A stretch of DNA of 64,000 nucleotides from a virus. Each line of letters opens with the position of its first letter. Position 1 is the first letter of the stretch. This document shows positions 1 to 64,000 of the stretch, piece after piece. The DNA lies in the IMG/VR virus record IMGVR_UViG_3300042359_000853, positions 163,584 through 227,583 of that record. One strand, 5' to 3'. The notes under the pieces are model-generated. The model was not told the origin of the DNA. It did not search any database and worked only from the letters and a program-made list of their open reading frames with translations. Both the position numbers and the translations under genes were made by a program.

Positions 1-1
1 T

Positions 2-190
2 GATTCAAAACCTCAGACAAAAAGAAGACTTATATCTAAATATCAAGGTCTTTTCCTAGTTTCTACTCTATTAGACAAGTTGTTGGTTAGTAAAGAATCT
101 GTGGATAATGTTCTTCAAAAAATATTCTATTACGCTCTTGCTATTGAAAATCAAGAATATGAATGCCCTAAATACATTCGTATTATATGA
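2..190 (+). CDS. C-terminal end of an unknown gene (5' end outside window)
   Basis: An open frame runs from the window edge to a TGA at 188-190, giving the last 62 residues of a protein (ending IENQEYECPKYIRII). No stop interrupts it, and a good intrinsic terminator follows directly, which supports a real gene end. The fragment is mixed hydrophobic and charged with no motif I recognise. Function cannot be assigned. Confidence 0.6.
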   Translation, partial: DSKPQTKRRLISKYQGLFLVSTLLDKLLVSKESVDNVLQKIFYYALAIENQEYECPKYIRII

Positions 191-218
191 AAAAACCCAG
201 ATTTCTCTGGGTTTTTTT
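191..218 (+). terminator. Rho-independent terminator
   Basis: A perfect 7-bp stem AACCCAG/CTGGGTT (194-200 and 207-213) with a 6-nt loop is followed by a run of T. It starts one base after the stop codon of the partial gene. The A-run on its 5' side could let it also work for the leftward tail tube gene. Confidence 0.85.
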
Positions 219-242
219 GTGCTGAAAAATAAAAAAAAGTAA

Positions 243-869
243 TTAAGAAACATAAACTTGTGGTGGTTGAATAGTAAATCCACCGTCAATATACTCATCA
301 ATGAAGTAATCCCAAACAAAAGTAGCATCGATACTGTTGATGATACCTGGTGTTGCCCAATCAAAATCAGCATAAGTCAAAGTTTGAAGTTGGCAATTTT
401 GGTAAGTTACTCTTCTAAGCACATATCCTTTTTTATCATGTTGATTAACAATTATTGTTCCGATAAGATCAGATTTATAATGAAGAGAACCGTTTTGAGA
501 GTTCCAAGCTAGATCATACCAAGCTTTGAGTGTAGTGAAGGTTTCCATATTCAATTGCTCATTAACATTCACGTTGAATGGAATTGTGATTGTTCCAGAG
601 GTTGTTTGTGGAGTATTCAAAAATTCACGAGTTGAGTATTTAAATCTTTGCGTTGAGTTTTGAAGGTTTCTAGTGAGCTGTGTTTGATTTATCGGAGCTT
701 TAAGACCTTGTTGAAGAAGAAGAACTGGATCTCTTCCTTGTGCTTGTAAAATTACCGGTAGAAGAAAAGTAATCTCAAAGAGATTGGTATATACCGGTTC
801 TTGTGGCTTGGTTCCAGGACCACCCGGAGAACCAGTCATATAAAGTTGTGTGAAATGTGGTAGAGGCAT
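243..869 (-). CDS. 19: Tail tube protein, T4 gp19-like
   Basis: 208 aa, predicted to be the subunit that stacks into the inner tail tube. The N-terminal part has the NLFEITFLLP-type strand and the middle has a GTITIPFNVNVNEQLNMETF stretch, followed by alternating beta strands, as in contractile-tail tube proteins of the gp19 family. Length is close to T4 gp19 (163 aa) with a C-terminal extension rich in Asp, Ile and Tyr. It is transcribed alone, leftward, from a TATATA-type box at 891-899. Unlike T4, the sheath gene is about 30 kb away rather than adjacent. The assignment rests on sequence character and context. Confidence 0.65.
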   Translation of the reverse strand: MPLPHFTQLYMTGSPGGPGTKPQEPVYTNLFEITFLLPVILQAQGRDPVLLLQQGLKAPINQTQLTRNLQNSTQRFKYSTREFLNTPQTTSGTITIPFNVNVNEQLNMETFTTLKAWYDLAWNSQNGSLHYKSDLIGTIIVNQHDKKGYVLRRVTYQNCQLQTLTYADFDWATPGIINSIDATFVWDYFIDEYIDGGFTIQPPQVYVS

Positions 870-889
870 ATTTCTAAAGTTTTTTTTAG

Positions 890-899
890 TTATATATTA
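890..899 (-). promoter_or_regulatory. TATATA late-type promoter box for tail tube
   Basis: The minus-strand box TTAATATATA lies about 21 nt upstream of the tail tube ATG, with an A-rich leader between. It matches the box seen before most transcription units in this window. Confidence 0.5.
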
Positions 900-941
900 A
901 AGTTTTTTTTTCTCTATTCCTAACATTTTCATAAAAAATAT

Positions 942-949
942 TATAATTA
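942..949 (+). promoter_or_regulatory. Possible -10 box before gp47-like gene
   Basis: TATAATTA lies 4 nt before the ATG at 954 in an otherwise T/A-rich spacer. It is weaker evidence than the TATATATA boxes because the background is so AT-rich. Confidence 0.3.
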
Positions 950-953
950 GATT

Positions 954-2078
954 ATGAGTAAAATATTTTTAGTAGGTGATATACACCTAGGTATGGGTTG
1001 GCCTAATAGTTATACTAAATGGTCAAAGGTCCATCAAGATTATTTTTCCGATTTTCTATTTCCACTTCTTGAAAGTCAGTTAAGTAGCCAAGATATTATT
1101 GTATTACTTGGTGATTTTTTTGATAATCGTGAAGTGATACCTATAGATACCTTAAATTATGGAAAAAGTGTTATAGAAAGATTATCTCGGTTAGCTCCAA
1201 CACACATCATCGTTGGAAATCACGATCTTTGGACTAGAAGTTCATCCGAGATCAATTCAGTCAATATTTTTGGATGGATACCGAATGTTTCTATTTATCA
1301 AAAAACTTCCCAAATCCAATATAGAGATAAGAAGATTTGTATGATGCCCTATATTCACCATAAAGAAGAACAAATCAAAGAAATCGAAAAATTTAGAGAT
1401 AGTAACTATTTATTTTGTCATTCAGATCTGAATGGATGTAAAATGCACTTAACATCGACAGCGCATAGAAACTCGGATAAAATTGATCTAGATGAGTTCA
1501 GGTCTTTTGAAAAAGTAAGATCAGGTCATATTCACATTCGTCAAGAGACAGGTATATTCAAGTTTGTTGGTTCTATTTTTCAAATGGATAGAGCTGATAT
1601 GGGAGACCAGAAAGGTATTTGGATTATTGATACTGATGATGATTCCGAGGTTTTCATCCCCAACACGAAATCTCCTATTTTCGAAAAGGTTTATGTTAAA
1701 ACTCCTGAAGATGTTGAAGATTTATCTAACCTAAAAGATTCTAAAAACTGGATAGATCTCTATATCTCAAACTCACTTCTTATCAACAACAGAAAACTCA
1801 GAAGAAAGTTGGAGATTCTTTTAGAAACAATTAACTTTTTATCGGTAAGTTATATTGATGATATTCAAGTTTTAGAAAAATTAGAAGGTCAAAATGAGTC
1901 AGGAGTCTTGGACGAAGAGGTCATAGCAAGAGCTATCAATCTTGAACTCGAATATACAGAAGTTATTAAAAACTATATAGAAGAACAAAAGTGGGAATCA
2001 AAAAAGATCAAATCTGGTATTCTTACTGAGTTTGACGAAATTAGTAGAATATATCAAGATGGATTTCAAAAAAATTAA
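954..2078 (+). CDS. 47: Recombination endonuclease subunit, T4 gp47-like (SbcD/Mre11 family)
   Basis: 374 aa metallophosphoesterase. The metal-binding motifs appear in family order: D-x-H in VGDIHLG (D9, H11), GD in LLGDFFDNR (G53-D54), GNHD (88-91), His in FCHSD (about 156) and GHIH (191-194). In T4, gp47 pairs with the SMC-like ATPase gp46 to resect double-strand ends for recombination-dependent replication. Gp46 is not in this window. The C-terminal third is helical and charged, as expected for the capping region. The epimerase gene follows 3 nt after the stop, so the two are probably co-transcribed. Confidence 0.88.
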   Translation: MSKIFLVGDIHLGMGWPNSYTKWSKVHQDYFSDFLFPLLESQLSSQDIIVLLGDFFDNREVIPIDTLNYGKSVIERLSRLAPTHIIVGNHDLWTRSSSEINSVNIFGWIPNVSIYQKTSQIQYRDKKICMMPYIHHKEEQIKEIEKFRDSNYLFCHSDLNGCKMHLTSTAHRNSDKIDLDEFRSFEKVRSGHIHIRQETGIFKFVGSIFQMDRADMGDQKGIWIIDTDDDSEVFIPNTKSPIFEKVYVKTPEDVEDLSNLKDSKNWIDLYISNSLLINNRKLRRKLEILLETINFLSVSYIDDIQVLEKLEGQNESGVLDEEVIARAINLELEYTEVIKNYIEEQKWESKKIKSGILTEFDEISRIYQDGFQKN

Positions 2079-2081
2079 ACT

Positions 2082-2888
2082 ATGATACTTGTTACTGGAT
2101 ACAAAGGATTTATTGGTAAAAACCTATTTGATAAACTCATACAACTCAACTACTCCATCACAGGTTTAGATAGTGAATATTTTCTAGAAGAAGATTGGCA
2201 AGGTTGGCTAAAAAAGTACTTGAATGATAAATCACCAAGTTTCGTATTTCATGTAGGTGCGTGCTCCGATACACTAGAGACTGATGTAAATTATATGCTT
2301 ACTAGAAACTATGAATCTACTAGAATCATTTCTTCTTGGTGCGAAAGAAACGGTGTGGGTTTGGTTTATTCTTCCTCGGCTGCTAACTATGGATCGACTG
2401 GTCATCTTCCTACAAATCTTTATGGATGGAGTAAAAAAATAGCTGAAGATTTTGTATTATTAAAAGGTGGGGTTGCTCTTCGATATTTCAATGCCTTCGG
2501 ACCTGGTGAAGAAGGTAAAGGTAAAATGGCTTCTGTAGCCTATCAATCATGGATTAGAAATAAAGTGGGTGAGAAGATTAAACTCTTTCCAGGCCGTCCA
2601 ACTCGAGATTTTATCTATATAAGAGATATTGTAGAGGCGAATATATCTGCTATGAAAAACTACAGATCTATTTTTGGTAATTACTATGATATAGGAACTG
2701 GAGTTTCATCACCATTTGAAGATGTTTTAGAAAATTTAGATATACCTTTCACCTATACCGATAGTCTAGAAATACCAAAAGGATATCAATTTTTCACACA
2801 AGCTAATTCATCGAAATTTCTAAGAGGTTGGGAACCCAGATGGACTCTCTCAACTGCTCTAGCCGATTATAGAAAATATTTAGATTAA
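2082..2888 (+). CDS. NAD-dependent sugar epimerase, HldD/RfaD-like
   Basis: 268 aa short-chain dehydrogenase of the extended type. It has a Rossmann GYKGFIG nucleotide loop (G6, G9, G12), HVGACSDT (57-64), an SSSAANYG strand and the YGWSK catalytic Tyr/Lys pair (Y114, K118). The GEEGKGKMASVAY and later FTQANSSKF segments resemble ADP-L-glycero-D-manno-heptose 6-epimerase, which makes the heptose of LPS inner core. It is about 40 residues shorter than bacterial HldD. A phage copy could alter host LPS or feed a nucleotide sugar to the glycosyltransferase at 17.4-18.1 kb (inference). It ends in a 4-nt convergent overlap with the transglycosylase. Confidence 0.8.
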   Translation: MILVTGYKGFIGKNLFDKLIQLNYSITGLDSEYFLEEDWQGWLKKYLNDKSPSFVFHVGACSDTLETDVNYMLTRNYESTRIISSWCERNGVGLVYSSSAANYGSTGHLPTNLYGWSKKIAEDFVLLKGGVALRYFNAFGPGEEGKGKMASVAYQSWIRNKVGEKIKLFPGRPTRDFIYIRDIVEANISAMKNYRSIFGNYYDIGTGVSSPFEDVLENLDIPFTYTDSLEIPKGYQFFTQANSSKFLRGWEPRWTLSTALADYRKYLD

Positions 2889-3826
2889 GCAAATATCTTA
2901 TTCGCGTAGTTTCTGGTTTCTCTGCTCAATTGGTCCTGTATTTCTACAAAAGGAATTCCATCTTCTAGAGCTTTTTTATAAATATCTAGATTAGGACCAC
3001 TGTTGTATCCAGCAACAGCTAGGTCAAGTCTTTTCGGAAACCTATTTAGATGATCATTCATCATTTTTATATAGATTCTTAAAGATTCTTCTGAATTAGT
3101 TCTTAGACCACGACCACCATAGGAGTTCCAAGTTCCTATCAAAAACTGACACAGACCCACAGCTCCTGCACTAGATCTTGCCCTAGGATTAAAGTTAGAT
3201 TCAGTGTAGATTTGTCTTAGCGCTATAATATAGGGAAGACCTATTGAATTACAATCCCCCTCGAATTTTTTTGCTACTTCTTGGCCTACCACTTCTACGA
3301 ATTTATTCTTCAAGCTCTCATCATCAGGTAAAGGATCTCTAGAAGGGGCTTTAGCACCATCAAAAGTGGGAATACCCCCTTTCAGTGGAAGATCAAACTG
3401 TCTATTTAATACTGGTGATTCAGACTCCTTGCGAACAGGTCCTTCTGGTGGCATTTCAGTTGAGGGTTTTTTTGTAGTAGTAGAAGTTGTTGTTGCTTCT
3501 TTGGTTGTAGTTGTTGGTGTAGTATCTTGTTCTTTTGGTGTTCCGGCTGGTGTTTTCCAGGCCTGAGCTCTAGTTATCACTTTTTTTGGTGAGCCATCTT
3601 CTCTTTCATCTGGAAATTCAGTATCTAATATGTCGATTGATCTTTGATAAGAGTCTTTGAAATCTTTTCCAGTTATTTGATACCATTTCGTTGAACCCTT
3701 TCGTCTTGAGAGCCAATGTCCACCTTCTACCTTGTACTCAAAAGGATCGCCAGATCGTGTTTTAATTTCACCTACAGATTCGGTCAGATAGCTATAAAAT
3801 TGTTCCCAATTATGAAGTCTTCTCAT
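2885..3826 (-). CDS. Lytic transglycosylase (SLT fold) with N-terminal targeting-like motif
   Basis: 313 aa. The C-terminal domain (about 170-313) has the goose-type/SLT signature: catalytic Glu in IYTESNFNP (E209), GLCQF (224-228) and AGYNSGP (272-278). It should cleave peptidoglycan glycan strands. Residues 95-135 are a Thr/Lys/Pro-rich linker. The start, NWEQFYSYLTES, has the aromatic motif followed by L-T-E that recurs in this genome and resembles the T4 capsid-targeting sequence. There is no signal peptide. It is more likely a virion enzyme that opens the wall during DNA entry than the lysis enzyme, because a GH19-type endolysin is encoded at 34 kb. Confidence 0.82.
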   Translation of the reverse strand: MRRLHNWEQFYSYLTESVGEIKTRSGDPFEYKVEGGHWLSRRKGSTKWYQITGKDFKDSYQRSIDILDTEFPDEREDGSPKKVITRAQAWKTPAGTPKEQDTTPTTTTKEATTTSTTTKKPSTEMPPEGPVRKESESPVLNRQFDLPLKGGIPTFDGAKAPSRDPLPDDESLKNKFVEVVGQEVAKKFEGDCNSIGLPYIIALRQIYTESNFNPRARSSAGAVGLCQFLIGTWNSYGGRGLRTNSEESLRIYIKMMNDHLNRFPKRLDLAVAGYNSGPNLDIYKKALEDGIPFVEIQDQLSRETRNYANKIFA

Positions 3827-3840
3827 AGATTTGTTTTTTT

Positions 3841-4407
3841 TTATCTAGAATAGTTAGGTGTTCTAGGCCCCTTTTTGCCCTCTTTTTCAACCTTTCTTTT
3901 ACGAGCAACAGATGCCTTTTTTTGTTTTTTTGTCATTTTAGCTGCTACTCTTACCTTACGACATTTTGGATATCCACCCCTCGACGCATCATCTCTACCA
4001 CATGGTGGATGTGATCCATCTGGATTTGTTTTAGAAATATCAACCCACTTTTCTTTAAACCACTTATCTAGACCACCGTGAGTATCTGAATAAGACCGTT
4101 TTTTTTCAAAGAACTGAGAATAGGATAGAATGTTATCTATAGATTCCTGTGTATTTTCTATTTGTTCTAGTTTATCGTAGTATTTCGGATCTTCCATCAG
4201 ATGATCAGTAGCTATTTCTCTAGCAATACTCTGGTCATCGGTGTGCTCCATTTCAACAGAAATACCCCTTTCTAGTTGCTTGTCGATCGTCTGATCTTCA
4301 ATAGGAAGATTGTGTTTCTTCTTGATATCTGCTAGAGTTTTACCATCGGATAGACCACCTGGTATTTTATCTTCTAAAAAAGATTGATATTTTAGAACGT
4401 CTTTCAT
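3841..4407 (-). CDS. DUF5661-like plus DUF5872-like two-domain protein
   Basis: 188 aa, function unknown. Residues about 50-80 hold VEMEHTDD...AREIATDHLMEDPKYYDKL, typical of the DUF5661 phage domain. Residues 112-188 hold a GGLDKWFKEKWVDIS...PCGR segment and a very basic tail, typical of DUF5872-type domains. Two copies of the recurring aromatic motif precede the domains: LKYQSFLED at residues 5-13 and ILSYSQFFE at 93-101. The start overlaps the stop of the upstream gene by 4 nt (ATGA). The basic tail suggests DNA or core contact (inference). Family names are from memory. Confidence 0.65.
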   Translation of the reverse strand: MKDVLKYQSFLEDKIPGGLSDGKTLADIKKKHNLPIEDQTIDKQLERGISVEMEHTDDQSIAREIATDHLMEDPKYYDKLEQIENTQESIDNILSYSQFFEKKRSYSDTHGGLDKWFKEKWVDISKTNPDGSHPPCGRDDASRGGYPKCRKVRVAAKMTKKQKKASVARKRKVEKEGKKGPRTPNYSR

Positions 4408-5195
4408 TTTTTGGATCTTGATTTTTTCTTACCCTTTTTCCAGCGACCACCCTTTTCTTTGTATCTTTTAGCTGCTGCTCCTACAGCATAGGCTGAAGGC
4501 CAAACTTCGTATCTTGATTTGGCCCAACTCTTACAAGAAGCCCAAAGAGATGGATTGAGAGGTATGTTTTTCTCTAATAAAAAACTATATCCAACACTTT
4601 CATTATGTTGTATGTAAAGTTTCAGCTCATCTTGAATAAACCCAACCGCCTCTTCTATTCCAGAAAAGTATAACTCTTCAAATTCATCGTCTAAGTCTTC
4701 GAGATTAGTAGAGAATAGTTTATGTATTCTCACTAGACCTTCTTCACGATTTTCATCTATGTTGATAACCCACTCATAATAATAATCAAGATCGAGTTCA
4801 TCGCTAGTATATCTAACTTTCACAACAATATCATCATCTTGCATTTCCCAATCGAATTTAGATTCAAGCCCTGAAAAAAGTTCAGAAAATTCAATCATTT
4901 TTTCTTTTAGATAATTAATATCTTGAGATATATCTTCATTTATTTGATAAAATTGAGAAAATTTGTAAACAATACCCTCTTCTATCTGTGATTGAACTTG
5001 GGTATCTAAAATTTCATATTCATCTATATCGGGAAGAAGAGCTAATTTACTACCAGAATCCCAATCTACAAAAATACTTCCCATATCATCAATATAACTT
5101 ATTTTTCCCTCATCACCACTTCTAAGTTTAGTATAGGGATCTTCCAGTCGTATAATTCTTACTCTTTTTCCTATTAAATTGTCTTTTTCTTTCAT
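4404..5195 (-). CDS. DUF4314-type protein with basic C-terminal motif
   Basis: 263 aa. Residues 7-62 match the DUF4314 pattern: GKRVRIIRLEDPYTKL, a DEGKISYIDD turn, then FVDWDSGSKLALLPDIDEY, an SH3-like beta barrel. Residues 76-88 hold YKFSQFYQINED, an internal copy of the recurring aromatic motif followed by an I-N-E protease-type site. The last 50 residues carry a W...KSRYEVWPSAYAVGAAAKRYKEKGG motif and a Lys/Arg tail common in large-phage hypothetical proteins. It is first in a leftward pair with the preceding two-domain gene. The role is unknown; an internal head protein is possible. Confidence 0.65.
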   Translation of the reverse strand: MKEKDNLIGKRVRIIRLEDPYTKLRSGDEGKISYIDDMGSIFVDWDSGSKLALLPDIDEYEILDTQVQSQIEEGIVYKFSQFYQINEDISQDINYLKEKMIEFSELFSGLESKFDWEMQDDDIVVKVRYTSDELDLDYYYEWVINIDENREEGLVRIHKLFSTNLEDLDDEFEELYFSGIEEAVGFIQDELKLYIQHNESVGYSFLLEKNIPLNPSLWASCKSWAKSRYEVWPSAYAVGAAAKRYKEKGGRWKKGKKKSRSKK

Positions 5196-5204
5196 ATCTG
5201 TATG

Positions 5205-5214
5205 TATATATATA
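5205..5214 (-). promoter_or_regulatory. TATATATATA promoter box
   Basis: A perfect ten-base TATATATATA lies about 9 nt upstream of the ATG at 5195 on the minus strand, so a transcript starting 6-7 nt after the box would have almost no leader. Confidence 0.5.
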
Positions 5215-5235
5215 TTTTTTGAAAAATAGTAATTT

Positions 5236-5243
5236 TATATATA
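5236..5243 (+). promoter_or_regulatory. TATATATA promoter box
   Basis: The box ends 5 nt before the ATG at 5249. With T4-late spacing the transcription start would fall on the start codon itself. Confidence 0.5.
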
Positions 5244-5248
5244 AACAA

Positions 5249-5935
5249 ATGATTACTACAAAAGATTTAGAAACAACATTCAAGGAAATATTCGAAACTG
5301 AAAAGGGGTTAGTTCAATCCATAGAAACTGTATTCGAATTATCAAGGGATAAAAGTTTTTACAAACTCGTAATTTCTATACATGGACTTTCTATCGAAGA
5401 TACACTTATTATTCATACTAAATTTATCTTCAAAACAAATTTAGAAAAAAACAAATTAATCGAAAACTCGTTTATCTATCTCTACGATATAAATTGTGAA
5501 TATCACAAAGTAGATTTTAGAAATATTATTGATCTTAGAAAAAAGATAGAAGATATTATTGAATCAAATGAGTTCGGAACAGATCTTCAAATACTCTCTG
5601 ATTTTATCGAGGCACCATCGATGTTCTTGAACTATTATCTTAAAAGAGCTAGAATAACAAACTACTCAATTTATGATGTTAAATATGATCCGAAATTTAA
5701 GACACTACCTTGTAGTCAAATAACATTTGATTTCAAGATAAATGTTAATAACGCTTATGATATTTCAGTTTCTATTCAGAAAAAAGAAAAAGAAGAGGTT
5801 GATGATATAGTGAGGTATAAATTCAGATTTCAATTTTTAGATAAAATCTTTAATAGAGAAACCGACACACTAACAAACATTCACTTTTTTATTGGATCAA
5901 ATATAGCAAAAACGCTCGATAAAATGATTAAATAA
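5249..5935 (+). CDS. Hypothetical protein
   Basis: 228 aa from the ATG at 5249 (MITTKDLETT). A frame extension to a TTG at 5219 would run through the promoter box and is not credible. The protein is rich in beta-strand patterns with Ile, Phe, Lys and Asp and has no signal peptide, membrane segment or motif I know. It stands alone between two promoter boxes, so it is probably expressed singly or with the genes downstream. Confidence 0.6.
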   Translation: MITTKDLETTFKEIFETEKGLVQSIETVFELSRDKSFYKLVISIHGLSIEDTLIIHTKFIFKTNLEKNKLIENSFIYLYDINCEYHKVDFRNIIDLRKKIEDIIESNEFGTDLQILSDFIEAPSMFLNYYLKRARITNYSIYDVKYDPKFKTLPCSQITFDFKINVNNAYDISVSIQKKEKEEVDDIVRYKFRFQFLDKIFNRETDTLTNIHFFIGSNIAKTLDKMIK

Positions 5936-5937
5936 TT

Positions 5938-5945
5938 TATATATA
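5938..5945 (+). promoter_or_regulatory. TATATATA promoter box
   Basis: The box starts 3 nt after the preceding stop codon and lies 22 nt upstream of the ATG at 5968. The leader between is A-rich. Confidence 0.45.
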
Positions 5946-5967
5946 CATAAAAATAAAAACTTCTACT

Positions 5968-6699
5968 ATGTTCAAACCAAATACCAATAACTATAGAACA
6001 AAATATTCTAAAATATCTCAATTTCATGATTTTACTGATAACATCTCATCTGAAAAAGATGATTTAGAAAGTGTAAAAAGAAGTTATGATCAAGATCATG
6101 ATTCAGATTATGAGCTACCTAATCTCTTCAAGTATAAATACAACCGTGTAACTCGAAAGATAGATGATAAAACGAAAGCTGAAGTTTTAGATGAGTTAGA
6201 AGAGATGCCAAATCCAAAAAAAGAAAAAGAATATACATTAGAACTTGAAAATTTAACTTCATTTGAGGATTTCGCAGATACACCGTCAAATGAAGTGAAT
6301 GAAGGACCAACTTCCTATATGTTTTTCAATAATCTTAAACTTATTCATAAACTTGTTAACGAAATGCTTACTTACGACCAAGAAGTAGTAAACTCTATTT
6401 TAGATCACGGTCACAACTGGGCCGAAGATCATATGTCAGTAGCAAAAGAAGCTATTTCTCATGTAAGAAACTATTTTGTTGGTGAAGTTGATGCTATCTC
6501 CGAATCTTACGAAGGTAACTATATGTTTTTCGGAAATCTAGTTTGTATTTCTGATATGATTGAAGAGATTATGGATAGAGATCCAAATAAAATTGACGTA
6601 GAGCTTAAAGAAAAACACGACTGGGCTGAAGATCATGTCTCAGCCGCTAAAGAAAATGTTACACAAGTTTATGATTTTCTAAAAAATGAAATTAAATAA
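5968..6699 (+). CDS. Hypothetical protein with internal duplication
   Basis: 243 aa. Near the start is YSKISQFHDFTD, a form of the recurring aromatic motif, followed by an acidic stretch. The C-terminal half is a tandem duplication of about 60 residues: YMFFNNLKLIHKLVNEM...HNWAEDHMSVAKE and YMFFGNLVCISDMIEEI...HDWAEDHVSAAKE. Each copy is probably a two-helix hairpin with conserved HxWAEDH. I do not recognise the family. The next gene begins 3 nt after the stop, so the two share a transcript. Confidence 0.65.
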   Translation: MFKPNTNNYRTKYSKISQFHDFTDNISSEKDDLESVKRSYDQDHDSDYELPNLFKYKYNRVTRKIDDKTKAEVLDELEEMPNPKKEKEYTLELENLTSFEDFADTPSNEVNEGPTSYMFFNNLKLIHKLVNEMLTYDQEVVNSILDHGHNWAEDHMSVAKEAISHVRNYFVGEVDAISESYEGNYMFFGNLVCISDMIEEIMDRDPNKIDVELKEKHDWAEDHVSAAKENVTQVYDFLKNEIK

Positions 6700-6702
6700 G
6701 AT

Positions 6703-8124
6703 ATGATTGATAAATATTCCCAGTTTTTAGCACAAAAACTCTTATTAGAATCTGAAATCAAATATTCTGATGGTTTTAGAAAGATATTATCTGATATTGG
6801 TGACCCAGTAAGTAAAACACTATCTTCTCTGGAAAATCAAGATATTAAAACGAATGTTAATTTTATTGATATTCTCAAAGATGATAAAGAGCAATTATCG
6901 TTTATTCAAGATAAAAAAGCTTCAACTCTTTTAAGTAAACTCAAAAATGAAATAGATGTAACTTGGAATGGACAGGGTGGAATACTCAAGAACAACGCGG
7001 ATAATGAAGATGTTTTTTCAGCTCTTGGATATGTTAGACCTGAATCCGGTAATCTTCCAAGACCAGCTTCTACACAAACCAGAGGAAAATTATTGAGAGA
7101 TACGATTTCACCTAAAAGTGGTAAAATCTATGTTCTTGTAAAGTTTGGTGATATGGAAACAGTTCTCAATAAAGAGTTCTTAAATTTTGTTGATAGATCC
7201 GATGAGATCTGGACCCAATCAGTTAGACAACCCATGCGTGTAGGAAGAGCAGTGACTGCTCTATTACAAAATGCACCTGTGAAACACACTTCGGTTGAAA
7301 TTGCTGATTTTGTAAATAGATATAAAACAAAAGTTGATGAACTAAATGACGTATTTAGATTTATAGAAGTTGTAAGTGGTGATGATATAGCTAAGTGGTA
7401 TCATGTAGAAAACTATGAAGAAAAATCGGGTGGTTCAGAACTTCACCGATCATGTATGGCAAGAAAATCAGCAGGTGTCTTTGAAATCTATACCAAGAAT
7501 CCAGAAGTTTGTCAGTTAATTATTCAAAAAAGTGAGAGTGATCCCGACAAAATATCCGCTAGAGCTCTTCTGTGGACTTTGAATAGTGGAAAAAAGTTTA
7601 TGGATAGAGTTTATTTTAATGATCCTCAGTCTATTGAGTTATTTAGAAGTTATTGTAAAGAAAATAATATATGGGCTAAATATAATAATAATAGCGGAGC
7701 TTTTTCATCTGCTATTAATCCCGAAAATGGATCTAGAGAAGAGATCGAAATAGAAGTGGTTCTTGAATCGAGGAAGTACCGTCAGTTTCCCTATATGGAT
7801 ACACTGAAGTTTTTTCATCCGAAAAAAGCAATTCTAGACAACTCACATGAGGATGATCCGAACTGGTATAAATTAGAAGACACCGCTGGTGATTATATAA
7901 GTCAAGAAGATCAGGGGTGTGATAGGTGCTACGGTGAAGATTATGTTGATTGTTGGGAATGTGATGGAACGGCTTATTCTAGTTGTGATAATTGTGACGG
8001 AGACGGTAAAGTTGAAGATGAAGATGGAACAAAAGTTGAATGTGATGTATGCAATGGTAGTGGCAGAATCAATTGTGATACTTGTGATGGGGATGGAAGA
8101 CTTACTTGTCCTGAATGTGGTTAA
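6703..8124 (+). CDS. Large hypothetical protein with C-terminal DnaJ-type zinc-finger repeats
   Basis: 473 aa. It starts MIDKYSQFLAQKLLLES, the recurring aromatic motif followed by L-L-E. The middle (about 245-330) has SCM, IYTKNPEVCQLII, ARALLW and KFMDRVY elements found in conserved large-phage proteins of unknown role. The last 70 residues hold six CxxC pairs (C406-C472), several as CDxCxGxG, like the zinc-binding centre of DnaJ but without J or client domains. It may bind zinc and unfolded protein or nucleic acid. If packaged, it could be an injected chaperone-like effector (inference). Confidence 0.65.
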   Translation: MIDKYSQFLAQKLLLESEIKYSDGFRKILSDIGDPVSKTLSSLENQDIKTNVNFIDILKDDKEQLSFIQDKKASTLLSKLKNEIDVTWNGQGGILKNNADNEDVFSALGYVRPESGNLPRPASTQTRGKLLRDTISPKSGKIYVLVKFGDMETVLNKEFLNFVDRSDEIWTQSVRQPMRVGRAVTALLQNAPVKHTSVEIADFVNRYKTKVDELNDVFRFIEVVSGDDIAKWYHVENYEEKSGGSELHRSCMARKSAGVFEIYTKNPEVCQLIIQKSESDPDKISARALLWTLNSGKKFMDRVYFNDPQSIELFRSYCKENNIWAKYNNNSGAFSSAINPENGSREEIEIEVVLESRKYRQFPYMDTLKFFHPKKAILDNSHEDDPNWYKLEDTAGDYISQEDQGCDRCYGEDYVDCWECDGTAYSSCDNCDGDGKVEDEDGTKVECDVCNGSGRINCDTCDGDGRLTCPECG

Positions 8125-8126
8125 GA

Positions 8127-9068
8127 TTAAATCTTGATTCCTGTCACTGGATCGTAGTTTAAAATAAGAATCTCACGACCTTTTTCTTGTGGTTTTTTTG
8201 TTGATGCGTTATTTCCACCTGAGGCAGAGGATCGATTAACTTCTTTTTCATACCACACATATTTATCTTTCGGAAGAAGCTCTTCAAGTAATGGAAAGTA
8301 ATAATAAGATAGAGACCACCTTGAAGATGTAGTTTTAAGAAGTTCTAATAACCTTCTATGTGAAGCGGGACCGAATACACCTTCAGAATCTGCACCATAC
8401 CAAAATAATCTTTTAGCATCATCTTCACCCTTTTCATTTGGTCTAAAATAAGGTGGATCTAGATATAGATAAGTTGTTGGGCTATCCCATTTTCTAATCA
8501 GAACCTCGAAATCTAGATTATTAAATTCAGTGATTGAATTTAACTTCTGCTCATATTTGCCCTCTTTAAGTTTTTTTAGAAGTGTAAGAAGTTTTAGTCG
8601 GTCTTTATCTTTTTTGTAACCATTAAACCCAGCTCCTCTTGGATAAACCGAATTGTGAGAAGATGTGATTAAAAACGCGTAGATTGCTGCTCTCTTTAGG
8701 TCAGGAATCTCGAAATCTGTAATATCCAAGAAATCATTCTTGGTATATTTGTGGTAGATAGATTTGTAAAAATCCCATTTTTTTAAGGGGTCAGTTTCTG
8801 TCGTTCTTAGAGGACCAGATAAGAACTTTTCTAGAACATCTACGAATGCATCTTTTTGAGAAGCACATTTGAAGAGATTGACTTGGTGTCTGTTTTTATC
8901 ATTGAAGATGACTTTGTCAAAGACCAACTCTGGATCATCCATGTAAGTGGCAAAGCTACCACTGAATGGTTCAATATAACAATCTATACCGGTTTTGGGA
9001 ATTTTTTTATTGATAAATTCCATAAAAACATTCGAACTCTTGCCGCCAAAAAAACTGATAATTGACAT
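8127..9068 (-). CDS. DNA adenine methyltransferase, D12/Dam class
   Basis: 313 aa N6-adenine methylase. Motif I for S-adenosylmethionine is FFGGK (6-10), followed by IEPFSGSFA. The catalytic motif IV is DPPYF (204-208). An NDKNR loop near residue 56 fits the alpha-class Dam order. It should methylate the phage genome, either to evade host restriction or to mark DNA. There is no cognate restriction gene beside it. It converges on the zinc-finger gene with 2 nt between stops. Recognition sequence cannot be read from the gene. Confidence 0.85.
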   Translation of the reverse strand: MSIISFFGGKSSNVFMEFINKKIPKTGIDCYIEPFSGSFATYMDDPELVFDKVIFNDKNRHQVNLFKCASQKDAFVDVLEKFLSGPLRTTETDPLKKWDFYKSIYHKYTKNDFLDITDFEIPDLKRAAIYAFLITSSHNSVYPRGAGFNGYKKDKDRLKLLTLLKKLKEGKYEQKLNSITEFNNLDFEVLIRKWDSPTTYLYLDPPYFRPNEKGEDDAKRLFWYGADSEGVFGPASHRRLLELLKTTSSRWSLSYYYFPLLEELLPKDKYVWYEKEVNRSSASGGNNASTKKPQEKGREILILNYDPVTGIKI

Positions 9069-9137
9069 TTTACTTTCTATATTTAATTTTTGTCTTAGTT
9101 ATAGATACTACTCCATCGAAAGTTTCACTACTTTCAT

Positions 9138-9168
9138 AAAAAAACCCAACTCTTCTGGAGTTGGGTTA
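9138..9168 (-). terminator. Terminator of the tmRNA gene
   Basis: On the minus strand AACCCAAC and GTTGGGTT form an 8-bp stem around a short loop, followed by a T-run. It begins 3 nt past the encoded CCA end of the tmRNA. It also separates the methylase promoter region from the tmRNA. Confidence 0.8.
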
Positions 9169-9170
9169 CT

Positions 9171-9520
9171 TGGTGGAGGTGCTGGGATTCGAACCCAGGT
9201 TTCTACATTTACCTAAATAATCAATCATTCACAAGCTTAGAACTCTTTTCTAAGAGAACCAACTATCGGATTTTATCGAAGAACCTTCCGAAAAAACTTT
9301 TGAGGCTATTTATAGAGTTACCTCATTCTCGGAAACGTCTAGGCTACGGCCAATCTGTTTGCCTTTAGGATGTTGTTGCGTAGGGCGAATACTAAGTCTT
9401 CAACGCTTCCTACTTCATTCGTGTTGCCACTTAAAGTTTTCATACAACTTATGAATCGGTGAGTATGATCCGATGCTTGCTTGATTACCCGAATAAATGA
9501 GTCAAAAGCCATTCACCCCC
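9171..9520 (-). ncRNA. ssrA: Transfer-messenger RNA (tmRNA)
   Basis: 350 nt. The minus-strand 5' end GGGGGUG pairs with CACCUCC before an encoded ACCA end. The third pair is G-U, the alanine identity element. A T-arm CUGGGUUCGAAUCCCAG precedes the acceptor strand. Inside is a short open frame ending ...NNILKANRLAVA then UAG at 9341-9339, preceded at 9395-9390 by UUAGUA, close to the E. coli UUAGUC resume determinant. The tag is therefore about 15 residues starting near 9386 or 9389, with a degron-like hydrophobic end. tmRNA with SmpB frees stalled ribosomes and tags the product for proteolysis. No smpB gene is seen here, so host SmpB is presumably used. Confidence 0.93.
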
Positions 9521-9529
9521 GAGTGTTGA

Positions 9530-9537
9530 TATATATA
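9530..9537 (-). promoter_or_regulatory. TATATATA promoter box of the tmRNA
   Basis: The box lies 9 nt upstream of the mature tmRNA 5' end at 9520. Because the RNA end is fixed by acceptor-stem pairing, this independently places the start about 6-10 nt after the box. Confidence 0.6.
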
Positions 9538-9555
9538 AAATCGAAAAGATAAGTT

Positions 9556-9852
9556 TTAATCAAAATTGAAAAAAACTTGAATGAATGGTTCACCAACTCC
9601 ATCCTCAAGACACATTTCTAAAACCCCATCGTATTTAGGAAAAAATCTCATCTCAATTTCATCTAGAAAATCTGTGATTTCAATAAGACGACTTATATCC
9701 TTTAATCCTGGATCATCCAAGAAGCACTGCATATAGAAACCCTCGTCTTCCCACCATACTGAATAGTTGCATATAGCGAACTCTTCAAGATAGGCTTCGA
9801 GCTCTGATAAGATCGCTTCTCTTTCAACTTCTTCCTTTTCACTCAAGGCCAT
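9556..9852 (-). CDS. Small acidic hypothetical protein
   Basis: 98 aa, acidic (many Glu and Asp), with an N-terminal helix rich in Glu and a C-terminal part with strand patterns around VWWEDEGFYMQCF. No known motif. It is the last gene of a leftward cluster that starts at 12377, and lies 5 nt after the peptidase gene. Confidence 0.6.
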   Translation of the reverse strand: MALSEKEEVEREAILSELEAYLEEFAICNYSVWWEDEGFYMQCFLDDPGLKDISRLIEITDFLDEIEMRFFPKYDGVLEMCLEDGVGEPFIQVFFNFD

Positions 9853-9857
9853 ATTGT

Positions 9858-11516
9858 TTAGTCAAATTTGAATTTTATAGTGCCGGTCTCAAATACAATA
9901 GTAGGTTTGAAACCCGTATCGTCAAAAAGTTTTTTGTAGGTTTCAAGCTCTCTTTTCACCGTTAGGATAGGAGTTTCATCTACTGGAAGCAATAGATAGA
10001 AGTTTTCATCATCGGTATAAACCTTTTTTGAGTTGAATAACCTTTGTCTTTTCATCTTCATAATCAGTGAGCCATATTTAGCTGAGATAGATGGATCTAG
10101 ACCTACTTTTCTAGCTATACGAAGATTATTCCAATTTACACCGAGAGTTGCTCTTGCTAATCTTTCGAGAAAAGAAATGTTTTGCATTTCAGTATGTGTA
10201 TGCTCTGAGAAATATCCAACAGAGATGTTTGTACATTCTGGTATAAGATCCATAAATGATGCTGAATCGGTGAACACACCGGTGTTATCTAACCTCATCT
10301 GCATACCATTCGCGTTAAGTTCATCACATAGACTTTGAGCAAAGACGTTTGAGCAACAAGTTTGAGAAAGTTGAGAAGTGATTACTGAGAAATAGTTTCT
10401 TCTATCAAAAGAAATACATTTTTTCATACCTCTAAGATGTTGTATAGTATCAAAGTTTTCAGCTACTTTACTAGATCCAATAGCCCCGCGCTCTTCACCA
10501 ATAAAGAAGTAATACACACCAGGTATTCTGTTAGCAATCATATAAAGAAGTATAGTAACACCAGCCTTATCATCAGCTCCAAGTATAGATGTTCCATCAG
10601 TTACAAAAATTTCATCTCCGTTCTCGGTATAGGAAAGAACTCTAACTGCACTTTTAGTTCTTGATGCTGTGTCAGTGTGACAAGTAAACATGGTATCAGA
10701 ATTTCCGATGACTAAGTAGTAGTTTCCCCACTGGTCCTTTTGTAGACCAGGAACAGGTAGATATTCCATGACTTCTTCTTCGTGTCCATGTGGATAAGTC
10801 TCAGTTGTAAGAGATAAGAAAGTAGATCGAACGTCTTTTGGATCATATTGAAATGGACGAACCGTTACTGGATCCCCTTTAGCTACTGAATAATATTTAC
10901 TACCATAACTAGATCCGTAACCATAAGATGTTCCGGTTCCCCAACTTTTGTTGCCACTTTTAGATGACCACGAACCCGAACCACCATACAATTCAACATC
11001 TGAACCATCGTAATAATCATAATCATCATCACGAGCACCTTTAGAAGTAGAAGTTGATCCAGAAGTTTTGCTCAAACTAGGAATAAGAGGTTTTTTCTGA
11101 ACCCAACGATTATAATAGATCAAAAAGTTCTGAACAAGGGAGTCTAATTGTTTTTTGGTGTATTTAGAAGAAAAATCCGGATTTTTACCCATGAAATATT
11201 TTAGAAGAGCACTCACACCAATCACACCGGTCTTTTCTCCAAGTACGACATCAAAATAATCAGGTGAAGTAGAGCAGTCTAAAGTTTTCAGATTTATCTT
11301 GTTTTCATACTTATCATTTTGGTGTAGATCGAAGAAAAACTCACAAACAACAATTGTTTCATCCAACGACTTTGATGTTTTATCATTAACTTTGGCTTTA
11401 TCATAGGATAAATCTGATAGATCGCCGAGCATCACCCAAAATCCATCTGTGAAATTAATTAGTGGCCCGGATTCTCCACCTTCTAACATTTCTATTTTTT
11501 CTTTTTCTTTTTGCAT
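9858..11516 (-). CDS. M20/M28-type zinc metallopeptidase with N-terminal extension
   Basis: 552 aa. The peptidase core (about 235-470) has co-catalytic zinc motifs: TCHTDTAS (H280, D282), LGADDKAG (D315), GEERG (E341, E342), SFDRR (D371) and a late SEHTHTE histidine. The GADDKAG form is typical of peptidase T/M42-like aminopeptidases. Residues 1-150 are a separate domain with no known match. Residues 150-210 are a flexible Gly/Ser/Tyr/Asp linker. A paralogue of the core is encoded at 18.2-19.3 kb. It probably trims peptides in the host cytoplasm, as there is no signal peptide. Confidence 0.8.
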   Translation of the reverse strand: MQKEKEKIEMLEGGESGPLINFTDGFWVMLGDLSDLSYDKAKVNDKTSKSLDETIVVCEFFFDLHQNDKYENKINLKTLDCSTSPDYFDVVLGEKTGVIGVSALLKYFMGKNPDFSSKYTKKQLDSLVQNFLIYYNRWVQKKPLIPSLSKTSGSTSTSKGARDDDYDYYDGSDVELYGGSGSWSSKSGNKSWGTGTSYGYGSSYGSKYYSVAKGDPVTVRPFQYDPKDVRSTFLSLTTETYPHGHEEEVMEYLPVPGLQKDQWGNYYLVIGNSDTMFTCHTDTASRTKSAVRVLSYTENGDEIFVTDGTSILGADDKAGVTILLYMIANRIPGVYYFFIGEERGAIGSSKVAENFDTIQHLRGMKKCISFDRRNYFSVITSQLSQTCCSNVFAQSLCDELNANGMQMRLDNTGVFTDSASFMDLIPECTNISVGYFSEHTHTEMQNISFLERLARATLGVNWNNLRIARKVGLDPSISAKYGSLIMKMKRQRLFNSKKVYTDDENFYLLLPVDETPILTVKRELETYKKLFDDTGFKPTIVFETGTIKFKFD

Positions 11517-11524
11517 GGTTTTAT

Positions 11525-12022
11525 TTATTTTTGATTGGTATAGTTTTTAAAACTTAATATTTTTGATTCGTTTTTGGGTGTCTCTTCAACTGATATTTTA
11601 ATAATACTTGGAAGATTTTTATACATATCGCAAAATTGATCTAGGCTATCAAAGTAGCAAAATATATATTTATGGATATCAATCTCGTCGAGAATGTATC
11701 TCACACCACCATGAAGAAGGTAACCACCCACATTCCTTCTTTTCAATAGATAACCTTTGAAATAAATTCTCTCCTTACCAAAACCACCATATCCACGTGA
11801 AAAATCATAGTGGGTAAAAGTTTTAGAAGGTTCTCCAAACTCAATACCTTTAAGATCTCCAGTAAGTAGATTTAGTTTATTTATTTCATCTTTTTCAAAG
11901 TGAGCCCTATATCTTGATTGATTAAGAAAATCAGTTATCTCAATCTCGTTGGGAAGTTCTAAAATTGTTGCATTTTTAGAGTCTTTTATCGACAAACGTT
12001 CTAAAGTAGAAATATTTTTCAT
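11525..12022 (-). CDS. Hypothetical protein
   Basis: 165 aa with mixed alpha/beta character and a YDFSRGYGGFGKERIYFKGY segment in the middle. It ends ISKILSFKNYTNQ, similar in composition to the aromatic motif found at protein starts elsewhere in the window, here at the C-terminus. It is the gene before the peptidase in a leftward cluster. No function can be assigned. Confidence 0.6.
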   Translation of the reverse strand: MKNISTLERLSIKDSKNATILELPNEIEITDFLNQSRYRAHFEKDEINKLNLLTGDLKGIEFGEPSKTFTHYDFSRGYGGFGKERIYFKGYLLKRRNVGGYLLHGGVRYILDEIDIHKYIFCYFDSLDQFCDMYKNLPSIIKISVEETPKNESKILSFKNYTNQK

Positions 12023-12047
12023 ACAGGGTATATATTATTTTCAAAAC

Positions 12048-12377
12048 TTATAAAAGTCTATTTAGTTGAGATAAACCCTGATAAATATCAATAACTCGTA
12101 GTTTTAGAACAGATTGAGTTGATGGTGATGTCATCGATTGACCTTCTCTACGAATAAAGGCAGTTATATAAACAACATCCCCTCTTTTTACTTCTTTGTT
12201 AGCTAAATCTGTATTTACTGCTATTAAGTTTTCATTGGCACCAGAAGTAGATTCTTTTTCAGGTTCTACGAAAATATCAACAATAGATTCTATTTCGATT
12301 TTACCAGAAATCTCGTCAGAATCGAGATTTAATTTTTTATCTTCTACGTCAGAAGAGAGATTTGTAAATTTCTTCAT
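12048..12377 (-). CDS. Small hypothetical protein
   Basis: 109 aa, first gene of the leftward cluster 12377-9556. It starts MKKFTNLSSD, a weak form of the aromatic start motif. The second half (VKRGDVVYITAFIRREG...KLRVIDIYQG) looks like a small beta barrel. I do not recognise it. Confidence 0.55.
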   Translation of the reverse strand: MKKFTNLSSDVEDKKLNLDSDEISGKIEIESIVDIFVEPEKESTSGANENLIAVNTDLANKEVKRGDVVYITAFIRREGQSMTSPSTQSVLKLRVIDIYQGLSQLNRLL

Positions 12378-12395
12378 TAAACAATCGGTTTTTAA

Positions 12396-12405
12396 TATAT
12401 ATATA
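12396..12405. promoter_or_regulatory. Palindromic TATATATATA box between divergent genes
   Basis: The self-complementary box sits midway between divergent ATGs at 12377 (minus) and 12423 (plus), 18 and 17 nt away. One box could drive both directions. Confidence 0.5.
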
Positions 12406-12422
12406 AAATTTAAAGGAATAAA

Positions 12423-13739
12423 ATGTCAAAATTAGTAAACTTGAACACAATCAGTGATTCAGACCAAATCGATAAGATCTTGGATTCTGATCTGATGATA
12501 TTTGAAGATGTTCAAGGATCAAAAATATTAGTTCAATGGGATGGTGAAAAATTCACGATAAAACCAAAATCTTTATCTTCAGAACCTATCAACCTAGTTG
12601 ATTTAGCTATGCAGAACTATTATAACGCGGCTTTTGACTACCTTAATTCGTTAGATAAAAGAGTGAAAACATTACTCAATAAAAAGTGGTGGTATGTTTT
12701 TGAGTATTTCTCTGATAATCAACCTGCTAATATAGCTTACACAAGAACCCCAAAAAACGGATTAGTTCTAACATCCATCATTAAAGGTCGTGATTATAAC
12801 TATACTATCGAGGAGCTTGATGAATATTCCAGACTTTTCAATGTTGATCCTCTGCCGATTATTTTTCGGGGAAGACTTTCACAAAAAACAAGAGAAGCTA
12901 TTAAATATTTTCTCAACACCTCTGAGAAAGATTTAGAATATGTTTTTGGTGAAAAATCTTTTGCTTTTTTCTTTTACAAAATACTTAACCCTAACACACA
13001 AAACTCTTTTCTGATGGAAGATGAGTTTCAAAATAATCTAGAAAAACTGATTATTAAAACACCAGATACCGAAACAACATTTGCTATCTTAAATCCACTC
13101 TATAAAAAAATATCTGATAATGGATCTACTGAATTTGTTGAAGTATATACTCTTATTTTAGTTAACTTTTTGAGTTTTTGTCAATCCGTGGATCTGAAAC
13201 GTATAAAGTTGGATGCCACCAATCGTGAAGAAGCCTATATTAGCCTAATATGTAAACTATTTAATGTGTATATGACCGAGGTTAAATCTGATGTTTTAGA
13301 TTTTGAGTTTACGATACCTCATTTTTTCAATAAAGATAAGTTTAAAATAAATCGTGAGCTTATTTCTGATGTAGCTACAAAGAATATTATCTCACAAGAT
13401 CCGAAAATAGAATATATCTTCAAAGTGGTCCTGGGATCATTCAACAGAAAAAAGAAAAAACCGATTGGTGTTTTTAATAATAATACCTTAAATCTTTTCA
13501 ATAATTTTGTAGATACTTTAGAAGCTCGTGTTGATGAGTATCTTAACAAAAAATCAGAAATAGAACTCACCAAAAAGGGTCTTCTAGATTTTAGTGATTA
13601 TTTTGATATTAAATATGATACTGATTCACAAGGTCAAGTTTATCCAGATGTCTATAAAGAGTTTGAGAAGGGAGCTGATGAGAAATCTAAAAAAGATAAA
13701 TCACCAAAAGGATTCTCAATTCCAGAAAAAAAACCTTGA
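12423..13739 (+). CDS. Putative divergent RNA-ligase-like nucleotidyltransferase fold protein
   Basis: 438 aa. The arrangement FEDVQGSKILVQWDGE (about 28-43), WWYVFEYFSDNQPANIAY (about 89-106), then PIIFRGRLS and a late KLIIKT recalls the order of motifs in phage RNA-ligase-like proteins. The adenylated lysine expected in motif I (K-x-D/E-G) is absent; the position reads V-Q-G. It is therefore either an inactive relative or another fold with similar strands. The C-terminus is Lys-rich and disordered. A weak stem-loop follows the stop. Confidence 0.5.
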   Translation: MSKLVNLNTISDSDQIDKILDSDLMIFEDVQGSKILVQWDGEKFTIKPKSLSSEPINLVDLAMQNYYNAAFDYLNSLDKRVKTLLNKKWWYVFEYFSDNQPANIAYTRTPKNGLVLTSIIKGRDYNYTIEELDEYSRLFNVDPLPIIFRGRLSQKTREAIKYFLNTSEKDLEYVFGEKSFAFFFYKILNPNTQNSFLMEDEFQNNLEKLIIKTPDTETTFAILNPLYKKISDNGSTEFVEVYTLILVNFLSFCQSVDLKRIKLDATNREEAYISLICKLFNVYMTEVKSDVLDFEFTIPHFFNKDKFKINRELISDVATKNIISQDPKIEYIFKVVLGSFNRKKKKPIGVFNNNTLNLFNNFVDTLEARVDEYLNKKSEIELTKKGLLDFSDYFDIKYDTDSQGQVYPDVYKEFEKGADEKSKKDKSPKGFSIPEKKP

Positions 13740-13758
13740 ACTTTTAATCTATAATATC

Positions 13759-13773
13759 ATACCTATTAGGTAT
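13759..13773 (+). terminator. Small stem-loop after the ligase-like gene
   Basis: ATACCT/AGGTAT with a 3-nt loop, extended by TAT/ATA pairs after one mismatch. It lies 20 nt past the stop at 13739. It is either a weak terminator or part of the left end of the IS607 element. Confidence 0.35.
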
Positions 13774-13861
13774 TATAAATAATTATATTTTTTATAGTAA
13801 AATATAGAAAAAAAGTTGAAAAAATACTACTTTACAGATTTATATTTTAATATATAGATCT

Positions 13862-14431
13862 ATGAAATATAAAGTAAGTGAATATGCTAAATTGAAAAAC
13901 GTTACCTACCGAACCGTTTGGAACTGGATAAAATCAAATAAGATAGACTATCAAACTACAAACACCGGTGGTCTGGTTATAGTTGAAGAAGATCCCAATT
14001 CAAATAAAGAGGTAGCAGTTTATGCTCGTGTTTCTTCATCAGAGAATAAAGATAATCTAGAAAGACAGAAAAATAGATTATTGGACTATTGTGCTTCTAG
14101 AGGATATAAAGTTTCTAGTATAGTAACAGAGATTGGATCTGGATTGAACGATAAAAGACCAAAATTAGAAAAAATTCTAACAAATAGATCTATAAGTATA
14201 ATTGTAGTTGAACATCGGGATAGATTATCAAGATTTGGATTTAATTATATAGAAAAACTATTAAATTCAAATGATAGAAGGATAGAGGTAATAAATGAGC
14301 CTCTTAATGAAAAAGAAGATTTAATACAAGACTTTGTATCTATAATTACTAGTTTTACCGCTAGATTGTATGGACAAAGAAGAAGTAAAAGAAGAACCGA
14401 ATTTCTTATAAAAAATCTACAAAGTGAATGA
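13862..14431 (+). CDS. tnpA: IS607-type serine recombinase TnpA
   Basis: 189 aa. An N-terminal MerR-like helix-turn-helix (YKVSEYAKLKNVTYRTVWNWIK, residues 3-24) is followed by a serine-recombinase catalytic domain with VAVYARVSSS (51-60), LERQ, and VVEHRDRLSRFG. A C-terminal basic RRSKRR segment closes it. It catalyses excision and integration of the element through a serine-linked intermediate. Length is normal and all motifs are intact, so the gene looks active. Confidence 0.93.
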   Translation: MKYKVSEYAKLKNVTYRTVWNWIKSNKIDYQTTNTGGLVIVEEDPNSNKEVAVYARVSSSENKDNLERQKNRLLDYCASRGYKVSSIVTEIGSGLNDKRPKLEKILTNRSISIIVVEHRDRLSRFGFNYIEKLLNSNDRRIEVINEPLNEKEDLIQDFVSIITSFTARLYGQRRSKRRTEFLIKNLQSE

Positions 14432-15597
14432 TCCTAGTTGAAAAGCACATAATTAGATCAGGTAAATATTTCAATCAACTAATGGAAGTTACTAGATTGA
14501 GTAAAAATCTTTATAATTCTGGTTTGTATGCTGTGAGGCAGCACTATTTTGAATACAAGAAGTTCTTAAATTATGTAAATCTTAATAATATGTTTGTTGA
14601 ACAGAAACAACAAGATTATTACAAACTACCAGCAAAGGTTAGCCAACAAACACTGAAAATGGTGGAACAAAATTTCAAATCATTTTTTGGATTACTAAAA
14701 TCTGAAAAAACTAAAAAGGTAAAAATACCTAAATATCTGGATAAAAATTCCAGTTTTTTAACAATTTGGACAAATCAAGCAGTTTCTCTCAAAAAGAAGG
14801 GTTACTTAAAGCTATCAGGAACTGATGTCTATATCAAAACAGATATTGATCATATCAATCAAGTTAGAGTTGTTCCTAGAAATAATGAGTTAGTAGTAGA
14901 GATATTATATGAAGTCCGGGAAAATGATTTAAAGAAAGATAACGGAAAATATTCATCTATAGATCTTGGCATCAATAATCTCATGACTTTATCGGGAAAC
15001 ACAACAAAACCTATTATAGTCAATGGGAAACCACTAAAATCTATTAATCAGTATTACAACAAGAAAAAATCCGAAATTCAGGGTAAATTAGAAACAATCA
15101 ACAAAACAAAAAAGAGCAAAAAATTAAATAAACTAACAAACAAAAGAAACAACAAAATAAATGATTATCTACACAAATCAAGTAAAATAATTATCAATCA
15201 TTTAGTTTCCAAAGATATATGTACTTTAATAGTTGGATACAATCAATACTGGAAACAAGAGATAAATATTGGAAAAAAGAATAATCAGAATTTTGTTTCA
15301 ATTCCCTATCTAAAATTATTAAATATGTTAGAATACAAATGTAAAAAAGAAGGCATTAACTTTGTCAAAAACGAGGAGAGTTATACATCCAAGTGCTCGT
15401 TTATAGATGGTGAGGAAATTAAAAAACATACAAAATATTTAGGTAAAAGAATAAAAAGAGGATTATTCGAGAGCGCGTCTGGTAAATTGATAAATGCGGA
15501 TTTGAATGGATCTCTAAATATTCTCAAAAAAGTAGTTGGGGAATTTCAGTACCCAATAGAGGTGTGTAGCACGCCAAAAGTTATTAATTTAGCTTAG
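14428..15597 (+). CDS. tnpB: TnpB RNA-guided nuclease (OrfB, IS607 group)
   Basis: 389 aa. RuvC-type catalytic acidic residues are all present: D179 in SIDLGINNLMTL, E278 in YWKQEIN and D358 in NADLNGSLNIL. The zinc ribbon is reduced: TSKCS keeps one Cys and the second CxxC pair is missing, a pattern I recall for this TnpB subgroup. TnpB uses an RNA made from its own 3' end to cut DNA next to a short motif matching the element's left flank, which favours retention of the element. It starts inside the end of tnpA. The frame is intact. Confidence 0.92.
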   Translation: MILVEKHIIRSGKYFNQLMEVTRLSKNLYNSGLYAVRQHYFEYKKFLNYVNLNNMFVEQKQQDYYKLPAKVSQQTLKMVEQNFKSFFGLLKSEKTKKVKIPKYLDKNSSFLTIWTNQAVSLKKKGYLKLSGTDVYIKTDIDHINQVRVVPRNNELVVEILYEVRENDLKKDNGKYSSIDLGINNLMTLSGNTTKPIIVNGKPLKSINQYYNKKKSEIQGKLETINKTKKSKKLNKLTNKRNNKINDYLHKSSKIIINHLVSKDICTLIVGYNQYWKQEINIGKKNNQNFVSIPYLKLLNMLEYKCKKEGINFVKNEESYTSKCSFIDGEEIKKHTKYLGKRIKRGLFESASGKLINADLNGSLNILKKVVGEFQYPIEVCSTPKVINLA

Positions 15598-15600
15598 AAA
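15530..15600 (+). ncRNA. Candidate omega RNA (reRNA) scaffold at the tnpB 3' end
   Basis: Two hairpins lie in the last 65 nt of the tnpB frame: UUGGG/CCCAA (15536-15540, 15552-15556) and GGUGUG/CACGCC with a 3-nt loop (15561-15575). TnpB guide RNAs normally come from just this place, with the guide read from sequence beyond the right end. The exact 3' limit is not visible. Confidence 0.4.
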
Positions 15601-15633
15601 CTTTTTCTATGGATTTCCATAAAATTAGTAGCT

Positions 15634-16791
15634 ATGAACAAGGATTATTTACTTCACCATTATCCAACCTATTTAGATAGATATTTTTCTGGGAAAACTA
15701 TAAAATTTCGAGATCAAATTTTGAAGCGTGATTATTTTGTTCATCTGATCTCTTCGCTACTTACTAAATATTATTACACTAAAGAGAACGAGTTCAAGTT
15801 GAATGCTACTATCTTAAGAGAAACTTATGGTAAGTGGTATAACTATTATATGGAATATTTAGTTCATAACGGTATTCTTATTGTTTATAAAAATCATCAA
15901 AGGGGTAGGCGGTCAAGAATCTACCAGCTCTCTATCTCTATCTTAACGAGTCCTGTAAGTAGATATCTGAATGGTGATGAGATTTTGTTGAAAAAAAGAA
16001 AAAAATGGACAGATTATAATCTCAAATCAAGTGAATCACCTATTTGTATGGAGATAAGACAAAGGTTGATAGAAGATTTATATAGCGTTCAAATACAATA
16101 TGATAAGGCTTGTTTTGAACTCTTATCAAAAGAACACCTCTCTCGAGTTGAACTTGAAAGAAATAACTTCGCGGTGGAATGTATTCGTGAAGGCGAAATC
16201 TATTTTCACTTTGATGATTATGGAAGATTTCACACACCTTTCACTATACTTCCCAAAAACGTTAGAAATAACTGCCTTACTATTCAAAATAGTGATATCA
16301 CAGAGATTGATATACCAAACTCACAGCCACTATTCCTTCTAAAACTCATTCAGATGAATAGGCACATTCCGATAGAAGAGGTAGAGTATGAACTATTCTC
16401 AGAATTAGTTAGAGATGGAGTTTTCTATAAACATCTTTCTAAAATCTCTGGAAATAAAAATGTTAAAGAAGTGAAAAAAAATGTTTTTGAGATCTTTTTC
16501 GGACATAATAATCAAAACTCTACATCTAGATTATTTTCTGGTTTTTTTCCAAGTATCTTTAATTTTCTAAGGGTCATTAAAAGGGAACGTGGTGATTACC
16601 GATGGGTTTCCCATCAACTACAAAGATTAGAATCAGATTTTATTTTCAATAAAGTTATTAAAAAAATCTATAGTAGAGATCCCAATATCAAACTATTCAC
16701 GGTTCATGATAGTATTTTTTGTAGAAAAGATAGGGTTGGGTTTGTAGATAACATCTTTATTTCAGAAATAAAAAAAGAGTTTGATTTCTAA
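15634..16791 (+). CDS. Small polymerase-like protein with PolA-type palm motifs
   Basis: 385 aa. The N-terminal part (50-105) resembles a winged helix. The C-terminal half shows three motifs in the order of family A polymerases: EIDIPNSQPLFL (motif A-like, D226), KKNVFEIFFGHN (motif B-like, Lys plus FG at 289-290) and LFTVHDSIF (motif C-like, H358-D359). It lacks the 3'-5' exonuclease and is far shorter than Pol I. It may be a minimal template-dependent polymerase or a derived relative. It lies directly right of the IS607 element, with no promoter box of the TATATATA type. Bacteroidota genomes carry proteins of this look, I believe, without known role. Confidence 0.5.
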   Translation: MNKDYLLHHYPTYLDRYFSGKTIKFRDQILKRDYFVHLISSLLTKYYYTKENEFKLNATILRETYGKWYNYYMEYLVHNGILIVYKNHQRGRRSRIYQLSISILTSPVSRYLNGDEILLKKRKKWTDYNLKSSESPICMEIRQRLIEDLYSVQIQYDKACFELLSKEHLSRVELERNNFAVECIREGEIYFHFDDYGRFHTPFTILPKNVRNNCLTIQNSDITEIDIPNSQPLFLLKLIQMNRHIPIEEVEYELFSELVRDGVFYKHLSKISGNKNVKEVKKNVFEIFFGHNNQNSTSRLFSGFFPSIFNFLRVIKRERGDYRWVSHQLQRLESDFIFNKVIKKIYSRDPNIKLFTVHDSIFCRKDRVGFVDNIFISEIKKEFDF

Positions 16792-16801
16792 TCTTCTTTT
16801 T

Positions 16802-16810
16802 TAATATATA
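16802..16810 (+). promoter_or_regulatory. TAATATATA promoter box
   Basis: The box ends 5 nt before the ATG at 16816, giving a nearly leaderless transcript at T4-late spacing. Confidence 0.45.
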
Positions 16811-16815
16811 CCTTC

Positions 16816-17355
16816 ATGTTTGATTCTCTACATCAGTCAAGTTTTATTATCTTTTTCGATTATGATCACGCTCAAAAATCTATTATAGAATCCATTCTTT
16901 ATTCAAGAAATTGGTTTATTCGTAATATATCTAAAGTGGACGATACACTTACAAGTGAAGCTCTTTTTTGCTACACACTTGATGATGTAAACTTGAAATC
17001 TGAAGCTCTGTATCTTTTACAAAAAACAGGCCTTCGTCACTGCGTTGTTTCTATTGAAAACTCTCTATTCATACTGACTCGTTCGAATGAATCTATAAAA
17101 ATTTCTAGAGTAGTAGATGAGAACGATATCGAGCCGGTGATATTATACTTTATCATTCAAAATATGCCCTATAGATTTGTAAGAGAAAAAACTTATAATC
17201 TGGTTTCTATGAAAGAAGATTTAGAAAATGGAACCCAAGTTCAAGTTTTAGACGGTAAGGTGTGGATTGACATGGTTGTAGAAGATTTAGATAGTGAATG
17301 GAAAAACCTCTACGGAATCCTATCTAAATACGGCAGGGTTCGTATTCAAAGATAA
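16816..17355 (+). CDS. Hypothetical protein
   Basis: 179 aa, alpha/beta, beginning MFDSLHQSSFIIFFDYDHAQ. No signal peptide or recognised motif. It has its own promoter box and converges on the glycosyltransferase gene with 7 nt between stops. Confidence 0.6.
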   Translation: MFDSLHQSSFIIFFDYDHAQKSIIESILYSRNWFIRNISKVDDTLTSEALFCYTLDDVNLKSEALYLLQKTGLRHCVVSIENSLFILTRSNESIKISRVVDENDIEPVILYFIIQNMPYRFVREKTYNLVSMKEDLENGTQVQVLDGKVWIDMVVEDLDSEWKNLYGILSKYGRVRIQR

Positions 17356-17362
17356 AAAATAT

Positions 17363-18109
17363 TTAGGCCAATCGATTAGAAAGGCCTATTTTAGGTCTCG
17401 AGTTGTTGATATAAGCCTCTAAGTTCTTATCATCGATCATCCTGAATTGATTGAATAGTTGAAGATTTTTCTGGTAGAGTTCCATATCGGGTTGGCCTCT
17501 GTGGTGCCAAAAATGAAATGCTCGATAGGGCATTTGGTGGTTAGATAGAAGACGAGATACTTTAACACTCTGCGCATCGTCTTCGGCTCCCCAACCGATA
17601 TATTCTTCAGGCCATCCGGCAATTCTTTCGATAGCAGGTCTTCTAAAAATAGTAATACCTCCACAGAAAGGAACTTTTTGATGATCGTTTTCACCTCTAC
17701 CTGGACGGTTGATTCCTAAAATTTGATTGAAATCAAGATTATTCTCCCACTCCTCTAGATCAACTACTGATTTGTAGGGATTCACTACATCGTAGAACTG
17801 CGTTTGATTGAGTGAATCAATTAGTTCATTTGGATTCATAATCACATCGGCATCTCCAAAGACCACAACCTGACTAGTTGAGTGTTTAAGACCTACGTTA
17901 TAGGCTAAAGATTTAATGAAAGGCCCGTCGTTATACATAAAAATATGTTTACCTGGTAGGTTTAGATGATCGATTTTGGTGTTTCTATCTTGTTCTACTA
18001 CAATAATTTCAACACCCTGAAAACCGGACACCCATTCAAGGACTTTTCTTAGGTTCATAATCCTATCTTGTGAAAATCTGAAAGCTATAATAAATGAGAA
18101 TGGAGGCAC
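17363..18109 (-). CDS. Glycosyltransferase, GT-A fold with GT7-like C-terminal motif
   Basis: 248 aa starting at a GTG (18109); the only Met nearby falls after the first strand, so GTG is the better start. The order FSFIIAFR, FIKSLAYNVGL, FGDADV (DxD at 86-88, metal and nucleotide-sugar binding), FCGGITIFRR and GWGAEDD (172-178) is that of galactosyltransferase-like GT-A enzymes. Substrate and acceptor are unknown. It could act on host surface glycan, phage DNA or virion proteins. With the HldD-like epimerase it forms a small sugar-handling set in this genome. Confidence 0.8.
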   Translation of the reverse strand: MPPFSFIIAFRFSQDRIMNLRKVLEWVSGFQGVEIIVVEQDRNTKIDHLNLPGKHIFMYNDGPFIKSLAYNVGLKHSTSQVVVFGDADVIMNPNELIDSLNQTQFYDVVNPYKSVVDLEEWENNLDFNQILGINRPGRGENDHQKVPFCGGITIFRRPAIERIAGWPEEYIGWGAEDDAQSVKVSRLLSNHQMPYRAFHFWHHRGQPDMELYQKNLQLFNQFRMIDDKNLEAYINNSRPKIGLSNRLA

Positions 18110-18195
18110 TTTATGTTATTTTTTCTTTTTATAGTTTTTTTTAGACTATAAGTTTTTTTTTCATAGAATATAGCTGGAAATTAAAAAATATTCCG

Positions 18196-18203
18196 TAACT
18201 TTG
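18196..18203 (+). promoter_or_regulatory. Bacteroidota-type -7 box (TAACTTTG)
   Basis: TAACTTTG fits the host-type TAnnTTTG -7 consensus and ends 5 nt before the ATG at 18209. No clear TTTG -33 element is at the usual distance. It is the one place in the window where a host-sigma promoter looks likely, suggesting early expression of the downstream peptidase. Confidence 0.4.
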
Positions 18204-18208
18204 CTATT

Positions 18209-19300
18209 ATGAAAATTATAGACACTTTTTTAGAGCTGACCTCTCAAACTTATCCACACGGTCACGAACGGGAACTTGAACGATTTTTACCGAAAGGTAT
18301 TTGTATCGATGAGTTTGGAAACTATTTTATGTATGTTGGAGATAAAACAACTACGACAATGTTTACTTGTCACTTAGATACCGCATCGTATGAAAAATCA
18401 AGAGTAACACATGTTATTCGTGATGATAAAATTTTTACCGATGGTCGAACCATTCTCGGAGCTGACGATAAATCTGGTATGACTATCCTTCTTTGGATGA
18501 TTCATAAAGGTGTTCAAGGTCTTTATTATTTTTTTCTAGGTGAAGAAAGAGGTTGTGTTGGTTCGGGAAAACTTAAAAGAGTATTTACCGAAATGTATCC
18601 ACTGATTACGAAAATAATTTCTTTCGATAGACGAGGCACACACTCGGTGATTACACACCAATCTTACGGAAGAACAGCCTCAGACGAGTTCGCTAGAGAT
18701 CTATCAAGGCGACTAAACGAAACCGGTTATGGTTTTAGGTATGAGCCGGATCCCACGGGTATTTACACCGATTCCAATCAGTTTGCCTCGATAGTTCCAG
18801 AATGCACAAATATTTCAGTAGGTTACCGAGACGAGCACTCAACTTATGAATCTCAAATTATTTCACACCTTGAAAATCTTTGCTACGCAGTTACTCAAAT
18901 TGATTGGGAATCAGTAGTAGTAGCTAGAGACCCTAAGGTAAAAGATAGTGGTTGGGGATACGACTATGGATATTGGGGGAGGAGCCAAAGCTATACTGAA
19001 CGAGATGAATGGTTCGATGATTACTTTAGTCAATCGGATAGTTCTACCTATTCTCACGGGAAAACTTACTATGACGGAATAACGATAGACGAATTCGGTG
19101 ATCCCGTTGATAGTAATGACGAAATTTCACTTGAAGATATTAAGATGGTCCTCGATAAAATGGAAGTCGAATACCAAAAAATCCACTGGAATGGTGAAGA
19201 ATGTTATGTTGAAATTGATGGTTCTATGCAGTATTTTGCCGATAGAGAAAACTTAGTTGATTTTATCGATTATTATCAACACTTCTCTAACCAAGAATAA
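18209..19300 (+). CDS. M20/M28-type zinc metallopeptidase, second paralogue
   Basis: 363 aa. Core motifs match the 9.9-11.5 kb protein in order: TYPHGHE, TCHLDTAS (H55, D57), LGADDKSG (D86), GEERG (E112, E113), SFDRR and DEHSTYE. The N-terminal 230-residue extension of the other copy is missing. Instead a C-terminal extension (about 245-363) begins with a Tyr/Gly/Ser/Asp linker and ends in a small alpha/beta region. It is probably a cytoplasmic aminopeptidase. It has a host-like promoter, while its paralogue is in a late-type cluster. Confidence 0.8.
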   Translation: MKIIDTFLELTSQTYPHGHERELERFLPKGICIDEFGNYFMYVGDKTTTTMFTCHLDTASYEKSRVTHVIRDDKIFTDGRTILGADDKSGMTILLWMIHKGVQGLYYFFLGEERGCVGSGKLKRVFTEMYPLITKIISFDRRGTHSVITHQSYGRTASDEFARDLSRRLNETGYGFRYEPDPTGIYTDSNQFASIVPECTNISVGYRDEHSTYESQIISHLENLCYAVTQIDWESVVVARDPKVKDSGWGYDYGYWGRSQSYTERDEWFDDYFSQSDSSTYSHGKTYYDGITIDEFGDPVDSNDEISLEDIKMVLDKMEVEYQKIHWNGEECYVEIDGSMQYFADRENLVDFIDYYQHFSNQE

Positions 19301-19472
19301 GTCCTGGGTTCTTGTATTCTCTGTTTTGAGAAATCTCTAAAAGTTGCTCGGTAGATAAATTTTCGGGGTTCCAACCTTTGTCTCTACAATACTGGTGAAT
19401 AAATCTTTCTCTTAGTAGAGAGATTTCTTCTTTTTTGAGTCCTGTTTCTGATTTGATTAGTTGGTCTTTCAT
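19287..19472 (-). CDS. Small hypothetical protein
   Basis: 61 aa, highly charged (KDQLIKSETGLKKEEISLLRERF), probably helical. It overlaps the 3' end of the peptidase gene by 14 nt on the opposite strand. The minus-strand region before its ATG is A-rich, as for other genes here. A CDS call is plausible but not certain. Confidence 0.5.
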   Translation of the reverse strand: MKDQLIKSETGLKKEEISLLRERFIHQYCRDKGWNPENLSTEQLLEISQNREYKNPGLILG

Positions 19473-19509
19473 AGTGGTTTTTTATTTTTTCTGGGAATAA
19501 TCCTTTTCA

Positions 19510-19517
19510 TATATATA
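19510..19517 (+). promoter_or_regulatory. TATATATA promoter box
   Basis: The box ends 7 nt before the ATG at 19525. It could also fire leftward for the 61-aa gene. Confidence 0.45.
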
Positions 19518-19524
19518 AAAATAT

Positions 19525-19896
19525 ATGATCATCACAAAAGAAATACGGGTAAAAATTACCGAGCAAAATATAAATCACTTTGAGAATCTCGGATATGAAA
19601 CAGCACTGGGAGAAGAAATATCCATACCGGTTGAACTACTTACTTCGGGAAGTCATCATAGAATTCGTTGTAAGTGTGATAGTTGTGGTATAGAAAAAGA
19701 TGTTATTTACAAGAACTATATCAAATACGATAATAACTGGGGAGAATATAAGTGTAGAAAGTGCTCTGAGTCAAAAAGAAAAGAATCACTAAAGAAATCT
19801 TTAGGTGTTGAATATCCAATACAAAACATTGAGATAAAAAAAAGAATATTATCTCGTTCAAGTGGCACGAAAGTCACTTCTAAACAACTAGATTAA
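19525..19896 (+). CDS. Truncated homing-endonuclease-like zinc-ribbon protein
   Basis: 123 aa. After an alpha/beta start it has two Cys pairs (CKCDSCG and CRKC) forming a zinc ribbon, then KRKESLKKSLGVEYPIQNIEIKKRIL. That last part is a single copy of the 'x-GV-x-x-P-x-Q' repeat that is tandemly repeated in the two full-length endonucleases at 22.8 and 28.4 kb. The nuclease core is missing. It is best read as the N-terminal remnant of a third endonuclease, abutting the portal gene with a 4-nt convergent overlap. Confidence 0.6.
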   Translation: MIITKEIRVKITEQNINHFENLGYETALGEEISIPVELLTSGSHHRIRCKCDSCGIEKDVIYKNYIKYDNNWGEYKCRKCSESKRKESLKKSLGVEYPIQNIEIKKRILSRSSGTKVTSKQLD

Positions 19897-21599
19897 AACT
19901 CAAACTCTGTTCCGGGCTCTGGTGGAGTCTCAGTTCCACCTTGTGCTGGTGGTCCTTGTGCTGGTGGTCCTTGTGCTGGTGGCTCCTCTGTACCTGGTTC
20001 TGCTGGTGGCGTCTCTGCACCGGGTTCAGTAGCTCCACCCTCGGGAACACCACCCATATCCGGTGTTGCTTCTGATGAACCTTCTACTTTTTTATTTAAC
20101 CAATATCTTTCATTTTCATTTCTTTCTTCTTGAGAAAGACCATAGATATGTTCCATAAGATAATCAATATGGAAATAAGTTCTATCGTCTTTCATAAGAG
20201 AAAGAAGATTAGTAACAATAGATACTTTTTTATCCATATTTGACAGCTTTCTCCAATTCTCAAAAATTTGATTTACATTAAAAACAATATCACACTCATT
20301 TAAGAAAACTTCATCATCTTTGAGCTCGGGAAACTCCATACACATCTGAAGTCTTATGGGCTTAACGATGAGTTCTTTATAGATTGCACGAAGACGACCG
20401 ATAAAATTTCCAAATACAACTTCATCACGAGTCATCGAAGATATTTCTTCATAAATAGTTCCACCACCAGAGGTTTCATCAAATCTCTGAAAAGGAATTT
20501 TAGAAGCTGATTGAAGAGCTTTCTTAAAGTATCCAAGAATAACATCCTCGTTTAAGTTGTGACCTTGGGGTTGTTTAATTTCCATGGTAGGAGTTCCAGC
20601 ATCACTATCAGGAAACCAATATTGTTTGTTGTAGGGTAGATGTTTCGATCCACTAATCTGAAGAGTTCCTAGTGTATCATCCCATTCAACTTCTTCAGAG
20701 TAGTCAGAAATAAGTTGACCGATTTGCTCCTCTGCTCTTTGACGAGGAAGACCTTTCACAGGAATCGTAAATTGTTGATAAAGTGTAGCATTGATAACAT
20801 TGAACATTATTCTTGCTTGTTCAATAACTTTCAACTGGTTGTAAGGCTTGATAAGACCCTCAAGATAAGAAATCTCTGTGTAGTCGTTTTGTGTTGAATA
20901 AGAGATGAAGATTATCTGTGAATCAAGAAAAATTCTTCTTAGTTGTGGATCTTCGGGAAATTGAATCCAAAGATTTCCAATATTTGGTTCATAAGCTGGA
21001 ACTAATGTTTCCGGCTTTAATCTGTTGAAATGAACAACGTTTTGTTTTTTATCATCCCAAACAATTTCCATGGCTATGTAACCATCTATCAAAAAATCTT
21101 TCATTAGATTGAAAGCTGTTATGCCATCATTAAATCCGTATTTGTTATATATTTTCTCGAAAAACTCTTGATATTTATCTCTAATTTCTTGTGAATACGA
21201 GGCGGATATGTTTTTTGGTGTACAAAAATCTTTCTCACTATAAATAATTGCCTCTTCGGCTACTCTTGAAACATAATCTCTCAGGTAATCTTTGATCGAA
21301 TATTCACGAAGTATTCTTCTTTTATCAATATAAGCTCTATCAAGATAAGGTATTGATTTTTTGTTTAATACACTAGCAACTGCTCTTTGTGAGAAAAAAT
21401 CATAATACGATCCATCTTTTTGAGAATATGGATCCTCATTCATATTTACACCCACGGTGTTTCTTAAGATCATATCGTCGTATTTCATACCCCATGAACT
21501 CAAATTTCTTAAAAGTCGTGAGAAAAGACCACGATTTTCGACTGATGAACTCATTATCAGTCCAGAGCCTTCTCTATTTTGAGGATTGTATGATGCCAT
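19893..21599 (-). CDS. 20: Portal vertex protein, T4 gp20-like
   Basis: 568 aa, close to T4 gp20 (524). It forms the dodecameric portal through which DNA is packaged. Recognisable stretches are YWFPDSDAGTPTMEIKQPQG, EDVILGYFKKALQSASKIPFQRF and SSMTRDEVVFGNFIGRLR, all in the gp20 order. The C-terminal 60 residues are a Pro/Gly/Glu/Ala-rich disordered tail with a short GPPAQ repeat (near 19940-19980), an addition over T4. It is transcribed leftward from a TATATA box at 21622-21629. Confidence 0.88.
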   Translation of the reverse strand: MASYNPQNREGSGLIMSSSVENRGLFSRLLRNLSSWGMKYDDMILRNTVGVNMNEDPYSQKDGSYYDFFSQRAVASVLNKKSIPYLDRAYIDKRRILREYSIKDYLRDYVSRVAEEAIIYSEKDFCTPKNISASYSQEIRDKYQEFFEKIYNKYGFNDGITAFNLMKDFLIDGYIAMEIVWDDKKQNVVHFNRLKPETLVPAYEPNIGNLWIQFPEDPQLRRIFLDSQIIFISYSTQNDYTEISYLEGLIKPYNQLKVIEQARIMFNVINATLYQQFTIPVKGLPRQRAEEQIGQLISDYSEEVEWDDTLGTLQISGSKHLPYNKQYWFPDSDAGTPTMEIKQPQGHNLNEDVILGYFKKALQSASKIPFQRFDETSGGGTIYEEISSMTRDEVVFGNFIGRLRAIYKELIVKPIRLQMCMEFPELKDDEVFLNECDIVFNVNQIFENWRKLSNMDKKVSIVTNLLSLMKDDRTYFHIDYLMEHIYGLSQEERNENERYWLNKKVEGSSEATPDMGGVPEGGATEPGAETPPAEPGTEEPPAQGPPAQGPPAQGGTETPPEPGTEFEF

Positions 21600-21621
21600 T
21601 AAAACTTTTAATCTTTATTTT

Positions 21622-21629
21622 TATATATT
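21622..21629 (-). promoter_or_regulatory. TATATA promoter box for portal gene
   Basis: TAATATATA on the minus strand lies 22 nt upstream of the portal ATG with an A/T-rich leader. Confidence 0.45.
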
Positions 21630-21639
21630 AAAATTTTGG

Positions 21640-22332
21640 TTATTGGTTGAACTTTTCTAAGTTTCTCTGGATTCTATCGTATCTTTCTTTTAACTCAACT
21701 GGAGTAAAGTTCTTACCCTCGGCTTCTTTATAGAGCTGCTCAAGAGATAACCTTTTCATTTCTGCGTCTCTTTGTTGTTGTTTATCTTTCTTGGCGAGCA
21801 TAATCTCGTATAATTTTTTTGGATCATATTTATTGATAGGGTGACCAGCGTATAGAAATCTTGGAACTAGATTGGTATTGATTCTGTGAGATTGAGTGAG
21901 CTGTGCCATATTATACTCCATGAGGCTATATTCAAATCCTATTTGTAAAAGTTTATTGTAGATGCCTTGAAAATCGACCGGTAGATCACGATTTTTTGTA
22001 AAATCATCCTCTATCATATAATCATCAAATATTCTCGCACGAAACTCTAGTGGTATAAAATTCAAGTTCAGAGCTAGTATAACAATTTTATTCTCAAATT
22101 TCTTGAACTCTACCGTAAATACCGGTGAATAACTCATCCAATTAGATTCATCTCGATAATGAAAAAAATAAAAACCACCGAAACTAATCTCACGAAAGGG
22201 AATGTTCTGGACCTCTTTATCACTACCTCGATATTTATTATAAAAAAATACAGAATTATTTTTATAGGCATCTGCGGTAGATACCTTTTTTAGATTATTA
22301 TCTGATTGAACTTTATCTAGAAGAATTCCCAT
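21640..22332 (-). CDS. Hypothetical protein next to portal and gp4
   Basis: 230 aa from the ATG at 22332 (MGILLDKVQS). An upstream in-frame ATG at 22377 would lie inside the divergent gp4 gene and across the promoter box, so it is rejected. The protein has a beta-rich first half (FGGFYFFHYRDESNW, FIPLEFRARIFDDY) and a helical, charged C-terminus (KRLSLEQLYKEAEGK). Its place between portal and head-completion genes suggests a DNA-packaging or neck role, but I do not recognise the family. Confidence 0.6.
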   Translation of the reverse strand: MGILLDKVQSDNNLKKVSTADAYKNNSVFFYNKYRGSDKEVQNIPFREISFGGFYFFHYRDESNWMSYSPVFTVEFKKFENKIVILALNLNFIPLEFRARIFDDYMIEDDFTKNRDLPVDFQGIYNKLLQIGFEYSLMEYNMAQLTQSHRINTNLVPRFLYAGHPINKYDPKKLYEIMLAKKDKQQQRDAEMKRLSLEQLYKEAEGKNFTPVELKERYDRIQRNLEKFNQ

Positions 22333-22338
22333 TTCTTC

Positions 22339-22346
22339 TATATATA
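22339..22346. promoter_or_regulatory. Palindromic TATATATA box, symmetric between two ATGs
   Basis: The box is exactly between the divergent starts 22332 (minus) and 22352 (plus), with 6 and 5 nt on each side. At T4-late spacing both transcripts would begin at or next to their start codons. Confidence 0.55.
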
Positions 22347-22351
22347 AAGAT

Positions 22352-22858
22352 ATGTTAAACCAAAAACCTACTAACACACAGAAATACCATCAAGGATTGT
22401 ATATTCCACAGAATCGTGATAAACTCATTAAAGCTAACAACGAAGGTGGCGTCTATTATAGAAGTGGTCTTGAGAAAAAAATGATGATCTATCTAGATCT
22501 TAATGATAAAATTTCAAGGTGGTGCTCAGAATATATTAAAATACCTTATGAGAAAACCGAATGGAGTTCTGTAAGAAAAGATTTTGAGACAACCCAACAT
22601 ACTTATTATCCTGATTTTTACTATGAACTTTATAAATCAGACGGTAGTCTTTCTAAAGTTGTAGCAGAGGTTAAACCACGCTCAGAAACAATTGAGCCAG
22701 TAATCAAGGAAAACATGACCTCGAAACAGATAAGAAATCTCGAATACAGCTTAAAAACATATAATAAAAACCTACAAAAGTGGAAGTATATGATAGAATA
22801 TTGTCAGAGAAAAGGGTTCGAGTTCATTATTATCACCGAAGAACATTTAGGAAATTGA
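22352..22858 (+). CDS. 4: Head completion nuclease, T4 gp4-like
   Basis: 168 aa, close to T4 gp4 (150). Shared features are QKYHQGLYIPQNRDKLI, the YRSGLEKKMMIYLD helix, RWCSEYIKIPY, YYPDFYYEL and VAEVKPRSET. The PDF...EVKP pair is the acidic/Lys nuclease signature of the PD-(D/E)XK type. Gp4 acts after DNA packaging, trimming or closing the head before tail joining. It is divergent from the preceding gene, and its end overlaps the endonuclease gene by 12 nt. Confidence 0.85.
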   Translation: MLNQKPTNTQKYHQGLYIPQNRDKLIKANNEGGVYYRSGLEKKMMIYLDLNDKISRWCSEYIKIPYEKTEWSSVRKDFETTQHTYYPDFYYELYKSDGSLSKVVAEVKPRSETIEPVIKENMTSKQIRNLEYSLKTYNKNLQKWKYMIEYCQRKGFEFIIITEEHLGN

Positions 22859-24364
22859 GGGTCTTTTCCAGATCCATTTATCTTGACCACATCCCCAAAT
22901 TCTATAATAATTTTGTGAATGCATGATTTGAACTTCAGTAAGTGTTGAATCATGGCCTAGACTAACTAATTTTCTTTTATTGTAACCAAACCGATGTTTT
23001 CTCAAACCATCGACCACCCACCAGTAGTTCAATCCACTATTCTTATCAAAAATGAATCCGAGTCTAGAATATACTTCACCAGAATATAGGGAAAGATCTG
23101 CGTAGGTTTTGATCTCTTCAATATTTGTGTTATTTCTGATAAAATATTCGAACAATCTAGATGCCGAACCAGTGACCTGATAATCAATACCGTTACAAAA
23201 TCTTAGAAGTTCATATTCTTTTTTTCCATTGATCCAACGAAAGCCAAAAGTCATTAAGCTTACTAATCTATCTTCATAAAAAAGACCCAACGCTGTTGAA
23301 TAGTTGGAATAACCTTGTATATGATTATCATTTAAAAACTTAGAAACTATTTCTCTTTGAGTTACCCCTTTAATTTGGCATTTTCTAGCAAATATTCTAT
23401 TTTTAGATTTTTTACATCTATTTAATAAAATAGATTTAAGAACTTCTTTTCTATTTTTCCAGTCATCCTCCCAGATATGTATAAGTTGAACGCCTCTTTC
23501 TTTACATAAGTTTGTTTTCGTGAGATGATAGTTTTTATCTTTTTTAAATTCACTATGCCAATAAAGTCTGTTGAACTCAATAGCGAGATTGTGATCTGGT
23601 ATATAAATATCAAGAAGTAGAGGTGAAATAAGATCTCTTTCACTAATTTTATGGTTGATTTCTTTTTCGTTTAGAAAAGAAGAAATTTCATCTTCAAATT
23701 TACTTCTATTGTATGATTTTATATTATCTCTTGAATGTTTTGTGTTCAAGTATGTTTCAACTCCGTATTTTATGAGGCAAGTTTGTTTTATTTTTTCTTT
23801 GACCTGGTCGAGTTCTAGCTGGTGATTGACGCCCCATCTTTCTAAGTAATATTTTTTTGTTTTCAATTTAAATTCTTCAGTCTTAAAGTAATGATCTGTT
23901 CCCCATTTTTCAAGTGCCGTTTTCTTGTATTTTTCTTGTATTTCTGGGTTTTGAAAACTAGATTTATGACCCCATCTCTCTAGGTTAGTTTCTTCCTGTC
24001 TTTTTTTGATGGTATCTGACTTAGAAACGTTATCCACACCCCACTTTTCTATCGAGGTATTCATTCTCTTCTCTTTTGTAGATTGATCTGTGGCTGAACA
24101 TTTTGCTGAACAAAAGTCCCTATATCCATCTCTCCAGTTACGGTGAAAAGAGGTTTTACTCCCACACTTACAAGTATAATACTTCGGTTGGTTCGATACC
24201 CAATGCCAAATTTTCTGGATAAAGGGTAAGTCTTCAATATTTTTACAAAAACTTACGATCTCTTTGTATAGATCAGAGAAATTATTTCTGAGGAAATTTT
24301 CTCGTAATCTAACAGAGTGACCTTGTGTGACTTCATTTATCTTATTTAATCTTAGTTCATCCAT
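22847..24364 (-). CDS. Free-standing homing endonuclease (Vsr-like PD-(D/E)XK, EDxHD type)
   Basis: 505 aa. Residues about 60-95 form a zinc finger (CKCGS, FCSAKCS). Then come about five tandem repeats with LERWG/LEKWG and GV-x-x-x-x-x-S elements (about 95-215), likely DNA-contact units. The nuclease core has LLDIYIPD, LAIEFNRLYWHS and LIHIWEDDW. The C-terminal part (KCQIKGV..., NDNHIQGY, LMTFGF, ELLRFCN, SRLFEYFI) is shared with the endonuclease at 28.4 kb. It sits between gp4 and the major capsid gene and is free-standing, not in an intron I can see. Confidence 0.8.
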   Translation of the reverse strand: MDELRLNKINEVTQGHSVRLRENFLRNNFSDLYKEIVSFCKNIEDLPFIQKIWHWVSNQPKYYTCKCGSKTSFHRNWRDGYRDFCSAKCSATDQSTKEKRMNTSIEKWGVDNVSKSDTIKKRQEETNLERWGHKSSFQNPEIQEKYKKTALEKWGTDHYFKTEEFKLKTKKYYLERWGVNHQLELDQVKEKIKQTCLIKYGVETYLNTKHSRDNIKSYNRSKFEDEISSFLNEKEINHKISERDLISPLLLDIYIPDHNLAIEFNRLYWHSEFKKDKNYHLTKTNLCKERGVQLIHIWEDDWKNRKEVLKSILLNRCKKSKNRIFARKCQIKGVTQREIVSKFLNDNHIQGYSNYSTALGLFYEDRLVSLMTFGFRWINGKKEYELLRFCNGIDYQVTGSASRLFEYFIRNNTNIEEIKTYADLSLYSGEVYSRLGFIFDKNSGLNYWWVVDGLRKHRFGYNKRKLVSLGHDSTLTEVQIMHSQNYYRIWGCGQDKWIWKRPSIS

Positions 24365-24390
24365 AGACGAGGAGCGAATGTTTCATATTA

Positions 24391-24398
24391 TATATATA
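24391..24398 (-). promoter_or_regulatory. TATATATA promoter box for endonuclease
   Basis: The box lies 26 nt upstream of the endonuclease ATG at 24364 and just after the capsid gene terminator, so the endonuclease has its own promoter. Confidence 0.45.
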
Positions 24399-24403
24399 GA
24401 AAT

Positions 24404-24437
24404 AAAAAAAGTCCCTCTTTTGGAGGGACTTTTTCTT
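24404..24437 (-). terminator. Terminator of the major capsid gene
   Basis: AGTCCCTC/GAGGGACT stem (24410-24417 and 24423-24430) with T-runs on both sides. It lies directly downstream of the gp23 stop. It insulates the highly expressed capsid gene from the endonuclease. Confidence 0.85.
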
Positions 24438-24455
24438 TTTTTGATTACAAGAAGG

Positions 24456-26114
24456 TTAGTTCAAGTATCCATTGGCGTCAGTAACGACCATAGTCATATA
24501 CTGCTTTTGTGGATACCAACCTACTTCAGTTACAGCGTATCTAGATCTTAAAAGCATTCTTGGTGCGAATGTAGCTTCTGAGATAATACTGATGGATTGT
24601 GCCATCAAGTAAGGAACAAAGATGATACCTGGTTGATCAGGGTTGTTCTTTCTTCCGATTACGATTCTGTTGTCGTTATACTTCATATAAGGATCAACAT
24701 ATACGGTGATATCACCAATTTGACCTACTGGGTAAAGCTGACCAGAACCACTCAATTTTGATTTTAGAGGGTTGATAGTATAACCAGCGATGTCCATAAG
24801 CGATGCAGCTAGACCTCCGTTTGTTACAGCGAATTGAGCTGGACCAACACGACCTTCTGTGGCTATGAAGTTAGATGCATGAACCATTTTGGTGATAAGT
24901 TTTCTCTGATAGGCGTGTGTTGTTTCACCACCTGGTGCGGTAGCATAACTTGTATTATAGTCGAAGATAGAAGCACCACCCCTTGTAGGAGCAGAAGTTC
25001 TGTTGAGGTTACCCATTTCGAAAATCTTAAATACAATTTGCTTAGAGATAGTCTGTGAAAGTTCATTCACAAGGATACTTTCCATTTTTTGAGTGATATC
25101 CATACCAGTGTTGGCTTTGATATCCTCAATTTCAGTTCTTCTAAGAGCTGATGATACTTCAATTGTACCTACAGCAACCGACTTAGTAGAAACTTTTGGT
25201 CCGATTACACCTGCGTATGAGTTGTCATCGTCACCACGACCCATTGGGTAATCACCAGAAGCAGAAGCTCCTGTCCAGTTTGCTGAGAAACCAGGAATGT
25301 GATCTTCAAGTGCTGAAACAAGTTCAACAGTAACACCAGATGCAGTTACACCAGCGATGTTACGAATTTGAGCTGCGATAGTAGCAGTTGGGCCAAATGT
25401 GTTTTTTGCTTGATCATATACGTTTAGAGATGTGAATGCTGACAAATTAGCCGAACCAACAGCGTTTGTTTGTCTGTAGGCTCTGAACATTGGGTATCCA
25501 TCGATACGTGAGAAACCTAAGAATTCAACAAGACCTTCTTTATTGTCAGAAGCAGCAGGTATAGCTTGAGTCATAGCTGTAGAGTTGAATACATTATCAA
25601 AAATTCTACCACCGGATAGACCACCAGTTGTTTCTGTGATGGCTGGGCTAGCACCTGCTAAAGAAGCTGTGATACCTGCTTTGATGGCATCCAAGTTTGA
25701 GGCATTAACCTTGAAAACTTGTGGTCTGCCTTCATTTTCTTCATCTACATCATCGTATCTGAAATCGATGAATAGAAGTTCAATTCTTGGGCCAGGGGTT
25801 GGTTTTACAGCTACAAGGTCAAGACCGATTGTTTGAGCTGCGATTTTCATAGCAACTGGTAGTAGATTCTGAGCTACGTCACCCGAACCAGGAGTTGCGT
25901 TGATGGTTTGACCAGCGAAGCTGGCTGGGTTTGGAGCTAATACGCTACCCATACCTTGAATACCTGCGTTTACGTAGGCATTTTCATTGATTGAGTGATA
26001 TTCAGCATATTCTGACATCCAACCCAAACGTTCACTATCTGTGACACCCATGTTCTCTAGAACAGGAGACCACTTCTTAAGTGCTTTTTGTGAATCAATT
26101 CTTATGTGAGACAT
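24456..26114 (-). CDS. 23: Major capsid protein, T4 gp23-like
   Basis: 552 aa (T4 gp23 has 521). The gp23-type start and the long Ala/Gly/Thr-rich body with ILVNELSQTISKQIVFKIFEMG, HASNFIATEGRVGPAQF, YVDPYMKYNDNRIVIGRK and PRMLLRSRYAVTEVGWYPQKQY are characteristic of the HK97-fold myovirus capsid. A prohead protease site (I-N-E before N) is visible at residues 42-44, which would release an N-terminal propeptide of about 44 residues and leave about 508. It has its own promoter box and terminator, as expected for the most abundant protein. Confidence 0.93.
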   Translation of the reverse strand: MSHIRIDSQKALKKWSPVLENMGVTDSERLGWMSEYAEYHSINENAYVNAGIQGMGSVLAPNPASFAGQTINATPGSGDVAQNLLPVAMKIAAQTIGLDLVAVKPTPGPRIELLFIDFRYDDVDEENEGRPQVFKVNASNLDAIKAGITASLAGASPAITETTGGLSGGRIFDNVFNSTAMTQAIPAASDNKEGLVEFLGFSRIDGYPMFRAYRQTNAVGSANLSAFTSLNVYDQAKNTFGPTATIAAQIRNIAGVTASGVTVELVSALEDHIPGFSANWTGASASGDYPMGRGDDDNSYAGVIGPKVSTKSVAVGTIEVSSALRRTEIEDIKANTGMDITQKMESILVNELSQTISKQIVFKIFEMGNLNRTSAPTRGGASIFDYNTSYATAPGGETTHAYQRKLITKMVHASNFIATEGRVGPAQFAVTNGGLAASLMDIAGYTINPLKSKLSGSGQLYPVGQIGDITVYVDPYMKYNDNRIVIGRKNNPDQPGIIFVPYLMAQSISIISEATFAPRMLLRSRYAVTEVGWYPQKQYMTMVVTDANGYLN

Positions 26115-26133
26115 TTTTTTATTTTTTTTTGTT

Positions 26134-26142
26134 TTATATATT
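26134..26142 (-). promoter_or_regulatory. TATATA promoter box of the major capsid gene
   Basis: AATATATAA on the minus strand lies about 20 nt before the ATG at 26114. The leader is almost pure A with two T, typical of the structural genes here. Confidence 0.5.
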
Positions 26143-26188
26143 CCTTAAAAAACCATACTTTTTACAGAGGTGGATTTTTTATTGAATA

Positions 26189-28318
26189 TTAGATACTTTT
26201 GAATCTTTCTAGTATAGATCCGATTTCTTTTTCACTTAGTCTATCTTCTTGAATAAGAGCTTCGTGAGAAACTAACTTCTTAGAAGTTTGTTCTTTTTTG
26301 AATTGTCTTGTGTTCCAGAAGTGTTCAACTTTAAGTTCAGAATCAAGTTCTGGATAAAGTTTAGCTTGTGAAATAATCGATTTCTTACTTGATTCATCGA
26401 TCTTTGTCCAGATTGGCTTTATGTTATCAGGCATCAATCTGATTAGTCTTTCTTCTAAAGACTCGTTTTTGGCCGATAGAGCCTCGTTGATTAGTCTTAA
26501 AACCTCACCACCAGTAAAATAACTTCTTTCGTTTACATAAAGTTTTACTGTTTCCTGCTCTTCATTTGTAAGATTGTGGAAACTATCTACTTGTGTTTTG
26601 TTAAGGAATTTTAAGAAATTCAAATCATTATTCTCAGAAACTTTTCTTTTTTTAGCTTCTAAAATCAGTTTATCTATTTGTTTTGATAATTTAGATTCAT
26701 TGTAAACAGGGTTCTCTTCTTCTTCGAGTGGATCGGTTTCGATAGTATCTTCATCGTAACCACACTCCTCACAACCTTCTGTGTCCATATAGTATGCAGA
26801 AGTTGATTTTGGAAGATCTCCTTTCATTTTGCCATACATCGGAAGTTCTTCTTCTTCGTTTGGTTCGTCTGTTGGCATTTCATCCATAGCAACTACCTCT
26901 TCTTCTTCAAATCCGAAGTCTTCAAGTGTTGGAATAATTTTACCACCTTTTGATTCATTGATTCTTGAACCATTTAATTTTTCTGAAATAAGTCCAGCAT
27001 AAGAAATTGTCTTATCAACATTTTCAGCTAGATACTCAGAATAAGCGATGTTATCATCTAGATGCTCGGCGATGTATTCAGAGTAAGCGATGTTACCATC
27101 AAGGTTCTCAGCGATATACTCAGAATAAGCAATAGAGTTATCTAGATTTTCAGCTAGATATTCAGAGTAAGCGATGTTTGTATCAAGGTTCTCAGCAATA
27201 TACTCTGCGTATTTGATACTACTTTCTAGATTCTCAGCAATGTATTCTGAGTAGGAGATATTTCTATCCAAGTTCTCAGCTAGGTATTCTGAATAAGAAA
27301 TATTTCTATCCAAATTCTCGGCTAAATATTTAGAGTAAGAGATATTTCTATCTACGTTCTCAGCTAGATACTCAGAGTAAGAAATGTTCTTGTCTAGATT
27401 TTCGGCTAGATATTCCGAATAGTTGATTGCTTTTTCTAGATTTTCGGCTAGGTAATCGTTGTGAGAAATGATTTTCTCAGTTTTTGTTCTCAAGTCTTTG
27501 TTTTCATTAACAACAACTTGAATTTTCTCAGCTAGATAATCTAAATATTTAACTACTTGGCCGTTAGTCTTATTAAGTTCTTCATAATACTCAATAAGTT
27601 TTTCAACTTTCTTAGGTTCAACACTACCTTTGGTGATAGCTGTTTTTACCTGTTGCTTTGTTGAAGCGATTTCATTAATTAGATAATTAGAATAGTCCGT
27701 GAGTTGTCTTTTTGTAACAAATTCATTTTTGTTCATATTAAAAAGTTCATTTATTTTGGACTCGTTGGATACTTCGTATATCCTAAAGTTGCTTTTATTA
27801 TTAAATCCTAGGGATTCATTGATCGAAGACATACGAGCTGATGCAAATCCAGGATCTGCTACGATATCGTAAGTAAATAGTTTCTTGAGTGTTACTGATC
27901 CGTCGGATTCAGTAATACCAGCTGCTCTTGAGGAAACAAAGATTGGGCAACCATCATCAACAAGTGACTTAGCTTCTTTACCCCAATAAGTAGAAAGTAG
28001 TTTAATTCTACCATCAACTCTGTTTTCATTTTTGAGATATTTTGCCTCTAAAACAAGGTGTGAAGCTCTAGAAAGAGATGTATCAAAAACATCTGGGTGA
28101 TCAAATTCGCCATAGACGACACCCATGTTTTGAATTCTTTCTGTTAGTTCAGTTAAGGCCGGAACGAATTTATCGGCTGTGTATATCCTCTCATTTCTGT
28201 TCTTTTTATCGAACTCGGTGAAGATACCACCTAGAACATAACTGTTTTTTTGTGATGTTGCACTCTCATTGACCTCTAAAGGATTAGTGTTGTTTTCAAC
28301 AATTAATATTGGTTTCAT
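26189..28318 (-). CDS. 21: Prohead protease gp21 fused to a repeat-rich scaffold-like arm
   Basis: 709 aa, over three times T4 gp21 (212). Residues 25-175 are the protease: GGIFTEFDKKNRNERIY, VYGEFDHPD (His), SHLVLEAKYL, then SSRAAG (Ser) and TYDIVADPGF. The rest is scaffold-like. Residues about 275-450 hold eleven tandem 14-residue repeats of consensus YSEYLAENLDRNIS with degenerate copies at both ends, then an acidic region and a helical C-terminus. Every repeat has L/I-A-E-N, matching the (L/I)-x-E site cut by such proteases. No separate gp22-type scaffold gene is seen, so one protein may serve both roles. Confidence 0.85.
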   Translation of the reverse strand: MKPILIVENNTNPLEVNESATSQKNSYVLGGIFTEFDKKNRNERIYTADKFVPALTELTERIQNMGVVYGEFDHPDVFDTSLSRASHLVLEAKYLKNENRVDGRIKLLSTYWGKEAKSLVDDGCPIFVSSRAAGITESDGSVTLKKLFTYDIVADPGFASARMSSINESLGFNNKSNFRIYEVSNESKINELFNMNKNEFVTKRQLTDYSNYLINEIASTKQQVKTAITKGSVEPKKVEKLIEYYEELNKTNGQVVKYLDYLAEKIQVVVNENKDLRTKTEKIISHNDYLAENLEKAINYSEYLAENLDKNISYSEYLAENVDRNISYSKYLAENLDRNISYSEYLAENLDRNISYSEYIAENLESSIKYAEYIAENLDTNIAYSEYLAENLDNSIAYSEYIAENLDGNIAYSEYIAEHLDDNIAYSEYLAENVDKTISYAGLISEKLNGSRINESKGGKIIPTLEDFGFEEEEVVAMDEMPTDEPNEEEELPMYGKMKGDLPKSTSAYYMDTEGCEECGYDEDTIETDPLEEEENPVYNESKLSKQIDKLILEAKKRKVSENNDLNFLKFLNKTQVDSFHNLTNEEQETVKLYVNERSYFTGGEVLRLINEALSAKNESLEERLIRLMPDNIKPIWTKIDESSKKSIISQAKLYPELDSELKVEHFWNTRQFKKEQTSKKLVSHEALIQEDRLSEKEIGSILERFKSI
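26985..27470 (-). repeat. Tandem 42-bp coding repeats in the gp21 gene
   Basis: Eleven to thirteen imperfect copies of a 42-bp unit, in frame, encode the 14-residue repeats. Copies differ at many third positions, so the repeat is kept at protein level and is not a recent DNA expansion. Confidence 0.85.
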
Positions 28319-28335
28319 GAAGGCTTTTTTTTGTT

Positions 28336-28345
28336 TATATATTAA
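28336..28345 (-). promoter_or_regulatory. TATATA promoter box of gp21
   Basis: The minus-strand box TTAATATATA lies about 18 nt before the ATG at 28318, just past the terminator of the upstream endonuclease. Confidence 0.45.
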
Positions 28346-28347
28346 TT

Positions 28348-28380
28348 AAAAAATCCACTATTAAAGAAGGTGGATTTTTT
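28348..28380 (-). terminator. Terminator of the second endonuclease
   Basis: AAAAATCCAC and GTGGATTTTT form a long stem with a 10-11-nt loop, flanked by T-runs on the minus strand. Confidence 0.75.
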
Positions 28381-28396
28381 ATATAAACTCAAAAAC

Positions 28397-30103
28397 CTAC
28401 TTATTCAAGATCCATTTTCTGTTACCACAATTCCAAACTCTTGAGTATCCAAGTTCTTGTGTTATTTGCTCTTCTGTTTTGTTTGGATCAGCTCCTTTTT
28501 TTACAAGTAAGTGTTTTCTATAGTTGAAACGATGTTTTCTAATACCATTAACAACATACCAATATCCGGGTTGTGATTGTCCTGAATAGTCAAAACCCAA
28601 TGTTTCGTATAGTTCTCCCTGAGAAATCATATTATCTGAGTAGGTTTGTATCTGTATCCAAGAATAGTTGTTTTTAAAGTGTTTTAGTAATTTTGAGGCA
28701 CTTCCTGGACAACTAACATAATTTTTGTTACAAAATCTAGTTAGTTCCCATATACCTTCACCACCTTTTCTAGAAATAGGTAATCTTATTTTGGAAAAAC
28801 ACATAAGTGATATTAGTTCGCCTTCATAATACAATCCTAATCTTACAGAAGATTTACAATCTCCTTGTAAATGATTATCTTCTAAGAATTTTTTTGATTC
28901 TAGATAGAGAACTTCTCTTATCTGACATTTTCTAGCCCAAATACGAGTAGTTGGTCTTTTCAACTTGTTTAAAATGAAAGATTTCACGATATCTTGTTTG
29001 GTCAAATAATCATCTTCCCATATAGTATAAAGTTTTATTCCTAGTTTTTCACACACTTTCATTTTTTCTAGATGATAATCTTTGGACTTGAATCTAGATG
29101 AGTGCCAAAAAACTCCATTAAATTCAAATGCAATTTTAAGATCTGGTAGATAAAAATCAAGCTCTTTGGGATATATTACTGATTTATCATTCATAAGAAC
29201 TTCGCCATCAAAATTTTCCTGAAATATTTTTAACAATTCTTCTTGTTTTAGTGAGATAGTCTCACCTATAGGATGGCATATAGTGCATATAGGTGTTGAA
29301 TTTTTTACTCTTGTATAGAACTGATAGGTTAAAATATTGAAATTCTTAAAACACTTATTACAACCAAAATGTAGCGAAGTAGTATCTGTATCTTTATCAA
29401 ATCCAAGAAAAGTATAGTCTGATGGATTTATTTTTTCTTCAATTCTATCTCTATAGTTTTTGTAAAACTCGAAGATTGTTTTTTTATGAACTTCTGGATT
29501 AGACCAGGGGTGTTCTGTACCCCATCTTTCTATAGACGTTTTTTTATAGGATTCTTTCCAGATCTGGATGTTTTCTTTGAAACTTTCAACTCTTTTATCT
29601 AATATATCTCTATTCTTTGATGGATTATCAACTCCCCAATTTTTGATAAGTGTTTCTTTTGATTTATTTTTAACCACATCACTAGACATAGGTGAATTAC
29701 CGCCCCATTTGGTTTGATTAGTTTGTATTATCTTGTTCCGAATGGTCGGGGATTCACTTGGTGTTTTAGTTCCCCATTTTTCAAGTGAATTATTTATTTT
29801 TTTATTTTTTACATTAGGATCAGAAGAAATACATTTTGTAGAACAATATGAAATATATCCTAGAGTTGAATTTTTATATTTTGTAAAATTCTTACAATCA
29901 TCTCTTTTACATTTTGGTTGAGTAGTAATTCCGTGATATGATAAGTAAACCTTTTCTTTGAACGGTAAGTCATTCAATCCATTTTCTTTGCAAAAATTTA
30001 AGATAGCTAAATAATGATCCGGATAGTGATATTTGACATAAGATTCTTTTGACATCTTACCTGAACTATCATTTTTTAATAAGTTGCCTAAATCTTCTAA
30101 CAT
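28397..30103 (-). CDS. Free-standing homing endonuclease, second full copy
   Basis: 568 aa. Architecture matches the 22.8 kb protein: zinc finger (CKRDDCKNF, YCSTKC), four to five tandem LEKWG/IERWG repeats, nuclease core ELDFYLPD, IAFEFNGVFWHS and YTIWEDDY, and C-terminal CQIREV, EDNHLQGD, ELTRFCN, SASKLLKHF. It has an extra inserted segment with CNKC and CTIC pairs before the core. It lies between gp21 and the sheath gene, with its own box and terminator. Sequence divergence from the first copy is large, so they are separate invasions or an old duplication. Confidence 0.8.
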   Translation of the reverse strand: MLEDLGNLLKNDSSGKMSKESYVKYHYPDHYLAILNFCKENGLNDLPFKEKVYLSYHGITTQPKCKRDDCKNFTKYKNSTLGYISYCSTKCISSDPNVKNKKINNSLEKWGTKTPSESPTIRNKIIQTNQTKWGGNSPMSSDVVKNKSKETLIKNWGVDNPSKNRDILDKRVESFKENIQIWKESYKKTSIERWGTEHPWSNPEVHKKTIFEFYKNYRDRIEEKINPSDYTFLGFDKDTDTTSLHFGCNKCFKNFNILTYQFYTRVKNSTPICTICHPIGETISLKQEELLKIFQENFDGEVLMNDKSVIYPKELDFYLPDLKIAFEFNGVFWHSSRFKSKDYHLEKMKVCEKLGIKLYTIWEDDYLTKQDIVKSFILNKLKRPTTRIWARKCQIREVLYLESKKFLEDNHLQGDCKSSVRLGLYYEGELISLMCFSKIRLPISRKGGEGIWELTRFCNKNYVSCPGSASKLLKHFKNNYSWIQIQTYSDNMISQGELYETLGFDYSGQSQPGYWYVVNGIRKHRFNYRKHLLVKKGADPNKTEEQITQELGYSRVWNCGNRKWILNK

Positions 30104-30114
30104 ACCTTTCTACA

Positions 30115-30122
30115 TATATATA
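30115..30122 (-). promoter_or_regulatory. TATATATA promoter box for endonuclease
   Basis: The box lies 11 nt upstream of the ATG at 30103. Confidence 0.45.
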
Positions 30123-30147
30123 AAATACTCCAAAAGTTTTTTGCATA

Positions 30148-30179
30148 AAAAAACCAGACACTTTGGTCTGGTTTTTTTG
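30148..30179 (-). terminator. Terminator of the sheath gene
   Basis: AAACCAGAC/GTCTGGTTT, a 9-bp perfect stem (30151-30159, 30166-30174), with A- and T-runs outside. It is placed 14 nt past the sheath stop codon. Confidence 0.88.
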
Positions 30180-30193
30180 TTTTGCACTTTTTG

Positions 30194-33100
30194 TTATGCT
30201 GTGATAAATCCACCACTTTGTATTGCCCCGGTTCTGAGAATTGTTACGTTGTTTACTATAACACCCATCGCCTTTATAGGTTCTACATAAGTATCCAATA
30301 CACCAATCTGATTATCAATAATATCAGGTGTGTTGTTTTCTTCATCACATTTGTTAAAGTAGTTATACAAACCAGCTCTGTTGACATAGGTTTCGCAGAT
30401 TACATCAGCTCTGAGTTTAATTTCAGCTCTAATTTCTGGAGTATTAAATTTCCATTGGAAATCAAGTAACATATCAGCTAGTTCTCTCTCAAGTTCAATA
30501 AGAACTTCTCTAACGTGAATATAAGATAGAGCAGATACAAACTGAGTTTGTGCTGTATTTTCTGTTTCAATTACGAATCCTCTGTTTCTCTTGAATACAA
30601 TAGGGTTCATTTTAGCTCCGTTCAAGTTTTCAATATCTGTTAGTGAAAAGTCTATTTCTAGATTATTGATGCCAAGAACTCTACCGTTTGTAACACCTGC
30701 AACAACTGTCCAAGGAGTGATTGTTGAGTTTGTTGTAACAATTTTTCTCAAATAAGATCCTGCTACATACATAGCTGGTGGAATATCAATTATTCTACCA
30801 TTATCATCAATTGTAACGTAAGGTGCAAAATATCCAACAGCTGATACACCTTTACCCTGTCCAAATGAATATAGGAAAGCAGCTGCTGTGTCTGGGTCTC
30901 CACCCTGAGCTATAAAGCTTGTCTGAAGAACACCTTCGCTATCTACGAAGCTTGGTGATACAGAAGTTCTGAAACTTCTCATCGATGGCATATTAATGAT
31001 ACCGAACGCGTCAAGTCTTTCTCCACAAATATCAACTAATTGTTGTTTTGAATTTTCGATAAGACCAAGACCAAATGAGTCAACTACATATCTGAAGTCA
31101 AGAGCTTCTTTATTTGTAAGAGCTCTAAATAGTGGAGTCCCTTTAGCTACAAGATTCAAGATTTGGTTTTGACGAGTTTCTGTTCCATCCGGCATCGATG
31201 CTTCTCTAATTTGGAATCCTTCGAATGCAAGGCCCTTATAAGTGGTTACATAATTTTCGATTGAACTATATCTCTTGGTAATATAATCACCGTTCACAGT
31301 TGTTTTCTTAATTGCTGAATCACAAGTAAGCTCTGTGAGTGCGGTATTTCCACTCCATCTTCTTTTTGTTAAAATTCTAGTGAGTTTTCTTGGAACTTCA
31401 CCAGTAGCCAATGAAGCAGTTGAATAATCAGCTTCAAGAAAATCTCCAATCTTAATCTCAGGATATCTAGTAGAATCCACTAAGATCTTATTTGTATTTT
31501 CAGTCCATCCTGTTGGAACTAGAATATCGACTGTTTGATCGAAGTTACCTCTCTTAGAATAGGGGAAAAAGTTTGTATTATAGTCTAAATTAGTAAGAGA
31601 TTGTGTTCCAACTAAAGTTTCATCTGTAAATTTACAGATAAGATTTTCATTAGAACTTGTATCTGAAGTATACATTTTCAGATAGTGTTTTGTATCAGCA
31701 TCCCAAATATATTTAGCAACTCCACTCTCATTCGACACAGATTTGTCTAGAACATAATATGATCCACTAGCCGCTGTAATTTCATAAATAGATGTATTGA
31801 GTGTTGAATCTGGTAGAACAAAAGAAAATCCTACTCCAACTTCAGATGGAACACTACCACCTGAAAATAATATCAAATCAAGATCTGAATCTAAAAACTG
31901 ATAACTAATCGTTCCTGATAGAACATTAGGGTGAAAATAATCACCAGTATTGATAAATCCGTCGTAGTAGTTTCTAAAGAACGTTGACCACTCACCAACT
32001 GAACCCATATCTGTTGTCTCGGCTACTTCGGTCTTTGTTTCAAAACCATTTATACCTAATATCAACTCATTATCTACTCTATATAGAACAAGAACACCAG
32101 ACTGCATCATTGAGGTTACTGCCTCTGGTAATACGAGTTGGAAAGATTTGTTTTGTGTTTGTGTATTGACTACATTTTGAACTTCAGTATTTTGTAAACT
32201 TAGTTTGTCAAAATCTGTATTCAATAAAATAGAACCTTTATACTTATCGGTCGATTGTAAGAAACTTACAAGAGAATTGAAAGTTTTAATTCTTCTATAG
32301 TTCTCGTAATCAGATGTTGCGATTGTTCCAGTTGTTGATGGGAATAATACATTAAGTGTTTTAAGGTCTGAACCAGTCGCCGTGATATAGTAGTCTGAAC
32401 TCGAACCATGTGAAAGCTCTCTGTAACCACTATGACCTACCGTAACATTTGAATATGTTACGCTACTAAATGAACCAGACACAATATCATAAGTAGTATA
32501 TCCTAGAACAATATCCGTAGCAGCTACTGTTGGTTTAGAAGAACCTCTTAAGGTCTTGAATTCACCACTTGAATTCAAGTAGAATACTTGTGAATAAGTT
32601 CCGTTGGATAGTGTCCCGGCACTTACTGTGTATGTGAAATTATCCGTTAGTGATATAGTTGAAGATCCTATAACTACAAATGAATCAACACCAACTTTAT
32701 ATTCGAAGTTGAAACTTGTGTCACCCATCAAACTGAAAGACCATGTATATCCACTAATTGTTCCTGCCACTAAATCATAGATGTATCCATCTGAGTAGAA
32801 AGCAGTTCTTTCTTCTCTTGTTGGTGCTACACGAAAATCTGCTGAGAAAGTTCCAGCTAGACCGATAACATTACCAGGAGAATCCAAAAACTTTTCAGAA
32901 TATGAAAGTTTTTCAATAAGTGTTTCTTTGTAAGAAAGAAATTCTACTGAAGTAGCTGAGCTTCCTACTAAATTAGCACCGATTAAATCAACAAGTCCAT
33001 TTGGATAATCTGTCTCGAATAGATCGTTGTCAAAAGTACAAAATAGACCCGATCTATCGGTATCGTTATTTATAATAGTTTCAATAAAGATATTTCTACC

Positions 33101-33913
33101 ATTTGCATCCCTAAAGTATGGAACAAGTGATAGACCTTCATAATAGGCTAAAAGATTGATATTTCTATCGTTTGCGAAATTTCTAAGTTCACTCTTTTTG
33201 ATACCTTCTGTTGTAAAATACTGTGACCATCTCGGATCAGAAGTTAATTCAACATAATTAGTCCAATCACCACCAATTACAACAACATCAACCATATAAT
33301 CGGATGCGTAATCGTGCATATTTAAATATCTTGGCATATTTTCTACATTACCATACCATTCGATCATTGTTCTGTCAAAACCTGTTAGGGAAGACTTCAC
33401 AACAAAAACTGTTATTGTTCTATCTGAAAAGTTTGTAAATGAGAGAATTTGTTTAGTGTAGTCACCTTGATTTTGTTTTGTATAGAGGCCAAAAGATTGT
33501 TCATCTCTCTTCCAAAAACCAGTAGTATCAAAAAATCTCCTGTAGGGAGCAGTTCTCTTGACCAAATTGGTATTATCCGTTGAGGTAGAAAGACTTCTAT
33601 ATCGTAGTAAATCTTCTGTATCTGAAGTCGATAAAAGATTAACCGCTGTTACTGGTGTTTGTTCAAGTAACTTGGTGATAGTTCTGTGAAAAAAAGATCC
33701 CTTTCTTTCTAAGTTTCTATCGATAGGACCAAAAATCCTTTCTAGATCAGAGGTGTTCTGTATTAGAACAGCCGTATTTACTGGACCTTTTCTAGAAAAT
33801 CCCACAACTAAAGTACTGAAAGTATCGATAATTGTTGGTGACTCGACTATTGACCTATCAATTTCTTCTAAAAAGACACCGGGTCTTTTATATTTTCCAA
33901 TTTGAATTGCCAT
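30194..33913 (-). CDS. 18: Tail sheath protein, T4 gp18-like, greatly enlarged
   Basis: 1239 aa against 659 in T4. It starts KYKRPGVFLEEIDRS, the standard sheath N-terminus. The C-terminal 330 residues carry the conserved sheath core: SFGLGLIENSKQQLVDICGERLDAFG, a KGVSAVGYFAPYV strand, PWTVVAGVTNGRVLG, LSYIHVREVLIELERELADML and a final beta unit. The middle (about 350-880) is an insertion rich in Ser, Thr, Tyr and Gly, probably several beta domains exposed on the outside of the tail. It is a single-gene unit with its own box and terminator. Confidence 0.9.
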   Translation of the reverse strand: MAIQIGKYKRPGVFLEEIDRSIVESPTIIDTFSTLVVGFSRKGPVNTAVLIQNTSDLERIFGPIDRNLERKGSFFHRTITKLLEQTPVTAVNLLSTSDTEDLLRYRSLSTSTDNTNLVKRTAPYRRFFDTTGFWKRDEQSFGLYTKQNQGDYTKQILSFTNFSDRTITVFVVKSSLTGFDRTMIEWYGNVENMPRYLNMHDYASDYMVDVVVIGGDWTNYVELTSDPRWSQYFTTEGIKKSELRNFANDRNINLLAYYEGLSLVPYFRDANGRNIFIETIINNDTDRSGLFCTFDNDLFETDYPNGLVDLIGANLVGSSATSVEFLSYKETLIEKLSYSEKFLDSPGNVIGLAGTFSADFRVAPTREERTAFYSDGYIYDLVAGTISGYTWSFSLMGDTSFNFEYKVGVDSFVVIGSSTISLTDNFTYTVSAGTLSNGTYSQVFYLNSSGEFKTLRGSSKPTVAATDIVLGYTTYDIVSGSFSSVTYSNVTVGHSGYRELSHGSSSDYYITATGSDLKTLNVLFPSTTGTIATSDYENYRRIKTFNSLVSFLQSTDKYKGSILLNTDFDKLSLQNTEVQNVVNTQTQNKSFQLVLPEAVTSMMQSGVLVLYRVDNELILGINGFETKTEVAETTDMGSVGEWSTFFRNYYDGFINTGDYFHPNVLSGTISYQFLDSDLDLILFSGGSVPSEVGVGFSFVLPDSTLNTSIYEITAASGSYYVLDKSVSNESGVAKYIWDADTKHYLKMYTSDTSSNENLICKFTDETLVGTQSLTNLDYNTNFFPYSKRGNFDQTVDILVPTGWTENTNKILVDSTRYPEIKIGDFLEADYSTASLATGEVPRKLTRILTKRRWSGNTALTELTCDSAIKKTTVNGDYITKRYSSIENYVTTYKGLAFEGFQIREASMPDGTETRQNQILNLVAKGTPLFRALTNKEALDFRYVVDSFGLGLIENSKQQLVDICGERLDAFGIINMPSMRSFRTSVSPSFVDSEGVLQTSFIAQGGDPDTAAAFLYSFGQGKGVSAVGYFAPYVTIDDNGRIIDIPPAMYVAGSYLRKIVTTNSTITPWTVVAGVTNGRVLGINNLEIDFSLTDIENLNGAKMNPIVFKRNRGFVIETENTAQTQFVSALSYIHVREVLIELERELADMLLDFQWKFNTPEIRAEIKLRADVICETYVNRAGLYNYFNKCDEENNTPDIIDNQIGVLDTYVEPIKAMGVIVNNVTILRTGAIQSGGFITA

Positions 33914-33935
33914 ATTTTTTTATTTATTTTGATAC

Positions 33936-33943
33936 TATATATA
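33936..33943 (-). promoter_or_regulatory. TATATATA promoter box of the sheath gene
   Basis: The box lies 22 nt before the ATG at 33913; the leader is A/T-only apart from two bases. Confidence 0.5.
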
Positions 33944-33950
33944 TTTATTT

Positions 33951-33972
33951 AAAAGTGATTTTTTACACTTTT
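33951..33972 (-). terminator. Weak terminator of the endolysin gene
   Basis: AAAAGTG/CACTTTT stem of 7 bp with an 8-nt T-rich loop, overlapping the end of the endolysin stop codon region. Confidence 0.45.
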
Positions 33973-34826
33973 TAGGATAGTAGAGCGAAATACTCTTTAA
34001 AATGTTTCAAACGATCCGCAAGACCGATTGTTCCACCATTTACTCTTTTCGTTACCGCAGTTACTGTCGCTTCATCACTACCTTTATCACAAATAGCCCA
34101 GAGTTTGTTAGAGTCAAAGAAAAAAGCTGCTGATGCTAGAGGATATTTACTAGCTACAAGATCAGGATTGGCAACTGTATCTTCACCTATAAACTTAGCA
34201 AAATTAGTATAGTTCGATTTACCGGTGAGTTGGATATAACCACGACCTCTAAACTTATAACCTTCTTTTGTAGATTCGTCACCATTACCCATACGACCAC
34301 CGTATACTTTAGATGCTATTTTTTCTGGATTTTTAGCGTAAGAATCAGCAGTGGTGCCAGGGAAATATTTTGGAAATATCTTTTTAAGACCATCAGCTGA
34401 GTAATTGAGATTTTCTTGGATGTGCTTGAATCCACCAGATTCATGACCACACTGTGCTAGAAAATGAGCTAAACGAAGTGGTGTAGTAATATTGAATTTC
34501 TTAGCAGTGTCAGGTATTTGAGCTATTACGGCATCAGGAATATGACCTTTTAGTTTTTCAAGTTTGAACGTAGAATCTGTTGGAAATACGACATCTTCTT
34601 TGATTGGTTTTGCTGCGGCCGGTGCTGTAGGTGCAGTAGTTGCTGCTGGAAACATTTTCGCCCAAGTTCCATCACCAACAATACCATCTGCTGTAAGTCC
34701 GTTAGCTGCTTGCCACTCTTTTACTTTCTTTTCAGTTCCAGGACCGAATACTCCATCAGCAGCCAATCCTAATTTTTGTTGAAGTTTTTTTACTTCTTCA
34801 CCTTTTGAATTTAATTTAATGACCAT
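33972..34826 (-). CDS. Endolysin: peptidoglycan-binding domain plus GH19-type hydrolase
   Basis: 284 aa. Residues 4-58 are a PG_binding_1 repeat (KKLQQKLGLAADGVFGPGTEKKVKEWQ...GIVGDGTW). An Ala/Thr/Pro linker (60-75) leads to a GH19 chitinase-like lysozyme domain: FLAQCGHESGGF with the likely catalytic E129, NYSADGLKKIFPKYF, then FRGRGYIQLTGKSNY. It should cleave glycan strands of the host wall. There is no signal peptide, so it needs a holin; a two-membrane-segment candidate is at 42.6-43.0 kb. Confidence 0.88.
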   Translation of the reverse strand: MVIKLNSKGEEVKKLQQKLGLAADGVFGPGTEKKVKEWQAANGLTADGIVGDGTWAKMFPAATTAPTAPAAAKPIKEDVVFPTDSTFKLEKLKGHIPDAVIAQIPDTAKKFNITTPLRLAHFLAQCGHESGGFKHIQENLNYSADGLKKIFPKYFPGTTADSYAKNPEKIASKVYGGRMGNGDESTKEGYKFRGRGYIQLTGKSNYTNFAKFIGEDTVANPDLVASKYPLASAAFFFDSNKLWAICDKGSDEATVTAVTKRVNGGTIGLADRLKHFKEYFALLS

Positions 34827-34851
34827 AGTTTTTTATTTTTTTTTTTTAGGA

Positions 34852-34859
34852 TATATATA
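34852..34859 (-). promoter_or_regulatory. TATATATA promoter box of the endolysin
   Basis: The box lies 25 nt upstream of the ATG at 34826 with a nearly all-A leader on the minus strand. Confidence 0.45.
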
Positions 34860-34872
34860 AAATCAAAAATTA

Positions 34873-35274
34873 TTATTTTTTCATGGCGTTTTCAAGTGAC
34901 TGACGAAGAGCTGAAGAAAACTCAGTTCTCTCGAAAGGAAGTTTTTCATCTTGAAGTTGAAGTAAGGTTGAGGATACAGAAGTTTTGTTTGATCCTTCAC
35001 CGATATACTCTTTGCCGTCGATAATAATTTTTGTTTTAACAATCGTTTTCTTTTGCTTGAACTCGAAAGGTCCGATACGAATACCTTTTGTTGGTGCTTC
35101 GATTGAAAGTATTTCTACGTTAATAGCTCTGCCGCTATCACATAAGGTATATCTATCGTTAGCAAGTTCCGTAACGATTTGTTTTGCTCCGTAGGTTAGT
35201 TTTGTATCTTGGACACCGTTCATGTGAGCGAGTGTTATAACACTCGCTATAAAGTAACAAATAATTGAATCCAT
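34873..35274 (-). CDS. Small exported hypothetical protein
   Basis: 133 aa. The first 20 residues (MDSIICYFIASVITLAHMNG) look like a short signal peptide or membrane anchor. The rest is a mixed domain with LCDSGRAINVEILSIEAPT and IDGKEYIGEGSNKTSV strands. It is the last gene of the leftward exported-protein cluster before the endolysin. No family recognised. Confidence 0.6.
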   Translation of the reverse strand: MDSIICYFIASVITLAHMNGVQDTKLTYGAKQIVTELANDRYTLCDSGRAINVEILSIEAPTKGIRIGPFEFKQKKTIVKTKIIIDGKEYIGEGSNKTSVSSTLLQLQDEKLPFERTEFSSALRQSLENAMKK

Positions 35275-35278
35275 TTTT

Positions 35279-35338
35279 AATTTCTAGATTTTATCTTGAA
35301 ATTTTTAATTTCAAGTATAGTTATATATCTAGAAATTA
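35279..35338. repeat. Nested inverted repeats between two exported-protein genes
   Basis: The outer arms AATTTCTAGAT (35279-35289) and ATCTAGAAATT (35327-35337) are perfect over 11 bp. Inside them a second perfect 9-bp pair, CTTGAAATT and AATTTCAAG (35295-35303 and 35307-35315), has a 3-nt loop. A TATATAT run lies in the 3' spacer. It may be an mRNA end structure, a regulated promoter or an operator. Confidence 0.7.
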
Positions 35339-36505
35339 ATCTTGAATTTTAGAAGCAGTTGTTGTAGTTCTGTGTTTACCTTTTGAAACTATCCATATTA
35401 GTGAAGTATTCTCAAAGGTTCTAGTATGACTCAGAGGTCTTGTCAGGTAGTAATTTGGTAAAGTAGAGTTTTGTTCTATATCGAGTTTTTCGGCGTTGGA
35501 AAACACTAGATTTTGATTTAATGTTGAATTATTCCAAAATATATTCCAAGCAGATTTAATATCAAAATAATTTGTTGTAGAGTCTGAGGTTATATCACAA
35601 GTGTAAAAATCCCAACTTCTCATCTCTGATGGAAAAGTTTTCATAAAGAGTAAATAATTCAGTTCTGATTCTATTATTGTGTTAGAGTATTGTGAACTAT
35701 TTATTGTAGCTCTGAACGTATAGTTTTGTGGATTAGAAAATGAAGAATTACCCTGCGTATTTGTAAGAATAGTTCCTTGTGGTATCCAAGTTGAACTCTG
35801 AACGAAAGGCGTAAAAAGGACGGAGGAGTTAGAGGTTCCGCTCCAATTTGAACCATTCCTTCCTGGTGTGGTGATTATTTGAGAGTTATCACTATTTGAA
35901 ATACCCTGTAATGAAGATAGAGAAGCGCAACCAGGGTGCGAGAGTAGATTTATTCTTACAGTGTTGGTAGTTTCTGATAATACTATTTGAAAATCAGTAA
36001 AGAGAGTAGTAGTTGTTCTACAATTATAATATCCAATGTGATAACTTACTATAAATCTTCTATTTGGTTGTGATCCGGTAGTTTGGTATCTAACAAAATA
36101 TCCGGATATCGGAAAGAGATCCATAGCGTTTGCGTGTATTCCGTTTCTTACTGTATTATTTGGAGAACCACCAACGATATCACCACCCGTATTGGTAAAT
36201 GAAATCCATCCGTTAGAGCAGATATTTACAGTTGTAAAATTAGTTCCCCAGTAATTGAAAGTAAAACCAATTGGTAGATTTGATATAGTCTGGTCATCAC
36301 CGAGAGTAAGTGAAGTTCCTGATGTTGATTCATAAGCATATGGAACAGATCCTTGTGTGTATCCAGTCTGACCTGGAACAAAATGTTCAACCGTTACTGG
36401 AATTCCCTGTGGTATTCTACCATCAATAGTAGAAATAGTAATAACTTGGCCAAATACAACACTTGATAAAAAGAGAAAATACGTAACAATTCTAAATATT
36501 TTCAT
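35336..36505 (-). CDS. Exported beta-rich protein with dockerin-like C-terminal module
   Basis: 389 aa from the ATG at 36505 (MKIFRIVTYF); an ATG 6 codons earlier lies on the promoter side and is less likely. A signal peptide ends VVFG before Gln. Residues about 50-200 are a beta domain with YAYESTSGTSL, LPIGFTFNYWG, VNICSNGWISF, the type seen in Bacteroidota cell-surface proteins. The C-terminal 100 residues (DFYTCDITSDSTTNYFDIKSAW...) match the layout of a module shared with the proteins at 36.9 and 40.7 kb. It probably ends up on the host surface or in the medium. Confidence 0.7.
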   Translation of the reverse strand: MKIFRIVTYFLFLSSVVFGQVITISTIDGRIPQGIPVTVEHFVPGQTGYTQGSVPYAYESTSGTSLTLGDDQTISNLPIGFTFNYWGTNFTTVNICSNGWISFTNTGGDIVGGSPNNTVRNGIHANAMDLFPISGYFVRYQTTGSQPNRRFIVSYHIGYYNCRTTTTLFTDFQIVLSETTNTVRINLLSHPGCASLSSLQGISNSDNSQIITTPGRNGSNWSGTSNSSVLFTPFVQSSTWIPQGTILTNTQGNSSFSNPQNYTFRATINSSQYSNTIIESELNYLLFMKTFPSEMRSWDFYTCDITSDSTTNYFDIKSAWNIFWNNSTLNQNLVFSNAEKLDIEQNSTLPNYYLTRPLSHTRTFENTSLIWIVSKGKHRTTTTASKIQD

Positions 36506-36510
36506 TTTAA

Positions 36511-36518
36511 TATATATA
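36511..36518. promoter_or_regulatory. Palindromic TATATATA box between divergent genes
   Basis: It is 5 nt from the minus ATG at 36505 and 25 nt from the plus ATG at 36544. The leftward transcript would be leaderless. Confidence 0.5.
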
Positions 36519-36543
36519 AACAAAAAAATAAAAGTCCAAAAAA

Positions 36544-36969
36544 ATGAAACTTATAAAAAAATTTGAAGAGTTTTCACCAGGTGAAAGTTGGGATAATCTT
36601 TCTAAAAAAAGGGGCAGAAAATTAGATCATTTAGTAGGTCAAACACTTAATTTTAATATCATAACTTATCGCACTGAGGATTTCACCAAAGACGAATTAG
36701 AATATAAAAGAAAAACTAACTATGTCGGCACTATAAAACAAGTTCTAGATTGGGATATTTACGAAGAGCCAAAACTTGTTATTGAGTTACCGGAAAGAAC
36801 ATACAAAATAGGATATAACAAAGCAAAAGATATCTTCTACATAAGTAGATACTATCTAGCTAATCAAATTTTAGGAAAACGAGATGTTGATAAAAATATT
36901 TTAGAAGAGTTTAAACAATTTTTCTATAGTCAACTTTTCGATCTTGACAAACAATACAGAGATCAATAA
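36544..36969 (+). CDS. Hypothetical protein with aromatic start motif
   Basis: 141 aa, starting MKLIKKFEEFSPGES, a form of the recurring targeting-like motif. The rest is alpha/beta with a central YVGTIKQVLDWDIYEEPKLVIEL strand pair that may be an SH3-like barrel. It is the only rightward gene inside the leftward exported-protein region, and overlaps the stop of the PA14 gene by 7 nt. Function unknown. Confidence 0.6.
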   Translation: MKLIKKFEEFSPGESWDNLSKKRGRKLDHLVGQTLNFNIITYRTEDFTKDELEYKRKTNYVGTIKQVLDWDIYEEPKLVIELPERTYKIGYNKAKDIFYISRYYLANQILGKRDVDKNILEEFKQFFYSQLFDLDKQYRDQ

Positions 36970-38117
36970 ACTAAATTCTGTTGATTAGTAAAACCCGGTG
37001 TTAGTAAATAAAAATTTGACACACCACCATTTGTAGGTGTAAAAGTGTAAGTAGATTGAATACCAGGTATCGTATTTCTTAGATCTCCAGTGCTAGAAAT
37101 AAGAGTATTCCACTGAGTTTGTGTGAAAAGAAGTGTTCTTTTTTGATAGGATAATCCACCTATTCTTCTTGATGTTAAATAAATATCACCAATAGTTATA
37201 CTATTATCACCCGTAATCTCGTATTTATGGAAATGGATAGAACGTAATGGTATTCTTTGTAAAACAATACTATCAATACCTAAAAAATCAGAACTTGTTA
37301 GATTTGACAAAGTTGTCGGTATAGTCACTTCTACAGACCATTCATCACCAATTAGTCCTGTTGAAGAAAGAGAATATTGACCAGAACTATTTGTTTGTGA
37401 AGTTGATTGTAAAGTCCAAGAGCCAGGTGATGAAGTTGGAATACCAATTTCCGAAGTTTGTAGAGAGTGAGTTGATTGACCGGGTCTTCTCCAAACAACA
37501 CTAAGACCATCACCTCCGGCATACTCCTGCATTCTAGCTCGAAAGGTGTATTGAACACCACTTGTTAAGTTAATATTTCCATAAATTGGACCACTCATTC
37601 CGTGACCACCGTAATAACTAACTACAAAATTTCCACCAATAAATAGATCAGATCCATCATCTGAGTTGATACCAAAAGAATATTGACCACTTGTTTGTGG
37701 TATAAATGTTCCAGTAACCTCAACTGAATAATACTCTCCGTTATTAGGGACTGTGGCTCCTGCGTTTCTGATTGTTGTGAAAGTCGTAAAATTTAGGCAA
37801 GTAGTAGTAGGTAGTGTTCCAGTCCATCTAAGTTGTGTATTTGAAAAACTAGTATTGAATAGTCGATCGAATTCAGATGTTACTGTAGGATATGCTCCGT
37901 ATTGTGAGGTATTTCCATTTCCCAAGTGTGTTGAGTATATTTTCACGTTCATCGTATTAGATAAAACTATAGTAGGTGTTCTTCTGAACAACTTTGTGAT
38001 AATATTCTGAACAGGAGCATCGCCTTCAGTTCTAATAAAACCTGAATGTGTAAAACTTTGCCCTTGAGTCGATAGAGATAAAAAAATAAGTAGTAGTGGA
38101 AATATAACTTTTTTCAT
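36963..38117 (-). CDS. Exported PA14-domain protein with dockerin-like module
   Basis: 384 aa. A signal peptide (MKKVIFPLLLIFLSLSTQG) is followed by Gln. Residues about 125-215 are a PA14 fold: VTGTFIPQTSGQYSFGINSDDGSDLFIGG, then VQYTFRARMQEYAGGDGLSVVWRRPG. PA14 domains bind carbohydrate, often with calcium. The C-terminal part has GDNSITIGDIYLTSRRIGG, dockerin-like, then a TQTQWNTLISSTG segment similar to TQAEFDAIITNP in the 40.7 kb protein. It is the last gene of an overlapping leftward run. Confidence 0.75.
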   Translation of the reverse strand: MKKVIFPLLLIFLSLSTQGQSFTHSGFIRTEGDAPVQNIITKLFRRTPTIVLSNTMNVKIYSTHLGNGNTSQYGAYPTVTSEFDRLFNTSFSNTQLRWTGTLPTTTCLNFTTFTTIRNAGATVPNNGEYYSVEVTGTFIPQTSGQYSFGINSDDGSDLFIGGNFVVSYYGGHGMSGPIYGNINLTSGVQYTFRARMQEYAGGDGLSVVWRRPGQSTHSLQTSEIGIPTSSPGSWTLQSTSQTNSSGQYSLSSTGLIGDEWSVEVTIPTTLSNLTSSDFLGIDSIVLQRIPLRSIHFHKYEITGDNSITIGDIYLTSRRIGGLSYQKRTLLFTQTQWNTLISSTGDLRNTIPGIQSTYTFTPTNGGVSNFYLLTPGFTNQQNLVY

Positions 38118-39613
38118 AATAGAATTTTAGTTCCTGTCAGGACTTGCCAGTTTAAAAATGACTGATTTACTTGATAAACACCAGAAAAACTAATAGTCCA
38201 TTTAAACTTAGAAGTTACTTTCATATCTGTATTTATCATAGGAATGAACAATAAACCACTCTGATACCACTGACCTTGGTAATAATAGGTGTAGGGTGAA
38301 TAAACACCAAGACCTAAAAAATTAATTCCAAGAGATCTACCACCCTTGAAATTAGTAAAACCACCACCCATCAATGCCCAGTTTCTAAAATCTTGATCTG
38401 ATAATTTTCCGGTCGTGAAGGTAGTGCCTGCCATTAGTGTTACTTTATTAACTTTCTGAGCGTTGAGTAGTGAGGCTGTTAAAAACCAATCGTTGTTAAA
38501 ATTAGTCATATAAGATGTCGAAAAAATACCCATATAGTTTTTCATCTTCAAAGAACCATAACCGGACAAATTAAGAATATTCTGACCTGTCTGGTAGTTG
38601 ATATTTAGACCTTTGATGAAGGTTTGTTCAGTATTTACATGTGTTAGTGATGTGTTGAAACGGAAGTTATCATTACCTGTTTTGGTGATATCAGAATCAT
38701 TTCTAATAACAACTATATCACCTGTAGCAATGAGAGCACCAGAAGCAACACGTGATGAACCTCGAGATGATTTACCACCACCAGAAGATCCCCCACCATC
38801 ACTACCTCCACTTTCACCACCACTAGAAACTTGTTGGTTTTGTTCTCCCAGTGCGGTTACGCCACCAGATTCGGAATTATTTTCTGTAGAACTACCGTTT
38901 TGAGTTGAACCACCTCGCTGATTTGACCCACCACCCCCTCCTGTGTTGTTACCGGGAGCAGAACCATTTCCGGTTCCACCAGTTCCACTACCTGATCCAG
39001 AACCACCACCAGAACCAGATCCACCAGTATTTGAACCAGATCCACCAGTATTTGAACCAGATGCACCTGAGTTGTTTCCTGAACCATCACCAGCATTACC
39101 ACCACTGCCACCTGAGTTGTTTCCCGAACCACCACTAGATGATCCTGAAGAGTTTGAGTTAGATCCATTACCGTTTTGACCTGTAGTTCCTCCAGTTGTG
39201 CCGGATCCGATACCACCGACCGAATTTCCTATCGAGCTAGCCATCGATACAACAGAAGTAAGAGATGCTACATTGTTAGCAGATACACTTCCCAAAAAAT
39301 TACTTAAATTCGTAGATGCTCCAGAAGCTGCTTGACCTCTTTCTGAAGCACACGGATCAGTTCCTGGTGGGAGAGAACTTATAATTCCCTCTCTCCATCT
39401 CTCAAGTTCACCATTTTCCATTTCAGCCTGAGTGAAAGTTCTGAATCTTCCTAAAAAATTAATTGTTACAGAACCACCTATGGGTATTTGAATAGTTTCA
39501 TTTCTTTGTAAACAACTATTATAATAAGTATAGGTGAAACTTTGAGCTTTTACACTCAAAATTCCACCTATACAAAGTGTTAAAATAAACGATAATAAAA
39601 ATTTACCAACCAT
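38114..39613 (-). CDS. Exported outer-membrane-like protein with Gly/Ser/Asn-rich centre
   Basis: 499 aa. A signal peptide ends SVKA before Gln. An N-terminal domain (SFTYTYYNSCLQRNETIQIP, then GRFRTFTQAEMENG) is followed by a low-complexity Gly/Ser/Asn/Thr tract of about 170 residues. The last 180 residues have alternating amphipathic strands with many aromatic residues and a hydrophobic end (VLTGTKILL), as in outer-membrane barrels. It overlaps the CsgG-like gene upstream by 11 nt, which suggests the two work together at the outer membrane. Confidence 0.65.
   Translation of the reverse strand: MVGKFLLSFILTLCIGGILSVKAQSFTYTYYNSCLQRNETIQIPIGGSVTINFLGRFRTFTQAEMENGELERWREGIISSLPPGTDPCASERGQAASGASTNLSNFLGSVSANNVASLTSVVSMASSIGNSVGGIGSGTTGGTTGQNGNGSNSNSSGSSSGGSGNNSGGSGGNAGDGSGNNSGASGSNTGGSGSNTGGSGSGGGSGSGSGTGGTGNGSAPGNNTGGGGGSNQRGGSTQNGSSTENNSESGGVTALGEQNQQVSSGGESGGSDGGGSSGGGKSSRGSSRVASGALIATGDIVVIRNDSDITKTGNDNFRFNTSLTHVNTEQTFIKGLNINYQTGQNILNLSGYGSLKMKNYMGIFSTSYMTNFNNDWFLTASLLNAQKVNKVTLMAGTTFTTGKLSDQDFRNWALMGGGFTNFKGGRSLGINFLGLGVYSPYTYYYQGQWYQSGLLFIPMINTDMKVTSKFKWTISFSGVYQVNQSFLNWQVLTGTKILL
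38740..39190 (-). repeat. Low-complexity Gly/Ser/Asn-coding tract
   Basis: The region is dominated by GGT/TCA-type codons read on the minus strand and includes short tandem units (GSNTGGSG). It generates several long false open frames on both strands. Confidence 0.8.
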
Positions 39614-40295
39614 TTTGCTCCAGACGCTTTACTAGGTTCATTGTAGCAACCTCCAAAGCTTTCTGAGTAGCAATACCAACAGTTGATTGGTCAAATCCCA
39701 TTTCTGGGTTCTTAAAGTAACCTTCACCGAATTGTGTAGATTGACCTTGACCAGAAGCAACGATATATTGTGAATTTTCTACATTAACTAAACGAATCTG
39801 AATACCCATAATAGTAGTATTGGTTTTCTTCAACTTACCTTTATCGTAGTTTTCTGAGTATGATACAGAAAAATCATAAATCTCTGCGTAAACGATATAT
39901 TTTGGTAAGCGAATACCCTGCATTTTTAGTTTAGTTTTACCATCGTCAAGACCGTCGATTTTCTTTTCCCAGGCGTCGAGCATTTGATTGACTACGGCGT
40001 CTTTTTCTTCGGTAAATTCAAAACGATTGGTATATAATAGATTTTCTACAATACGGTTAGATACACCAAGACCTAGTCTTTTTTCCCTAAGTTCAGGAAA
40101 AGTTTCCCAGAGTTCTTTGTTGACATTCAATTTTGAAAGCTGCACGGTTTGTTTTTTACCCGTGTAGGTTGAGATAGATTCTAGTGTTCTATCAGTTTTT
40201 TCAAAATCCGCTTGATATTGTGTGGTCGAAATACTAGATTTACAACCAACTACCATCAAGAAACTTAGTGAGAGAATCGATAACCAGTTTTTCAT
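39603..40295 (-). CDS. CsgG-like outer-membrane lipoprotein
   Basis: 230 aa. A lipoprotein signal ends VVGC (C18). The body has LGLGVSNRIVENLLYTNRFEFTEE, PKYIVYAEIYDFSVSY, MGIQIRLVNVENSQYIVASGQGQS and a late helix, in the order of CsgG-type proteins. CsgG forms an oligomeric outer-membrane channel that secretes curli subunits in bacteria. The motif match is moderate and the barrel strands are not obvious to me. Its place between a small membrane-anchored gene and an outer-membrane-like gene fits a secretion role. Confidence 0.6.
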   Translation of the reverse strand: MKNWLSILSLSFLMVVGCKSSISTTQYQADFEKTDRTLESISTYTGKKQTVQLSKLNVNKELWETFPELREKRLGLGVSNRIVENLLYTNRFEFTEEKDAVVNQMLDAWEKKIDGLDDGKTKLKMQGIRLPKYIVYAEIYDFSVSYSENYDKGKLKKTNTTIMGIQIRLVNVENSQYIVASGQGQSTQFGEGYFKNPEMGFDQSTVGIATQKALEVATMNLVKRLEQNGW

Positions 40296-40696
40296 TCTTC
40301 TCCCTCCTGTTCTTGTTGTTTTTGTCTGAGTCTTTTCATTCTCTCGGCTGGTGTTTCTTTCTTTTCCTCAGCAGGCGCAGCGGCTGGCTGAGCCTGTGGT
40401 TGAGATGCTGGCGCTACTTCTCTGATAGTTTCTTTCTCTCTGATGACGGTCGTTCCACCACCTCCAGAGTTACTCGATGCGTTGTTTTGGTTGTTGTTTT
40501 CCAAGTTGAGATTTATAACCGGAGCAGCCGCTGGTGCTACTTGTTCAGTTTTTGTCTCTTCACTGTCGTTTCCACCACCTCCGAAGAGAGTAGTAGAAAT
40601 CCATACACCACCACCTGTTACCACAGTTGCTAGTGTGCCTACGATGGTCTTTTTCAATCCACCCCAGGTTCCGTCATTTTCGGTTTCTTCTGCCAT
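40292..40696 (-). CDS. Small membrane-anchored Pro/Ala/Gln-rich protein
   Basis: 134 aa. One membrane segment (IVGTLATVVTGGGVWIST, about 18-35) is followed by a Gly/Asn/Ala/Pro-rich linker and a charged helical C-terminus (EKKETPAERMKRLRQKQQEQ). No signal peptidase site. The 4-nt overlap with the CsgG-like gene shows translational coupling. It may bridge inner membrane and periplasm; function unknown. Confidence 0.6.
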   Translation of the reverse strand: MAEETENDGTWGGLKKTIVGTLATVVTGGGVWISTTLFGGGGNDSEETKTEQVAPAAAPVINLNLENNNQNNASSNSGGGGTTVIREKETIREVAPASQPQAQPAAAPAEEKKETPAERMKRLRQKQQEQEGEE

Positions 40697-40715
40697 AGTT
40701 TTTTTTTGTTTTTTT

Positions 40716-42617
40716 TTATTTTTTAATAAACTTATATATTTTTTGTTTTGTTCCTGTAGTTAATCTAACAAAATATAAGCCTGGCTTAAGAGTATTTGTT
40801 TCAATTCTTCTAGTGACGGTCTGATCTTGTGCTACAAACTGTGTTTCAGCGCTGTGTAGTTTTCCAGATAGATCGTAGATTTCTGAAGTTAGATTGTCTG
40901 GTGTTGTTTGAAAATAATCTACATACATTTCATCTACAACTGGGTTTGGATACACTCTGAAACCATTTACAAGTTGATCTACAAGATCTCTAGCTCTTCT
41001 ACCGTTTACGATTGTAGCATCGGTTGGTGAAGGAATGATATTCAAATCTTGTGCTTTATCACTACCAGCTGCTTTATTGATTATTTGTATAGGTGATTCT
41101 TCCCAGTTATTGTTTAGGATTTCAAATTTGAAGTTAAACATCTGAGTTGGATTAGTGATTAGAGAAGGTGACATTTTTGATTCGTGACCACCCCATAGAA
41201 TTTCACCTGTTTTCGATGAGATAAATGAGTTCCAAGCACTTGCCTCTTGTCCTACATTAACACCTACAAATTTAAAGATTTGAGGATTGTATTTTAGACC
41301 GATTTGAGAAGCACCTACTTTGTTACCATGTGTAATAAGTGTTACATTAACATCAACGGTATTATCACCAGAAATAGTAAGTTTAGGTATTCTAAACTGA
41401 ACTGAATCTTTGATGTTTTGGTAGATCATACCTTGATCAAGAACATAAGATGTTCCAGATGTGCCGGTGTTAAGTCTTTGTATTTGAAAAGAAACGTTAT
41501 TAAGACCCGTTCCAGTAACGTCACCAAGAACATATCCAAGATAAGTCATTGAGCTCATACCATTAAGTAAGAGATCTACGAGAGTTGTTCCGATGATCGA
41601 GGTTTGAAAAGTGTTAGGGTTTGTTATTATTGCATCAAATTCTGCCTGAGTATAATATCTAACATTGTATTCGTTAGCAACAACTGGTGACCAAGTCGTT
41701 CTTCCGGTAGCTAGACGATTAAATATAAGATACGCGTCAGAAACCGAAATTGAACCACTTCTGTTTACGTCAGCTTGTTGAAACTCATAAGATTGTGCTG
41801 TGTCAGCATAAATACTCATATCAGAAAGACGATAAGCATCTGTGATATTGATAGCTGAGTTATCAGAAAGTGTATCTAAATTTGATACTAATTTCACGTC
41901 ATAGAAAGAAGTATCGTAAGGTATTTTGATACCAGCAATACCAAAGGTGTTGGTAGTGAATCTTTGACCTCTTTGATAAGCTTGTGCTGACTTTAGTTTA
42001 TAGTCAAAGGCAAATGGCATTCCACTTGCAGGAGTTCCATCAACATTTAATACCGATACTGGTATTAAAAGAGTATCCATCTGAAATCTACCACCAAGAT
42101 TGTAAGTTCCTAGTGTGTTATCAATACCACTTGTAGTTGTAGCGATATTGTTGTAGGTTGGTGTTCCAGTGACTCTAAGTGAGTCTACAGATGAAGGATT
42201 GAAACCAACATTATGTGGAAGTAAAACCTCGAATACTGCGCCATCTGGCCAATCAAAAACAGCCGAAGATCCGGTGTAGATGGCTGTTGCATTTACCCAA
42301 CCTGGTTGTGAATAATAAGAACCATATTTGGTGGATATCGATGTTGTTGTAGGCCCCCATTTAACAATTGGTTGTTTGAATGAAGCCTGTGGATAAAAAA
42401 ATCTAACCTGAAAACCAGCATAGTTTGTAAGGGTTGGATTGTGATAGTGAAGATAAACTTTAGTAGTATCTTGAAGAATACTACCAAGTGTAAACACAGT
42501 GTCGATAATAAAGTGTGGAGAAGATGAGTTTGGTGATATCAAAACTTCATTTCTACCATTTTGGCCGAACGCATTGAGCGTTATTAGGGCAAAAAGCCCT
42601 ACAAGAAACTTTTTCAT
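40716..42617 (-). CDS. Exported cohesin/dockerin protein with T9SS sorting domain
   Basis: 633 aa. A signal peptide ends NAFG before Gln. Residues about 285-305 hold a dockerin-type element (ADVNRSGSISVSDAYLIFNRL). Residues about 405-520 look like a cohesin-type beta sandwich (VNVTLITHG, SQIGLKYNPQIFKFVGV, then MFNFKFEIL). The last 80 residues are a type A T9SS/Por C-terminal sorting domain: VYPNPVVDEMYVDY, SEIYDLSGKLH, LKPGLYFVRLTTG, YKFIKK. Such a domain directs export through the Bacteroidota-only type IX system and is then removed. This is strong evidence for the host phylum and an unusual phage cargo. Confidence 0.85.
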   Translation of the reverse strand: MKKFLVGLFALITLNAFGQNGRNEVLISPNSSSPHFIIDTVFTLGSILQDTTKVYLHYHNPTLTNYAGFQVRFFYPQASFKQPIVKWGPTTTSISTKYGSYYSQPGWVNATAIYTGSSAVFDWPDGAVFEVLLPHNVGFNPSSVDSLRVTGTPTYNNIATTTSGIDNTLGTYNLGGRFQMDTLLIPVSVLNVDGTPASGMPFAFDYKLKSAQAYQRGQRFTTNTFGIAGIKIPYDTSFYDVKLVSNLDTLSDNSAINITDAYRLSDMSIYADTAQSYEFQQADVNRSGSISVSDAYLIFNRLATGRTTWSPVVANEYNVRYYTQAEFDAIITNPNTFQTSIIGTTLVDLLLNGMSSMTYLGYVLGDVTGTGLNNVSFQIQRLNTGTSGTSYVLDQGMIYQNIKDSVQFRIPKLTISGDNTVDVNVTLITHGNKVGASQIGLKYNPQIFKFVGVNVGQEASAWNSFISSKTGEILWGGHESKMSPSLITNPTQMFNFKFEILNNNWEESPIQIINKAAGSDKAQDLNIIPSPTDATIVNGRRARDLVDQLVNGFRVYPNPVVDEMYVDYFQTTPDNLTSEIYDLSGKLHSAETQFVAQDQTVTRRIETNTLKPGLYFVRLTTGTKQKIYKFIKK

Positions 42618-42622
42618 GGCTA

Positions 42623-42973
42623 TTATTCTTCAGTATTTCCAGATGAGAGAGACACTCCGTCTTCTTCATCCATCTTTTGAACAAGCATTTTATCTCTGTC
42701 TTCATTTGAGAACCAGAAATCAATTACTTTGTTCAAATTACCTACGAACGCACCTAAAAGAATAAGTAAAAGTTCTTTCCAGGCTTCAGCAATTGTAGCT
42801 TTGAATAGTACGGCCATTACTATACCAAAGATTATAAAGAAAAATGTTGATAGAATAATCAAAGTGATTTTCCATCTGTTAGACTGCATAGTTTGCAGCA
42901 TGAAGTTAAACCGTTCATCCGGCTCAACTTTTTGATACTCCGTGTTGTAGAGTAGTTTTGTAAGTAGTCCCAT
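42623..42973 (-). CDS. Two-membrane-segment protein, holin candidate
   Basis: 116 aa. Two hydrophobic helices (ITLIILSTFFFIIFGIVMAV and ELLLILLGAFVGNLNKVIDFW) are separated by a short loop, with both ends charged and an acidic C-terminus. Size and topology fit a class II-like holin, which would let the 34 kb endolysin reach the wall. It lies 5 nt before the T9SS protein gene, so it may head the exported-protein operon. An alternative is a membrane helper of that cluster. Confidence 0.55.
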   Translation of the reverse strand: MGLLTKLLYNTEYQKVEPDERFNFMLQTMQSNRWKITLIILSTFFFIIFGIVMAVLFKATIAEAWKELLLILLGAFVGNLNKVIDFWFSNEDRDKMLVQKMDEEDGVSLSSGNTEE

Positions 42974-43041
42974 AACTTATTTTTTTTTATTTTTATATAT
43001 TAAAACAAAAAAATGGGTTTTTTTACGAAAAACTCGGTTTT

Positions 43042-43596
43042 TTACTTGAAATTATCTATTTGTAATCTAAGATCAGATAATTTTTTTTTAGAATCCGTAA
43101 TTAATTTTTGATGTTTAGTTTCTTCTTCTGAAATTCTTCTTTTCAGAAGATTTATTTCCGAATCTTTTTTTGAAACCTGATCAGATATAAGTTTTGACTG
43201 AGCCGCCAAATCTTCAGCTTGTTGAGGTAGGGTAGTTTCTTTTTTTCCTTTATCTTGAGCTTCTTTTTGAGATTGAGATTTGAAAGTTTCTAAATCTTTA
43301 ACTTTCCTTTTAAGATCAAGAATAGATGCATAACTAGAAAAAAGTGGATTGATATATGATATTTCTTGTTGTTGTGTATCTTTAATATACTTTCCTAGTT
43401 TTAGCCTATTTATCAAATCTCTTTTATCTAAATAAGTGTTATAAATTGTTTCAAGTCCTGGTTTTTGACTCTCAAATTCTTTTATTTGTTCTTCTAGAGT
43501 ATTATAGTGGTTCTTTTTATCTACTAGATTTACATTTTCATCAGGTTGAATAGTATATTTTTCAAGAAAACTTCTAAAACTTTGGAGTATTTTCAT
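43042..43596 (-). CDS. Coiled-coil hypothetical protein with aromatic start motif
   Basis: 184 aa, almost wholly heptad-like helix with Lys, Glu and Gln. It starts MKILQSFRSFLEKY, the recurring targeting-like motif. It begins 2 nt after the 861-aa gene stops, so the two are one operon and may be partners. Function unknown. Confidence 0.6.
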   Translation of the reverse strand: MKILQSFRSFLEKYTIQPDENVNLVDKKNHYNTLEEQIKEFESQKPGLETIYNTYLDKRDLINRLKLGKYIKDTQQQEISYINPLFSSYASILDLKRKVKDLETFKSQSQKEAQDKGKKETTLPQQAEDLAAQSKLISDQVSKKDSEINLLKRRISEEETKHQKLITDSKKKLSDLRLQIDNFK

Positions 43597-43598
43597 TG

Positions 43599-46184
43599 TT
43601 ATATTTCAATTACATCCAATCTGCCAGTATTTGATGGATTTGAATCATCAGTAATCTCTAACATAAAACTCTTAAAACTTTTACCCGTGGATTCTACTTC
43701 TCTTTCATAGAAATTTTGGTAAGTTTCTAAATCTATTGTTGATAATCTTTGATTTGGTGCACTTAAGAATTTATTATTTTGATCATAAAGTGCTGATAGT
43801 TGAATATTAGCCTCTCCTTCTTTACCATCTCCTTCGGGATCTTTTCTTCCAGAATAAAGTTGTGGATTTATTTTAACTTTTTGATAATGAACAGATCTAA
43901 AAGGAGATTCATTTATATCACAATAGAATATCCAAATTATACCATTTTTTTCGTACAAATATCCATAGTATATGTTAGGGTCAAGTTGTGTAACATCACT
44001 CCAATCTGTGTATCCAGTATAACTCGATCTATTATCTTCATAAAATTTATTTGCAGATAATGGAGTCTTAAAAGTTATTTTGACAGGATAAAACTTTATC
44101 GACACACCACCTGATTTTGTTTCAACTTTATCTACTAATGATGTATCAAGAAAATTAACATAAATAGGAACATTACTTCCTGATTTATTTTGTAGAATAT
44201 TACCGTAAGAAGTATTTTGTATTTCTGATTCCTCTTGTTGTGATATAGGATCTTTAGTAGTTGGGATGCACCACATGAATCTTTGTGTTGTTAGCGATGG
44301 TTTTACGTTCCAATATAAAAAATTTTGATTTGTATCACTGTTTTTACTCTTGTCGGCGGAATATCTCAAATCGGGTAATTTTTCTTGAATTTCTTGTCCA
44401 AAATATTTACGAGTGGCTTCGTCTATTAAATCTTCACCTCTACATTTTGATGGGGTTGCTAAATCTTGAAGTAAGTTGAACAATACTGGTCCCATCTTGC
44501 CCTTCCCTTGAATTTTTGGTGTTGATGAGTCCTGATTTTCCAATAATAATTTCCATTTGTATGAATCATTGAATTTATCCTCTGCTCCTGGATAATCAAA
44601 GTTTATATTTGCAAATATCTTCCTTAATTTTTGGTCTTGAAGTAGTCGATTTACGAAAGTCTGAAACTTTCTATAGACGATCTTTTTTGCCCAAGGTCCG
44701 AAATCAGGAATTACAGCTTCTCCACCCGCATCTTTTAGTGTAGAACTAGCGTCTCTACCTTTAGATGGACCACCTCCCAATTTTTCATATTCTTGAAAAG
44801 TTTTCATCGAAACTCTACCACCTGGTCTACCCGAAGGTATATAATCTGTTGCAAATAATCTATATGCTACTGTTAATAAGTTAAATAGTCTTACCATAGC
44901 ATCCGAAGCTATTTGATAGTCGAGTGTGAATGTTCCAGCGGAAAGTTGATTCTCTAGTTCTTCTAGTTCTCTTTCATCATCTCTAGTAAGTCTGAAAGCT
45001 GTTAAATTTTTCTCATTTACCATAGAATATTCATAATGAAAATTCTCATTGATGCCTGCTTTTGGGAAATAACTTTTCCAAATATTAGCAATTGTTTCCG
45101 GTTTTAGTGTTGTTGTTGAGGTTGTTATTGTTGGCGTTGGAACTGGTGTTGTAGTAGTTGATGTTGTAATACTCTGTGTTGTAGTTGATGTATTTGTTTG
45201 CGTTACAGTTGAAGTATTTGTTTGAGTTACAGTTGAGGTATTTGTTTGAGTTACAGTTGAGGTATTTGTTTGCGTTACAGCTGGTGTAGAAGTATTGGTT
45301 TGTGTAACAACTGGTGTTGTTTTTATATTTTTTTTATTATATGAAGTAGAACCAAAACCTATTTTTCCCCTACCGTAATCCGTATTTTTAATACCTATTT
45401 GAGATTTTGTTTTTATTTCTTCTAATAATAATCTATATTCTTCAAATTCAGAAAATTTACGGAAAATTCCTTTATTTAGTGATTCATTTTTTACAGAAAT
45501 TTCTTTTCTCAATACTTCGTCTGAATCAGACACAACAGTTCTCTCTTTCCACTGTTGTTTTCTAGCATTATCGCCTCCTAGATCTCTAGTTGGATTACAT
45601 TTTTTCCATCTAAATCTTCTAAGTTCGATAGCGAAATCCGAGTGAATATCTCTCAAATCATTCAATTCTTCTCTTTTGAAAAGTTTTTTTAGTTCTTCTA
45701 AAGTTTCTAATTCTAGTAATAAATCACCAATTAGTGAGCCTGGTGGTAGGTCTTTCCATTTATCTGTTATATCTTTATTGGAAATAAATTTAGCATCTGA
45801 TGAATCGATGCCAATTAATAATTTTAGCTTTGTGTCATCTGTGCCCGTGCCATCACAATCTACGTCTTCTTTCCAATCAGGTAGAGCATCATTTGTTGTT
45901 AAGCAAACATCTTTTATTTTAGCAACGTGATTTTTTATTCTTAGTCGATACAACTTTACTCTCAAATCTTTATTCATACTTTCTCTGAGAATCTCATAGA
46001 TAGTATTTTCTATTTCTTGTAAAACCCCATCCATCCTCATAGAATCATATTGAAGTTTTAATTTTCTCAAAGTTGAGTTTATTAGCCTTCCAAATAAAGA
46101 ACCACCCCAAGTTACTTCATTTTTGAATACTTCATTCATTTTATCTTTTTGTAAAAAAGTATCTCTTTTAAGAATATATCTCAT
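43599..46184 (-). CDS. Large hypothetical protein with Thr/Gln repeat linker
   Basis: 861 aa. An N-terminal helical, charged region (1-245) ends in IFRKFSEFEEYRLLLEE, an internal copy of the recurring aromatic motif with an L-L-E site. A linker (about 285-360) follows, with tandem VTQTNTST units. The C-terminal 500 residues are alpha/beta with YSMVNEKNLTAFRLTRDDE, WCIPTTKDP and IYYGYLYEKNGIIWIFYCD stretches. I recognise no family. If the motif marks head targeting, the part after the L-L-E site would be the mature product. Confidence 0.6.
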   Translation of the reverse strand: MRYILKRDTFLQKDKMNEVFKNEVTWGGSLFGRLINSTLRKLKLQYDSMRMDGVLQEIENTIYEILRESMNKDLRVKLYRLRIKNHVAKIKDVCLTTNDALPDWKEDVDCDGTGTDDTKLKLLIGIDSSDAKFISNKDITDKWKDLPPGSLIGDLLLELETLEELKKLFKREELNDLRDIHSDFAIELRRFRWKKCNPTRDLGGDNARKQQWKERTVVSDSDEVLRKEISVKNESLNKGIFRKFSEFEEYRLLLEEIKTKSQIGIKNTDYGRGKIGFGSTSYNKKNIKTTPVVTQTNTSTPAVTQTNTSTVTQTNTSTVTQTNTSTVTQTNTSTTTQSITTSTTTTPVPTPTITTSTTTLKPETIANIWKSYFPKAGINENFHYEYSMVNEKNLTAFRLTRDDERELEELENQLSAGTFTLDYQIASDAMVRLFNLLTVAYRLFATDYIPSGRPGGRVSMKTFQEYEKLGGGPSKGRDASSTLKDAGGEAVIPDFGPWAKKIVYRKFQTFVNRLLQDQKLRKIFANINFDYPGAEDKFNDSYKWKLLLENQDSSTPKIQGKGKMGPVLFNLLQDLATPSKCRGEDLIDEATRKYFGQEIQEKLPDLRYSADKSKNSDTNQNFLYWNVKPSLTTQRFMWCIPTTKDPISQQEESEIQNTSYGNILQNKSGSNVPIYVNFLDTSLVDKVETKSGGVSIKFYPVKITFKTPLSANKFYEDNRSSYTGYTDWSDVTQLDPNIYYGYLYEKNGIIWIFYCDINESPFRSVHYQKVKINPQLYSGRKDPEGDGKEGEANIQLSALYDQNNKFLSAPNQRLSTIDLETYQNFYEREVESTGKSFKSFMLEITDDSNPSNTGRLDVIEI
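45100..45320 (-). repeat. Thr/Gln-coding tandem repeats
   Basis: Repeated 24-bp-like units encode VTQTNTST four or more times, then Thr/Pro-rich sequence. Units are nearly identical, so the array may vary in copy number. Confidence 0.75.
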
Positions 46185-46210
46185 AATAATATTAAATTTG
46201 TTCTATATAT

Positions 46211-46648
46211 TTATTTAAGCATCTCGTTTTTCAGTGCGAACTCATAGATATCCAAAAAATTAACCTCTTTAAGAAATCCACTTCTTACATCTGAGAGTGT
46301 TTTTGCTTTTTTTGAGATTTTTACAATTTTATCTGACCACTTTTCTGAAAATTTAGAGGAGAATCTACCCCAATTACCTCGATAATGCTCTGGTTGTCTC
46401 CATTCTTTGTGACCACCTGTTAGCCAATAAAGTGATTTTACGGGGTTTATATTTCTATCAAAAACAATTTTTGTAGACCATATCGGATCATCTTTTCTTA
46501 TCTTTGTCATCATTATAGCCACTGCTTCACAAAAATCTATTGTTATTTCATTTCCAATCTCGAAGAAAAATTGACCGTTGGCCTCTTTTTCGATAAGAAC
46601 TACTTTAGTAGTTTTTAGGTTTTCTTTGCTCTCTAAATTCTTTTTCAT
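46211..46648 (-). CDS. Hypothetical protein
   Basis: 145 aa with a Lys/Glu-rich start and a central WSTKIVFDRNINPVKSLYWLTGG segment. No motif known to me. It is part of the leftward run upstream of the 861-aa gene. Confidence 0.55.
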   Translation of the reverse strand: MKKNLESKENLKTTKVVLIEKEANGQFFFEIGNEITIDFCEAVAIMMTKIRKDDPIWSTKIVFDRNINPVKSLYWLTGGHKEWRQPEHYRGNWGRFSSKFSEKWSDKIVKISKKAKTLSDVRSGFLKEVNFLDIYEFALKNEMLK

Positions 46649-46677
46649 ATCCGTAAATTATTTTTTTTTTTAAGTGT

Positions 46678-46962
46678 TTATTCTCGAACACCACTTATGA
46701 ACTTCCCATAAAATTGACCACCTTCGATAATACCATTATGAAAAGTTCCCCAGAACTTTCCACCTTTCAAAATACCATAATACCAGTCACCTGAATAGAA
46801 AAATCCATCCCACCATATAAGAGTTCCCTTTTTTATTTCTATTTTGGCCATCTCTATTTCCGAGTCTATTAGCCAGTGAAAACCTTCAGATTTCAGGATT
46901 TCATCAATACGATCCTGATCAGTTATTATCGAAGTAGCGAATTTTAGTTGTGAATACCTCAT
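46678..46962 (-). CDS. Small MORN-like repeat protein
   Basis: 94 aa. After a 45-residue alpha/beta start, the second half is a beta-hairpin ladder with Gly and aromatics: LIWWDGFFYSGDWYYG, LKGGKFWGTFHNG, IEGGQFYGKFISG. This is the G-x-F/W-x-x-G rhythm of MORN-type repeats, known in other T4-like phages as short proteins of unknown role. It has a promoter box 14 nt upstream. Confidence 0.6.
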   Translation of the reverse strand: MRYSQLKFATSIITDQDRIDEILKSEGFHWLIDSEIEMAKIEIKKGTLIWWDGFFYSGDWYYGILKGGKFWGTFHNGIIEGGQFYGKFISGVRE

Positions 46963-46975
46963 AGATCAGATACTC

Positions 46976-46997
46976 TATATATAAAAAATAATATATA
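46976..46997. promoter_or_regulatory. Two TATATA boxes between divergent genes
   Basis: TATATATA at 46976-46983 is suited to the leftward gene (ATG 46962). TAATATATA at 46989-46997 is 10 nt before the rightward ATG at 47008. Confidence 0.45.
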
Positions 46998-47007
46998 ACT
47001 TCAAGAT

Positions 47008-47847
47008 ATGAAATCACACTTTTTCGATATAGATTGTTTATTGAAGGTTAATCAAAAAGCCTGGATTGTTGATAAGCTTAAACCAAACAAGCCTATCATG
47101 AAAATTTCACCCGAAGATTTCAATTTATTTGAATCGGGTATCTACCAAAAAATGGGTCATAAAATAGATTTTAATGGAAAAAATTTCTATTTAGACACCG
47201 ATACCTACAACCGTCTTCGTGTAAAAATAAAAAAATCAGGTGTTAATCTGGGAAATTTAGGTATTTCTCTACAAGAGTTCTTGAATCCAGATATTATTAA
47301 TGAACTCGAATATAAAATAAACTATCAAATACTAGAACCTCTGAAAAATTCACCGGATGATATTTATATTATACTATCAAAACAAACTAGAAACTCATAC
47401 AAAAAAATGCTTGAAAAAATAAAAGAAGCCTTTAGAGAGTTCGGTGTAAATATAAAGAGGTATTATTTTGTTGCGGAAACTTTTTATTCTCAAAACAGAG
47501 ATGATGTGAAATATGCTAAACTTAAATTATTAGCCGAACATCTCACGGGTCACAAAATCGAAGAGGATAAATTTGTTGATAAAGAAGTTGAAGAATATCG
47601 TGTAGTGAACTATTGGGATAACTCAATAGAAACTCAAAAATATGGTAGTTATATTAATGATGTTATCAGACATTGTTTAAGGGGTTCGACTCCATCTATA
47701 CAAGAAGTTATCAAAGAAAATCTTATTCAACTTCCTTGTAAGTTTATTACTCATCAAGTATTTGATAATGGTGTAAATCCAGTCTTAACTCGGGAAAATG
47801 ATATTATACTTCAGAAGTTCATAAAAACTTTCGAGTCTTTCAAATAA
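47008..47847 (+). CDS. HAD-like phosphatase-fold protein
   Basis: 279 aa. Starts HFFDIDCLL, a D-x-D HAD motif I, followed by KAWIVDK. IYIILSKQTRNSY is a motif II-like strand with Ser/Thr, KLKLLAEHLTG could give the motif III Lys and VVNYWDNS a motif IV Asp. The set fits phage HAD-like proteins of unknown substrate, possibly a nucleotide or nucleic acid phosphatase. It ends FIKTFESFK, the aromatic motif at the C-terminus. It overlaps the acetyltransferase gene by 8 nt tail to tail. Confidence 0.55.
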   Translation: MKSHFFDIDCLLKVNQKAWIVDKLKPNKPIMKISPEDFNLFESGIYQKMGHKIDFNGKNFYLDTDTYNRLRVKIKKSGVNLGNLGISLQEFLNPDIINELEYKINYQILEPLKNSPDDIYIILSKQTRNSYKKMLEKIKEAFREFGVNIKRYYFVAETFYSQNRDDVKYAKLKLLAEHLTGHKIEEDKFVDKEVEEYRVVNYWDNSIETQKYGSYINDVIRHCLRGSTPSIQEVIKENLIQLPCKFITHQVFDNGVNPVLTRENDIILQKFIKTFESFK

Positions 47848-48274
47848 TTTTGTTACTATCTAAAAGTATTACACCTCTAGATTTTGCACTCTCTATAATA
47901 TGTGGTCTTATTTTTTTCCAACCTTCTTTTGAATAATATCCGGTTACAAGAGTAACCTCATTTTTTTTAGACCAATCTAAAATTTCATCGATAATGCTCC
48001 TTGCTAATCCCCTTGATTCATATCCTAAACGAGTAGAAATAAAAGTTATTTTCCAGGGATTTGGATGTCTAAAAGAAGATGTTTTTTGTGAAAAATCATA
48101 ATCTTTGGATAGATGAGCTACACAAACTGGATTTGAATCCTTTTCAATTACAAAAAAAATTACCGAATTCTCTGGATATAAAAACTTATCAAGTGAAGTA
48201 AAAAATTTGAATTGACCAGAAAAGCAATCCATTTTCCAGAAATAATTTGATGCTTCCGAAGAGTTCAGTTTCAT
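47840..48274 (-). CDS. GNAT-type acetyltransferase-like protein
   Basis: 144 aa. A central strand FFVIEKDSNPVCVAHLSKD is followed by WKITFISTRLGYESRGLARSIIDEIL, where R-x-x-G-x-A fits the acetyl-CoA loop of GNAT enzymes. The C-terminal YYSKEGWKKI...SRGVILLDS completes the fold. Substrate unknown. It overlaps the upstream gene by 4 nt and is co-transcribed. Confidence 0.6.
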   Translation of the reverse strand: MKLNSSEASNYFWKMDCFSGQFKFFTSLDKFLYPENSVIFFVIEKDSNPVCVAHLSKDYDFSQKTSSFRHPNPWKITFISTRLGYESRGLARSIIDEILDWSKKNEVTLVTGYYSKEGWKKIRPHIIESAKSRGVILLDSNKII

Positions 48275-48882
48275 TCCTTATTCTTGAGATATTTATCAAT
48301 CATATCGTTTAGTGAGCGATTATCCATAAGTCCAGTAGTTGAACCGCCTTGGTCATCTCCATCGGAAATTAGTTCTTCTCCTGTTGAAATTTCATTCAAT
48401 CCAAAATCTTTACGCATATCTTTGTAAAATTTCTCAAGTTCAGTTCTTTGCGATTGAGAGAATTTAGTATTTTCCCTAATTTGTGAAATAGATTGATTGA
48501 TAACTTCATGCATTCTAGCTGAATTATCACCGTTATCTACTTGTTTAAGTTGAGTTAGAAAATTACGCCTTGCCATTCTCTGTAAAAAAAGAGCCTCTGC
48601 GTAAATATTGGCATCTTCCTTTAGTTTATTGATAACATAGGGATGCTTTCTAATTGAAGGATTATCACCCAGGTAAAGATCCACCAAACTCTCTAGTATT
48701 TCAATAGATTGTTCACTTGTTTCATCAATATCTTTGTCATAATCATAGATCTGAATGGTTCCAAGATCGGGTAAATCATCTCTGGTTGCTAGATATTTAC
48801 CTATTTCAATCTCTTTACTCTCGTTTTGTAATCTTGCGTATTCCTCTTGAAGTTGAGACATTTTTTGCTCTTTTTTATCCAT
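48271..48882 (-). CDS. Hypothetical helical protein divergent from terminase; small terminase candidate
   Basis: 203 aa, mainly helical. It has an N-terminal coiled coil (KMSQLQEEYARLQNESKEIE), a middle helical domain and a disordered acidic C-terminus. T4 gp16, the small terminase, is a coiled-coil protein encoded directly next to gp17. Position and character fit, but here the gene is divergent and I see no sequence signature. A second ATG 7 codons in is also possible as start. Confidence 0.5.
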   Translation of the reverse strand: MDKKEQKMSQLQEEYARLQNESKEIEIGKYLATRDDLPDLGTIQIYDYDKDIDETSEQSIEILESLVDLYLGDNPSIRKHPYVINKLKEDANIYAEALFLQRMARRNFLTQLKQVDNGDNSARMHEVINQSISQIRENTKFSQSQRTELEKFYKDMRKDFGLNEISTGEELISDGDDQGGSTTGLMDNRSLNDMIDKYLKNKE

Positions 48883-48904
48883 TTACTTAAAAAACCGTTT
48901 TTTT

Positions 48905-48912
48905 TATATATA
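48905..48912. promoter_or_regulatory. Palindromic TATATATA box before terminase
   Basis: It is 23 nt from the terminase ATG (48936) and 22 nt from the divergent ATG (48882), almost symmetric. Confidence 0.5.
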
Positions 48913-48935
48913 TTATTAAAAACATACTGGTTCAT

Positions 48936-51080
48936 ATGGCAGTAGCAAAAAAAGAAGAAGTTGTTAAGCAGATAGTATTCACAACCAAAATGGTTGAGAA
49001 TGTTACCAAAAATATAAACGACGGTGTAGTCGTAAAAAGATTTCAAAACCCTTGGTTTCAAAACGAAATCGGTGTAAGAAGAAGTGGAGTTGTATTCAAT
49101 AGAACAGAAGAAGAACTTCAAGAATACATTAAATGTAAACTTGATATTAAATATTTTGCACAAAAATATTGTAAAATAAAAACAGAAGATGGAACGATAA
49201 CACATATCGAGCTTCGTGATTACCAAAAAGAAATCTTAGATCTATTCTCAAAAAATAGATTTTCTATACTTTGTTCGAGTAGACAAATAGGAAAAACCGT
49301 AAACACCGCGATCACGATATTACATTTTCTACTTTTCAACAACGATAAAAACGCGATGATCGTAGCAAACGTAGCTGCTACAACAATTGAAATCGTAGAT
49401 AAGATTAAGGCTATTTATGTTCTTCTACCTTTCTTTCTGAAGGCTGGTATAAAAAACTGGAATCAACGAAGTATTGTATTTGATAATGGTTGTAGAATAA
49501 AAACTGCGGCTAGGTCTAAAACACCAGCTATTGGTTTTACGATTGACCTACTTTATATGGACGAATTTGCGCATATTCCCTCGAATATCATCGAACCCTA
49601 CTACACGGCTGCCTATCCAACGGTATCTGCTATACAGAACTCAAAAATTATTATTACTTCAACCCCGAACGGTATGAACCTGTTCTATAAACTTTTAACA
49701 GCTGCTGAAAGACCTGAGGGAGATCCACTCAAGAACAACTACAAAGCTATGAGAGTTTATTGGTATCAAGTTCCTGGTAGGTTCGTGACTTACTACCGAT
49801 TGAATCCATTTAAAATGAGAGATTTTGATCTTACCAAAGAAATGGTCTTCAATATAGCTCGTGAAGAGTTTGAAGATTCTACAAAAGTTCTACTTAAATA
49901 CAATCCAGATTTCGAGAAAGATGTTGTTCATGTTTATAACAACGATATTATTACGGAGGATGTATCTAAAGGATTTAGATTCTTAACACCATCGGGTAAA
50001 GAAATACACATTTCACAGATAGCTGAAGTTTCAACTTGGAAAGAAGAAGCTATCAAAGATATTGGTGGAGAAGATGCATTTAATCAAGAGTTTGGATTGA
50101 GATTTATTAACTCTTCAAGATCCCTACTTTCAGAGAGTGTAATAGAGGGTCTTATAAAGGCTAAGAAAAACTATCAGTGGCAAGAGATTGATAAGATGGA
50201 GACTTTGCTTAATTTTTCCTATCAAGATCTTAAATGGATCGATGATCCTGATATTTTTTCTCAAGAAAGAAGAAAGTTAGTTAAAGGTGTAATATCAATC
50301 GATATATCTGAAGGTTTAGGTCAAGATTATTCTGTTATGAATATATTTAAGATCTCACCGAAATCACTAGACACGGTAGAAGCTTTCAGCGTTGATTATA
50401 AAAATTTATCTGATTTCTTTTGTCTAGAACAAATAGGTTTATTTAGAAGTAATGTTATTTCAGTAAAGCAACTAGCTGAACTTTTCTATGTTTTAGCTTT
50501 TGAGTTTTTTGATCCCGATAACTTTAAGGTTGTTCTAGAAATTAATACCTACGGAAATGAGTTTTTAGCTCATCTACCACATGTGTTTGATGGTAACAAC
50601 AATTACGGTAGTAATATTTTCTTTAGATATAAGCATAAATCCGACGCTATAGAAGAAAAAGTCGGTCTTAAACTAGGTGAAAACAAAAATCTTTTAGTGA
50701 AAGATTATCAAGATAACATGAATAAGAAAAATATTATCATCAATAACGAAGATAATATTAGAGAAATAACTACTTTTGTTAAGCACACAACAGCTCACGG
50801 CAACACTCGTTACGCCGCAGATATTGGAAATGATGATATAGTTATGACCGTAGTAAACTCATCGTCGGTTTTCCAAAAACATCCGTTCAGAGAAATTGTT
50901 GAAGATGCTGCTCCTGTCATAGCTGGAACCGAGTTATACAAACATTTTCAGGCAATATTAGGAAATCAAGTTGATGAAAACTCAATCAACTACTCGTCGA
51001 TTATTAGAGAGCAGAAGTTCAGAAAGGATAGACTAAAGAAGATGTCAAGTTACGAAAAAAGTCCTTGGGCTAGAGATTAA
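48936..51080 (+). CDS. 17: Terminase large subunit, T4 gp17-like
   Basis: 714 aa (T4 gp17 has 610). The ATPase has Walker A-like CSSRQIGKT (113-121), Walker B LLYMDE (205-210) and the ITSTPNG coupling motif. The nuclease domain begins VISIDISEGLGQDYSVM, with the first metal-binding Asp, followed by LEINTYGNEFLAHLP. It drives ATP-dependent packaging of DNA through the portal and cuts at the end. The protein is longer than T4's, mostly at the N-terminus and between domains. It converges with clpS (4-nt overlap). Confidence 0.95.
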   Translation: MAVAKKEEVVKQIVFTTKMVENVTKNINDGVVVKRFQNPWFQNEIGVRRSGVVFNRTEEELQEYIKCKLDIKYFAQKYCKIKTEDGTITHIELRDYQKEILDLFSKNRFSILCSSRQIGKTVNTAITILHFLLFNNDKNAMIVANVAATTIEIVDKIKAIYVLLPFFLKAGIKNWNQRSIVFDNGCRIKTAARSKTPAIGFTIDLLYMDEFAHIPSNIIEPYYTAAYPTVSAIQNSKIIITSTPNGMNLFYKLLTAAERPEGDPLKNNYKAMRVYWYQVPGRFVTYYRLNPFKMRDFDLTKEMVFNIAREEFEDSTKVLLKYNPDFEKDVVHVYNNDIITEDVSKGFRFLTPSGKEIHISQIAEVSTWKEEAIKDIGGEDAFNQEFGLRFINSSRSLLSESVIEGLIKAKKNYQWQEIDKMETLLNFSYQDLKWIDDPDIFSQERRKLVKGVISIDISEGLGQDYSVMNIFKISPKSLDTVEAFSVDYKNLSDFFCLEQIGLFRSNVISVKQLAELFYVLAFEFFDPDNFKVVLEINTYGNEFLAHLPHVFDGNNNYGSNIFFRYKHKSDAIEEKVGLKLGENKNLLVKDYQDNMNKKNIIINNEDNIREITTFVKHTTAHGNTRYAADIGNDDIVMTVVNSSSVFQKHPFREIVEDAAPVIAGTELYKHFQAILGNQVDENSINYSSIIREQKFRKDRLKKMSSYEKSPWARD

Positions 51081-51361
51081 ACAGATTCGATTGTTACTGA
51101 GAGACCGTTCAGCTTCAAGGCTTCGTAGGGTTTTTCAACTTCTGATTTCGATCCACGTTTTACATCACAAATGCCACGAAAATGAACAATATGAGCACAT
51201 TGATTAGCTTGATCATAATCATGATCACAAAACTCTATCAAGCAGTTTATAACATGTTGAAAACTATTATGGTCATCGTTATGAAGATAAAGAATATATC
51301 CTGAAGAATAGATCTGATCTAGTTTTTCTTCGGTTTTATCTCTGGTGATTGTTTTAGACAT
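51077..51361 (-). CDS. clpS: ClpS-type N-end rule adaptor
   Basis: 94 aa, about the size of E. coli ClpS (106). It shows YILYLHNDDHNSFQHVINCL, where N28-D29-D30 is the Asn/Asp cluster that binds the substrate N-terminus. It also has CAHIVHFRG with a His (H60) in the ClpS position, and a C-terminal LKLNGLSVTIES strand. ClpS delivers proteins with bulky N-terminal residues to ClpA/ClpC-type proteases and can block other substrates. The phage copy probably redirects host Clp. It sits alone, antisense to the terminase end. Confidence 0.85.
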   Translation of the reverse strand: MSKTITRDKTEEKLDQIYSSGYILYLHNDDHNSFQHVINCLIEFCDHDYDQANQCAHIVHFRGICDVKRGSKSEVEKPYEALKLNGLSVTIESV

Positions 51362-51398
51362 AGTGATTAATTTTTTTGTAAAGATAATGGATTTTTTT

Positions 51399-51406
51399 TA
51401 TATATA
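51399..51406 (+). promoter_or_regulatory. TATATATA promoter box
   Basis: The box ends 5 nt before the ATG at 51412, giving a leaderless transcript at T4-late spacing. It may also serve clpS leftward. Confidence 0.45.
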
Positions 51407-51411
51407 AAAAT

Positions 51412-51849
51412 ATGAACGAACAAGATAACTCAAAAAAAGAAGCTCTCTGGAAGATTCATCTTATCTATCTACTTATTATTATTCTTTTAGGTGGATGGAT
51501 AGTTTATACTCAAATCAAATCAGAAGAAACCAATCCAGAAAATAAAAAACTACACGAGGAGATTCAAAAACTCGAAGATCAAAGAGATTCACTTAGAACT
51601 GAAAGAGAAGGATTAAGGTCTAGAATACTAGGTATTGAATCTGATATCGAAAAGAAAGAACTCGAAATCAAAATAGTTAAGCAAAAAGTAGCTTCTCTTG
51701 AGGGAAAATTGACTTCGGCGACAACAGATTTAAAAAACTCCGATAAAAAAGTTTCTCAAGTAAGATCTGAAATTCAAAACCTTGAAAAAAATATACCTCT
51801 TAAAGAAGGAGATGATCTTCTAAACTCATTAAAAGATAAATACAAATGA
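51412..51849 (+). CDS. Membrane-anchored coiled-coil protein, inner spanin-like
   Basis: 145 aa. An N-terminal membrane segment (IHLIYLLIIILLGGWIVYTQI, about 16-36) leads into a long coiled coil facing the periplasm (heptads with LEDQRDSLRTEREGLRSR). This is the shape of an inner spanin (Rz). It overlaps the next gene by 4 nt. A spanin pair would fuse inner and outer membranes at the end of lysis. A structural role is the alternative. Confidence 0.5.
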   Translation: MNEQDNSKKEALWKIHLIYLLIIILLGGWIVYTQIKSEETNPENKKLHEEIQKLEDQRDSLRTEREGLRSRILGIESDIEKKELEIKIVKQKVASLEGKLTSATTDLKNSDKKVSQVRSEIQNLEKNIPLKEGDDLLNSLKDKYK

Positions 51850-52343
51850 AAAAAATATTATTAACCCTACTTACAACTTTTTTATTTTTCTCCCTCTCTG
51901 GCGCACAAACAACTGAAGAGAGTTTTCCACAACTTTACAAGCAAAATGGTAGTGTTGTGGGTATTGTTTTTAGTGTAAAACAAGCTCAACAGATTGATAG
52001 AGATAGAGAACTATTAGAACTACTAAAAACACTGACCTCGGAGCTAGAAACCAACAAAGTAGCTAGTCTAGAAGTTATAAATGTTCAAAAGCAAACAATA
52101 GAAGCAAAAAATGATCAAATAAAAATCCTTGAGGATGAGATACTTGATTATAAACTGGATATCAAAACAAGAGATTCTTTAGAAAATAATCTACAGACTG
52201 ATGTTAAGTATTGTGATGAACAATCAAAGAAAAAAGACCAGATTATATCAAATAAAGATAAAGAAATTACTAAACTAAAAGGTCATAGATTACTTCTTGG
52301 TGGAACTACTTTATTATTTTTAGTTGTATCAATAATTTTCTAA
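51846..52343 (+). CDS. Exported coiled-coil protein with C-terminal membrane segment, spanin-like
   Basis: 165 aa. A signal peptide ends LSGA before Gln, with no lipobox Cys. A coiled coil fills residues 50-140 and a hydrophobic C-terminal segment (LLLGGTTLLFLVVSIIF) follows. It could be the partner of the membrane-anchored coiled-coil protein encoded just upstream. The lack of a lipobox differs from classical outer spanins. No identity beyond topology. Confidence 0.5.
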   Translation: MKKILLTLLTTFLFFSLSGAQTTEESFPQLYKQNGSVVGIVFSVKQAQQIDRDRELLELLKTLTSELETNKVASLEVINVQKQTIEAKNDQIKILEDEILDYKLDIKTRDSLENNLQTDVKYCDEQSKKKDQIISNKDKEITKLKGHRLLLGGTTLLFLVVSIIF

Positions 52344-52361
52344 AAAAGTGATTTTTAAAAA

Positions 52362-52370
52362 TAATATATA
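52362..52370 (+). promoter_or_regulatory. TAATATATA promoter box
   Basis: It lies 22 nt upstream of the ATG at 52393 with an A-rich leader. Confidence 0.4.
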
Positions 52371-52392
52371 AACAAAAAAAAACGAACAATTT

Positions 52393-53028
52393 ATGAAAAG
52401 TTATGTAGCTAGATTTGATTCTTACCAAAAACAAAAAAGAAGAGAAGATATCATCAAAGAATCGGTTCTTCAAGTAAATGATATTTACAAGGTGAGAACC
52501 ATGGTTGATATTCCACAGAGTCTTATCAACGCTTATGTTAAAAAAGTAAAAGATGTTACTGGTAACAATCTTAGACAATTTTTCGGTGATGTTGATATCG
52601 CTGAAGAAATAATCAAGCATATCAATCTTAATTATTTAGATGCTGATAAAATTCCAGCAAATGCTTTGATGGGTGGTCCATCACAAACACAAACACAGAC
52701 ACAAGGACAAGCTCAAGGACAAGCCCAGACACAAGCACAACCACAAGCCCAGCCACAAGCACAACCACAAGGACAATCCCAGCCACAAGGTCAAGCTCAG
52801 GGACAAGTCGAGCCACAAGGTCAAGCTCAGGGACGACCACAAGCCGAGCCACAAGCTCAACCACAAGCACAACCAGAAGATGAAGGACAATCACAGGGTC
52901 AAGTTCAAGTTCAAACCCAAGTTCAAGGACAAGGCGAGCCTGAAGATGAAGATTTTGAAGATCTAGAAGATGAAGAAACTGGTGAAGATGAAGAAGAGAG
53001 AGAAGAAGATACGGAAGAACTTCCTTAA
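52393..53028 (+). CDS. Gln-rich repeat protein with acidic tail
   Basis: 211 aa. Residues 1-95 form a helical domain that begins MKSYVARFDSYQKQ, loosely like the aromatic start motif. Residues 96-180 are a repeat of Q-x dipeptides with Ala, Pro, Gly (QGQAQ, QAQPQ). The final 30 residues are nearly all Glu and Asp. The acidic tail suggests a scaffold or a DNA-mimic role (inference). A terminator follows. Confidence 0.6.
   Translation: MKSYVARFDSYQKQKRREDIIKESVLQVNDIYKVRTMVDIPQSLINAYVKKVKDVTGNNLRQFFGDVDIAEEIIKHINLNYLDADKIPANALMGGPSQTQTQTQGQAQGQAQTQAQPQAQPQAQPQGQSQPQGQAQGQVEPQGQAQGRPQAEPQAQPQAQPEDEGQSQGQVQVQTQVQGQGEPEDEDFEDLEDEETGEDEEEREEDTEELP
52680..52930 (+). repeat. CA-rich hexamer repeats coding Gln-x
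   Basis: Imperfect tandem CAAGCN and CAAGGN-type units run through the tract. They produce long false frames on both strands. Confidence 0.8.
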
Positions 53029-53050
53029 CATATAAAAAAAAATAGAAAAT

Positions 53051-53083
53051 GACCTCACTTTTTCAAGTGGGGTTTTTTTCTGC
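53051..53083 (+). terminator. Rho-independent terminator
   Basis: ACCTCAC and GTGGGGT form a 7-bp stem with one G-U pair, followed by seven T. It lies 23 nt after the Gln-rich gene, and it argues against starting the next gene upstream of it. Confidence 0.75.
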
Positions 53084-53108
53084 CTCAAATATTTCAATAT
53101 ATAGAATT

Positions 53109-53720
53109 ATGATGATAAAAACCTTCGAAAAGTTCAGGCACCAGGAGATACTCATTATTGTGGATGTTCAGAAAAGTTTCCGTAAATTTTTTACAGAGAT
53201 GTATCTGAACGAGTTGAAAAAATACTGCAAAGAGTTTGATAAGGTCTATTATATTTTTGATAATCATGTTGATGGTAAAAATGTTGATCAAGATTATCTC
53301 TATGATAGAAATGTTCAGGTCGAAGGTCATCCGGATCTCTATGAGTTTCCTAATATGGAAGATATGATTGAAAAAAGATATAATTATGATGTTGATGTTG
53401 AATTTTTCAAAGATGTTCTCACTCACAAAACTTATCAAGAGATTAAAAAATTAGAATCAAGAAAAAAATTGAAACGTGGAGATTTTTTCAGAACAAAAGA
53501 AAATACGATACTCGTCTATATCGGAAATAATCATCAGTGGTTTCACTGCCCGAAGAAACTCTACGAAGTTTTAGTAGAGAACACAGAAAATACCATTACA
53601 ATTGTGGGTGGTAGTGATAAAGAGTGCCTAGAAGATGTTTTTATCACTGCCTCTGCACTTGGCGTTGAGATGAAAAGAAATTGGAAATATATCTACTCGG
53701 GATCTCATTGTCCTTTATAA
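53109..53720 (+). CDS. Isochorismatase-like cysteine hydrolase fold protein
   Basis: 203 aa from the ATG at 53109 (an adjacent ATG at 53112 is equivalent). An in-frame start at 53049 would include the terminator and is rejected. ILIIVDVQKSF gives the first Asp strand and GGSDKECLEDVFITASALGVEMK gives the Cys helix of isochorismatase/nicotinamidase proteins. The Lys of the usual triad is not certain. If active it could hydrolyse an amide such as nicotinamide. The start MIKTFEKFRHQE matches the recurring aromatic motif. Confidence 0.55.
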   Translation: MMIKTFEKFRHQEILIIVDVQKSFRKFFTEMYLNELKKYCKEFDKVYYIFDNHVDGKNVDQDYLYDRNVQVEGHPDLYEFPNMEDMIEKRYNYDVDVEFFKDVLTHKTYQEIKKLESRKKLKRGDFFRTKENTILVYIGNNHQWFHCPKKLYEVLVENTENTITIVGGSDKECLEDVFITASALGVEMKRNWKYIYSGSHCPL

Positions 53721-53727
53721 ATAAGTA

Positions 53728-54117
53728 TTGAAGATGAGAAATATACTCGATTTTTACATACTTTATCCGGGTCATCCAAGATACGAAAGTGCTAATTTAA
53801 TTGAAGACGATCTTATACGTATCATTATTCAAAAATATGAGATGATTATTTTTACTATTAAAGGAGATGTTCTTGGTGATCCAAATTTTGGAGCTTCCCT
53901 AGAAAGTCTTCTTCATACCACTCTATTATCAGGAATTGCGGTAGAAGAGAGTATCAAGGCTCAAATAGACACTTATATACCAGAGCTACAGGGAAGAAAA
54001 TACACATTAAGAGTTGAATTTATTCAAGATAATACCGACTTCAGAGAAGTTATGGTAATTTATTTTCAAATCGCTGACTATGATGTCTATTCCATATTCG
54101 GCGAGAGTTCTATGTAA
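53728..54117 (+). CDS. 25: Baseplate wedge protein, gp25-like
   Basis: 129 aa (T4 gp25 has 132). The conserved core GDVLGDPNFGASLESLLH is the GPW/gp25 family signature, followed by AIDxYIPEL-like AQIDTYIPELQ and a final beta hairpin. Gp25 organises the inner baseplate where sheath assembly starts. It begins 7 nt after the hydrolase gene. A Met two codons later could also be the start. It converges on the clamp loader gene (8-nt overlap). Confidence 0.75.
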   Translation: MKMRNILDFYILYPGHPRYESANLIEDDLIRIIIQKYEMIIFTIKGDVLGDPNFGASLESLLHTTLLSGIAVEESIKAQIDTYIPELQGRKYTLRVEFIQDNTDFREVMVIYFQIADYDVYSIFGESSM

Positions 54118-55132
54118 GGCTGATTTCTCTCATACGACCTATGAACGCAACTGCTACTACTAGAGGATCAGAGGAAGTTTGTAAAAATCTCTGAGATTCA
54201 CTCAAAATCCAATTGTATTTGAATAATTTTTCAGAATCTACTTTTTTGTTTTCTAGATGCCAAAGTATAAAGCTCTTACCCCATAAATCTAAAAATTCTA
54301 CTACACGATCAGAACCAAATTTATCTGATATAAAAAAATATATCTTTTCATAATCTATATTTTTGTCATAAATAAGAGAATAGCACTCTCTGATCAAATC
54401 ATTTGAAATACTTATACCTGAAAAATTAGATTGACCAGAATTTTTATAATACTCAAGTTCAACTAGTATAGATCTGAAATCTGGGAATTTTTTTTTGATG
54501 AGAGAGACCAAATCTTCTTTGGACATCGACAGATTTTCACTAGGTAAGATTTGATCGTTGATCTTTCTGAACATTTCTATTTTTAGTGCTCTCTCCTCAT
54601 CAATACTTTGACACTCAAGATTAATTTGTATGAAACGACTTCGAATACCTTCAGATATTTTACTAAGATGATTTGTAGATAGTATAAACCGAACATTCTT
54701 GGTAGAGTAATCTTCTATGTATGCTTTAAGAGCGTCTTGATATTGAATTGAAGTTCTATCGAATTCATCTAAAAAAACATACTTAATCAGATTGGTCTCT
54801 GATTGTTCTATATCAAAGTCGAGAAATACTTTAGAGCAGAACTCGTCTATTTTTCCTCTCAAAATATCTATAGAAGTATAGAAAGAAGAGTTTATCTCGA
54901 TGTGTGGTGAATTTTTAGAGTATTTACCAATAAGAATTCTTGCAAGAGAAGTTTTACCTATGCCGTAATGTCCATGTAGAATAACATTTTGGGTGAGGCC
55001 AGATGAAAAATAATCTCTGACTCTTTTTGGTAATAGAAGATCTTCGAACTTTTTAGGTCTCCACTTATCAGAAATAAGAAGTTGTCTGTCCATTGGGTTG
55101 ATTATATGTGGAGGATTTCCGATTGTTTTCAA
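54110..55132 (-). CDS. 44: Sliding clamp loader ATPase, T4 gp44-like
   Basis: 340 aa (T4 gp44 has 319). AAA+ motifs in order: Walker A GHYGIGKTS (54-62), Walker B FLDEFDR (120-126), sensor 1 ILSTNH (about 150) and arginine finger region GIRSRF. Start SDKWRPKKFEDLLLP is typical of RFC small subunits. It opens the sliding clamp (gp45) and loads it on DNA for the replicase and for late transcription. The gp62 partner is not obvious in the window. Confidence 0.92.
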   Translation of the reverse strand: MKTIGNPPHIINPMDRQLLISDKWRPKKFEDLLLPKRVRDYFSSGLTQNVILHGHYGIGKTSLARILIGKYSKNSPHIEINSSFYTSIDILRGKIDEFCSKVFLDFDIEQSETNLIKYVFLDEFDRTSIQYQDALKAYIEDYSTKNVRFILSTNHLSKISEGIRSRFIQINLECQSIDEERALKIEMFRKINDQILPSENLSMSKEDLVSLIKKKFPDFRSILVELEYYKNSGQSNFSGISISNDLIRECYSLIYDKNIDYEKIYFFISDKFGSDRVVEFLDLWGKSFILWHLENKKVDSEKLFKYNWILSESQRFLQTSSDPLVVAVAFIGRMREISLT

Positions 55133-55150
55133 GAAAGATTAAAAAACAAA

Positions 55151-55158
55151 TATATACA
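55151..55158 (+). promoter_or_regulatory. TATATACA promoter box
   Basis: Five nt before the ATG at 55164. It may also serve the divergent clamp loader gene at 55132. Confidence 0.4.
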
Positions 55159-55163
55159 AAAAT

Positions 55164-55898
55164 ATGATAGGAAACAAATTTAATTTTGATGATGTCTATT
55201 TCAGGGATTTGACTATTTGTCTTTTAGACTTATTACAAGGTAAGTTGAAATGGATAAATAGGTTTTCTGAAGGAGATAGACAAGTTGAAGTTCCTATGTA
55301 TTATTCTCTAACAGGTGATGAAAGATACCTACTTGATTCTTTTTCCGATGACGTAGTTTCTAACAATCGTCTTGTTGAGATAAATACCGATATTATCCCA
55401 CGAGGTCATATAACACTCAAGTCTTGGAACATCAAATCTGATGATTTCACGAATCCAAACGTTTGGCTTAAAACCATAGTTGAAAATGAAAGTGAAATAA
55501 AAACGATGCTTTCAAAAGTTAGAGCTATACCAATACAAGCTAGTTACGACCTTTCAATAAAAGTTAAAAGTGAAATAGACGTATTCAAATGTTCTCAAGC
55601 AATTATGAACACTCTGTGGTTGTATCGATATATGTATTTTGAGTATAATTATATGAACATCGATGCGGTGGTTATAGTTCCAGATACAGAACAAGTAACC
55701 ATTTCTAGAGAAAAGAATTTAACTTCAGATAATACAATAAAAATTGATGTATCACTTGAGGTTCACTCTTACTACCCAGCTTTTATGGAAAATTTAGAAG
55801 ATTATAACTCTGCAGCTCTTTCACAATGGCGAGGTAATCTATATACAACAAAAAGTAGATCTGGTAAATCAACCAACGATTTGGTCCAAAAAATATAA
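55164..55898 (+). CDS. Probable tail completion protein, gp15-like
   Basis: 244 aa (T4 gp15 has 272). The start VYFRDLTICLLDLLQGKLKW...VPMYYSLTGDERYLL, the IPRGHITLKSW strand, then IPIQASYDLSIKVKSEIDVFKCSQAIMNTLWLYR and a late EVHSYYPAF follow the pattern of proximal tail sheath stabiliser gp15. That protein caps the tail and joins it to the neck. The match is by overall layout, not by a unique motif. Confidence 0.5.
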   Translation: MIGNKFNFDDVYFRDLTICLLDLLQGKLKWINRFSEGDRQVEVPMYYSLTGDERYLLDSFSDDVVSNNRLVEINTDIIPRGHITLKSWNIKSDDFTNPNVWLKTIVENESEIKTMLSKVRAIPIQASYDLSIKVKSEIDVFKCSQAIMNTLWLYRYMYFEYNYMNIDAVVIVPDTEQVTISREKNLTSDNTIKIDVSLEVHSYYPAFMENLEDYNSAALSQWRGNLYTTKSRSGKSTNDLVQKI

Positions 55899-55968
55899 TT
55901 TAAAAAAAGGTAAAAAACACACTTTTTAAATAATATATATAGTTTAAAAAAAATAAACATTTTTTAAT

Positions 55969-57252
55969 ATGAAGAACTTGAAATTAGAATTATTTAACTT
56001 TGTAAGAAGTTTAAATTTAGATCAGGAAGAAATCTCGACCATAGTAAATTCACATATGGGTGCTATAGGTAGAGTATCTGAAAAGCAGGTAATTTCCTCC
56101 TTGAACGAATCATTGAAAATTCATACCTATGATAGATCAGTAAAGAATTTACTCGAATCACTCAATGATGACGTGGCAAATCATAGCCTTATTTATGAAC
56201 TAAAGCACCTCTATAATGTTCTTAATTCTAAGAATCAAGGTGAGCTTTATAGACAACCTATTAATGTTGTTCTTGAAGTTATCAACATGGAGTCTGATCA
56301 AGATAGATTAGGAAAAATTGTAAATGAGCTAGCTATTTATGACTGGGTTCCTGAAATTAAACTATTTGTTCATAATCTTACTAAATCTCCTGAGCAAAGA
56401 TCAAATCTTCTATCAGGGGGTAGTTCAGAAAGTGTCTATACTATAGTTGAGCAAGTAGAAGGTGGTTATTGTGCATTTATCAACGGCAGTTGGTTCCTTC
56501 TAACCGAGAGTGGCGTTGAAAAGACCCTTCTTGAAAACTGGGTTAAAAATGATGAAGATCTTAGAACTCTTAGAAACATCGAAACTGGTCTAAGGTATTC
56601 AATGATTCATGAAGATAGAATTAATTTCAGAATCTCTGAAAACTTAACTATCGGTCTTTCTGTAGCTAACGAAGGACTTATCTATATCAATGATGATAAG
56701 ATGAACAAAGAAACTACACTAGAGACCTTATTTCAATCACCTATTATTCCTATTGCTAACAAAAACTTCTATCCCATTCTATTAGAAACACAGAAGAATA
56801 TCGATAAGTTCGTTGAACTTGATGTAGTTAAAAGAGTAACTAATTTAGTTAATCCATATTTAGAATGCTTTGTATTCAATTACAAAGCAGGCAACTATGT
56901 TTATCGTTGCGATCAAAGATACGGCAATTCATTCTATAAATACGACACGGCACTTGAGCTTGTAAATGAAATCAAAAATGAATTAAATAGCGATCTTACC
57001 TATTTCTTTGAGAATAAGTTAGATAAAGAAATTGTAAAAAATAGAAGATTAGAAGATAAAGAAAGAGAAATAACTCTAAAATTAGAAGACGTAAATATAA
57101 ATCTATCAAAAATCAATAATTCACTAAGAGTTACCGGAGAGTCAAAAATTCTTTTAGAGGCTCGTCAAAATCTTACAAAAAGAAAAGAACATTTAGAAGA
57201 AGAGTTGATGGCAGTCAAAGAAGTAAAGAGTTCAAATAAGTATAAAATGTAA
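55969..57252 (+). CDS. Large-phage hypothetical protein with C-terminal coiled coil
   Basis: 427 aa. The N-terminal 130 residues are helical (ISSLNESLKIHTYDRSVKNLLESLNDDV). The middle is beta-rich with VEGGYCAFINGSWFLLTESGVEK. Residues 350-420 are a coiled coil. It has its own promoter region (TAATATATATA near 55932) and a strong terminator, so it is probably abundant and structural. I do not recognise it. Confidence 0.6.
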   Translation: MKNLKLELFNFVRSLNLDQEEISTIVNSHMGAIGRVSEKQVISSLNESLKIHTYDRSVKNLLESLNDDVANHSLIYELKHLYNVLNSKNQGELYRQPINVVLEVINMESDQDRLGKIVNELAIYDWVPEIKLFVHNLTKSPEQRSNLLSGGSSESVYTIVEQVEGGYCAFINGSWFLLTESGVEKTLLENWVKNDEDLRTLRNIETGLRYSMIHEDRINFRISENLTIGLSVANEGLIYINDDKMNKETTLETLFQSPIIPIANKNFYPILLETQKNIDKFVELDVVKRVTNLVNPYLECFVFNYKAGNYVYRCDQRYGNSFYKYDTALELVNEIKNELNSDLTYFFENKLDKEIVKNRRLEDKEREITLKLEDVNINLSKINNSLRVTGESKILLEARQNLTKRKEHLEEELMAVKEVKSSNKYKM

Positions 57253-57271
57253 AAAAAAAGTTCGGGAAGAT

Positions 57272-57304
57272 GTAAAAACCTCTATATAACATAGGGGTTT
57301 TTAC
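57272..57304 (+). terminator. Rho-independent terminator
   Basis: GTAAAAACCTCTAT and ATAGGGGTTTTTAC pair over 14 bp with one G-U, followed by a T-run. It is one of the strongest hairpins in the window. Confidence 0.9.
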
Positions 57305-57362
57305 TTTTTAAACAAAAATTGAAAACTTTTAACAAATTATACAATAAAAAAAATTAAAACCT

Positions 57363-57728
57363 GTGTATCTTCATAATAAAGATCTTTACATGGAGATAAT
57401 TGTCTCCAAAGCAACTGGAAAACTCACCAATAAATCTAAACTTATGCTAGAAATTCTAGCAAAAAGAACGATTAAAAAAATGAGATATAGAAGTAACGAT
57501 GATAAACTTGACTGCTATCAGTCGGGAATTCTGGATATGTTCTCTAACTGGTATAATTTCAATGAAGAAAAATCAGATAATGCCTTTGCTTACTTTACCG
57601 AAATATTTAAAAGAGGTATTGCTCGTGGTTACAACGATTTATACAAGAAAAAAGGAGATAATGATCATCAAATAAGACTTATTTCTATAGAATCATCAAA
57701 CGATGGACAAGGATTACATTCTATTTAA
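57363..57728 (+). CDS. 55: Late-transcription sigma factor, T4 gp55-like
   Basis: 121 aa, shorter than T4 gp55 (185). A GTG at 57363 is the only usable start, since a stop lies 6 codons upstream. The first residues YLHNKDLYMEII resemble the gp55 N-terminus YVNNKELLQAII (from memory). YQSGILDMFSNWYNFNEEKSDNAFAYFTEIFKRGIARGYNDLYKKKGD follows the sigma region 2 pattern of gp55, including the core-binding and -10 recognition helices. It should direct host RNA polymerase to short TATA-type late promoters, which abound here. The gp33 co-activator is not identified. Confidence 0.75.
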   Translation: MYLHNKDLYMEIIVSKATGKLTNKSKLMLEILAKRTIKKMRYRSNDDKLDCYQSGILDMFSNWYNFNEEKSDNAFAYFTEIFKRGIARGYNDLYKKKGDNDHQIRLISIESSNDGQGLHSI

Positions 57729-57742
57729 GAAAAAATATTACT

Positions 57743-58180
57743 ATGAATAAAGTATCACTTCGTAAAAAAATACAACTTTATCTTACTTATAGAAAAACTT
57801 TGGAAAAAAACAGAGAAGATCTATTTCAAAATTTCACTAGTCGTATCGATAAAGTTTATAGGATTTATACGGTAATAAATTTGCCTAAAGAAGAAATGGA
57901 AGAACCCTATAATTTCAGAAAAAGAGATTTAGATATTTTTGCAGAAAAATACATTCGAGAATATTCACAAAATATGGGTAAATATCTCAATAATTTAGGA
58001 TTGAATGAACTTTATGATATTTATGAAGTAAAAAAAGTAGATAAATTTTCGTATTTAATTGTTATAGGATTCAGATTATTCAACACAGATAAACTAGCAA
58101 AGAATTTTTGGTTGAAAGTATTACCCTGGAGTCTCGGAACATTGATTTTAGGCTCTATAATTTTGAAACTTCTTCTATAG
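57743..58180 (+). CDS. Small protein with C-terminal membrane anchor
   Basis: 145 aa, basic and helical, with a hydrophobic C-terminal segment (VLPWSLGTLILGSIILKLLL). It follows the sigma gene by 14 nt and is probably in the same operon. Function unknown. Confidence 0.6.
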   Translation: MNKVSLRKKIQLYLTYRKTLEKNREDLFQNFTSRIDKVYRIYTVINLPKEEMEEPYNFRKRDLDIFAEKYIREYSQNMGKYLNNLGLNELYDIYEVKKVDKFSYLIVIGFRLFNTDKLAKNFWLKVLPWSLGTLILGSIILKLLL

Positions 58181-58209
58181 GGTTTATATAAGTTACAAAC
58201 AATTTAAAA

Positions 58210-58665
58210 ATGTCAAAATATTATAATCTTTCACAAGACTCAATTAACCTATTCAATCAGATTTTTGATACCAAAGCATTTCCATTAGGAATAAACTTTG
58301 CTTTTATTGGTCACGAAGAGCAAAAAGAACTTATTAAAATCTCAAAAGTTCCCGATCAGTATAACTTTCTACTTCAAAATGAACTTCTTGTTTGTATGAA
58401 CGAAGAGCTTATCTCTAAGTTTGATGAAGAAAGTGTTACTATTCTTATAGAACAAGAACTTGATAAAATAAGTATCAATCTAGATACTGGTAAAATTAAG
58501 TTTGTAAAACCTAATCTCTCTACTTTCACTTCTCTTATCTCGAAATATGGTCTTGAAAAAGTAGGAAGAGCTAATCAAATTGAAGATTTATACAACGAAC
58601 AACAACTCGATTCTGAACAAGGATTTGTAGAACAAAAAAAATCACACTATGGAAAACGAAAATAA
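58210..58665 (+). CDS. Phage metallopeptidase-like protein lacking the catalytic motif
   Basis: 151 aa. It has the layout of conserved phage proteins related to the putative phage metallopeptidase family: FAFIGHEEQKELIKI, YNFLLQNELLVCMNEELI, then a helix where HExxH would be expected. Here that helix reads ILIEQELDKI, so no zinc site can form, and a KIKFVKPNL strand follows. It may be a structural or regulatory descendant. It overlaps the next gene by 17 nt. Confidence 0.5.
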   Translation: MSKYYNLSQDSINLFNQIFDTKAFPLGINFAFIGHEEQKELIKISKVPDQYNFLLQNELLVCMNEELISKFDEESVTILIEQELDKISINLDTGKIKFVKPNLSTFTSLISKYGLEKVGRANQIEDLYNEQQLDSEQGFVEQKKSHYGKRK

Positions 58666-59317
58666 AAAACTAATTGAAACCGCTACGGTAAAGCCAAAAC
58701 TTACAATATTCGAAAACGAAATCGAATATAGACTTCTTGATCTAGAGGATGAAGTTCAAATGGATAGACTCATAAGTCAAATAGAAGACTATATGAAAAA
58801 CAACAACGGATATGGTGAAAGTGATAACACGAAAGATATTCTTTATGCTGACGCACAAGGATTATGGAACGAATACGCTAAAATCTTGAGAGATGTAAAA
58901 TTTACTTTTTATATTAATAGAAAGCAGTATCAATTTTTGACTGAACTTCTTCGTGATAAACTTGAATATGACGTTAATACAATATTTATAGCTATTGAAC
59001 TGACCGATATGCTTGGAACTTGGGTCTCTGAAGGCACTAACAAAGATGATACTTCAGTAAAAGGGTACCAGGCTAATGCTACCGAAATGACCTATATGTA
59101 TCACCTTATCGCAAAACATAAAGTAAAAGGTCTCGGATATTCTACCTATATTTTTGCTGATATTTTAAGGAGAATTGGTGAAATCTCTAAGATTATCAAC
59201 TATTATGATAATCACGCTAAGCAACTCTCTACAGATATACAAAAATGGGTTGCTTCTTTTGAAGATCCAGAAACAGGTGATGATGTAGCACCACCAGAAG
59301 GTCAAGAAACAAAATAA
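58649..59317 (+). CDS. Hypothetical protein
   Basis: 222 aa, helical in the middle, with INRKQYQFLTELLRDKLEYDVNTIFIAIELTDMLGTW and YMYHLIAKHKVKGLGYSTYIFADILRRIGEI. No signal peptide. The C-terminus is acidic and disordered. The 17-nt overlap with the preceding gene suggests coupled translation. Unknown function; conserved look for a T4-like phage protein. Confidence 0.6.
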   Translation: MENENKKLIETATVKPKLTIFENEIEYRLLDLEDEVQMDRLISQIEDYMKNNNGYGESDNTKDILYADAQGLWNEYAKILRDVKFTFYINRKQYQFLTELLRDKLEYDVNTIFIAIELTDMLGTWVSEGTNKDDTSVKGYQANATEMTYMYHLIAKHKVKGLGYSTYIFADILRRIGEISKIINYYDNHAKQLSTDIQKWVASFEDPETGDDVAPPEGQETK

Positions 59318-59342
59318 AATCCCAACAGATTTTATCTATCCG

Positions 59343-59374
59343 AAAAAAAAACACACCTTAGGGTGTGTTTTTTT
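59343..59374. terminator. Bidirectional terminator
   Basis: AACACACC/GGGTGTGTT stem with a 2-3-nt loop, A-run on the left and T-run on the right. It lies between convergent genes ending at 59317 and 59379 and can serve both. Confidence 0.9.
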
Positions 59375-59378
59375 TTGA

Positions 59379-61106
59379 TCAAATACAGTAGTAAGAGGAC
59401 ATAATCGACCCATTTGTATTGATCTGTAGAGGTCTTTTTGTCCCTACACCACCAACTGTAAGTGCTATCCACTTTCCACCACCATTTGTAGGTGTGGTAA
59501 GTGCGGCATCATCATAGATAATATCTCCATTAATTAAAAACGCTAATGATTTAGTGCTATAATAAGCTCTGACTGTTTGATAAGTTGAACAAGCACCAGC
59601 TGCGTTTATAGCATCCGGAGTAGTTCTACCTAAGAATGTAAATAAGGTTGGAGTTGGTGTGGGTGTTCTTGTTGGAGTAACAGTTGGTGTTTTGGTTACT
59701 GTAGGAGTTGGGGTTTTAGTTGATGTTATTGTGGGTGTAGGTGTAGGACTCATAACAGGATTTTCATTCTGTGGCAAACCCCAAACGAGTTTAATGGATT
59801 TACTTTGTGAGTACAAATTGGAAAGATTAACAGAAATCTGAGAGAAAGTTCCAGAGAATTTTATTATACCTGTAGCCATGTTAGCACCACTTAAAATATA
59901 ACTAGATTCTGATACTAATGAAGATTTTAGTTCTGGACAATCGTTACAATCACAACACATAGAATAAGTTGAGCTAAATTGTAAATATTCCGTATTCGTA
60001 ATACCTGATTGGGAGAAACCTAGATGATAGATAGCTAAAACAGGATCAGATACGGGAGAATTGAAGACAAAACTATGTGTTCCATTACAAACCATCCTGA
60101 ATCCACCTGTTCTTTCAGGATTTCTAATATCACAACTCATGTAATTGTAGGCACTCGAATAAGTATTTCCACCACAAGAGAACGTAGCACAAGATCCAGC
60201 ACCAATTTCGCAGTTGTGGCCAGCTATATCTATTGGATAAATTGTTCTACTTGGTGTTGTGCACAAACCAGATACGTTATTCTCTACCGTGTTTATGAAT
60301 TGAGAAACTAAATTGTAAAGACTAGAAGATGATGTTGGTGAACTATAGAAATTTGCTGTTCTAGGAACAGGATCTACAAAACTACCACCGTTGGGTTGAG
60401 ACCAGTCAAGACCATTCAAGTAAGACCATAAATAAACTCCATCACCTTGTGTACATTCAGGACAACCAGGTGTTGCGCTAGGTGTCTGTGTTAATGTAGG
60501 TGTCAGGCTCGGTGTTAAAGTTGATGTGATTGATGGAGTAGGTGTGTTGGTGGGTGTCGCTTCTGGTGATGCACCGGGTGATCTTGTTATACTAGGTGTT
60601 ACTGTTATTGTGGGTGTTAATGTAGGTGTAACTGTTGAGGTTGAACTTGGTGTGGATGTAGGTGTGTCAGTTGGTATTGGACTCTCAGTTGATGATGGTG
60701 TAGAAGTATTCGTTGGTGTTGGATCTGGGGATATACCGGGAGTTTTAGTTAAAGTTGGTGTTGGTGTCGGGGTAGAAGTGACAGTGGATGTTACAGTTAG
60801 TGTTGGTGATACAGCAGGCAAAGAAGTGTGCGATGGAGATGGTGTAATAGAAGGTGTCAAAGTTATAGTAGGTGATGGTGTTGGTGTTAGAATATAGTTA
60901 GATACTAAAACTGTATAATCACAACCATCACAGGTAAAAATATAAGTTCCATTTAACTCATCCGATCCTCGGCCGTATAAAATAGGATCAAAAGTCCAAG
61001 GAAAACTAAAAGTAGAACTAATATTTAAGACACCTCCACCACTGGGAAAAATAAGTTGTAATGTGCAGTTTGTAAGCGGACTAGCCTCAAAAGTTACTGT
61101 AGCCAT
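59379..61106 (-). CDS. Thr/Pro/Ser-rich structural or fibre-like protein
   Basis: 575 aa. An N-terminal beta domain (1-70) with FTCDGCDYTVLVSNYI leads to a mucin-like stretch of about 145 residues of T-P-T and S-x-T-P units (71-215). A Cys-rich beta domain (215-450; CPECTQGDGVYLW, SFSCGGN, CCDCNDCPELK) comes next. A second Thr/Pro run (455-490) and a small C-terminal domain with AYYSTKSLAFLINGDIIYDD complete it. No signal peptide, so it is probably a virion surface or adhesion protein with extended linkers. The Thr/Pro tracts could be glycosylated (inference). Confidence 0.6.
   Translation of the reverse strand: MATVTFEASPLTNCTLQLIFPSGGGVLNISSTFSFPWTFDPILYGRGSDELNGTYIFTCDGCDYTVLVSNYILTPTPSPTITLTPSITPSPSHTSLPAVSPTLTVTSTVTSTPTPTPTLTKTPGISPDPTPTNTSTPSSTESPIPTDTPTSTPSSTSTVTPTLTPTITVTPSITRSPGASPEATPTNTPTPSITSTLTPSLTPTLTQTPSATPGCPECTQGDGVYLWSYLNGLDWSQPNGGSFVDPVPRTANFYSSPTSSSSLYNLVSQFINTVENNVSGLCTTPSRTIYPIDIAGHNCEIGAGSCATFSCGGNTYSSAYNYMSCDIRNPERTGGFRMVCNGTHSFVFNSPVSDPVLAIYHLGFSQSGITNTEYLQFSSTYSMCCDCNDCPELKSSLVSESSYILSGANMATGIIKFSGTFSQISVNLSNLYSQSKSIKLVWGLPQNENPVMSPTPTPTITSTKTPTPTVTKTPTVTPTRTPTPTPTLFTFLGRTTPDAINAAGACSTYQTVRAYYSTKSLAFLINGDIIYDDAALTTPTNGGGKWIALTVGGVGTKRPLQINTNGSIMSSYYCI
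60470..60890 (-). repeat. Thr/Pro/Ser-coding low-complexity tract
   Basis: GGTGT-rich imperfect tandem units read on the minus strand as T-P-T/S. They also create a long false Val/Gly frame on the plus strand. Confidence 0.8.
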
Positions 61107-61150
61107 ATTAAACTATATATTCTAAAACAGAGCTATCACACAAACAAAAT

Positions 61151-61417
61151 TCATGAAAGTTTTATAAGTTTTATTTTTAGATCTCCTGAACCTTTGATTA
61201 CTCGATGATAGACACCTTTTGGTATAAAAATTTTACCGGATATTATTTTAGGAAGTTCATTATCCATTTGTATCATCCAATCTGTTCCAGATAATGACTC
61301 AATTATTCTATCTTCTCGATCTCTATGCCAAACATAATCACCAGAATCAACATCTTGATCGAAAGTTCTTAGGAAGATATTTTCACCTATCGTTTTTTCT
61401 TTGAAAGGTAAATTCAT
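61151..61417 (-). CDS. Small cupin-like protein
   Basis: 88 aa. VWHRDREDRIIESLSGTDWMIQMDNELPKII, then IFIPKGVYHRVIKGSGDLKIKL is the small cupin-type barrel found in many T4-like phages, with two His positions (H33 and H71) that could hold a metal. Function unknown. Co-oriented with its neighbours on both sides. Confidence 0.65.
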   Translation of the reverse strand: MNLPFKEKTIGENIFLRTFDQDVDSGDYVWHRDREDRIIESLSGTDWMIQMDNELPKIISGKIFIPKGVYHRVIKGSGDLKIKLIKLS

Positions 61418-61443
61418 AAATTTTTTTTTTAATATTTTTTATT

Positions 61444-62025
61444 TTACCAGAACCCCGGATATGACTTACCCCAAAGAGAGGAGAATCTGTTAGCACGACA
61501 TGCCCAGTAACCAGGTGTCATTTTATCCTTTTTTTCACGACAATTATGTCTTTTCGAAAATCTAGCTCTTGCTTTCGGATCACTAACTTTAGCATTTAGA
61601 CCACCTTTTACATCACCAAAATGAACTACTTTCACATTTCCAGTCTTGGGGTTTTTAACATAAACTTTATACTTTTTAGGTCCTGAACTTCTCATAGGTT
61701 TTCCAAGACTTACTTTTTTTCCTTTATATTCAGCTTCTGTAATAAACTCATCACAAAGTATCGGAAAATCAAGTGGCACCATTTCCCCTTCGAACTTTGC
61801 CCAAAGACCTAGATCACTCTCTTCAAAAAGAACTCGATCAGCATCACTCAATAATTCTTGATGATTTCTTGATTCTCTTATCAACTCGAAAAATGAAGTA
61901 GATCCAGGTCTAAATATATTTTCCAAAACTGATATCTTATTTTCTAAGTGATAAACTAGATTATTACTTGGCTTCTTATCGATGAAGTCCTCGAATTTTA
62001 ATATATTCTCGTAAATATTTTCCAT
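61444..62025 (-). CDS. Head-targeted candidate protein with basic C-terminal motif
   Basis: 193 aa. Start MENIYENILKFEDFIDKK has the recurring aromatic motif. The second half holds YKVYVKNPKTGNVKVVHFGDVKGG, then SDPKARARFSKRHNCREKKDKMTPGYWACR, a conserved basic motif with two Cys known from many large phages but without known role. The C-terminus is aromatic (LWGKSYPGFW). Likely a capsid-internal or DNA-contacting protein (inference). Confidence 0.6.
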   Translation of the reverse strand: MENIYENILKFEDFIDKKPSNNLVYHLENKISVLENIFRPGSTSFFELIRESRNHQELLSDADRVLFEESDLGLWAKFEGEMVPLDFPILCDEFITEAEYKGKKVSLGKPMRSSGPKKYKVYVKNPKTGNVKVVHFGDVKGGLNAKVSDPKARARFSKRHNCREKKDKMTPGYWACRANRFSSLWGKSYPGFW

Positions 62026-62055
62026 AACTTTATCCAGGGGTATTTTTTGTTAGTT

Positions 62056-62066
62056 TATATATATAT
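62056..62066. promoter_or_regulatory. TATATATATAT promoter box between divergent genes
   Basis: It is 20 nt from the GTG at 62087 (plus) and 30 nt from the ATG at 62025 (minus). Confidence 0.45.
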
Positions 62067-62086
62067 CTAAATTTGAAACTCAGAAA

Positions 62087-64000
62087 GTGATAGAAGAAAA
62101 ACTTATTTTCTTTGATAAAGAAGGTAACCAGATTAATACCAAATGGAATGACGAATCCCAAGTGTGGGAGGCTGATTTAATATTTTCTGAAAACTCTTCA
62201 GACACCTTTAGAACTTATGGTCTTTATTCATTTGAAAAAATTGATGCCTTTAATTATCTCTCAGATAAGATGGTGCTTGAAAAATGGCAACTTTTCAATG
62301 AAAGAGGATTTGATTACTATGGATCTTCTACTCAAAGTTACAAAGTATCAAAAATAGAACCAGAGAATAGAGATAACACATTCTATTCTAAATGGATCTA
62401 TGGTCCTAATTTTGAAAGAAATTTTCCAAAAGGTTCCTATTTGAGATTTGAAAGTAATATTTTTAATCTAGGAGATACCAATACAATTTATCAAATTATC
62501 GATACTAAGAAAGATGCGGTGATGATTATATCAACACAAAGTAATTCTAGTTTTTATACAAATTGGTCTGGTTCTTATTCAAATTCAAATACTTACCTAG
62601 GTGTTACAGTTTCTGGGGTAAATTTTCTTTCGGTTGGGGATTATAGATATTCTGATGGTTCAACCAAATTATCAAGTTGGTCAGAACAATATTTCGATAA
62701 AAGAGTTTTTAACGGCAGAAAACTAACCGTTGTTAATTCTACAGAAAACGACGGCATCTATACTATATTAAATAAAGATCTTAAAGATAGTGAATATACT
62801 GAATATTACTTTTTTGAAGACTCAGTAGATACAGATGATAATATCATAGCTCGACTAACACTTCTTACAAGACTTCCTATTGTTTACCAGGGAAATATAG
62901 GTCTGAGTGGTAGTAATATATTTTTTTCGAATAGTATAGGAGATTTTCTAAAGCCAGGGAGCGTATTCTACATACCTGAATCTTCTTTGAATACTTCAAC
63001 ACTTCAAGTTGATAATATCTTAAATTTCAATCAGATTCTAACAGGTAGACTTTTTGATCAACGTGATTTGGTTGTTTATAATGGAAAAATTTATCAGTGT
63101 ATTCAATCTTATACACATAGTATAAACTCACCAGTATATCCATCAGATACTCTCTATTGGTCAGATTCACCAGATTATCTACCACTTACCTCAACAGTAA
63201 CTACAGAAAATTTATCCAATGCTACTATTCAATTAAATAATAATGTTTTGATATTTGAGGGTGGAACTTATTCACCAGCAAATATTACTAATACCCAAAA
63301 CATAGCAAAATTTGTAGATAAGTTTGAAGATGAATTTCTTAAGTTCGGTCTTATTTTAACATTTGATGGTAGAAAACTACTCGTAAAACCACAATATTCA
63401 TCGAAATACTTTGATATAAAATTCTATAAGAATAGTTACCTTACCGAAATCACCTCGAGTGAAATCACATACAATAGAAATTTAGAGATCACTGAAAAAC
63501 TAGTTCTAGAGAAAAATAGAGATTTTTCCCAAATTTTCAATTATAATATTTACCTTTCAGATATAGATGATTTTGGTATCGAAATTACTGTAAACTCACA
63601 GATTTATCATCAAGATACTGTTTGGGCTTATAATGGAGTGAGTGTAGATATTGAAAAAACAATAAATCTTACTCTTAAAGCTTGGAGAGATAAACATTTT
63701 GCCGAGCTTTCTAAGCTAGGTGTGGTTATTACTCTATCAAGTAAATGGGGAACATCCTACTACAACATTATAAATCTATCTAGTTTTTATCCAAATGTCG
63801 AGTTAAGATTCTCAGTTAGGGTAGGAACTACAGCAAAATATGATATTCTCTATTATGTTGGTGAGTTTTCACGCGTAGGGCCAAGATTAGGGTTAGTGCT
63901 TAACGGTCAAGAATTTACTGTAACATCAGCAACATCTAATTCTGGGTACTTAGTGAAAGAGACCATCGATAGTTTAATTACAACTTGGCAAGCTTATTTG
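62087..64000 (+). CDS. Large structural protein, 3' end outside window; tail/baseplate candidate
   Basis: The frame is open from a GTG at 62087 (GTG ATA GAA GAA) to the window edge, 638 codons with no stop. No ATG lies between the promoter box and this GTG, so GTG is the likely start. The protein is Ser/Thr/Tyr/Asn-rich with repeated beta patterns. Around residues 325-365, RDLVVYNGKIYQCIQSYT...SPVYPSDTLYWSDS resembles a small carbohydrate-binding module of the CBM5/12 type. Length and composition suggest a baseplate wedge or tail fibre component. Confidence 0.65.
   Translation, partial: MIEEKLIFFDKEGNQINTKWNDESQVWEADLIFSENSSDTFRTYGLYSFEKIDAFNYLSDKMVLEKWQLFNERGFDYYGSSTQSYKVSKIEPENRDNTFYSKWIYGPNFERNFPKGSYLRFESNIFNLGDTNTIYQIIDTKKDAVMIISTQSNSSFYTNWSGSYSNSNTYLGVTVSGVNFLSVGDYRYSDGSTKLSSWSEQYFDKRVFNGRKLTVVNSTENDGIYTILNKDLKDSEYTEYYFFEDSVDTDDNIIARLTLLTRLPIVYQGNIGLSGSNIFFSNSIGDFLKPGSVFYIPESSLNTSTLQVDNILNFNQILTGRLFDQRDLVVYNGKIYQCIQSYTHSINSPVYPSDTLYWSDSPDYLPLTSTVTTENLSNATIQLNNNVLIFEGGTYSPANITNTQNIAKFVDKFEDEFLKFGLILTFDGRKLLVKPQYSSKYFDIKFYKNSYLTEITSSEITYNRNLEITEKLVLEKNRDFSQIFNYNIYLSDIDDFGIEITVNSQIYHQDTVWAYNGVSVDIEKTINLTLKAWRDKHFAELSKLGVVITLSSKWGTSYYNIINLSSFYPNVELRFSVRVGTTAKYDILYYVGEFSRVGPRLGLVLNGQEFTVTSATSNSGYLVKETIDSLITTWQAYL

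Follow-up and report, generated by a model that had tools for sequence, protein, structure and literature searches.

The window analysed here (64,000 nt; positions 163,584 to 227,583 of IMGVR_UViG_3300042359_000853) is the end of a 227.6-kb virus record, and its head gene cluster contains a 709-aa open reading frame which joins a gp21-type protease to a long repeat arm. The features of this locus are as follows, with arrows marking candidate cleavage sites:

19893..21599 (-): portal protein (gp20-type), same head gene cluster, from a profile match
24456..26114 (-): major capsid protein (gp23-type), next gene downstream of the fusion, from profile matches
25980..25991 (-): likely capsid processing site INE44↓N (...HSINE↓NAYV)
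26189..28318 (-): gene for the fused gp21-type protease, repeat arm, acidic linker and C-terminal helical domain, 709 aa, ATG start
27821..28318 (-): gp21-type prohead protease domain, residues 1-166, from profile matches and the motifs GEFDHP and SSRAAG
27812..27823 (-): INE168↓S, a conserved site at which the protease may be cut from the arm
27755..27790 (-): synonymous sites conserved immediately upstream of Met195, AACTTTAGGATA...TCC..GAGTC
27734..27736 (-): codon of Met195, a putative in-frame start of translation, from conservation and start-like context
26189..27736 (-): predicted nested scaffold-only open reading frame, residues 195-709, 515 aa
26966..27469 (-): repeat arm, residues 284-451, made up of twelve 14-residue units with a hydrophobic-x-E in every one
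26951..26962 (-): possible cleavage site INE455↓S, right after the arm
26699..26965 (-): acidic linker, predicted to be disordered, residues 452-540
26189..26698 (-): C-terminal all-helical domain, residues 541-709, a separate open reading frame by the capsid gene in phage PAU

Two related DUF7487 genes (22847-24364 and 28397-30103, both on the minus strand), likely encoding free-standing homing-type endonucleases, flank the protease-capsid pair.

The nearest records to the window came from uncultured phages, 634, 636, 642 and 735 kb in length. In a 2020 survey of phages, the four largest complete genomes all fell in the Mahaphage clade, for which Bacteroidetes hosts were predicted (PMC7162821), and the window phage is a member of this lineage. 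A search of viral contigs found 578 relatives, 80 of which were retained. In nearly all complete relatives among these we observed the same architecture and synteny: a protease, approximately 12 units, an acidic linker, a helical C-terminal domain and then the capsid gene, which starts approximately 20-220 bases past the fusion gene. A distant second clade comprised 22 loci, mostly approximately 40% identical to LR756500. The Lak phages also possess a protease fusion, in which repeats are absent; homology of the Lak C-terminal region to the window family appeared plausible by eye in the alignment, and was rejected because the match of this region by itself was not significant. The fused gene of Prevotella phage Lak-B2 has in-frame stop codons that are read through, in agreement with the reported alternative coding of Lak.

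The original prediction that the 709-aa product is a gp21 homologue was confirmed by its N-terminus, which matched PHROG 207 'head maturation protease' (E=2.6e-29), and by the family profile, which matched the crystal structure of T4 gp21 (5jbl, E=6e-5). Pfam Peptidase_S77 scored 17.3 bits on the N-terminus, below the cut-off of 27. The GE[FL]DHP and S-S-R motifs were invariant (compared in 7 and 20 relatives), and the catalytic His and Ser of this family would lie in the GEFDHP and SSRAAG motifs. Judged by profile, structure match and motifs, the N-terminal domain belongs to the T4 gp21 prohead proteases (S77). Directly after this domain (I/L/M)NE↓S is conserved, with N167 and E168 invariant, Lak included.

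The arm consists of tandem units in register, of the form I-x-Y-x-x-Y-(I/L)-A-E-N-(L/V)-D-x-x (an example 14-mer is NLDRNISYSEYLAE). It had been described as eleven repeats, each with L/I-A-E-N. Eleven units do carry (L/I)AE, but there are twelve in total, the twelfth with ISE↓K, and the residue following (L/I)AE is N in ten units and H in one (residue 418). One extra LAE↓K is present at 264, out of register. The array is not a product of chance, since identity within the arm at lag 14 is 0.70, the whole protein has 31 (L/I)xE sites compared with 15.4 +/- 3.3 in shuffles, and the same array is found in nearly all of the 80 contigs, most of which have 11-14 units. The arm itself has 12 (L/I)xE sites where shuffling gives an expectation of 4.7, and Tandem Repeats Finder detected the array at the DNA level (27000-27415, score up to 370). 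A structure prediction of the repeat (long helix or coiled coil) had been proposed as a check, and AlphaFold placed the arm within a near-continuous helix (199-449), together with strands in the protease, disorder at 450-537 and a helical C-terminal domain. This model of the full protein was mostly of low confidence (mean pLDDT 55), and was dropped from fold searching as too weak. The family profile also weakly matched the designed coiled coil 8qkd.

T4 gp21 cuts after L/I-x-E, and gp22, gp67 and gp68 are cleaved into fragments (PMC9026906; PMC5694885). When units were detected without using the tested position and position 9 was then counted, this position was Glu in 96% of units and Asp in none, the lowest entropy among the 14 positions. 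On a helical wheel it lies approximately 155 degrees off the hydrophobic face, i.e. on the predicted polar side, and position 2, its mate on the helix, varies more than any other position of the unit. In the distant clade, in which the units of the 22 loci were counted purely by 14-residue register, position 9 was Glu in 71% and Asp in 1%, with Ala before it down to 23%; the acidic positions 5 and 12 alternated between Glu and Asp, and position 7 stayed aliphatic. Some units depart from the strict L/I rule, with Val at P3 in 16%, and in 34% of those from the distant clade. The likely capsid processing site had been noted to share its P1 and P1' residues with the repeats, and this held across the relatives: N was the commonest residue after the arm Glu (49%), and capsid proteins had (I/L/M)NE↓N in nearly all Mahaphage relatives read; in the second clade, most had LYE↓N. 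This pattern of conservation supports recognition of hydrophobic-x-Glu rather than helix packing alone, and supports the repeat Glu serving as a P1 residue of the protease. We infer from this conservation that the protease probably cuts the arm, as had been proposed, and the cuts may fall every 14 residues.

In nine T4-like phages from several groups (121Q, GAP32, BF, Munch, PA5oct, S-H38, P-SSM2, Campylobacter NCTC12673 and Rhizobium Y68), portal, protease (~210 aa), scaffold (~250-385 aa) and capsid are encoded in this order by separate genes. In the window lineage, one gene fills both the protease and the scaffold slots, and the capsid gene is directly next. The claim that no separate gp22-like gene is present nearby was extended to complete genomes and stood for the families tested: gp22-type PHROG 237, 10922 and 23627, and PAU gp152 (labelled scaffolding), were unmatched in the four complete relatives of 634, 636, 642 and 735 kb, and also in LR756500 and Lak-C1, in a search that did recover the records carrying those genes. 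Neither the arm nor the C-terminal domain showed significant similarity to Rak2-type gp22 by BLASTP or hhalign. A tblastn alignment that extended from the separate protease of 121Q-type phages into their scaffold gene was rejected as gp22 homology, since the scaffold alone gave nothing. The fusion is gp22-like by position (as a fusion) and by character (helical, (L/I)xE-rich), and not by sequence.

Separate gp22 proteins were themselves enriched in (L/I)xE, with 24 sites in 121Q compared with 6.8 expected (z 7.6) and z values of 6.7 for GAP32, 4.0 for PA5oct, 3.0 for S-H38 and 3.8 for Campylobacter; the Rhizobium scaffold was the exception among the scaffolds compared. Density per 100 aa was 7.1 in the arm, 6.5 in 121Q gp22 and approximately 1 in capsid proteins, which were hardly or not enriched. 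Scaffolds of the gp22 type are in general rich in (L/I)xE, and the unusual properties here are the fusion and the strict 14-residue period. The arm is very probably an assembly scaffold, because it stands where gp22 would be encoded, the four complete relatives gave no match to the gp22 families tested, and its conserved Glu is P1-like. The assembly core of the original prediction is indirectly supported on these three grounds, with the qualification that site richness is shared with separate gp22.

The C-terminal domain modelled by itself gave a pLDDT of 73.5, and a fold search of the PDB with it returned no match. In a library of viral models, its top matches included proteins annotated as T4 prohead protease or prohead core scaffold. 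Two cultured Tenacibaculum phages, pT24 and PTm1, gave significant matches to the domain (hhalign E ~3e-6), in both as part of a fusion with the protease. In Sphingomonas phage PAU its homologue is a separate open reading frame. It comes straight after gp155, which resembles a coiled coil and is rich in (L/I)xE, and the capsid gene follows. This unannotated frame (7050-7310 of the PAU segment examined) is -1 relative to gp155 and follows it at a GCAAAAAAAAAGTAA run. Runs of this type are of the classic -1 slippery kind; the C-terminal domain may be added by programmed frameshifting, unless the shift is a sequencing error. In Flavobacterium phage MaF61, a 1405-aa protein (3902-8116 of the segment examined) has a gp21-like protease start and many LNE/MNE motifs; it is possibly a further fusion, with the capsid gene not adjoining.

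Two other readings of the arm were weighed against a cleaved scaffold. The arm could be a permanent structural coiled coil carried by the protease, a length-setting or anchoring rod in which LAE serves helix packing and is left uncut. Fourteen residues are exactly two heptads, a long helix is predicted, the weak 8qkd match is to a coiled coil, and a unit number near 12 in most relatives is ruler-like. However, the most conserved position is the exposed Glu, which is not swapped for Asp while positions 5 and 12 swap freely, and cleavage of T4-type core proteins at sites of this kind is established (PMC9026906); we consider a permanent rod unlikely. The arm could also be a targeting or auxiliary extension of the protease, with an unrecognised separate scaffold encoded elsewhere in the genome. 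Scaffolds diverge fast, so that a novel family could escape searches with the tested families, and propeptides have been proposed to target T4 gp21 itself (PMC9026906). Nevertheless, the fusion sits in the scaffold's place beside the capsid gene, more than 500 residues far exceeds a targeting tail, and in PAU the C-terminal domain is encoded where a scaffold would be, which makes this second reading very improbable.

At the protease-arm boundary, Met195 was kept in 70 of 71 aligned relatives while its neighbours vary. We scored its context with a matrix trained on 573 genes of these phages, which separated starts from internal Mets with an AUC of 0.96 and mainly reflects A/T richness. On average Met195 scored 3.6, real starts 5.8 and internal Mets -7.2, and the start-likeness of Met195 lay at the 98.5th percentile over 78 relatives. 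Among 24 conserved internal Met columns from seven gene families, Met195 alone had a mean above 0.9. The distant clade has a Met at the equivalent place (percentile 0.84-1.0) with different surrounding residues. Synonymous recoding upstream lowered the score in most cases, from an observed mean of 3.4 to 2.0 for Met195, whose mean percentile was 0.73 compared with 0.44 for other internal Mets; the segment SKINELFN uses A/T-rich codons anyway. Since the fusions of pT24 and PTm1 lack a Met at this boundary, the nested start is not universal within the fused family.

In T4, approximately 576 copies of gp22 are present compared with approximately 100 of gp21 (PMC5694885). A scaffold-only product makes sense, as a T4 head requires gp22 in several-fold excess over gp21, and the predicted Met195 start would yield free scaffold, solving the copy-number problem of a 1:1 fusion. 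This nested start is a new prediction, absent from the original one, and the context of Met195 suggests that a separate 515-aa scaffold is probably also made from it. We regard it as somewhat unlikely that only the full-length fusion is made, with protease and scaffold at 1:1 and Met195 an ordinary residue. The absence of an equivalent Met from pT24 and PTm1 would fit such a gene, as would a start score that is largely A/T richness over a segment whose codons are A/T-rich regardless, but the Met is nearly invariant amid changing flanks in two distant clades, synonymous choice is shifted in a start-like direction, and lambda C/Nu3 and herpesvirus UL26/UL26.5 provide precedent for a nested product.

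In the conserved stretch just upstream of Met195 (27755-27790), the rare codons AGG, ATA, TCC and GAG are retained across diverged relatives and are lost en bloc in several lineages. A candidate RNA hairpin in this stretch (codons 177-188), whose pairs are kept, was rejected because no covariation signal was detected and RNAalifold predicted no structure, and a general promoter or RBS was ruled out by the single occurrence of the element in the window. The element could function in regulation or be a target of the flanking endonucleases.

With T4 gp21/gp22 the window gene shares the protease family, Glu at P1 with a hydrophobic P3, a scaffold predicted to be fragmented and a position by gp23; it differs in that T4-like phages have protease and scaffold as two genes, and in that the gp22 proteins read were without 14-residue repeats. 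T4 gp21 has an internal start at Met45, inside the protease (PMC9026906), whereas Met195 lies at the protease-arm boundary. The 'prohead core scaffold' genes of pT24 and PTm1 have the same fused protease, arm and C-terminal module, with the capsid gene next, but the repeat of the PTm1 arm is a different one (lag 16/32, KELSEGIEKWI) and the pT24 arm has little periodicity. In PAU (gp151, gp155 and the unannotated frame) the domain precedes the capsid gene as here, but the protease is separate. Lambda Nu3 is made by a nested start. This scaffold gene overlaps C, according to a reference cited in PMC8508860. In lambda C/Nu3, as in the protease-scaffolds of P2 and Mu, one gene gives both protease and scaffold, although these proteases are of other families. 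None of them is known to have periodic Glu sites. Herpesvirus UL26/UL26.5 (assemblin and scaffold) combines a protease-scaffold fusion with a nested same-frame scaffold. UL26c contains the whole of UL26.5, as PMC2949831 states. Here the likeness is in general plan only, as cleavage specificity and scaffold differ and the virus is eukaryotic. By this comparison, the window gene would work like T4 gp21 plus gp22, encoded in the manner of lambda C/Nu3.

We therefore favour, as the probable reading, a single protease-scaffold gene which gives a full-length and a nested product and whose periodic arm is cut at hydrophobic-x-Glu. In the full-length 709-aa product, the gp21-type protease would enter the prohead core attached to a scaffold of its own, and the Met195 product (515 aa), probably the more abundant, would provide protease-free scaffold. 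The scaffold would be a helix of approximately 250 residues, the last two thirds of it formed by the twelve 14-residue (two-heptad) units, followed by the linker and C-terminal domain. Once the shell is complete, the protease would cut after the Glu of hydrophobic-x-Glu sites: a cut at INE168↓S would probably free the protease, INE↓N would be cut in the capsid propeptide, and cuts in the arm would reduce the core to short peptides and make room for DNA. A more specific version, which we offer tentatively as a possibility, is that the nested-start gene of a T4-type head encodes, besides the protease, a self-consumable rod of about twelve near-identical steps, every step a cut site; its length, near-constant among relatives in this lineage of huge phages, may set core size before the rod is chopped to 14-mers. 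The locus provides a concrete candidate in the lineage of the 2020 survey's four largest complete phage genomes, and suggests that a T4-type protease, too, can be fused to its scaffold, (probably) with a nested start, an arrangement known from lambda and herpesviruses. Because pT24 and PTm1 are in culture, the fused form can be tested at the bench.

Three other loci in the window were noted. A tmRNA (9171-9520, minus strand; Rfam RF00023, 65.3 bits) has an unusually long predicted tag, GNTNEVGSVEDLVFALRNNILKANRLAVA. A CACAAG-like tandem repeat is present at 52682-52879, with long open frames on both strands. A 633-aa protein (40716-42617, minus strand) matches cohesin, dockerin and a Por secretion-type C-terminal signal, which is unusual for a phage and in line with a Bacteroidetes host.

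Follow-up and report, generated by a model that had tools for sequence, protein, structure and literature searches.

The question raised by this locus is what use a virus makes of a CsgG-like lipoprotein encoded among exported proteins. CsgG is a nonameric outer-membrane pore, and the preliminary description had taken its phage version for a possible export or surface-fibre system. The DNA analysed, hereafter the window, is a stretch of 64,000 nucleotides (positions 163,584 to 227,583 of the virus record IMGVR_UViG_3300042359_000853). Its source is a large phage of Bacteroidota bacteria, and the phage origin of the module is supported by the T4-type myophage genome in which the genes lie. The three overlapping genes reported at 38114-40696 (TM, G and BAR) are indeed found as minus-strand ORFs, with gaps of -4 and -11 nt between neighbours, that is, overlaps of 4 and 11 nt; slot protein 1 (36963-38117) is a fourth overlapping gene, with a gap of -4 nt to BAR. 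The module is larger than first noted, with COH upstream, lectin/PA14 proteins downstream and, by profile comparison, a paralogue of G:

HOL, 42623..42973, minus strand: 116 aa, two hydrophobic spans, holin-like by eye
COH, 40716..42617, minus strand: 633 aa, exported; dockerin, cohesin and type IX secretion (T9SS) sorting tail
TM, 40292..40696, minus strand: 134 aa, single-span membrane protein with a tail rich in Asn/Pro/Ala
G, 39603..40295, minus strand: CsgG-fold lipoprotein of 230 aa
BAR, 38114..39613, minus strand: 499 aa, exported; N-terminal domain, helix, linker and C-terminal barrel
Slot protein 1, 36963..38117, minus strand: 384 aa, exported, PA14 domain (Pfam)
Slot protein 2, 35336..36505, minus strand: 389 aa, exported, dockerin-type loop (start taken at ATG; the mechanical ORF starts at 36523)
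P133, 34873..35274, minus strand: 133 aa, shorter paralogue of G (by hhalign)
Endolysin, 33972..34826, minus strand: PG-binding and GH19; a neighbour for which module membership is not claimed

The single hydrophobic stretch of TM, read by eye, is close to its N-terminus, and the family searches gave no family name for HOL. The cluster adjoins tail sheath and endolysin genes.

Conservation and transcription of the cluster

The gene order is conserved, not scattered, in most of 104 loci with G. Counting only loci where the neighbour was found or the flank was long enough, we found the TM gene directly upstream of G in 87/98 loci, COH upstream in 89/96, relatives of HOL upstream in 38/92, BAR directly downstream in 93/94 and P133 farther downstream in 81/90; these loci are redundant, as many contigs are near-identical (the window is one of the loci), and the scans retain the closest relatives. 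An endolysin homologue was present in 69 loci of a set of 106. A phage in culture, immuto of Flavobacterium, also keeps the order (gp013-gp019, with gp015 as the cohesin protein, gp017 as G and gp018 as the barrel protein), and its record holds the same genes with a mostly hypothetical annotation. A two-peptide-pattern search of genome contigs gave 3 relatives among 141 candidates, two of them in phage-like gene neighbourhoods and the third beside truA. Hence cellular homologues exist, and their number may be undercounted.

A motif AATATATA lies 26 nt upstream of HOL, and motifs of this type also stand upstream of the portal, major capsid, protease, sheath, endolysin and terminase genes. One copy is found 42 nt before TM and none within 60 nt of COH, G, BAR or slot protein 1, and HOL is probably the first gene of the transcript. 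Such motifs stand before 38 of 66 genes, so they do not mark late genes specifically. Scans for sigma-70-type promoters and for terminators gave no more than the shuffle level.

The lipoprotein G and its paralogue

That the lipoprotein is CsgG-like was confirmed as far as the fold is concerned. With the AF2 model of G, which is of moderate confidence (pLDDT 63.6, pTM 0.58), the first 20 rows of the Foldseek search of the PDB are all CsgG (best E 7.8e-9), and VIA superposes 152 residues on CsgG (Z 13.9, 3.2 A), its other relatives being PelC (Z 11.2), a PelBC entry (Z 10.2) and TraT (Z 8.7). The naming of G came from the fold search alone; the sequence searches gave no family: nothing beyond chance was found in Pfam, PHROGs or NCBIfam, no solved structure was found by sequence search, and the CsgG model PF03783 matched neither the window G nor any of 25 A1 members. 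It did match one of seven divergent G proteins scanned, 41% identical to the window G, above the Pfam cut-off (L062, 28.6 bits against 20.8), which also bears out the fold. Close kinship is spoken against by hhalign, with a probability of 1.4 for G against four phage CsgG proteins and of 21 for 44 G representatives against seven CsgG proteins. The same program, comparing the 44 G with 43 P133 representatives, gave a probability of 98.2 (E 4e-14), which indicates that G and P133 are CsgG-fold paralogues. Searched by itself, P133 gave weak matches only, below cut-off. Its identification as CsgE was considered and rejected, CsgE not being found in the record.

With a CsgG-like fold and a conserved gene order, neither of the outcomes that the preliminary description had named as contrary to it (an unrelated lipoprotein fold, genes scattered in relatives) was found. 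Its further idea, that G itself forms a nonameric pore of the true CsgG type and secretes a fibre or adhesin encoded alongside, appears unlikely to us. CsgG is the best structural match of G, curli modules are known in phages (PMC9599517), the signal peptide of the window copy ends in the lipobox VVGC, and in the model the first hairpin consists of two strands of 18-19 residues, a membrane-reaching length. However, the model has one long hairpin (133-151/154-171) followed by a strand (177-191) and a helix (203-228), and the hairpin spans are shorter than in CsgG: the second measures 30 residues in the window G and 30-34 in 40/45 G proteins, against 43-45 in 6/7 CsgG proteins (the pattern missed the other 5/45 and 1/7), which makes it 13-15 residues shorter, and the first measures 25 (25-29) against 29. 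Going by span lengths and model, G does not have the two transmembrane hairpins per subunit of CsgG. Moreover, the lipobox pattern is found in 53 of 76 distinct G N-termini, the window copy among them; 12 of the others have a Cys and 11 have none (two of these are truncated ORFs), and one clade has lost the lipobox, and its signal peptides are plain, with no Cys. CsgE, CsgF and curlin repeats (PF10614, PF07012, PF10627) have no match at E<=1 in the 227,583-base record, which is possibly incomplete, and the operon already has a barrel of its own, BAR. The CsgG-type channel role is not established, because the window copy has no Pfam match, the hairpin is shorter and the lipobox is lost in places; the role of export channel first given to G is thus not supported. 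Compared with the CsgG of E. coli and Flavobacteria (PF03783), G shares the fold and, by the lipobox pattern, is a probable lipoprotein in most members, but has a shorter second hairpin, mostly lacks a PF03783 match and has no CsgE/F partners.

PelC, of the PelC/PelB exopolysaccharide exporter, works beside the outer-membrane barrel PelB. It is a lipoprotein of the same fold as G, the likeness being in fold only; the barrel here has 12 strands, and polysaccharide synthesis genes were not noted in the module.

The barrel and the exported proteins

BAR answers to its first description as an exported protein with a Gly/Ser/Asn-rich centre and a barrel-like end: a signal peptide and an N-terminal domain with two invariant Cys are followed by a helix, a disordered Gly/Ser/Asn linker and a predicted 12-strand beta-barrel. 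The barrel superposes on NalP (Z 23.5; 227 residues at 2.8 A, the match running over model residues 94-499), KdgM (Z 17.1; 160 residues at 1.8 A) and FapF (Z 16.4). BAR is thus alike in its barrel domain to known 12-strand barrels (the NalP autotransporter translocator, the KdgM/NanC porins and FapF), at an identity of about 7-10%, but differs from them by the long disordered linker between helix and barrel. In autotransporters (type V), the pore of the 12-strand translocator is occupied by a helix that immediately precedes the barrel; the helix of BAR (96-132), which is predicted with low confidence, is some 160 residues away from the barrel in sequence.

COH has, in the window copy, the features of a T9SS cargo protein, namely a signal peptide (by eye) and a C-terminal sorting domain (TIGR04183, 48.7 bits against a cut-off of 23; Por_Secre_tail, 43.5 against 27), together with a Cohesin domain above the Pfam cut-off. 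Among 24 COH relatives, Pfam and NCBIfam gave Por_Secre_tail in 22, Cohesin in 21 and Dockerin_1 in 7. The slot between BAR and P133 holds exchangeable domains of carbohydrate-binding type (Lectin_C in 16, PA14 in 9 and Laminin_G_3 in 4 of 47 representatives); slot protein 2 has no Pfam family at E<=1. The Pfam model Dockerin_1 matched only 2/47 slot proteins at E<=0.01, and a dockerin-type loop pattern was found in 17/47 slot proteins and 18/24 COH, against 7/220 other ORFs of 300-700 aa. We also considered whether the C-type lectins are the target of a diversity-generating retroelement, and rejected this: no reverse transcriptase was found in any of the 18 records searched, which are possibly fragments.

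Possible roles of the module

The content of the cluster suggests that its products are exported to the outer envelope and that the virus rebuilds the host surface during replication. We give about even credence to a phage-encoded module for envelope assembly and surface display on the infected cell, whose most likely role is to dress this cell with exported adhesins, G, P133 and BAR serving envelope assembly. HOL through slot protein 1 would be co-transcribed late, with a type of promoter motif shared with head and tail genes. The products would exit via Sec, and COH would then pass the outer membrane via the host T9SS. TM, G, P133 and BAR may assemble across the envelope, with the barrel of BAR as the pore or anchor in the membrane and G as a ring or adaptor on the periplasmic side, in the mode of PelC beside PelB rather than in that of CsgG. 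If cohesin and dockerin pair, as we assume, the cohesin of COH would retain dockerin-bearing lectins on the infected-cell surface. The likely benefit would be a changed stickiness of this cell, leading to aggregation that draws new hosts near or to the exclusion of competing phages. It is possible, though doubtful, that we see here an undescribed virus-encoded export and assembly pathway, in which the CsgG-fold paralogue pair and the 12-strand barrel would make a dedicated outer-membrane apparatus and, with the host type IX system, build on the surface of the infected Bacteroidota cell a scaffold like that of cellulosomes, joined by cohesin and dockerin and carrying exchangeable lectins.

A lysis module, with HOL as holin, TM and G as a spanin-like pair of inner and outer membrane, and an outer membrane breached with the aid of BAR and the endolysin, also seems unlikely. 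A role in lysis has been proposed for a phage CsgG (PMC9004378), a membrane-protein gene overlaps a lipoprotein gene here, HOL is holin-like and the endolysin homologue recurs in the 69/106 loci. But HOL is upstream in only 38/92 loci, G folds into a domain of some 200 residues and has a paralogue, and COH, the T9SS tails and the exchangeable lectins are left unexplained. In two-component spanins the outer-membrane partner is a lipoprotein in all members; this does not hold for G, several copies of which have a plain signal peptide without Cys.

Superinfection exclusion in the manner of TraT, in which the products would coat the surface or block receptors and adhesion would be incidental, is rather improbable: the products are exported, presumably late, the structural relatives of G include TraT, and the exchangeable slot domain would fit a receptor-directed part, but TraT ranks far below CsgG (8.7 against 13.9) and a late-expressed coat would shield only briefly. 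That the products are virion parts (fibre or baseplate decorations) with misleading signal peptides is very improbable, for although the cluster adjoins tail sheath and endolysin genes and lectin-like domains are typical for receptor binding, canonical signal peptides are found on G, BAR, COH and both slot proteins, 22/24 COH proteins have the T9SS tail, and a tailed virion offers no place for an outer-membrane barrel.

If envelope assembly and surface display is the true role, many phages of Bacteroidota alter the surface of their host cell while replicating in it and use the host T9SS for at least one product, and the range of phage curli modules widens to a second phylum, with a design of another kind. 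The purpose of such modules (aggregation, exclusion or lysis) would then be testable in the cultured pair immuto and Flavobacterium sp. LMO8, and natural scaffolds for lectin display would be at hand.

Relation to described phage systems

The preliminary description knew of no phage system with this make-up. In the literature searched we did not find the make-up either, but some of its elements are in print, which makes that statement partly wrong: CsgG-containing phage modules (PMC7029224, PMC9599517, PMC9004378) and T9SS cargo proteins encoded by a phage, of which one has a PA14 domain (Cryophage, PMC7468147). The curli (type VIII) modules of pelagiphages and methylophages (HTVC008M, Melnitz; PMC7029224, PMC9599517, PMC9004378) have in common with ours a CsgG-family protein with exported partners in a conserved operon, and presumably act at the host surface as well. 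In modules of this type CsgF, full-length CsgG and curlin-repeat genes are present (PMC9599517), and T9SS tail, cohesin and barrel were not noted; our module differs in that its G is shortened, has a paralogue and is accompanied by a separate barrel, and searches for CsgF and curlin repeats found neither. For Cryophage (PMC7468147), the part of the paper seen does not mention CsgG-fold proteins or cohesin; type A sorting tails on phage genes, and one PA14 protein, are the common ground.

Anatomy and conservation of the module

The module to which the three overlapping genes of the preliminary description belong is real and widespread, and it extends beyond what was seen then. Its anatomy is well supported by computation; its function we infer, with about even odds of being right. 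The genes concerned are the following.

42623-42973, minus strand: HOL, 116-aa holin-like protein
40716-42617, minus strand: COH, 633-aa exported cohesin/dockerin protein
40292-40696, minus strand: TM, 134-aa single-span membrane protein
39603-40295, minus strand: G, 230-aa CsgG-fold lipoprotein
38114-39613, minus strand: BAR, 499-aa exported protein
36963-38117, minus strand: slot 1 (the slot lies between BAR and P133), PA14 gene
35336-36505, minus strand: slot 2
34873-35274, minus strand: P133, shorter paralogue of G

TM, G and BAR are present on the minus strand as first described, and their overlaps of 4 nt and 11 nt are confirmed; the PA14 gene downstream of BAR adds another overlap of 4 nt. 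Read by eye, G, BAR, COH and the two slot proteins each start with a signal peptide typical of Bacteroidota, and membrane spans are present in TM and HOL; nearly all the module products read as exported. A plus-strand gene (36544-36969) lies between the two slot genes, and homologues of it occur in no more than 3 of the loci examined. The virus record containing the window has 227,583 bases; since the window carries T4-type portal, major capsid, sheath and terminase genes and a head-protease match in PHROGs, the genome is myophage-like.

Two overlapping scans gave 59 and at least 78 loci, the second comprising at least 557 confirmed relatives among the matches listed, and the G ORF is found in 104 of the 106 loci examined. 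Gene order, which the preliminary description had proposed to compare across related phage genomes, is kept in most loci: among the matches listed, and over loci which are redundant and not independent, the order relative to G holds for TM in 87 of 98, for COH (upstream of G) in 89 of 96, for BAR in 93 of 94 and for P133 in 81 of 90, with HOL upstream in 38 of 92. It is also kept in the cultured Flavobacterium phage immuto, whose genes, taken from the annotation of its record and then assigned to the families of the module, are gp013 (lectin), gp014, gp015 (cohesin), gp016 (TM), gp017 (G), gp018 (BAR) and gp019 (P133); there, however, the lectin gene is upstream and not in the slot.

Fold and origin of G

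No member of an alignment of 25 relatives of G matches Pfam CsgG, and a sequence search from this alignment found no solved structure. We built a model of G from a 24-row alignment (pLDDT 63.6, pTM 0.58). In a PDB fold search with this model, rows 1-20 are all CsgG (best E 7.8e-9); the top VIA matches are CsgG as well (Z 13.9, 3.2 A, 152 residues), the membrane-bound form giving Z 12.9 over 166 residues, while CT253 (Z 11.3) and PelC (Z 11.2) rank below. The best viral match is a phage protein annotated CsgG. Among seven divergent G proteins, only that of locus L062, 41% identical to the window copy, lies above the Pfam CsgG cut-off (28.6 bits vs 20.8). Because of the fold matches and of this Pfam match, G belongs with CsgG at the level of fold and superfamily, and to that extent the initial guess was right. 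The weak hhalign comparisons of G with phage and flavobacterial CsgG count against close kinship.

An export pore of the CsgG type had also been proposed. We measured the hairpins, as residue spans between conserved landmarks, in 7 CsgG and 45 G proteins. The first span is 29 residues and the second 43-45 in CsgG (6 of the 7), whereas in G they are 25 (25-29) and 30 (30-34) residues respectively in 40 of the 45. The model of G has a single long hairpin, the second one being absent. A lipobox occurs in 53 of 76 distinct G N-termini, one clade having plain signal peptides in its place. Given these spans, the single modelled hairpin and the lipobox counts, sequence and model do not support a CsgG-type pore formed by G.

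With an hhalign probability of 98.2 (E 4e-14), P133 is a paralogue of G. Locus L062 is on a contig of an Ignavibacteriales MAG, where the G relative adjoins truA and other cellular-looking genes. A tandem of G and P133 relatives occupies the start of the stretch 7980-14019 there; behind it come a protein of 825 aa that matches transglutaminase weakly and a CHASE2-adenylate/guanylate cyclase. An adenylate/guanylate cyclase is likewise the last gene of the curli clusters in pelagiphages and methylophages (PMC9599517). The chromosomal tandem and the shared cyclase therefore suggest, from this single MAG contig, a bacterial source for the G/P133 pair.

The barrel, cohesin and slot proteins, and published phage modules

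The barrel-like end attributed to BAR was borne out by a model from a 46-row alignment: the C-terminal domain (residues 293-498) is predicted to have twelve long strands, mostly at pLDDT 70-92, and in structure it comes closest to 12-strand barrels (the NalP translocator, Z 23.5; KdgM, Z 17.1, 1.8 A; FapF, Z 16.4). The Gly/Ser/Asn centre is disordered in the model, and two cysteines of the N-terminal domain are invariant. Helix 96-132 has low model confidence, so that an autotransporter-like plug cannot be claimed.

COH carries a T9SS (type IX secretion) sorting tail, a cohesin and a dockerin; of 24 relatives, 22 have the tail, 21 the cohesin and 7 the dockerin. For the slot we retained 47 non-redundant proteins, including both window proteins and excluding near-copies, L007 (a short ORF without relation to the others) and the record of immuto; they comprise Lectin_C (16), PA14 (9), Laminin_G_3 (4), SdrD_B (4), Ig_7 (3) and others. 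Slot genes vary in size and fusion state among near relatives of G: the gene product has 353 aa in L004 vs 598 aa in L017, with G 93% identical in both. A dockerin-type loop is present in 17 of the 47 slot and 18 of the 24 COH proteins, to be compared with 7 in 220 for other ORFs between 300 and 700 aa, and with means of 0.9 and 2.1 after shuffling. A second phage-encoded T9SS-tail protein, of 524 aa, lies far from the module (L112, 151-1725; sorting tail at G000:C1:7090-7308).

Phage curli modules and phage T9SS-tail genes are known already. CsgF and CsgG are published for pelagimyophages (PMC7029224), more complete type VIII modules, which include curlin repeats, FecR and adenylate cyclase, for pelagipodophages (PMC9599517), a curli module with a proposed role in lysis for methylophage Melnitz (PMC9004378), and genes with T9SS tails for Cryophage (PMC7468147) and crAss-BACON lineages (PMC6949934). 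Our literature search, with most subscription papers and preprints outside its reach, found no phage report combining a CsgG-fold pair with barrel, cohesin and lectins. CsgG-like genes, some annotated as such, also occur in Brevundimonas/Caulobacter jumbo phages (L107, 7935-8825; L108, 7806-8651); a small gene precedes each, a putative lipoprotein in CcrColossus.

A recurrent upstream motif and other features of the window

A TATATA-containing motif (typically AATATATA) lies at most 60 nt upstream of 38 of the 66 window genes, often 25-35 nt before the start codon, and in 30 of the 37 intergenic gaps of at least 20 nt (shuffle mean 3.8, maximum 11 in 300). It is probably the phage's own promoter, and it resembles the T4 late promoter; as it is common in this genome, it is no proof of late timing. 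It precedes the HOL, portal, capsid, protease, sheath, endolysin and terminase genes and is absent within 60 nt upstream of COH, G, BAR and slot 1, a pattern consistent with a single transcript that begins at HOL; a further copy is found 42 nt ahead of TM.

The window also encodes a tmRNA (9171-9520), whose tag is predicted to be 29 residues long, and two homing-endonuclease-like genes (22847-24364 and 28397-30103) flank the major capsid and head-protease genes. Two large proteins (43599-46184 and 59379-61106) both fall in PHROG 15511, a family of unknown function; one of them is encoded immediately upstream of the module.

Follow-up and report, generated by a model that had tools for sequence, protein, structure and literature searches.

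Sorting-domain proteins of phages have been described before. In 2019, proteins carrying the C-terminal sorting domain (CTD) of the type IX secretion system (T9SS) were reported near BACON ORFs in gut phage cluster 2 (PMC6949934) and, in 2020, phage-encoded T9SS cargo was reported in Cryophage in Nat Commun, with hijacking of the host machine and superinfection exclusion proposed for it (PMC7468147). We analyzed a window of 64,000 nucleotides, bases 163584–227583 of a 227583-base record of an uncultured large virus, presumably one of Bacteroidota-type hosts, in which a phage gene encodes a protein with such a domain. Like this phage, Cryophage encodes proteins bearing a type A sorting domain, and one of these has a PA14 domain, but it is a 76-kb phage with variable cargo genes (endoglucanase, GH39, and PA14), and the available portion of the report describes no cohesin scaffold, dockerin-like adhesins, or barrel and lipoprotein partners (PMC7468147). 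Similarly, gut phage cluster 2 has sorting domains on phage proteins near head genes, but the other domains differ and a scaffold cassette is not reported in the part of the paper available (PMC6949934).

Two further systems are comparable in parts. The curli (T8SS) cassettes of pelagiphages and methylophages contain a CsgG-family protein and have been proposed to act in surface-fibre formation or lysis, and one of these phages, Melnitz, has a phage tmRNA, as does the phage studied here; those phages carry recognizable CsgF and CsgG, and some CsgA/B, whereas here the relation to CsgG is remote and the cargo is of T9SS type (PMC9599517, PMC9004378). No CsgF or CsgA/B was identified in our cassette. 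The tmRNA, at window positions 9171–9520 on the minus strand, was found with ARAGORN and Rfam RF00023 (65.3 bits), and its predicted tag peptide is unusually long. The scaffoldins of cellulosomes resemble our system in the cohesin fold, the dockerin-type calcium loops on the partners, and the placement in one gene cluster. They differ in that the present scaffold is phage-encoded, has one recognized cohesin per scaffold with predicted binding, and is accompanied by partners bearing lectin or PA14 domains instead of recognized cellulases. Phage T9SS cargo is thus already known; for the conserved multi-gene scaffold cassette, we found no description in the literature searched, which lay mostly outside subscription papers.

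A phage protein with a T9SS sorting domain

The scaffold gene (40716..42617, minus strand) has an ATG start and encodes 633 amino acids, arranged as a signal peptide, an N-terminal beta-sandwich, a dockerin-like module, a cohesin, and a sorting domain. The N terminus, MKKFLVGLFALITLNAFG, reads directly as a Sec signal peptide (residues 1–18; 42564..42617, minus) and is followed by Q, the arrangement known as the Bacteroidetes Q-rule (PMC5837995). Using a crude script, we recovered a signal peptide followed by Q in 53 of 57 distinct fused members of the family and in most of the family exports. The beta-sandwich, delimited from the strands of the structure model (residues about 25–180; 42078..42545, minus), has full-length matches in phage contigs only, among the sets searched.

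The sequence-only reading had proposed a body combining a cohesin-like sandwich with a dockerin-like element, and the two parts fared differently. The cohesin (residues 408–534; 41016..41396, minus) scores 28.4 bits with PF00963, above the Pfam cut-off of 24.1, and in Foldseek comparisons the AlphaFold2 model of the scaffold (mean pLDDT 77) matches solved cohesins, the highest TM-scores being about 0.8 when normalized by target length. A profile built from 39 aligned family sequences also matched the clostridial cohesins 2vn5 and 1g1k in the PDB, at 1–3e-6, as well as the solved T9SS sorting domains 8glk and 8glj, at about 7e-6. The second element (residues about 246–372; 41502..41882, minus) stays below the threshold: Dockerin_1 (PF00404) matches residues 252–302 with 19.3 bits against a Pfam gathering cut-off of 22.9, and we therefore call the module dockerin-like only. 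It contains a calcium-loop-like DVNRSGSISVSD at residues 283–294 and, by inspection, has one canonical and one degenerate loop, the type I dockerin being defined by two calcium-binding F-hand loops.

The C-terminal 80 or so residues had been read as a type A sorting domain and a search with TIGR04183 set beforehand as the check. The search gave a significant match (5.4e-13) for residues 555–633 (40719..40955, minus), covering model positions 1–72 of 72 with 48.7 bits against the curated cut-off of 23, and PF18962 agreed with 43.5 bits (cut-off 27; 3.8e-11). The further claim that the signal is used in Bacteroidota only was too narrow, as T9SS is described for the Fibrobacteres–Chlorobi–Bacteroidetes group (PMC7468147). 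Among 83 distinct family CTDs, a P-x-P-type and a G-x-Y-type motif are each kept in 82, when defined as loose patterns. Purifying selection acts on the sorting domain, with dN/dS of about 0.12 in close pairs, although its sequence changes faster than the body of the protein. CTD proteins were found in none of eight unrelated Bacteroidota phages (0/8), and HTVC008M gave no TIGR04183 match. On the full-length score with a curated model, the conservation, and the control phages, we rejected a chance Ig match. No other ORF in the window matches the family profile of the sorting domain. With these two signals, passage through the outer membrane is the obvious inference; the export signal itself is strongly backed by the sequence.

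The scaffold cassette and its partner genes

Ten IMG/VR contigs encode relatives of the scaffold at 75–100% identity, and a more distant one, about 29% identical, is encoded by the cultured Flavobacterium phage immuto. CTD proteins were present in 49 of 50 contigs sampled among carriers of a lipoprotein-like gene and in 41 of 50 sampled among carriers of an outer-membrane-barrel gene. Of the 124 loci with enough upstream sequence, 122 have a CTD gene on the same strand as the lipoprotein-like gene and upstream of it by at most 2.5 kb, and the barrel gene is directly downstream in 151 of 158; as the loci overlap and include near-identical viruses, these counts indicate consistency, not independent events. 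Judged by gene order, the scaffold is not isolated but belongs to a conserved cassette.

Immuto, whose host is Flavobacterium sp. LMO8, carries the same cassette with the scaffold divided in two: gp14 has a signal peptide, the N-terminal domain, and the dockerin-like module, and gp15 its own signal peptide, the cohesin, and the sorting domain. The calcium loop of the split, gp14-type proteins starts with N, not D. Across loci, we counted 104 fused ORFs, 40 of the cohesin–CTD type, and 33 of the N-terminal–dockerin type, and the occurrence of both fused and split forms suggests that the halves work together.

Next to the scaffold, and conserved between it and the lipoprotein-like gene, is a small protein (40292..40696, minus) that appears to have a single membrane helix and whose tail is long, charged, and rich in Pro and Ala; it has phmmer relatives in 136 loci and is 61% identical to immuto gp16 over the first 51 residues. 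The lipoprotein-like protein (39603..40295, minus; 230 aa) has a lipobox-like VVGC, read from the sequence, and relatives in 432 viral stretches. No Pfam family matches it at E<=1, so that it does not classify as a Pfam CsgG (PF03783) protein; its family profile matches a cellular CsgG-family (PF03783) protein at 2.5e-6, and hhalign gives a probability of only 44% for the family against CsgG. We class it as a remote member of the CsgG/LpoB superfamily, any pore function being putative. The following gene (38114..39613, minus; 96 relatives) encodes an N-terminal domain, a Gly/Ser/Asn-rich linker, and a predicted outer-membrane beta-barrel at residues 293–499, for which a structure model of low confidence shows about twelve strands and Foldseek gives generic matches to outer-membrane barrels, FapF included. 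The linker differs greatly in length among the relatives. Neither the profile of the lipoprotein-like protein nor that of the barrel protein retrieved anything relevant from the PDB sequences.

Further downstream are secreted proteins, which we call adhesins, with varied N-terminal domains that are of C-type lectin or PA14 type where recognizable. Their tails are homologous to the dockerin-like module of the scaffold (hhalign E 5e-15), and a canonical dockerin-type calcium loop is present in 51 of 69 distinct adhesins. In this phage, the PA14-domain protein (36963..38117, minus; PF07691, 5.4e-11) has such a tail at residues 257–384 and no sorting domain was found in it. The neighboring secreted protein (35336..36523, minus; first listed start TTG) is of a type that in several relatives is fused, as an N-terminal domain, ahead of the PA14 protein; a dockerin suspected in it by eye was dropped, as the profile of the dockerin tails gives no match at E<=10. 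A 133-aa protein (34873..35274, minus) separates the adhesin region from the endolysin in relatives. The adhesin is conserved less well among near relatives: compared with one of them (L012), it is 76% identical, against 92, 98, and 99% for the scaffold, lipoprotein-like, and endolysin genes. A diversity-generating retroelement behind the lectin variation was considered and rejected, as no reverse transcriptase (PF00078) occurs in the 12 records searched, this contig and immuto among them.

Genomic setting and alternative explanations

The 227.6-kb contig had been taken for a phage genome and its predicted genes agree: with portal, Gp23-type capsid, S77-like protease, tail sheath, terminase, and endolysin, it is by gene content a T4-like contractile-tailed phage. 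The tail sheath protein (30194–33913, minus) is very large, 1239 aa, and the sheath match is confined to its C-terminal part. Two homing-endonuclease-like genes (22847–24364 and 28397–30103, minus) flank the capsid and protease genes, and an IS605 OrfB/TnpB-like protein (PF01385) with a Cas12f1-like TNB domain is encoded at 14428–15597 on the plus strand. The cassette shares its strand with the capsid, sheath, and portal genes, from which we infer late expression. Bacteroidota promoter-like patterns were near chance in number (87 found, 85.8 expected), as were sigma-70-like sites.

Our best explanation, to which we give about even chances, is that the scaffold is the T9SS-exported part of a phage surface-display cassette and would leave the cell through the Sec and T9SS machines of the host. 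Lysis assistance, competition for T9SS, and virion decoration are, in this falling order, possible alternatives.

The cassette adjoins an endolysin with peptidoglycan-binding and GH19-like domains (33972..34826, minus), a neighboring lysis gene. On the other side, upstream of the scaffold gene, is a protein with two apparent membrane helices and weak PHROG matches (42623..42973, minus) that is holin-like by inspection only; a protein of this type lies inside the cassette in a contig from a metagenome-assembled genome (MAG), L188. In this clade, the neighborhood is as expected if the barrel, lipoprotein, and membrane proteins breached the outer membrane late in infection and the scaffold assisted in this or left with the progeny, and the CsgG/CsgF pores of Melnitz have been proposed as lysis regulators (PMC9004378). 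We consider a lysis module unlikely: replication and nucleotide genes rather than lysis genes precede the cassette in immuto, and lysis leaves the lectin and PA14 domains, the dockerin-like tails, and the sorting domain all unexplained.

The phage encodes a second CTD protein (L002:151–1725, plus; record bases about 5743–7317), with a signal peptide by inspection, a weaker sorting-domain match of 23.5 bits, and relatives on 23 viral contigs. This, and the type A sorting domain in nearly all family members, would suit a decoy in which plentiful phage cargo would occupy or coat the T9SS of the host and so block export of the host surface adhesins that serve other phages as receptors. We regard the decoy as somewhat less probable still, as it makes the conserved cohesin, dockerin-like modules, barrel, and adhesins superfluous.

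Virions are known to carry Ig-like and lectin domains, and the strand shared with capsid, sheath, and portal genes is compatible with tail or capsid decorations whose sorting domain is merely an Ig-like virion domain. This we find improbable: nearly all members have Sec signal peptides, whereas virions are assembled in the cytoplasm, and the match is to a curated sorting-domain model over its full length rather than to Ig domains in general.

Cohesin, dockerin, and CTD are families of cellular domains, and short, isolated dockerin-segment matches do occur in the 396 Bacteroidota genomes searched. In the same genomes, the N-terminal half of the scaffold is matched at full length in only one phage-like MAG contig, and the lipoprotein family is confined to that contig, save for one remote CsgG match. 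In a scan of GTDB genomes, the lipoprotein family was likewise encoded on a single contig, L188 (CAIWBA010000291.1; 254 kb), in the Bacteroidetes MAG G111, which has CTD proteins on other contigs; L188 holds the full cassette beside an endolysin and phage-like genes and is probably a phage contig binned with the MAG. With this distribution, the constant gene order in phages, and purifying selection, recent capture of a host surface gene with no phage-specific role is already disfavored and the least probable explanation of all.

A proposed surface-display cassette

Under the surface-display explanation, the scaffold would enter the periplasm via Sec, as its predicted export signal indicates, and a host with T9SS would then move it across the outer membrane, to remain there on the surface or be released. 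Outside the cell, its cohesin would bind the calcium-dependent dockerin-like tails of the companion phage proteins, the N-terminal domains of which (C-type lectin, PA14, and other beta-sandwiches) may bind glycans or surfaces. The cohesin–CTD half gp15 and the dockerin-like half gp14 of immuto are separate counterparts of the pair fused in this phage. In the weakest step, the barrel and the CsgG/LpoB-superfamily protein might export or anchor the adhesins; as no sorting domain was detected on the adhesins, their route out is a guess. The infected cell would thereby acquire a coat of lectins made by the phage, plausibly serving superinfection exclusion or adhesion between cells or of progeny.

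The most likely role of the scaffold is, after T9SS export, to keep phage proteins with dockerin tails and glycan-binding domains attached to the infected-cell surface. Of the roles proposed by the sequence-only reading (surface remodeling, superinfection exclusion, or release of an adhesive or enzyme-carrying matrix), the analysis favors the surface-display or adhesion kind and makes no choice between the purposes. More tentatively, and with rather less confidence than in the surface-display explanation, we propose that large phages of Bacteroidota form a widespread, phage-specific lineage that makes a cellulosome-like complex on the infected cell, in which a T9SS-exported cohesin scaffold displays interchangeable dockerin-tailed lectins passing through a phage-encoded outer-membrane pore.

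The cultured pair of immuto and Flavobacterium sp. LMO8 makes the cassette hypothesis testable now. Our analysis suggests that phages with the cassette refit the outside of the cells that they infect. Should this prove correct, a phage group whose relatives in viral metagenomes number in the hundreds would be using the type IX machine of the host to remake the infected-cell surface, and the modular scaffold-and-lectin design would bear on how such phages block competitors or keep their progeny near new hosts.
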